A stretch of 24,067 nucleotides of DNA, taken from IMG/VR virus record IMGVR_UViG_3300017748_000134, positions 1 through 24,067 of that record. The stretch is one strand, 5' to 3'. The notes under the pieces are model-generated. The model searched no databases and was not told where the DNA came from. It saw only the letters and a program-made list of their open reading frames with translations. The stretch is from a virus. Position 1 is the stretch's first letter, and each line of letters starts with the position of its first letter. A program made the position numbers and the translations under genes. Positions 1-24,067 of the stretch are shown here, piece by piece.

Positions 1-1
1 G

Positions 2-508
2 AACTTCAGTGGGGGCAGCAATGCAGTAACGAGGTCAAAGTCTGCTGGTGACAAGGTGCAGGACCTCTACGGTATCTTGCACAACACGCAGCGGGCAGGA
101 GCATCTGCTCTTGGAGGCATCGCTGTTGCTGCTGGTGTTGCCTTTGCTACTGGGGGCCTCGGGCTTGTAGCCGGACTGGCTATCGGAGGAACGTCGGCAG
201 CACAGGGATTGCTTGCTGTGGACGGTGACTACCCTATCGGTCTTCAGATTCCATACAACTCGATGGTTACGGCACCGGATGGCAAAGAATACACTGCTCG
301 TAACTTCCTTGTTCCAACTGGAAACCTGAAGAAGGTTGATGAGAAAATGTCGCAAGGCAACACCAATTCGGCTGGAGTAGAGTTTTCAAAAGGTGACAAC
401 ATGACTGGCATTCAAGGTGCTATTCAGAAGTTTGACGTCGGCTACAGCGCAGGTGAGCAGGTCTACACCTACCAGATGGTCTTCGCGCCCATCGACGTTA
501 TCGCATGA
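2..508 (+). CDS. 3' part of an unknown virion-block protein with a glycine-rich hydrophobic segment (5' end outside window)
   Basis: The reading frame is open to the left edge of the window, so the true start lies upstream and 168 residues are visible. The GTG at position 56 is an internal codon, not a convincing start. Residues about 32-72 of the visible part form a Gly/Ala-rich hydrophobic stretch (GGIAVAAGVAFATGGLGLVA and onward) with small-residue spacing. It could be one long or two short membrane-inserting helices of glycine-zipper type. The C-terminal half, about 95 residues, is soluble-looking and ends in ...YQMVFAPIDVIA. I do not recognise the family. The gene sits directly upstream of the giant structural gene (TGA at 506-508, next ATG at 518), so a role in the tail or in membrane penetration is possible but is only inferred from position. 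Confidence 0.75.
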   Translation, partial: NFSGGSNAVTRSKSAGDKVQDLYGILHNTQRAGASALGGIAVAAGVAFATGGLGLVAGLAIGGTSAAQGLLAVDGDYPIGLQIPYNSMVTAPDGKEYTARNFLVPTGNLKKVDEKMSQGNTNSAGVEFSKGDNMTGIQGAIQKFDVGYSAGEQVYTYQMVFAPIDVIA

Positions 509-513
509 GGTGA
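507..513 (+). promoter_or_regulatory. Shine-Dalgarno sequence of the giant gene
   Basis: GAGGTGA overlaps the stop codon of the preceding gene and ends 4 nt before the ATG at 518. It is fully complementary to the conserved archaeal 16S 3' tail (AUCACCUCC). The same heptamer precedes three other genes in this window. Confidence 0.75.
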
Positions 514-517
514 AACA

Positions 518-3500
518 ATGCCAATCATGCTTCAGTCCAATCACGCCCTCTTCTTTGATGGCGTGAGTGATGGAGTCATCATTCCTCAAGGTGCCTTCAG
601 TGGACTGGGTCGGGACAGTGCTGACGGGGACCGTAGCGCTTCCGACATCATCAGTGAGTCTTCTCAAGGTGCGCGTGTGGGGAGCATCATTTCCGATGCT
701 ATCGGTGGAGAACTTGCGATTGAGGCATGGGTTACGCCCGATTGCGGTGGCGTGGTGCTGACAAAGAGTGGGCAGTTTCATCTAAGCATCGGTAACGTCG
801 ATACACCCGGACCTGCTGTGTTCGAGGTCAACGTCATCACCGACACGGGTGTGCGTAAAATCATCTTGAGGACGGCTACTCCGGTGAGCACAGGCTTTGA
901 CGGGACAGTCTATCCTTCAACTACGTTCGGTGGTTTTGAGGACTCTTACAATCGCTTCGACGGCGCCAAAGACGATGCTACCAACCTGAATCTCAACCAG
1001 CGTCCACTCATTCACATCGTCGCCGCAGTCAGTCAGGGTTACGCTTCTCTCTACATTAACGGAGAACTGATGGTCGAGGAGGCTCTACCCAGCGACTTCG
1101 TCTTGCCTGAATCAGATGACCACGTCTACATCGGAGGTAGGGGCGGTGAGTTTCGTGGTGTTGTTGAGAGCGTGCACATCACCGGCGTTCTCACAGATGA
1201 GATGAAAACCCGCAGCGCTCCTTTGGTTGGCAACAGCACGCTGGCCTTGTTTCGCTTTGAGGAGCCAGTGGCCCCGATTGAGGGCACCTATGACATTTCA
1301 TCTATCGCTGATTCGAGTGGGCTGTCTACCATTACCGTCAGTGCAAATGATGCGAAAACGTTGGCTACGGAGTTGACTGGCAATTCAGTGACATCTGGAA
1401 CTGTCGATTTCACGAAGTCGCCTTACTCGTCCGGGGACTACTCAGTGGTCGACTACCTCACATCACCGGGCACACGTCGCGCTCACGCCGTCCCGCACGT
1501 TCCATACAACCTTCTCATCAACCCCGGTGCCATCAATCGAGCGACGCAGAAACCCAATCAGTCTCCGCCTGAGCGTGTTCGGCTACACAACATCAACACT
1601 GACACCGGTGCTCTTCTTGTTAGCAGTATTCACCTTGATTTCGCAAACAGCACACACGACAGTAGGGACGATGCTTCCCTGCATGATGGTCTACGAGGTG
1701 TGTTGCACAGTCGTAGTGCGGTTACAGGTGACGATTACTTTGTAGTCATCGCTGCAGACCTGCTCCTCGATAACGGCACGGCGCGTCCCTATCAACCGCC
1801 ACATCTTGCATCTCAACTGATTGACCGCACTGGTCAAATGGTGCTTGATGAGAGTGACTTTGAGCAACACGCACTCGTGTTCTCAAGTCGCATGGCTACG
1901 ACGACCAGTGACAGCAACAACCCCTTCGCTGTCGCTTGGCCCAACACCCTCGATGAGTCATTTCAGATTGGGCACTCAGGACGTCACATCTTCAACCATG
2001 TCTCAGGTCACCAATACCTTCGCAACATGCCGCGAGCCAACGAGGAAATCCTCGACCAACAGGTAGGTAACGCTGACATTTTGGAACTCGTCTTTGACGA
2101 AAGTGCAAAGGGCATTGACCGGCAGTTCCCCATCAACAGTGAAGTCGATTACTACCGCGACATCGCTCAATCGCGCATCGTCGACGTAACATCAAGCAGC
2201 GTCGCTTACGAAGCAGTGGACAACGGTCTTACTGCTGCCAACAGGAAACTGATTGCGATTGGTGGCGCAGGGACCAACGTTGAGTTTGACCCGTTCCCAT
2301 TCATGCTCAAGGGCCCTGTCCCCCAGCAGGTCAGTGATGTAGATGCCAACATGCGCAATCACCACCTTCGACCTTCGGCAACCAGCCGTATCGCAATTCT
2401 TGAAGTGGACCTTTCGTCGTATGGCCTCGCCTCTTTCGTCGAGATTCACTACAACGCCATCGACTTCACTGGGGTAAGTATGAGCAAAACTGCACCGATG
2501 CTGATGGTTGAGAAGACCGTTCCAGCATCGAATCATCTGCTGACTGGGAGCACCTATGTCATTGATGCCATTGAGGCCTCACTCAGTAGCGGTAAAACGT
2601 TGCACGCGCCGGGTGGCATTATCGAAGTGACAGACGCCTTTGAGGGAAACTACGCTCAAGCGGTCTTCACTCATTCTCTCATTGGGGACAACAGCGAGGG
2701 GTTCGAGAGTGATGACGAACTCGATGAGCGCTACACGCCTCAGAATTATGCGACAGTGCGTAGTGAACCGCGACGACCGCCGCAAAACATCACAGCCTCT
2801 CATACCACGAAAAGCGGACACGATTCCGTCTTCCACCGCGTTATCATCGAGGCTGCACCACCGGGAGCATACGCAAGCCCGCGTAGGAGTCCCGCTACCG
2901 ACCTAACCTCACCGAGCAACGGTCAGTTTGACACAGGCATCGCTGCCTCCTCGGGCCCAGTGCACGAAGTCTTTGACATCGTTGACAACCACGCTATCCT
3001 ACAGCCGACATCTGCTCAGCGTATCTTTGTTCAGCCTTCCGACCGCTCTCGCAGCGCTCAGTTGAGGCATGTCAAGACGGAGGCGAGTGACGGCAAGGAT
3101 AGCCACTACGTGACCGTGATGTATCTGATGACCCGCGCTCTACTTCGTAGTATCACCGAGGAGGAAAGTGACGGCGGCTCTCGTTTCACCAAGGTTCACT
3201 GCGTAGGTATCAACTCCGCTGCTATTACTCGAGACATTGACGAAATCGGCTCAGGCAGCCCTGACTCTCACGTTGTGAAGGAGATTGACCCCAACGCACC
3301 AGTCGTCTCAGTTACTCTGGGTGGCATCGGTCAAGGCGCCTACGACACAAACCCGTCGTTTGACCCCAGCACGCTTTCGAGGTTGCCCTACAATACTCGA
3401 CGCGGCTTCTCTTGTTTTGCTACAGCCGTTCGTGTTGACCGTGACACAACAGCGGCTGACCGTATTCAGTTCATTGAGGTGCGCGCGCTCAACAACAACA

Positions 3501-6500
3501 CTGATGACTTGAAGACGTGGGGCACCTACCCCTTCCCAAAGAAAGGTAGGTTGTTCCTCAAGACAGGCGCAAGCGCTGAATACACCAGCAAGACAGGTGT
3601 CGCGTTCATCTTTACGGATTCAAGCGTCGGCACAGGTCGCTTTGTGTTGCCTGATGGTTCTGAGGTCGGCAATTTCTACGAATGGGTAGACGCCACTGGC
3701 CTCGCAGCGCAGGCTGGGGCAGTCGCGAGCGGCAACGCTGACACATTTTCCCTTGGTGAAATCATTCTCGGTGACGGTGATTTCTACATGGAAAACGCAG
3801 CATCGGATGGCACCACTGTGAACGACCGTATGTTCCAATCCATGGACACTGTCACTCATGATTACCAACTTGGCACGCAATTCGCCAGCACTCGCGCTCT
3901 TGTAGAAATCCCACTCTTCAATGCGCAGTTCTTTGAGAGCGTCACTGAGAGCATTTTCCCCGGTCCTGACAACTCGCTGAAATTGCACCTTGACCCTACT
4001 ATGACGGCTCACACTTGGAATCCGTCACCAGTTGGCCGCCGTTACCCCGAAACAATGCCTGCTGACCGCAGTGCTCATGCAGCCTATGCATACGCACTGT
4101 CTCAAAATGAACATACCCGTAGTGCTGCTATTCAGCATAAAGCGGAACTTGTGAGTGGGAAATATCGCTTGTATGTCAGTAACCCTACAATTTTCCCCGC
4201 TGCTGACATCAACTTCGGTGGTGGGAGCGAGCCTGATTACCACTACGTTGAAAGAGTTCAGCGCTATCAACGGGCCTTTCTCCCAACGGGAGATTGGGTC
4301 ATCTATCAGAATGACCCCAATACTGACGGTTACATTGAGTTTGAAGACGAGAGTTGGGCGTTTTCAGATGGTTTCATTCGGGCTCATGAGACTGGGATGT
4401 TGCTCTTGGTCGGCGCGGGCTACAGTTCAGAAGCATTGGTGCCCTTAGAGGGTAGCCCCCTGATGCCCTCTTCGGCCATTGAGAGGCGAGGTGAATATTA
4501 CCATGACGCAGCGAACGTGAAAACACAGGGTGGTAACGTCGATTACGGATTGCGGCAATACGTCAGCGCTGTTGAGTTCAAGGCAGGGCCGACCACAAAC
4601 CCTCACGCCCCTCGCATCAAAACAGGACGTGCGCGGGGCAGTGTTCTCGGCGTTACACCCATCATGAACTCCTCAACCTTCACCGGTCTTGTGGTCATCT
4701 CTCTGTCTGAAGAAGATGCTGCGTTGTTCCCTAACGTTGAGACGAACGTAGACGGCGTCGGCAACATCGTCTACGAAAGTGGCGACTACCACTTTCAGGT
4801 CAGCACATCTTCACCTGATGGGACAACGAGGCGCTTCATCTACAGGGGCGATGCTGCTGCAACCTTCAGCGCCCTAAGTGGCTCTCCGACAAGTCCTGAC
4901 CAATTTCGCAACTCCATTCTTGCCGAGGATATCTTCAACAAGGGAGGGGCCTTGCCAAATTACCTTGACCGCACTCAGTCCGAGTTCATCATTGACCAAG
5001 AAGTTCTACTTGAACGCCGTGGCTTTGACCTCGGGTTCGACGTTTTACCGGATAGCCCATCACTCGAGAGCACGTTGAACATTGTGAATAGTTACCGTCC
5101 ACCTACGGCACGTCACCCTTGGACCATCAAGTCGTCACCAACACCAAACAGTAGTGCCATCACAGTCACCAACGCTACGCATAATGGTCTACTGCAAGCC
5201 AGTGTCACCGGATTAAACGTGCAAAATGCTGACTCACTCTACTGTGAAGTCACAACTACGAGCACCGGGGTAATTCGACATGTTCTCTATCTCGGGAACG
5301 TAACTGGTATTGCAGAAGGTCAAGCGCAATCAACACCGTCAACTGACACCGTCATCAACCTCGATGCGAGTATGTCAGCATCCGCCTTGTCACAGATGCA
5401 AACGGCTGCTGGCGATGCTACAGCGACGCTGTTTCTACGAGTTGGGATTAACAGCATCATGAAGAACGATGATGAGGCTATCCTCAATCGTTCGTGGTTG
5501 TTCCCCTATGCCCCCGGAGGGCTACGTCACGGGGACACGGTGTGGGCCAACATGACCTACAACAACCCTCACGCCGTCGAAGGGTTGTTTGCCAAAAGTC
5601 GAGGAGTCTACAACGAGGCGTTAGTATGGAGTGGTTTCAACGGCGGGTTGGGTGCACTCGCAACTGAGGCTCGTGACAGTATTCCGCTTGAGAACTTCTT
5701 AATTGGAGATACTTGCCGGGAGACTGCTGAGAACTACGTTCAACACATCAACAAAACAGTCGAGTTGAACTATCGTGAACTTGGCCTCACCAGTGGTTTC
5801 CCCGTAGTCGCTTATCTTGACCCTATGTTGAGCGACGACGGCCACTCCCGTGTTTTGCTCTATGACGTGGCGCACGACCGTGAGTTCATCGCTTTCCAAG
5901 ACTTGCACATGCAAGTTCAGTCAAGTCCAAAAGTCGCTGAAATCGGCTTCCAACGCCATACGTCGGCCAACAACGTCACGAACTCGACAAGTCAAATTGA
6001 CCTTGCTGAGTATTCTGCTAAATACAACGGCGGCTCTCAACACGGCTACACCACTCAGATTGATACACTCGCGGGCTACCCGAGTCAGAACAAATACCTA
6101 CGCAACAGGGTTCGTTCACGATTCATGGAGAGCGCCTACGCCCATGACCTCGCCAACCACTTCGCTGCGAGCATTATGAAGCAACCTGTTACCGGTAAGG
6201 TCACCTCCTTAGTGCAATTTTACGGGACAGGTGGTAATGGGTCGGGCTACAGTGGTGCTACTGGTGCAGCCACTACAACCCCCGGTAACGGTAGTGGGTT
6301 GACAGTCAACACCACGGTCAGCGGCGGAGGCATCACTGCAGCAGTCATCAATGCTGCTGGCACAGGTTACGCTCACAATGACATCATCACGGTCAGCGGA
6401 GGAACAGGTGGGCGTTTCCGCGTGCGCATCTCGCCCAGTTCAGTGTCAAGTCACTTAACGTCAATCGAGCGAATTAACCAGTTCGGAAAGGCACATGGTC

Positions 6501-9500
6501 ACATCGTTCACACGGGCTATTACACTGGTGCTGCCTTTGATGAGCGAGCGATTGGAGACAGCATCCTACCCCGGACTAAAGATGCGGTTGCTATCCCCTA
6601 TTGGGCTGATTCTCTTCACACCTTCACTCGAAAAATTCGCTCCAGTCTCGACCGATTTATTGTGGCTTTAACGCTCCATCGGGAAGAAAGTGTGCGCACT
6701 ACAGTGCGCGACCCTTCAACGCTGTTCGACACGCCTGATGGGACTCGTGTTGTTCCGGCATTCCTTGCCCTACGAGGCATTCGTTCAGGTGCCCTTGATT
6801 TGAGCAGCCACAGCGAGCAGCGTCTACAGCATCTGAAGCACTGGACAAGCATGGATTTCACTCGCAGGCTGACCATTGATTGTGGTGAAATAGCCACGCG
6901 AGATGGCGTTACTGACATCGAGGCCGCCGCGCGTGAAGTTGTTCGAATCATCAATCAAGCGGGCGCAGATAACGCTCGCGCAAACACCACCGGCGGTGAA
7001 ACTGGCTCGGCGTTCGACCCAGCAGTATGGTGGGACTCAGACAAAGCATTCGCCTCTAAGGACCAAGGTAGCCACATGGGTTACTTCCGAGCCCATCTTG
7101 GGCGTGTTGTGCAGGACATCAAGGGACGGGAAGGATTCTCAGTCGTCATTCATAGCACTGTGCCGGGCGCAACTGGTCGTAACTTCGCAGTGTGGCTTGA
7201 CAACGCAAGAGGGCAATCTCCCTATCAGCCTGAGTTCCTCATCGGTCATGGCGGACGTTTCAGAACTTTCTGGTGTCAGCCTGACGAGATGAGCGGGGAA
7301 GCCATGCACCCTGCGCCAATGCCACTCAACAAGCACGGTCGTCCGTTTGCGCCAGTTACGACGTTGCGCGGTTACACGCTACCTGACTTCTCGTCATCTG
7401 ATGTTAAGCCAACAACAGATTTTGCCCGTCGTGGTGACGAAGACTCTGACCCAGTTATGCGAGCCATTTCTATGGTCAGTGGTTCAGGCCAGTCGATGAA
7501 TACAGTCAACACCGAGTCACTCGAGGCTGAAGGTTACGTCAACACCTATACTGAAGGGCTTAGAGTTGGCTCTTCTGCAGTAGGTCGAGTCAACTTTGGC
7601 GGTATCGTTGCTGCAGGAATCCCCGGATTCGCCCCTGATGCGGGTTCATGGGGGTTCGGTCGTAAGGGAGACAAGCGTTTCAACAAGCACTATGGCGACG
7701 TGCACAACATTTCTGGTGACACCGTTGCATCAACCTACACTTCACATGTGCCCGCCAGTCAAATTTCACATGATGCCATTGGCAACAGCCCTCTCTATGC
7801 TTTCCAATTTGTAGACCACCTTGGTAACCGACACGCCATTCGTATCGTCTATCGCGGTATTGACCAAGACTTTACTCTCGATGAGACTCAGTTACCCGAT
7901 ACACTTGAAGACGAAATTGTCGTCTACATCGACGACCGCGACGTTGGGCAGGGCGGCTTCACCATCGGTCGTCACATGCACGGTCTTGGTGACGCTACTG
8001 GTCGTTTTGGCGCCAACCCAACCAACGCCACTTTGGCATCTTGGAGAGGTAATCGTTGGAACGCTGTGCCGGGAGTCAACGCAGCCTATGACTGTAAGGC
8101 AACGTATGATGATGCAAACAAAACACTCACACTTGTCTTAGAGGCACCATACGACTCTTGCCCGCACTTTGACGTTCTTGGTTACATGGGCTTCCCAATG
8201 GAAAACGGTGTCATTCAGGTGTCTGACCCATTTAACGACTCAAGCGCAGTTGGTAACTGGGGACACATGTTCTCCTACGGCAGCCGCACGCGCAACGACA
8301 ACTCAGGTGCACATGTTTTCTATGGCGTTGAGGGCGAGCGTTTTGGCTCATGTCAAGCCTACAACAACTCGGCTTCAGTGACATTGGCAACCAAGGGTTT
8401 CGGCGATAGTTCGGTCGACATCCGGGCGCTTGTTTCATCCTGCGCCAATTGGACTACCTTGGTCACTGATGAACTCCTCGCGGCAATTATCACGGCCACC
8501 GTCAACCTCGATAACCCAAATGTCGAAGAGGGTGTGCCTTTCGATTGTCGCGACCTCTTCGCAAGTGACGGGCGAACGTTTGGGGAATGGGGTGTGGCTG
8601 ACGATGCTATTCGTATTCGAGCCTACAATACCAATCGAGGGGTTCGGCCAATTTCAGACTTCTTCAGCGCCACACTGCACCGCGATATGGCAATTCAAGC
8701 AGCCCACGTAGAGCACGGGGACATTCAATTTGTCAAGACAACAGCGAGCGGCGTCATTCTTCCTACGACTAATCGTTCAGCACCAGATGCCTCGATTGAT
8801 GCTGGGTTGAGGGCAGAAGTAGGCTACATTCCCTTCACGGTATTGCAGGTTACAACCAAGGGAAGAGGTGCCAATGCGAACACGGCATCCCCTGTCCTCG
8901 TTGATTCCAGCAACGATGTGGTTGATACCGAAGTGTGGAGTCAAGGGCTCAACGGTCATCGTTTCACAGCCTATTCAGGTGACCGCATTTTACCAATGGT
9001 GAACAACCCAACGTTGGTCATTGACACAATTACTGGGAACAACATCGCTGTGAAGGGGACGAATGACCCATGGCACTTTGTTCGACCAGCCGGTAACAAG
9101 ACTGCAAACTCAATCACTGACGGTAGCAGCGCAATTGACCATGTGGCTGCTTTCGGTAGTCAGTCGCTTTTGTTTTACGGTGAAGACTTCGCTCTTGTGG
9201 AGAGTGAAGCAGGTAACCCGTTGACGCAACTTGACGCGGTCGCCGACACCGCAAGTAAGGACTGGGCCAATAAGACGACTGGCGTTCACATCGTTCAGCG
9301 TTTCGGAGACAGTCGGGCCGCAAGCACAGCAGGCGTTCGAGGTCTTGGTAGTCTCCATTCGCGACCGCAAGTCTTCTTCCGAGGTGGGCGAGATAGCACA
9401 GACCACTGGGTGCCGTTGTTCTTTGGTGGTGGTTTCAGTGGCGTCACACTCGACATTAACGATGGTAGCGTCAACGATTACAGTGAGAAATACACACACC

Positions 9501-12500
9501 CGTATGCAAATGGTCCCACAGGTGTCGCGGGTATTCAACATGCTAACGAAACGCTTTCATCGTTTTCTATGGTTGACTGCAACGCCATTATGGCCTTTTT
9601 CCCCGGCACGGCTCTCTTGAATCAGCATCGTGGTAGCCTCAATCCACCGTTTTTCAACCAAGACAGCATTCTCAGCCCTGACCTCAAAAGAGGGACTCAA
9701 GCAGTCAACGTAAATCACCCAAATGCAGCACCCTACTCAGCGGGCGTGCACATTCAAGTGCCTGTTCCATTGGTGCTTCGCTTCGCTCATCCGACTGCGC
9801 GTTACCACGACCACCGTGACAGCACTGAGAACAAAACTACGTTCCTCATTTTTGGCCCCGGTCAGGCCTTCCCATTCACACAGGAAGTAGCAACACCGGT
9901 CAACACCTTCGAACCAGCACCCGGTCGAGCCATTACGGTTGGTAACACTTGGTCTAAGGTCCCGAGTCACACTGGTAGCAACACGGCTTTCATGCCTAAC
10001 CACATCATCAATGACGCCGGTCATTACATGCCTTGGACCAGCGCGTATCAGACCGACCGGGGTCGCTTCCATTGGCGACAGACTGTCAATTGGGAACCTC
10101 CTCAAGGTAAGCCCAACGTTGCTATCTTGGCTCAGCGTCCTGAGTCCGGGCGCATGTATGGTGAAGTCTTCACTTCAGGCGTGTCGAACCTCACCACTTC
10201 TAACGTCCACGACTATCGCATGGCTCACCCCAGCCGACATGCCGTCTACATGGGCTTCTCTATGGTCAGTAGTTCAGACTGGTGTTACCACATGGATGGT
10301 GGTTATCACCCCGGTGGTTCATGGCTTGACAATCAAATTACCTTCAACCCACCTCATCCTGATGATGATAGCCGTGTGACGAAAAGCAGCATCAGTGGTA
10401 ACGAGTTGCACCCAAGCGCTTTCCGAGTCGCAGGCCCCCTTGCCAAGAAAGTGCTCTACGGGTCATCCGGCTCGTTTGCTGCTGAAACATTGGACAAAGA
10501 CGACGTTGACATGGAATACATCGCCGTTGATGCAACACGCTGTCAAAACAGTGAAGAGATGGCTGCGTTGCTCGGCGCTGCCATCAACGCTTATCCGGGT
10601 GGTGGCGCCCTCAAAGCGATGGGTGGGACCTTCCTCCCAAGTATGGGTAACGCCATGCGTCAGGACCGCTACGGGTGGCGTGAAGTTGAGGGTTCTGACG
10701 TCGTGCAATACTCCAAAGCGACTGCCTTGAGCACGAACCTAAACGCTGCCTTCATCACATTGGATATGGGCTCGAGTAGCGACCACGCCTACAATATCCC
10801 TGAGACGGGGTGGCTGCGCACGACCAGCATCTATGCTACTGGTGTGGGCTCTGAAAACTCACCTGCTTTCGCACCCTACTATGCTCGTATTGTGATGCAA
10901 TCAGGTAGCGACTTCCACGTCAAATTCTTCCTTGGGCAAAACCGTATCACCGGATTCACCGCTTTCGAGAGCGTCGCTACGTGGGACAACCATCTCGACT
11001 CCGCTACCTTGACGTTCCCCACCATCGCCAACACTGACTCGGGACTCAAGATTTACGTGTGGACCAAGGGCGGCGTTCATCGTTTCCGCAACTCAGCACG
11101 CAGCGGCGGCTATGATGCTGTTCACTTTAGCGGTCTTGTGGACGCCATTGACCGCACCAAACCTGTCGGTGTTGCAGGTTGGCACGGTGAACGTTACTCC
11201 TATCTGAACACGCTGCAACCTGAATCCAGCAAGTATGCTGCTGGTCTCGGAGCATGGCATTCCTGTCTTGGTTTCTCACCATACGGCGGTAGCATGGGTT
11301 GCGCGAGCACGCTCGGGCATCTGCCCAATATTACTCCGATGCCAAACAGCCCTGAGTCAGGTGAGCCGAATGAGGGTGATGATGGGATTGGCGCTTACCC
11401 TACGCCAACCAATCCTGACGCTCCACAAGATGCATACAGCATGACAGATAGTTCTCCAACCTACACCGTTGGCTTTTCGGATAGCAGCGACTTCAACACA
11501 CCACCCGTGATGGAAAACGAAAATGAGTTGCAGAAGGAGTTGACACACACGCAAGGTGTCTTCTCTCGCGGTTTGCTGGTTGTTGCCCATGAATCTGAAC
11601 TTGCACTCATCGCCAAGACAGACCGCGACGGACAGAAGTGCATTGGGGATTGGTTGCGTCTTGCTGACGCCTCAGACCTAACCAAGGCTGGCACCACTCG
11701 TTGGGATGACCGTATTCACGGTCAAGACCGTTTCTACGCTCCAGCAAATGCTGGACCGAACGTTGAGGCACTGATTCACAACGCTACGACGCGTCCGAGC
11801 ATTTCCGATTACACCGCCTCAAACGCCCTCGACGCTGCTCCGTTCAATGCAGCCTTCTTTTTCAATACGGCAATCACCGCTGACCTCGAACTGGACAACG
11901 CTGAACCGTGCCTCATGAAAACCGGCGACCTCTTTTTCGACCTTGACAAGAGCATCGGCTCCCACTTTTCAGCCAGCGCCGGGGCGCAGCGAAACGTCGC
12001 TGCCGATTTCTATTCTTCCGCGTCAACTCAACCCTCCACGCTCTTCGGTGGTAACAAGCAGAAGAACTCGTTTTGGGTTGGTGACGTCAACGCATATGAC
12101 ATGTATGTGCGCTCGCCTGCTGAGAACTTCAACGTTGAGCATGTTGTGTGGAAGCGTATGGATGGAGGTAGCCTCTCTATGCCAGCAGTCAACGCACGAG
12201 GCCTCGGTGCTGTCCCATGGGTCAACCGCGTAAGTGGTGGTGTTGGTTACACGACTGGTGAGAAGTTGCTCGGAAACGTCCGTTTTTCCTTTGAGACAAC
12301 CAACAGCGCCATGCTCCCTATCATACAGGCTCAGGAACTCAGTCACCCTCAATTGGCTGAGAAGCACCCCATGCTACTGAAGAACGCACTTGAAATTCCC
12401 AACGAACACCTACAGTTCGAGGACATGAGCGTTGTTGATGATACAGGGCAATCGCATACGCTTAGCGGCGGTTCACCGTTAGGTGTGGTGATTCGGGCAT

Positions 12501-15500
12501 TCAGCGCGGCAGGTGAACGCCTTGCCAGTGGATTGGCACCGTCAGTTGCCAACACCTCGACGTCCCCCAACCTCTTGGTGCAACTACCTGACCCTGAGTC
12601 CATCCCCGGTAATATCATCGTTCGTAGTGGGTTTGACCGCTTACAGGCTTACCAAAACGAGACTATGGGTGATGGTGGTATGCTACACCCAGACCTCGGT
12701 GCAAGTCACATTGGGCATCTGTTTGACAATGCAGTCAAGGGACCTCGCTTTGGTCCGACAATGAACGAGGTCGGTTGGGAACATATGGCGGATGGTGCAG
12801 CGTTCCCCGATAGCAGCAAAGATGGCTGGGTTGAGGCAACCGGTAATCGAACCCTGCAGTCCTCCTACGAACAACACGACCGCACTTTGTTCTTCCACGT
12901 CACGAAGATGGGGCACAGCCACAGCGAGCGCTTCAACGCAGTGTATTCACACAGCAATGGCGTGGAGTCGCAGTCATTGACCATCAGTTCCTACAGCAGC
13001 GGCACACTGACCGTATCTGCAACTGTCAACACTCGATTGTTTGACGCTGATTTCGGAACAAAGGAAGTCAGCGACAACCGACGTTTCTTACGCCTATCAA
13101 GTGGTAGCGATTCGTGCGTTGTCTCCTACACCGGTATCAGCGGTGTCACATTCACTGGTGTCGTTGGTGACATCGACTTCACTCAGTTCATCGCTGACCA
13201 CCCCAACGCTTCTGTTGCACCTTCCTATTACATTCCTGCCGGTAGCACTCGCTTCTTTGCAGCACGTCGTCTACGCGACCATGCTGAGGTCAGCGGTAAC
13301 AGTCCTGACATGGCTCACACCGAGTATGCTTCAGGTAATCAAAACACGCTTATCATTGACCGTTACAACAAGCCGCAACTGACGCCAATGCCGATGCCTC
13401 GCATGGGTCATCATTTTGTCAACGCAACAATGCCAATGCTACCCGGACACTGGGCACATCCCGCCTATCAGGGGCTTTATGGCAAACATGAGTCTGAGCG
13501 TCGCGCCGCACTGCAAGACCCTGACTTGATTCGTTTGCTGGATGCTACCACTCCGACTATGACAACGTTGGGTGCTGAACTTACCGACTACTTCCACCCC
13601 CTCAATCCGCAACTGCGTATTGGTAGTCTCACAGCCACACCAAGTGGGCCGAGTGACATCCATGGCGGTGCGTTCACGTTGATGTTTGAGAGCAAGGTGC
13701 GATTTGACGGCTATGGCGTCCTTGCGTCCAAGGGCACAGCCGGGGGCATGAACAAGTTGGGAGGTCACTCGATTGTGTTGGAGGCTGGTGGAAACTACAC
13801 GCAAGACGGTCACTTCCCTGACCCTGCCGAGGTTGGTGCTTACCAAATCGTCATCCAGCCCAATCTACGAAAGCAACAAATTGCAGGTTTTCATCACAAC
13901 AACAGTAACGCTGCGGCGCTACCTGACGGGTCTGCTCGCGAATTGACTGGTCAACAGGTGAACCTCGTCATCGGTATCAAATACGACTCGGAGCGCGGTG
14001 GTTCTGCGATTGGAGGGGCGACTCTCATCCTTGCTGAAGCGACACTGGCCGATGTGCGTGGTTGTGAAATCTTTGTCAATGAACTCATCCTCGACCATAA
14101 CCCTGACCACGGGAGTCAGTTCACCAACATCCCACCGATGTTGCTCTATAACGCACTGGGCGTGCAAGGTAGCGAGTCACCGGCATTTACTCGCCGTAGT
14201 CAAGCATACCATACGAGTATGTTCGTAGACGCAACACCGGGGTTCACGCTCAACATTCCTTGGTGGAGCATTGTTCACAAGGTTGGTCCCGATGACAGCA
14301 CAGCCACTGGGTTCCGTCACCTGTCCATCTACCGTCTTGACAATTACTACGAGTTCTGCCGAGCGTCACACGGTGCAGTCGGGGCTCAATTGACGTTGGC
14401 GGGCTATCCGTCCATCAGTCCCGACTTCTACTCCAAGGTGCTGGCCAATGCGTCCCTCACACCAACTGCTACTGTGCAAAGCAAGGGTAGCGGTTACATC
14501 CAAGTCGACGACGCATCACTGTTCCCTGAGGTCCCCTACTACGGTCAGCAACTCATCTACACTGCTGCTGATGGCAACACAGTGACTCAGGCTTACACCA
14601 AGCGCACGGGCACGACGCACGCCAGCGCTACAATGAATCAACCCTACCGCTTCATCATTAGCGGCACATCAAGTGTGCCCGACGGCGCCGTGCTGCGGCT
14701 CACTCAACCTTACAGTCGTGAGGTCACGACCGCTCTTGTCACCAGCACGAAGGGAGTTATGCCTCGCAACATTGACCAATTGCGGGGCGGCACTCGGGAC
14801 ACAAACAGTCTCTACATGCCCGACGCCTTTGTGTGTGCATGGAGCCCAAATCTTGGTCGCCCTCACACATTCTATTCCGATGGTAGCCGGACATGGGGCA
14901 CTCCCACAAGTGACCGTGCTGTCAACAAGGCCGCCTACAATAGCATGCCTGAACACTATGAGACAATCCACTACCATGGTGTCAACTATGCAGCAAGCCT
15001 CGGTCCACTCAACCTTGATTTCAAGACACCTAAGCCGCCCAATCAGTTTTCAGGCACCTTCAGTTCAGTGACCGGCTCACCATCAGTCATCACGATGTCG
15101 GCTACCATTACAGGAGATGGTGCATCGGCAGGGGATTTCATCTATGCCGACGGTAAAGTTCTCGGAAAGATTGCCACTGGGGGGTTGAGCGGGGCTACCA
15201 TTACGCTGACGGGTAGCATCCTCTTCACTCCAGCCGCTGGTGAGAAGGTCTACTTTGGGGCCGACGGGACTGCCGAAACTGCTGCCAACATTCACGCCAT
15301 GAGCGGTTACGAAGCACAGGGTAGTGGAACTGTCATGCTTAGCCACTACTGGCCATGTGGCAGCCGTGGTGGGCCGCTTGTTAGCCGCCTCGACGGCTAT
15401 GCTGCTTGGTCTGCGGGATGGCATGTGCCGCGCTCCTACGCCGCAGCAGGTGGTAGCCATTGGGAAGACACCGACGACGACGGCAGTTACGCCGTGAGCG

Positions 15501-17491
15501 GGGGTATCGGTATCAAAACCAGTCTTGTCGCCAGTCGCACCTATCCCTTCGGCTATCGTTTCGGTCTACGTCAACCGTGGAACCGTCCGCAGTGGGGTCA
15601 CTACGGTATGCGTGCCTTCCAAGAAGCGGCTACTTTTGGTAGCGCCAGCAACTACACTGTCGGCTACAAGGCGGGGCCGCTGGTCGAATACGAGTCCGAG
15701 ACTTGGAACTACGCTGGTGGCGCTGGCCTGTCGTCTCCTGTGCTACCTATCACTTATGTCGGCGTTATGGAGCGTCAAACCAACTTCAGCGGTATGCTTG
15801 GACCCGATAAGGCTGAGTGGCAAGTTCGCTACAGTGATGGTCGCCGCATGACTCGCTCTTACGGTTGCCCAGTTCGCATTATCCGCAACGCTTCTACCGC
15901 GCCACGAGACTGGTGGGGCGACAGCCAAGGACTCGGAGTTAGCACCATTGAGGGTGCAGCGGGTTACTATCTCGTTGACTGGTGGGGTAACACCCGAGGT
16001 GAAGATGTTCGCAAAGCACCCGTGCGCAGTTTCGGTATTCGGCCAGCGTGGGATGCGGGTGACGCTTACGAATATGACCGCACCAACAACCGCACACCAT
16101 ACGCCCGTCTCTACAACAACGGCAAACCCATCGTCAATCTGAAGGGTGTGGCTGACAGCAGCGGTGACGTTCTGTCGTCACCGACCGCTGTGCCTCGTTT
16201 CGGTGGGCGAGTCAACAACACCAACAACAAGAGCACGACAACGCTGGTTGACGTCTTTGCGCCCACGAATGCGTTGCGCGTGGGCGACATGGGTGGTGGG
16301 CGTGGGGTCCGTTACCCGACGCAATTTAACGAAGACTTGCTCGTCGAACTCAGCGCAGTCTACGAGGCTTCGGGCGTGGTTTTGTCACATCATACTTCGG
16401 AGCCCACGTTCAGCCAAGGTTACCTACGCCCACGCGATGATGTGCTGCAGTCTGACGAAGTCAAGCGAGGCATCAGCGCACGCCTTGACGTCGATGAAGA
16501 CGGTTTGCTCAAGCCTGATGCAGCAGTCAGTGACCGAGTTGAGAGCGTTAGCGGGACTTCAGTGCACAAGGAACCCATCTCCCGGTCTTCGCCCCGTATT
16601 GGTATTGACGGTGACACGCTCGAATCCTTTTCGACTGGAGTCAACGCTGACATGGTTGCCATCAACAGTGAGGCACACAGCCTACACACTGACCGTGGTG
16701 TTGGGCAGCGAGTTGTGCTTCAAGGTGGTCTGCAATCGGGGTCTCAGACGCTTGGTGACTATGACCTCACAGCACTGTCCTTCGCTGGTGAACCACAGGG
16801 GGCTGTCATGCGGCTCAGTCATACTGGCAACATCAAACCCATGGGTGGCACTTACATTCTCGAGTCTCGCTCGTTCGTCAATCCATTCGATGACACGGGG
16901 TGGGGTCGTAGTGGCTCAGGCACGACGAGCAACCCATATCAAACAACCACCAGTGTCAGTGCTCCGCACAATCTCAACGATGCAACGTTGCGCTTCATGC
17001 TGCGACCAGTCCGCTTGCTCGACAATCAGCACATCGAGGTGTTCCGAAGCCCACGCCGAGTCGGTGGCTCGACACCGCAGGAAGGCGGCACGGCCTACGG
17101 CGCAACGGCGGGTGGCAAATACGGTCTGTTCACATATGAGACGCCAAGCGCACTGGCCAGCAACTACTCGCGCGTTAAGGTGCCCAACACAGACGCTCCT
17201 TACCAACCCGTTTATGTCATGGAAAGCAGTAGCGATACTGTGCCTGTGTCAAAGGGTCCAAAATTGCCCGGTGCGGCTATGGCCACATTTGACAAGACTA
17301 CGCTGAAGAGCACAGTCACTCGCTTGCTCATCAGCGAGAACACGCTGCAACACTACCGTAGCGATGCACCTCGTCGCACTGGTAGCGGTAAGGACTACTC
17401 GGTCAAGCCTCGCTTTAGCCAATCGCTACACAGCAAGGGACACAAGGCCGATGTGACCTACAACACATCCGACCACAGTGGTGATGCCTGA
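518..17491 (+). CDS. Giant 5,657-residue virion structural protein, probably tail or host-contact, with LamG-like N-terminus
   Basis: This is a single uninterrupted frame of about 17 kb, starting at ATG 518 behind a strong GAGGTGA site and ending in TGA that overlaps the next gene by one base. Residues about 10-235 look like a concanavalin-A/LamG-like jelly roll: IEAWVTP near 68, the LYINGELMVE strand near 178, HVYIGGR near 202, then a VVESVHI strand and LTDEMKTRS. Residues about 1900-1973 are a Gly/Thr-rich module (GSGYSGATG ... GTGYAHNDIITVSGG) of a kind common in marine phage structural proteins. Residues about 4378-4590 may be a second LamG-like domain. Residues about 4642-4728 (SKGSGYIQVDDASLFPEV ... 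YTKRTGTTH) and 4847-4929 look like further small beta modules. I see no signal peptide, transmembrane helix or coiled coil. The remainder is Ser/Thr/Asn/Gly-rich beta-type sequence without recognisable enzymatic motifs. Position before hub-like and fibre-like genes supports a tail-tip, central-fibre or virion-surface role. Structural function is likely, but the exact part is unknown. Confidence 0.85.
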   Translation: MPIMLQSNHALFFDGVSDGVIIPQGAFSGLGRDSADGDRSASDIISESSQGARVGSIISDAIGGELAIEAWVTPDCGGVVLTKSGQFHLSIGNVDTPGPAVFEVNVITDTGVRKIILRTATPVSTGFDGTVYPSTTFGGFEDSYNRFDGAKDDATNLNLNQRPLIHIVAAVSQGYASLYINGELMVEEALPSDFVLPESDDHVYIGGRGGEFRGVVESVHITGVLTDEMKTRSAPLVGNSTLALFRFEEPVAPIEGTYDISSIADSSGLSTITVSANDAKTLATELTGNSVTSGTVDFTKSPYSSGDYSVVDYLTSPGTRRAHAVPHVPYNLLINPGAINRATQKPNQSPPERVRLHNINTDTGALLVSSIHLDFANSTHDSRDDASLHDGLRGVLHSRSAVTGDDYFVVIAADLLLDNGTARPYQPPHLASQLIDRTGQMVLDESDFEQHALVFSSRMATTTSDSNNPFAVAWPNTLDESFQIGHSGRHIFNHVSGHQYLRNMPRANEEILDQQVGNADILELVFDESAKGIDRQFPINSEVDYYRDIAQSRIVDVTSSSVAYEAVDNGLTAANRKLIAIGGAGTNVEFDPFPFMLKGPVPQQVSDVDANMRNHHLRPSATSRIAILEVDLSSYGLASFVEIHYNAIDFTGVSMSKTAPMLMVEKTVPASNHLLTGSTYVIDAIEASLSSGKTLHAPGGIIEVTDAFEGNYAQAVFTHSLIGDNSEGFESDDELDERYTPQNYATVRSEPRRPPQNITASHTTKSGHDSVFHRVIIEAAPPGAYASPRRSPATDLTSPSNGQFDTGIAASSGPVHEVFDIVDNHAILQPTSAQRIFVQPSDRSRSAQLRHVKTEASDGKDSHYVTVMYLMTRALLRSITEEESDGGSRFTKVHCVGINSAAITRDIDEIGSGSPDSHVVKEIDPNAPVVSVTLGGIGQGAYDTNPSFDPSTLSRLPYNTRRGFSCFATAVRVDRDTTAADRIQFIEVRALNNNTDDLKTWGTYPFPKKGRLFLKTGASAEYTSKTGVAFIFTDSSVGTGRFVLPDGSEVGNFYEWVDATGLAAQAGAVASGNADTFSLGEIILGDGDFYMENAASDGTTVNDRMFQSMDTVTHDYQLGTQFASTRALVEIPLFNAQFFESVTESIFPGPDNSLKLHLDPTMTAHTWNPSPVGRRYPETMPADRSAHAAYAYALSQNEHTRSAAIQHKAELVSGKYRLYVSNPTIFPAADINFGGGSEPDYHYVERVQRYQRAFLPTGDWVIYQNDPNTDGYIEFEDESWAFSDGFIRAHETGMLLLVGAGYSSEALVPLEGSPLMPSSAIERRGEYYHDAANVKTQGGNVDYGLRQYVSAVEFKAGPTTNPHAPRIKTGRARGSVLGVTPIMNSSTFTGLVVISLSEEDAALFPNVETNVDGVGNIVYESGDYHFQVSTSSPDGTTRRFIYRGDAAATFSALSGSPTSPDQFRNSILAEDIFNKGGALPNYLDRTQSEFIIDQEVLLERRGFDLGFDVLPDSPSLESTLNIVNSYRPPTARHPWTIKSSPTPNSSAITVTNATHNGLLQASVTGLNVQNADSLYCEVTTTSTGVIRHVLYLGNVTGIAEGQAQSTPSTDTVINLDASMSASALSQMQTAAGDATATLFLRVGINSIMKNDDEAILNRSWLFPYAPGGLRHGDTVWANMTYNNPHAVEGLFAKSRGVYNEALVWSGFNGGLGALATEARDSIPLENFLIGDTCRETAENYVQHINKTVELNYRELGLTSGFPVVAYLDPMLSDDGHSRVLLYDVAHDREFIAFQDLHMQVQSSPKVAEIGFQRHTSANNVTNSTSQIDLAEYSAKYNGGSQHGYTTQIDTLAGYPSQNKYLRNRVRSRFMESAYAHDLANHFAASIMKQPVTGKVTSLVQFYGTGGNGSGYSGATGAATTTPGNGSGLTVNTTVSGGGITAAVINAAGTGYAHNDIITVSGGTGGRFRVRISPSSVSSHLTSIERINQFGKAHGHIVHTGYYTGAAFDERAIGDSILPRTKDAVAIPYWADSLHTFTRKIRSSLDRFIVALTLHREESVRTTVRDPSTLFDTPDGTRVVPAFLALRGIRSGALDLSSHSEQRLQHLKHWTSMDFTRRLTIDCGEIATRDGVTDIEAAAREVVRIINQAGADNARANTTGGETGSAFDPAVWWDSDKAFASKDQGSHMGYFRAHLGRVVQDIKGREGFSVVIHSTVPGATGRNFAVWLDNARGQSPYQPEFLIGHGGRFRTFWCQPDEMSGEAMHPAPMPLNKHGRPFAPVTTLRGYTLPDFSSSDVKPTTDFARRGDEDSDPVMRAISMVSGSGQSMNTVNTESLEAEGYVNTYTEGLRVGSSAVGRVNFGGIVAAGIPGFAPDAGSWGFGRKGDKRFNKHYGDVHNISGDTVASTYTSHVPASQISHDAIGNSPLYAFQFVDHLGNRHAIRIVYRGIDQDFTLDETQLPDTLEDEIVVYIDDRDVGQGGFTIGRHMHGLGDATGRFGANPTNATLASWRGNRWNAVPGVNAAYDCKATYDDANKTLTLVLEAPYDSCPHFDVLGYMGFPMENGVIQVSDPFNDSSAVGNWGHMFSYGSRTRNDNSGAHVFYGVEGERFGSCQAYNNSASVTLATKGFGDSSVDIRALVSSCANWTTLVTDELLAAIITATVNLDNPNVEEGVPFDCRDLFASDGRTFGEWGVADDAIRIRAYNTNRGVRPISDFFSATLHRDMAIQAAHVEHGDIQFVKTTASGVILPTTNRSAPDASIDAGLRAEVGYIPFTVLQVTTKGRGANANTASPVLVDSSNDVVDTEVWSQGLNGHRFTAYSGDRILPMVNNPTLVIDTITGNNIAVKGTNDPWHFVRPAGNKTANSITDGSSAIDHVAAFGSQSLLFYGEDFALVESEAGNPLTQLDAVADTASKDWANKTTGVHIVQRFGDSRAASTAGVRGLGSLHSRPQVFFRGGRDSTDHWVPLFFGGGFSGVTLDINDGSVNDYSEKYTHPYANGPTGVAGIQHANETLSSFSMVDCNAIMAFFPGTALLNQHRGSLNPPFFNQDSILSPDLKRGTQAVNVNHPNAAPYSAGVHIQVPVPLVLRFAHPTARYHDHRDSTENKTTFLIFGPGQAFPFTQEVATPVNTFEPAPGRAITVGNTWSKVPSHTGSNTAFMPNHIINDAGHYMPWTSAYQTDRGRFHWRQTVNWEPPQGKPNVAILAQRPESGRMYGEVFTSGVSNLTTSNVHDYRMAHPSRHAVYMGFSMVSSSDWCYHMDGGYHPGGSWLDNQITFNPPHPDDDSRVTKSSISGNELHPSAFRVAGPLAKKVLYGSSGSFAAETLDKDDVDMEYIAVDATRCQNSEEMAALLGAAINAYPGGGALKAMGGTFLPSMGNAMRQDRYGWREVEGSDVVQYSKATALSTNLNAAFITLDMGSSSDHAYNIPETGWLRTTSIYATGVGSENSPAFAPYYARIVMQSGSDFHVKFFLGQNRITGFTAFESVATWDNHLDSATLTFPTIANTDSGLKIYVWTKGGVHRFRNSARSGGYDAVHFSGLVDAIDRTKPVGVAGWHGERYSYLNTLQPESSKYAAGLGAWHSCLGFSPYGGSMGCASTLGHLPNITPMPNSPESGEPNEGDDGIGAYPTPTNPDAPQDAYSMTDSSPTYTVGFSDSSDFNTPPVMENENELQKELTHTQGVFSRGLLVVAHESELALIAKTDRDGQKCIGDWLRLADASDLTKAGTTRWDDRIHGQDRFYAPANAGPNVEALIHNATTRPSISDYTASNALDAAPFNAAFFFNTAITADLELDNAEPCLMKTGDLFFDLDKSIGSHFSASAGAQRNVAADFYSSASTQPSTLFGGNKQKNSFWVGDVNAYDMYVRSPAENFNVEHVVWKRMDGGSLSMPAVNARGLGAVPWVNRVSGGVGYTTGEKLLGNVRFSFETTNSAMLPIIQAQELSHPQLAEKHPMLLKNALEIPNEHLQFEDMSVVDDTGQSHTLSGGSPLGVVIRAFSAAGERLASGLAPSVANTSTSPNLLVQLPDPESIPGNIIVRSGFDRLQAYQNETMGDGGMLHPDLGASHIGHLFDNAVKGPRFGPTMNEVGWEHMADGAAFPDSSKDGWVEATGNRTLQSSYEQHDRTLFFHVTKMGHSHSERFNAVYSHSNGVESQSLTISSYSSGTLTVSATVNTRLFDADFGTKEVSDNRRFLRLSSGSDSCVVSYTGISGVTFTGVVGDIDFTQFIADHPNASVAPSYYIPAGSTRFFAARRLRDHAEVSGNSPDMAHTEYASGNQNTLIIDRYNKPQLTPMPMPRMGHHFVNATMPMLPGHWAHPAYQGLYGKHESERRAALQDPDLIRLLDATTPTMTTLGAELTDYFHPLNPQLRIGSLTATPSGPSDIHGGAFTLMFESKVRFDGYGVLASKGTAGGMNKLGGHSIVLEAGGNYTQDGHFPDPAEVGAYQIVIQPNLRKQQIAGFHHNNSNAAALPDGSARELTGQQVNLVIGIKYDSERGGSAIGGATLILAEATLADVRGCEIFVNELILDHNPDHGSQFTNIPPMLLYNALGVQGSESPAFTRRSQAYHTSMFVDATPGFTLNIPWWSIVHKVGPDDSTATGFRHLSIYRLDNYYEFCRASHGAVGAQLTLAGYPSISPDFYSKVLANASLTPTATVQSKGSGYIQVDDASLFPEVPYYGQQLIYTAADGNTVTQAYTKRTGTTHASATMNQPYRFIISGTSSVPDGAVLRLTQPYSREVTTALVTSTKGVMPRNIDQLRGGTRDTNSLYMPDAFVCAWSPNLGRPHTFYSDGSRTWGTPTSDRAVNKAAYNSMPEHYETIHYHGVNYAASLGPLNLDFKTPKPPNQFSGTFSSVTGSPSVITMSATITGDGASAGDFIYADGKVLGKIATGGLSGATITLTGSILFTPAAGEKVYFGADGTAETAANIHAMSGYEAQGSGTVMLSHYWPCGSRGGPLVSRLDGYAAWSAGWHVPRSYAAAGGSHWEDTDDDGSYAVSGGIGIKTSLVASRTYPFGYRFGLRQPWNRPQWGHYGMRAFQEAATFGSASNYTVGYKAGPLVEYESETWNYAGGAGLSSPVLPITYVGVMERQTNFSGMLGPDKAEWQVRYSDGRRMTRSYGCPVRIIRNASTAPRDWWGDSQGLGVSTIEGAAGYYLVDWWGNTRGEDVRKAPVRSFGIRPAWDAGDAYEYDRTNNRTPYARLYNNGKPIVNLKGVADSSGDVLSSPTAVPRFGGRVNNTNNKSTTTLVDVFAPTNALRVGDMGGGRGVRYPTQFNEDLLVELSAVYEASGVVLSHHTSEPTFSQGYLRPRDDVLQSDEVKRGISARLDVDEDGLLKPDAAVSDRVESVSGTSVHKEPISRSSPRIGIDGDTLESFSTGVNADMVAINSEAHSLHTDRGVGQRVVLQGGLQSGSQTLGDYDLTALSFAGEPQGAVMRLSHTGNIKPMGGTYILESRSFVNPFDDTGWGRSGSGTTSNPYQTTTSVSAPHNLNDATLRFMLRPVRLLDNQHIEVFRSPRRVGGSTPQEGGTAYGATAGGKYGLFTYETPSALASNYSRVKVPNTDAPYQPVYVMESSSDTVPVSKGPKLPGAAMATFDKTTLKSTVTRLLISENTLQHYRSDAPRRTGSGKDYSVKPRFSQSLHSKGHKADVTYNTSDHSGDA
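545..1222 (+). other. LamG/concanavalin A-like domain encoded at the N-terminus of the giant protein
   Basis: This covers residues about 10-235. The order of elements is typical of Laminin_G_3-type domains: FDGVSDGVIIP, then ELAIEAWVTP, a strand-rich core, IHIVAAVSQGYASLYINGEL, VYIGGRGGEFRGVVESVHI, and a closing segment. Such domains often bind glycans, so surface recognition is plausible. The assignment rests on motif pattern alone. Confidence 0.6.
6217..6435 (+). other. Gly/Thr-rich GTGY-type structural module inside the giant gene
   Basis: Residues about 1900-1973 contain two related Gly-rich halves (GTGGNGSGYSGATG and GTGYAHNDIITVSGGTGG) around VNTTVSGGGITAAVI. From family knowledge, this GxGYxxxDxITVxGGxG pattern recurs in structural proteins of marine tailed viruses. 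It is probably a small beta-rich adhesion or spacer module. No catalytic function is suggested. Confidence 0.45.
13651..14290 (+). other. Possible second LamG-like domain in the C-terminal quarter of the giant protein
   Basis: Residues about 4378-4591 include HGGAFTLMFESKVRFDGYG followed by GVLASKG, QVNLVIGIKYDSERG, a strand with CEIFVNELILDHNPDHG, and a final ...FTLNIPWWSIVH. The succession of a 'mass' strand, a ligand-like loop and a closing strand resembles the N-terminal jelly roll. The sequence match is weak and could be a different beta-sandwich. Confidence 0.3.
17480..17484 (+). promoter_or_regulatory. Shine-Dalgarno sequence of the hub-like gene
   Basis: GGTGA lies inside the last codons of the giant gene and ends 6 nt before the ATG at 17491. 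It is a shorter version of the GAGGTGA site seen elsewhere in the window. Start and stop overlap as TGATG, so re-initiation by ribosomes leaving the giant gene is likely. Confidence 0.5.
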
Positions 17492-18912
17492 TGCCCTATC
17501 TTGCCAAGACGCGCATCATTGACGACGCAGATGTCGTGATGAAACACGTCCGCAAGCCTGTCTTTGTCGACAACGCCTTGCACCTTGGTGAGATTGCCAT
17601 GCAGGGCACAACTCAGGCTAAGGTGACGGTCAAGCAGCGCAAGACTTCGTCCTACCCAGTTGCGTCAACGCACACATACGCCATCGACGAGCGTGAAGAT
17701 AGCGTAGTTCTGACACATACCCCAACAGCAGGACACACGTCTGAGGGCTCAGTGTTCTACATGCAGACTGATTTCCAAAACAATGTTGCTTCAAATACTC
17801 TTAGGATGCTTTACGCTATAGACCAGCAGACTGAGCGCTTGTCATTGGGTAGTCACTCCATTGGAAACAAAGGTTCGGCTTTTGCCGTTCGAAACATGAA
17901 AGGTAGGACGTTGAGTGAACTTGGCTTCAACAGCACAGCAGGTTACTCCGCTCAACCGATTGACGTTGGTTTCCGCACGAGTGACATGGCGATGCGCCTT
18001 GGGCGCGACGTCGCTGACACGTTGACTTCCGTCAACATCGCCCTACCCCTCTCGCCGACCAATTCGGGCAGTGACCGTCGACGCCACTCGACGCGATTTG
18101 TCGCTACCGATTTCTACGGCGTCAACCTCGTTACTGCCTTGCGGTTCCTCGGTCGTCATGACAACCATATCGTCTACTTTTCCCGCTTCGGCAGTTTGCT
18201 GTATGTGCCATTCAACTTCGGTGAAGGTGGACGCTTCGTCAACGCTCATGAGCGTTCGGGGCCCGCTGGGACAAATCCAATTGACAACACCAGCAATCGA
18301 GTCATTGTGCAAGGTCGCCCACTCTCCGTCAACGACAGCGCTTACGCAGAAGTCAGTGACGCTGAACGTCAAAGCGGTCGTGGTGGCGACGTGCAGCAAG
18401 AGCCGCAGGTCATCGAAGACTTCACTGTGGGTAACAATGAATCTGCGCGGCGCGTCGCACGCAGTGTGCTCAAAGCAAACAACCTACTGAGTGGTAATAA
18501 GAGCAGTGCCGGTCACCCTACTGCGTGGGACTTGCGTCCGGGTAAGGTCATCCAATACGATGGGCGTAATCGTATCTTGACTGAGGTGCGTCACAACCTT
18601 TCGGAGAACACCGCTGACCTCGTCTTCTTGACAGTTGATAGTGGCATCGAGGGTGTGTTGCAGGGTATTCTGGAAGGCGCTCAAAACACAGGCTCAAGGC
18701 CTGAAGTGGTTGAGCAAATCATCGAGAAAAACTTCTCTCTCTTTGCCGATATCGAGATTGTCACTGTTCCCATCATCACACTGCAGGGGCATGGGAAATC
18801 AGGCTTCATCATCGGTAAAGCCATGAACAGGGGTGTGCTCGGAGGGACCAGTGACGAGGAAACAATCGGTGGTAGCAAGTCCACCCCAATCAGTTACCGA
18901 GGTGACAACTGA
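17491..18912 (+). CDS. Putative tail/baseplate hub-like protein
   Basis: 473 residues, with ATG 17491 overlapping the giant gene's stop by one base. The central-to-C-terminal part (about residues 270-390) follows the pattern of hub domains of the gp27/gpD/VgrG type: a strand NRVIVQGRPLSVND; a linker; then ESARRVARSVLKANNLLSG, a helix that in that family precedes the last beta barrel; then WDLRPGKVIQYDG and ILTEVRHNLSENTADLVFLT. The 'LRPG..v' and 'V.H....' spacing is characteristic of phage late control D proteins. The N-terminal 200 residues are beta-rich and fit the first hub barrel. The last 90 residues contain a helical segment (VVEQIIEKN) and a Gly-rich tail. The neighbours, a giant structural protein and a fibre, agree with a baseplate or tail-tip role. 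The assignment rests on pattern and context; a different tail-tip protein is possible. Confidence 0.6.
   Translation: MPYLAKTRIIDDADVVMKHVRKPVFVDNALHLGEIAMQGTTQAKVTVKQRKTSSYPVASTHTYAIDEREDSVVLTHTPTAGHTSEGSVFYMQTDFQNNVASNTLRMLYAIDQQTERLSLGSHSIGNKGSAFAVRNMKGRTLSELGFNSTAGYSAQPIDVGFRTSDMAMRLGRDVADTLTSVNIALPLSPTNSGSDRRRHSTRFVATDFYGVNLVTALRFLGRHDNHIVYFSRFGSLLYVPFNFGEGGRFVNAHERSGPAGTNPIDNTSNRVIVQGRPLSVNDSAYAEVSDAERQSGRGGDVQQEPQVIEDFTVGNNESARRVARSVLKANNLLSGNKSSAGHPTAWDLRPGKVIQYDGRNRILTEVRHNLSENTADLVFLTVDSGIEGVLQGILEGAQNTGSRPEVVEQIIEKNFSLFADIEIVTVPIITLQGHGKSGFIIGKAMNRGVLGGTSDEETIGGSKSTPISYRGDN
18899..18905 (+). promoter_or_regulatory. Shine-Dalgarno sequence of the 114-residue gene
   Basis: GAGGTGA lies within the last codons of the hub-like gene, 6 nt before the ATG at 18912. 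The stop and start overlap as TGATG. Confidence 0.7.
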
Positions 18913-19256
18913 TGCCAGTAAGCGACCACATCAAAAGAACTCTACTGGACACAATCGCAAGCAACATCAACGAGATGATTGTTGGCTTCGATGGCACCCC
19001 AAGCACCAGTTCTGATGGCGCTGCTGGACGTCCAGCAATCACCATCAACCCGACCGTGCGAATTGTCGATGACAACACCATTCTCGTTGAAGGTTTTATT
19101 CCAGCATCGCAAGCGTTTGATGACTCGTTGAAAGAAGTGTATGTGCAATTCCGTGGCACAGGCTCGTTCACTCCAGTTGCACGGCATACAATTCTCCCAG
19201 TGTTGAAAACAACGCAGAACGAACTACGAATTCAATTGTTAATTGAGGTGAAATGA
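18912..19256 (+). CDS. Small structural protein of 114 residues, possible fibre or baseplate adaptor
   Basis: ATG 18912 overlaps the hub-like gene's stop by one base and has a perfect GAGGTGA site 6 nt upstream. The protein begins with a helix (SDHIKRTLLDTIASNINEM). A linker with SSDGAAGRP follows, then beta strands: AITINPTVRIVDDNTILVEG, KEVYVQFRGTGSFTPVARH, and ELRIQLLIEVK. The strand pattern, with a 'L.EVYV.....FTPVARHTI.PV.KT...ELRI.L.IEV' ending, is reminiscent of small N-terminal domains of phage tail-fibre and collar proteins. The resemblance is too weak for a family name. Its place between the hub-like and fibre-like genes suggests that it connects the fibre to the baseplate. Confidence 0.8.
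   Translation: MPVSDHIKRTLLDTIASNINEMIVGFDGTPSTSSDGAAGRPAITINPTVRIVDDNTILVEGFIPASQAFDDSLKEVYVQFRGTGSFTPVARHTILPVLKTTQNELRIQLLIEVK
19245..19251 (+). promoter_or_regulatory. Shine-Dalgarno sequence that decides the fibre gene start
   Basis: GAGGTGA is followed by A and then ATGATG. It lies only 1 nt from the first ATG (19253) but 4 nt from the second (19256). The giant gene also uses a 4-nt spacing, and the other genes use 6-7. The second ATG is therefore the better start. Confidence 0.6.
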
Positions 19257-21832
19257 TGACGACCAATAACCCCCTTTCAGAACACACAGATGGAAGCAAC
19301 GACGGATTGACTGATGGTAGTCACATCCTCTCCCCATCACTGACTAACCTCTACGAAGGTGTGCACGGAAACGGTGTCTTGCTACCTCACGACACTGCCT
19401 ATGGTGATAGCGACCGTAACGACCCGCCTGACCTTCCCGGTGCAATCAGCGCTGGTGCTAACGTCTACTCGTTCGTTGTGAAAGCATGCGATGTCATTCT
19501 CGACGGCGTGCTCTACGCCATTGGCGGAGGTAGCGATGTTACGGTCACACTTTCCACCACGACGACTGAAAAACTGGGCACATTCACTGCACTCACCACT
19601 GGGCAGGAATGCCTCTTCGTTGTCCTCGCTACGCCTGATGGGGTGAAAGTGACGCAAAGCAATCGCATTACGAGCGCTACTGGGGCATATCCCTCCATCT
19701 CAGGAACCACTGCATCCTACCTCAAAACCGGTAGTGGTGCAGGCGACAACCGACAGACTGTGGTTTTAGGAACAGTGCGTGCAACCTTCAATGGTAGCGC
19801 AGTGACAGCCAACAATCTCGACCTGACCATCAGTGAACGTAACGACAAGCGCGTATTCGTTCGACCGTCTCCATTTTACCTCTCACCCGTTCGTGATGGC
19901 ACCATCTCATCCACTACGGGCATCAACGGGCACACGGCACTCTCTACGGTCCATACAGGCCAAACGGGCAACTTTGGCGACAACGGCATCATTTGGCAGT
20001 CGTTCAACAGCGCGAATGAGTCAATGCTCTACTACAGTCGCAAGGACGCCAGCAACCGCCATACGCACTTGCTCGGGCCAACGAACATCAATGTCAGCAG
20101 CCCAAGCGGTAACCTGACGTTCACGTTTGATAGCGACCAAGTCTTCGTGCTGACGGCGAGCACGACCATCAACCTCAACCCCAGTGGCACGTTTCCACCG
20201 GGTCACACCGTCTTTGTGTCCGTGCCCAGTGGTAGCACTGTCACCTTTGACAGCAGTGGACTCAACCAAGCCATCGCAGCAGGTAACGCTCTCATGTTTG
20301 CCTACGATGGTAGTAACTGGAAGCGCGTGCTCTTCAGCAGCACAGTCTCTACTACAGCAAGCGGAGCCAGTGGCGTTGTGCAACTGTCTGACGGCGCAGG
20401 TGGCTTCACAAGTGACACGACGCTCTCATACGACACTGCGGCCAACGAACTCATCGTTGACGGCAAGTTGACGGTTAGTGGTTTGATTGACCCAACTGGG
20501 CTTGAAATCACCCCACAGTCCAGCAACCCTGCTGCTGCTGATGCGAGTGTTGTGGATGCTAACACGTTGTGGCTCGACAGCACCGCGAGCAATCGCCTCA
20601 AGCAAGGAGCGGCGGGCGTCATGCGTGCAGGTGACAACATCAGCGAACTCACCAACGATTCAGCCTTCGTGAATGCTGCTGGTGCTGCAAGCGCCGCTCC
20701 GGCTGCCAACCTCACCTACACTGCCGCCACTCGTGTTGTCGCCAGCAGCACTGGGACCAATGCTACGCTTACTGAAGTTGTAGCGGGTGGTAACTCCGGT
20801 CTGATGACTGGAGCGCAGGCTACGAAACTCGACGGTATCGAGACGAGTGCCACAGCCGACCAAACAGACGCTGAAATTCGTGCGGCTGTCGAAGCGGCTT
20901 CTGATTCCAACGTGTTCACAGATGCAGACCACACCAAGTTGAACGGTATTGAGGCAAGTGCAACGGCAGACCAAACCGATGCCGAGATTCGGACCGCAGT
21001 TGAAGCGGCTACAGACTCCAACGTGTTCACAGATGCAGACCACACCAAGTTGAACGGTGTTGCTGCGAGTGCAGTTGATGCCGCAGGTGCCGTTGCTGCC
21101 GTTGAAGCGGAAGCAGGGTTGGACTTCTCAACCTCATCAAGCGATGCGATTATCGAAAACACCACACAGAATAAGGACATCATCTTCAAGGTCAATGATG
21201 GCAGCGTGAGCACAGAAGTCATGCGCATTGACGGTGATGTTTCAAGAGTCGGTATTGGAACTGATTCCCCGGATGCAAAGTTGCACGTCGAAGCCGATGC
21301 TAACGATGATGTAGTGCTTCATATCACCACAGGAGGTGGAACAAGTGGTTCTGTTCAAGGAAAGGCACACATCGGTATGTCTCACTTTAGTAGCGATACC
21401 GTCCCAAGTGCTACCATTACTGTTGAAGAGAAAGACGTTTCTGACCATAGAGCAAACATGACTTTCAGCACAAGAGCGAGTGGTTCAGCCAACGCTGCGC
21501 CTACTGAAAAGATGAAAATCACTTACGACGGGAAGGTCGGTATCGGAAATACTTCTCCCGCACAGGCTTTGGATGTCACAGGAACCATCAGGCAATCAAC
21601 GGTAACGAACGGTGTTCTTGTCGCGAATGCTAACGGTGACTTGGCGGCTGCGAGCAATCTTGCTGACTTAGCCTATCTCGCCCCCGGTGGTGCGCAAACC
21701 GACACCTTCACGCCCACAACCTCTGCTGCGAGTTGGGCAGCGCCCGCCCCCACGACAATCCAACAGGCCATCGAGAGGCTTGCCGCGTATGTTGTGGCTC
21801 TTCCGGGTGCTGCGCCACCGCAGATTCCTTGA
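19256..21832 (+). CDS. Tail-fibre-like protein with 37-residue KLDGIE repeats
   Basis: About 858 residues (859 if the adjacent ATG at 19253 is used). The N-terminal 400 residues are Thr/Ser/Gly-rich beta sequence with no recognised catalytic motif. Around residue 460 is NISELTNDSAFV, a motif widely seen in phage fibres. Residues about 520-606 hold tandem 37-residue units (KLDGIETSATADQTDAEIR ... SNVFTDADH), a well-known repeat of marine phage tail fibres. Two later blocks carry VGIGTDSPDAKLHVEA (about 667) and VGIGNTSPAQALDVTG (about 763), also typical of fibre and spike proteins. The C-terminus ends in an Ala/Pro-rich region and QIP, with a short helix (TIQQAIERLAAYVVAL). I see no S74-type intramolecular chaperone domain after the VGIG blocks. 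The likely role is trimeric host-recognition fibre. It is the last gene of the rightward block. Confidence 0.85.
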   Translation: MTTNNPLSEHTDGSNDGLTDGSHILSPSLTNLYEGVHGNGVLLPHDTAYGDSDRNDPPDLPGAISAGANVYSFVVKACDVILDGVLYAIGGGSDVTVTLSTTTTEKLGTFTALTTGQECLFVVLATPDGVKVTQSNRITSATGAYPSISGTTASYLKTGSGAGDNRQTVVLGTVRATFNGSAVTANNLDLTISERNDKRVFVRPSPFYLSPVRDGTISSTTGINGHTALSTVHTGQTGNFGDNGIIWQSFNSANESMLYYSRKDASNRHTHLLGPTNINVSSPSGNLTFTFDSDQVFVLTASTTINLNPSGTFPPGHTVFVSVPSGSTVTFDSSGLNQAIAAGNALMFAYDGSNWKRVLFSSTVSTTASGASGVVQLSDGAGGFTSDTTLSYDTAANELIVDGKLTVSGLIDPTGLEITPQSSNPAAADASVVDANTLWLDSTASNRLKQGAAGVMRAGDNISELTNDSAFVNAAGAASAAPAANLTYTAATRVVASSTGTNATLTEVVAGGNSGLMTGAQATKLDGIETSATADQTDAEIRAAVEAASDSNVFTDADHTKLNGIEASATADQTDAEIRTAVEAATDSNVFTDADHTKLNGVAASAVDAAGAVAAVEAEAGLDFSTSSSDAIIENTTQNKDIIFKVNDGSVSTEVMRIDGDVSRVGIGTDSPDAKLHVEADANDDVVLHITTGGGTSGSVQGKAHIGMSHFSSDTVPSATITVEEKDVSDHRANMTFSTRASGSANAAPTEKMKITYDGKVGIGNTSPAQALDVTGTIRQSTVTNGVLVANANGDLAAASNLADLAYLAPGGAQTDTFTPTTSAASWAAPAPTTIQQAIERLAAYVVALPGAAPPQIP
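20818..21070 (+). repeat. Tandem 111-bp (37-codon) repeats in the fibre gene
   Basis: Two full units and a partial third encode TKLDGIETSATADQTDAEIR ... VFTDADH, with few substitutions. At DNA level, 42 bases at 20906-20947 recur exactly at 21017-21058, one unit (111 bp) apart. The surrounding unit has synonymous and conservative changes. The sharp local identity suggests recent duplication or recombination between units. Confidence 0.9.
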
Positions 21833-21965
21833 GGTAAAGGACGGGGTTGCTCTCTTGATTCACAACCGCTTCTTGGCTGGCGTTGTGTTGGTTATCTTGT
21901 TGGTGTTGGCGTTTCCTTTGGTCGCCTACGATGCTTTGCGAAAGGCACTATCGAGCCAAAAGTGA
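21789..21965 (+). CDS. Possible small single-helix membrane protein after the fibre gene
   Basis: An open frame ends in TGA at 21963-21965. The most credible coding part starts at TTG 21855 (36 residues) or at ATG 21789 (58 residues, overlapping the fibre gene by 44 nt). It has one clear membrane helix, FLAGVVLVILLVLAFPLVAY, flanked by basic HNR on one side and RKALSSQK on the other. A GAGGTAA sequence at 21831-21837 lies 17 nt before the TTG, too far for a normal ribosome site. Small one-helix proteins after fibre genes are sometimes holins or spanin-like proteins, but nothing here proves that. It overlaps the 3' end of the minus-strand zinc-ribbon gene by 40 nt. It may be a chance ORF. Confidence 0.3.
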   Translation: MLWLFRVLRHRRFLEVKDGVALLIHNRFLAGVVLVILLVLAFPLVAYDALRKALSSQK

Positions 21966-22183
21966 CCGCATTCGCGGCAACACCACAGACTGACACGCTC
22001 TTTACCATCATCGAGAAAGCGAGCCTGCAGACGACGCGGAATGTGCTCGTGCTGACAGCGACGGCACTTTACTTTCATCTTGTCAAGGAGTCTCCCCATG
22101 CAAGTCAGCCTCCATACAGTCCTCGCAAATGCCTTCAATCAGATGCTCAACTAAGCACGAGCGAGTGCAGGAAACACAGTCCA
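21833..22183. other. Convergent junction between rightward tail block and leftward chaperonin block
   Basis: Apart from the doubtful membrane ORF and the zinc-ribbon gene, I see no RNA gene, clear hairpin or oligo-T run here. The rightward segment at 21880-21920 is rich in TTG/GTT but has no T stretch of five or more. A terminator for either operon is therefore not visible. Confidence 0.5.
21926..22099 (-). CDS. Small zinc-ribbon protein
   Basis: 57 residues from ATG at 22099. A longer frame from TTG 22138 exists, but GGAGG (plus-strand 22109-22113) sits 9 nt before this ATG. Two CxxC knuckles, CRRC near the start and CREC in WCCRECGHFW near the end, are about 25 residues apart and give a four-cysteine zinc-binding pattern. 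Between them lies a basic segment (HEHIPRRLQARF). Short proteins of this kind bind nucleic acid or act as transcription-factor-like or protein-interaction modules in archaeal viruses; the target cannot be told. The gene lies 84 nt downstream of the chaperonin on the same strand, so it may be the last gene of that operon. Confidence 0.6.
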   Translation of the reverse strand: MGRLLDKMKVKCRRCQHEHIPRRLQARFLDDGKERVSLWCCRECGHFWLDSAFRKAS

Positions 22184-23668
22184 TCACTCACCACGCCTAC
22201 CAATGAGGTCGTCGATTCGTAGAATGGCTGTCGTAACTTCAGTGGCACTGGTAATGGCACTGCGAATGAGTGACATGGGTTCGTAGACTGCGGCCTCGTC
22301 CATGTCCATGATGCCACCCGACTCCACGTTTGGTCCGAAAGGCAAACCAGCGTGACGCATGGCGAGCACGGTATCGAGTGCGTCATGACCAGCGTTCTCC
22401 GCAATGGTGCCCGGAATGCTCTCCAACGCATCTGCGTAGGCCTCAATAGCCATTTGAGCACGACCGCCAACTTCAGCAGCACGAGCCCTCAGCACTGATG
22501 CCAGCGAGAGGTAGGTAGAGCCACCGCCGTAACAGACACTGTCGCCGTTGGCGACGAGAGAGACAACGCCCAGCGCGTCGTCGAAGCCGCGCTGAACCTC
22601 GTCCAACGTTGACTGCGTGGCACCGAACAACACCAACGTAGCCTCGCTCGAAGCAACGTTACTGCTGACGAAAAGGTAGTCGACATCGTTGTAACGGCGA
22701 CGGTCGATGAGCGCATCACAGAAGTCCATGTCAGCCTCAGGCGTATGGTATGGTTCGACACCGAACTCACGGGCAAGTCGCTTCATGGTGCTGGCAGGCA
22801 CACGACGACACACGAAGATGTTGCGCTTGCGCAAGTATTGCACAACGGTATCATGCACACCATCTCGCGCCATGACGACGCCATTTGACCCAAGGGCATC
22901 CACGATATGCTTGGCGGAAGTGAGTAGTTCCTCACGACCAGCGTTCTTCAGCGTGCTGTATGAAGATGCGTCGACTTGCACTTGCACGTTACCGTCCTGC
23001 TTCTGCTCCTCGAGTCCGCTGTTGATGAGGAGGAGAGGTGTAGGAGTGACGCCACCGAAGTCACCATCGGTGGTAACGAAGTCCTTGTTGACAACGACGC
23101 CCTCAAACAGATACGAGTCAGCCAACGCGCCACCGGGCGCTGCCAACACGCGGACATCTGAGGCATCACCGACTGCCTCAATGGTGTCCACGCACAGTTG
23201 CGCGACTTGCTCCTCAGAAGCCTCCAACGACTTACCAGTGATAGCGGTGCGAGCGATGGTGTTGAGCGAGCGCTCGCCGTTCACTGCGAGTTTGGGCAGT
23301 TCTTCAAGCACCATCGACTGAGCCGTGGTGTAACCCTTGTTGACGACGTTAGGGTGTAGCCCCTTGTCGAACAAGGCCTCAGCATTGCTGAGAAATTGAC
23401 CGGCGAGAACGACGCTGCTGGTCGTCCCATCGTAGCAGTTTGTCTCCTGCACCTTGGACACTTCAACAATCATCTTCGCCGCAGGATGTGCGCTGTCCAA
23501 TTCACGTAGAATGGTGGCTCCGTCGTTGGTGACGATGACGTTTCCGCCACCGTCGACCATCATCTTGTCCATGCCCATCGGACCAAGCGTCGTTCGGACT
23601 GTGCCGACGATGCGCTTGACCGCTTCGATGTTCAGACGTTGTGCTTTGTGATTCGTGTTTTCAGTCAT
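22184..23668 (-). CDS. Group II (thermosome-type) chaperonin subunit
   Basis: 494 residues; ATG at 23668 is 7 nt after GAGGTGA and overlaps the upstream stop as ATGA. Group II hallmarks run in order: [17 protein letters not shown] (about 23-39), NDGATIL (48-54; Asp49 matches GroEL Asp52), [12 protein letters not shown] (79-90; Asp80 matches GroEL Asp87), TAITGKSLE (141-149), an apical region with a charged helical segment (about 231-260), FDDAL (362-366; Asp364 matches the hydrolysis Asp398 of GroEL), [11 protein letters not shown] (380-390), [20 protein letters not shown] (405-424) and a [11 protein letters not shown] end. All three ATPase aspartates are present, so it is probably an active folding machine in the host cytoplasm. 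Oddities are Tyr instead of Gly before DGTT and Tyr instead of Pro or similar before GGG. The N-terminus is about 20 residues short and lacks the usual Gly/Met-rich C-tail; family length is about 540-550. A viral subunit could form its own ring or join the host thermosome. Confidence 0.95.
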
Positions 23669-24067
23669 TCCCAGTTCACCTCAATTTCAACAACTGACCC
23701 ATCTTCCAATGAGCGGCTTTTCACCACTCCGTTCTCACGACCGTGTTGGTAGAGGTCGTAGGTCAGTTGAGCGTCTTTCAGGCAGTATTCCGCTACTTCG
23801 AGGTAACGGCCTGCTCGCCATGCTTCGGGCGCATCGGCACTCGTCATGCTTTTACCGACGTCCAATGTGTTGCGTGCCAGCATCTCAAGGCTGGTAGCGA
23901 TACCCTTGCTACCCGCAGCCTTGCTAACGAGGAGTTTGGTGTCGATGATACTGTCGGCTTTCGTCATCAGGTCGCCAGCAGTCCAGCAATCCAGTGCTGC
24001 ATTTAGCACTGGTAGGTCGAACTTTCTGATGTTGTGACCGAGAACGAGGCCACCTGCATCAATGTGC
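23665..24067 (-). CDS. 3' part of a DEDDy 3'-5' exonuclease (RNase H-fold; 5' end outside window)
   Basis: The frame is open to the right edge and 133 residues are visible. The first internal GTG (24009) is not the start, because coding similarity continues upstream. GHNIRKFDLPVL near visible residue 10 is a classic ExoII motif (HN...FD). IIDTKLL follows, then AEYCLKDAQLTYDLYQHG around residues 92-109, where Y-x-x-x-D (YCLKD) is the ExoIII motif of the DEDDy subfamily. The ExoI motif (DxE) must lie upstream, beyond the window. The pattern 'lW..GR..EV.EYC.KD..LT.DLY..G...G' is close to RNase_H_2/YprB-type exonuclease domains. A C-terminal 25-residue strand tail ([14 protein letters not shown]) closes the protein. 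It could be a stand-alone proofreading, repair or RNA-processing nuclease, or the end of a larger helicase-nuclease. It is the first visible gene of the chaperonin operon. Confidence 0.85.
   Translation of the reverse strand, partial: HIDAGGLVLGHNIRKFDLPVLNAALDCWTAGDLMTKADSIIDTKLLVSKAAGSKGIATSLEMLARNTLDVGKSMTSADAPEAWRAGRYLEVAEYCLKDAQLTYDLYQHGRENGVVKSRSLEDGSVVEIEVNWE
23676..23682 (-). promoter_or_regulatory. Shine-Dalgarno sequence of the chaperonin gene
   Basis: On the minus strand GAGGTGA lies inside the 3' end of the exonuclease gene, 7 nt before the chaperonin ATG. Stop and start overlap as ATGA, so translation is probably coupled. Confidence 0.7.

Follow-up and report, generated by a model that had tools for sequence, protein, structure and literature searches.

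The window analyzed here is a whole IMG/VR record of 24,067 bases, not a complete genome, and its first and last genes are cut by the ends. Most of it is occupied by a single plus-strand frame at positions 518–17491, which starts with ATG and runs for 5,657 codons with no internal stop. Mononucleotide shuffling of the window, repeated 200 times, produced stop-free runs of at most 297 codons. The product, which we call the giant, has a molecular weight of 609.9 kDa (about 610 kDa), a pI of 5.5 and 25 cysteines (0.4%). The upstream gene ends with TGA at 506–508 and the giant ATG follows 9 bases downstream, with a Shine-Dalgarno-like GAGGTGA (507–513, plus strand) 4 nt 5' of it. At the other end, the stop codon TGA (17489–17491) shares its final A with the ATG of the next gene at 17491 (TGATG). 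An earlier note, made from the sequence alone, had described a single unbroken 17-kb gene with a coupled start for its neighbor and had expected it to take a large share of a viral genome. All three points hold: the giant makes up ~16% of the ~107-kb genome of a relative and is the largest gene of these viruses.

The other genes of the window belong to a tail module and to a block on the opposite strand. Positions 2–508 (plus strand) encode the C-terminal part of a Dit-like or tail-initiator protein, cut by the contig end but full-length in relatives L089 and L102 and about 399–411 aa long in relatives. “Dit-like” is a positional name only, as the protein has no match among solved structures or library families. 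Downstream of the giant, on the same strand, lie a 473-aa homologue of the tail baseplate hub (17491–18912), a 114-aa protein (18912–19256) and an 859-aa tail fibre (19253–21832; phrog_21412, 3.4e-38). Within the fibre gene, a 111-bp tandem repeat (2.2 copies, 20832–21073) encodes TADQTDAEIRTAVEAATDSNVFTDADHTKLNGI. The minus strand carries a group II chaperonin, or thermosome (22184–23668; Pfam Cpn60_TCP1, 4e-114), whose best PDB matches are archaeal group II chaperonins/thermosomes, and a 5'-open frame at 23665–24066 that resembles the exonuclease subunit of a DNA polymerase (phrog_403, 1.2e-8).

The virus is a magrovirus

From gene content, we identify the virus as a magrovirus, one of the tailed viruses that infect Marine Group II archaea. 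The replication genes that bear on this assignment lie beyond the window and were tested in a near relative of 107 kb (G001/L002), which encodes PolB, an ERCC4 nuclease and a PD-(D/E)XK nuclease (Pfam 2.5e-38, 4.8e-17 and 9.7e-18, respectively). The same genome has an HK97-type major capsid protein with 34% identity to that of HVTV-1 (E 4e-50), an S78 protease (4e-9), a portal (phrog_18178, 2e-62) and a tape measure. Magroviruses are defined by genomes of ~90–110 kb in which structural and replication genes run in opposite directions (PMC12999244); the relatives’ genomes measure 105–107 kb, with the chaperonin and PolB opposite in direction to the tail genes. The gene content of the relative likewise fits the published description of the group (PMC10160649, PMC12999244). 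Gene content and genome layout would place the virus in the order Magrovirales, in an Apasviridae-like clade A.

Three contigs that bear the giant gene (L342, L343 and L344) are binned as Maricaulis and Cytophagaceae MAGs; since they carry this gene, they are probably misbinned magrovirus contigs.

The giant frame is genuine and under purifying selection

The window is tiled without gaps by two contigs from other metagenome assemblies at >99.95% identity: L102 corresponds to positions 1–15099 with 4 mismatches and L001/L262 to 13709–24067 with 5 mismatches. IMG/VR scans with parts of the protein returned 298 (middle), 186 (N-terminal) and 361 (C-terminal) related contig stretches, and the protein is found conserved across hundreds of viral contigs. 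With the C-terminal 907 residues as the query, the protein was found in 19 of 21 near-complete relative records, where the intact gene is an open frame of about 5,500–6,100 codons. The first set of loci yielded 319 giant-frame ORFs, 39 of them complete (5,497–6,097 codons from stop to stop), and a more distant set added 32 complete frames of 5,173–5,734 codons. These counts take in repeated loci of the same contig. The total is about 70 complete copies of 5,173–6,097 codons, all of them a single colinear frame. The frame is interrupted in one contig of the first set (L157) and in two of the distant set (L364 and L394), by error or by a real break.

Alignment of 26 complete members is colinear even though pairwise identity falls to ~43%. 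When the window is compared with L089, the closest relative with a complete gene (79% aa identity), dS is 2.42 and dN is 0.152, giving an omega of 0.063, and omega stays between 0.035 and 0.12 in each 500-codon block where it could be computed. The giant is under purifying selection from end to end.

These observations bear directly on whether separate genes were joined by an assembly or sequencing error. We found nothing that speaks for such an error; the gap-free independent assemblies of the same virus, the ~70 complete relatives diverging to ~43% identity and an omega of 0.06 throughout rule it out for practical purposes. The earlier note’s reading of the frame as genuine rather than an artefact is thereby confirmed, and the same protein, which it had proposed to look for in other virus genomes, is widespread in them.

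A separate question is whether the intact frame is translated as a polyprotein and cut after synthesis into several tail proteins, for example by the S78 prohead protease. The great length of the chain, the protease encoded by the virus and several stretches of low alignment occupancy that could be linkers (aa ~1450–1650, 1900–2000 and 4850–4900) are compatible with this idea. However, S78 proteases normally act in the head, none of the relatives found has separate small genes for the pieces, and an interrupted frame occurs in only three contigs. We therefore regard processing of this kind as improbable.

The giant lies between a Dit-like gene and the hub in a conserved tail module

In G001, the genes follow one another in transcription order as portal, 1,857-aa protein, protease, capsid, connectors, tail tube, chaperone-like genes, tape measure, Dit-like gene, giant, hub, 114-aa protein and fibre; the thermosome is encoded on the opposite strand. 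The 1,857-aa protein between portal and protease (L101:11450–17023, minus strand) contains a stretch resembling a DNA ligase adenylation domain; a Pfam search with this protein gave no match.

The identity of the key neighbors comes from profile comparison with cultured haloviruses. The hub aligns with the halovirus baseplate hub by hhalign (probability 92%, E 6e-7), and comparison with HVTV-1-type counterparts identifies a 672-aa protein as tail tube (87%) and a 445-aa protein as tape measure (83%). All other halovirus proteins in that comparison stay below 10%. A PDB search with the hub profile returned nothing.

The Dit-like gene lies directly 5' of the giant in 119 of 119 contigs. When loci were instead found through the hub, the giant was adjacent in 76 of 78, the two exceptions having <900 bases of upstream sequence each, and it was adjacent in all 76 loci found through the Dit-like gene; the hub and Dit-like profiles were built from giant-bearing viruses, which makes this adjacency test not fully unbiased. 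In the set reached via the giant itself, the hub was recognized directly 3' in 49 of 75 loci, the remainder including a distant clade in which the hub is more diverged. In that clade, the Dit-like profile also matches longer ORFs of up to ~867 aa (L351–L412), possibly through an insertion domain common to other structural proteins. The thermosome lies 3' of the giant in 30 of the 56 contigs with enough sequence, a frequency that leaves unsupported the idea that it is obligatory for folding the giant.

We infer from this gene order, with the Dit-like gene, the hub and, further 5', the tape measure as neighbors, that the giant has a role in the tail. The earlier note had called it a structural protein, which this context supports well. 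That the giant is instead an infection product secreted or displayed at the cell surface, outside the virion, is very improbable, given that the gene lies within the tail operon, where its stop overlaps the start of the hub gene, and that the N terminus (MPIMLQSNHALFFDGVSDGV) shows no apparent hydrophobic signal.

The haloviruses of the Druskaviridae and Saparoviridae (HVTV-1, HVTV-2, HHTV-2 and HCTV-2) have homologous tail tube, tape measure and hub proteins in the same order. In these viruses, however, the tape measure gene is followed by a small protein (132-type) and then the hub, leaving no gene in the slot that the giant occupies, and none of their proteins matches any part of it. None of the giant's windows has a match among the halovirus tail proteins compared, and the giant is several times longer than these. 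HVTV-2 does have a LamG-domain tail protein, encoded by a separate gene. With nothing in this slot in the haloviruses, the giant appears to be a magrovirus-specific tail-tip protein, which we read as having been added to a halovirus-like tail module or lost in the haloviruses.

A LamG-like N terminus precedes largely unmatched sequence

The N-terminal ~245 residues (518–1252, plus strand) form a LamG/ConA-like jelly-roll according to Pfam, an AlphaFold2 model and Foldseek. In the window copy, Pfam Laminin_G_3 matches aa 155–222 (1.5e-5), below the curated cut-off (25.6 versus 27.6 bits); the match recurs in 11 of 16 relatives, at best 4.7e-7. AlphaFold2 modeling of aa 1–1197 with 56 relatives gave a beta-rich structure (pLDDT 72.6, pTM 0.69), with pLDDT ~80–90 over most of the jelly-roll. 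Foldseek matched this model to LamG-type jelly-rolls in the PDB and to phage ConA-like proteins in BFVD. The PDB matches to clostridial neurotoxin binding domains and PAPP-A reflect the jelly-roll fold only (TM 0.08–0.13 by query length, ~10% identity) and say nothing about toxicity. The best BFVD match, UniProt A0A1B1IU10, is 50% identical over the N-terminal model and belongs to the same family, and homologues of the giant are already deposited, without a name. The jelly-roll is shared with LamG/ConA-like phage lectin proteins, but the domain is ~4% of the giant and the rest has no match.

Only one other segment was recognized by the libraries, a facultative glycine-rich module at aa ~1837–1969 (6026–6424, plus strand; phrog_697, 2e-8). 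This module is short and common to unrelated phage proteins, and its aa ~1900–1990 part is absent from distant relatives (alignment occupancy 0.21–0.62). Several relatives also carry inserted modules at fixed sites, including beta modules of ~70 aa and, near aa 5468, an insertion that we assigned as LamG-like by eye.

Beyond these segments, Pfam searches of 16 relatives gave no match in the second half of the giant, PHROGs searches of the same 16 gave only isolated weak matches in single members, and a PDB profile search with both halves found nothing significant. In INPHARED, tblastn with the N terminus, the C terminus, the hub and the chaperonin returned no match. The earlier note’s picture of a beta-rich protein with few known modules in otherwise unrecognized sequence therefore stands as far as the libraries and the one usable model reach, and domain searches did not resolve the giant into ordinary proteins fused by error.

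Two further architectures were excluded. Giant bacterial adhesins of the RTX/LapA type are repetitive, huge and beta-rich, and the giant is like them in size and beta-rich composition but lacks tandem repeats: when 43 profile windows were compared all against all (861 comparisons), one short pair stood out (1395–1449 versus 4660–4700, 77% probability), all else being at most 20%. A fusion with a hub or Tal protein is also ruled out: the hub has a gene of its own, and none of the profile windows of the giant matches it (best 4%).

The C-terminal segment (aa ~5101–5657; 15818–17488, plus strand) is conserved, and in the pair L105/L106 it is linked to the hub gene in a common backbone. AlphaFold2 gave a poor model of aa 4470–5657 (pLDDT 48), which was not used, and for that reason the proposal that this end is anchored draws on conservation and gene linkage only.

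Two variable islands interrupt an otherwise conserved chain

Comparison of close virus pairs reveals two stretches that diverge between otherwise near-identical viruses, island 1 at aa ~1201–1700 (4118–5617, plus strand) and island 2 at aa ~2401–2950 (7718–9367, plus strand). In pairs from several lineages, most 100-aa bins of the islands show ~37–84% aa identity with pS of 0.4–0.8, compared to >95% aa identity and pS mostly 0.1–0.3 in the flanks. Both islands recur in the separate pairs L134/L142, L160/L165 and L161/L237; in L149/L304, island 2 is divergent and island 1 is not covered. That synonymous sites diverge more as well suggests allelic exchange, not just point mutation. On our reading of these alignments, the pattern would reflect exchange of receptor-facing surfaces on a conserved scaffold. 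In haloarchaeal hafunaviruses, the tail fibre adhesin that sets host range is encoded in a hypervariable region (PMC8651126).

The pattern is not uniform. In L105/L106, divergence spans aa 1000–5100 rather than the islands alone, while the N terminus, the C terminus, the hub and most upstream structural genes are ~92–98% identical. In L133/L149, the greatest difference is at aa 4800–5000.

In a pair of genomes that are ~96–98% identical (G003/G004; L328/L265, about 14001–18000), identity falls to 88–90% in the fibre region and to ~80% in the next 2 kb, which by gene order is the chaperonin region. This suggests a further exchanged block comprising the fibre and the 2 kb that follow.

Discussion

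Taken together, the gene order, the homology of hub, tube and tape measure, the colinear conservation, the islands, the LamG-like N terminus and the facultative insertions favor a model in which the giant is a tail-tip adsorption protein, its conserved ends held in place between the hub and the end of the tube and its variable middle facing the host. We consider this model probable. Presence in the virion, location at the tail tip, the division into anchoring and binding parts and receptor binding itself are all features that we infer.

In this model, the giant would assemble between the hub and the Dit-like protein, the latter lying where the tail tube ends, and would form a very large adsorption apparatus. 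The scaffold held in the tail tip would consist of ~1,000 residues at the N terminus and ~550 at the C terminus, and the jelly-roll and the two islands (aa ~1200–1700 and ~2400–2950) would face outward and contact the archaeal surface. The islands would change by allelic exchange, and the small beta modules at fixed insertion points would offer extra, optional surfaces. The giant would then resemble siphophage Dit, Tal and gpJ and the T4-like gp27 hub in its gene-order position and probable adsorption role. It would differ from Tal/gp27-type hubs in that the magrovirus hub is encoded separately downstream, and searches of the giant revealed neither a hub nor a Tal domain.

Several observations run against an adsorption role. 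The separate 859-aa fibre encoded 3' of the hub could be the actual receptor-binding protein, LamG folds have non-receptor roles too, and the N-terminal part of the giant has no match to a hub/Tal fold. The broad divergence in L105/L106 and the different site of variation in L133/L149 also fit poorly with two discrete receptor-facing islands. An alternative is that the giant serves chiefly as a structural shell or collar at the tail tip, or as a tail wrap, and that the fibre recognizes the host. The giant is conserved end to end, unlike typical fibres, a true fibre gene lies downstream, and its many invariant Gly, Pro, Trp, Arg and His residues suggest a fixed fold. On the other hand, recurrent islands and inserted lectin-like modules are better suited to a surface under host pressure, and we judge a purely structural giant to be rather unlikely.

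The magrovirus papers searched treat tail and structural genes in general terms and do not describe the giant, which may have been mentioned elsewhere. One survey counts Laminin_G_3 among the auxiliary metabolic genes of four magrovirus groups (PMC10160649); what it counted may be part of the giant tail protein.

The giant is probably a component of the tail tip; the gene order around it is known, but its size and sequence are unmatched by anything searched. Possible, though short of probable, is the broader proposal that magroviruses have evolved a tail-tip machine made of one non-repetitive polypeptide, ~0.6 MDa per copy, inserted where the tube of an otherwise halovirus-like tail meets the hub. 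This would be a new architecture for an adsorption device, combining scaffold, lectin domain and exchangeable receptor surfaces in one chain. In practical terms, one 17-kb frame diagnostic of the group is a convenient marker, and the two variable islands and the fixed scaffold pinpoint where to look. For the biology of the group, the finding means that viruses infecting abundant ocean archaea probably attach to cells by a huge apparatus of a kind missing from their cultured salt-lake relatives.
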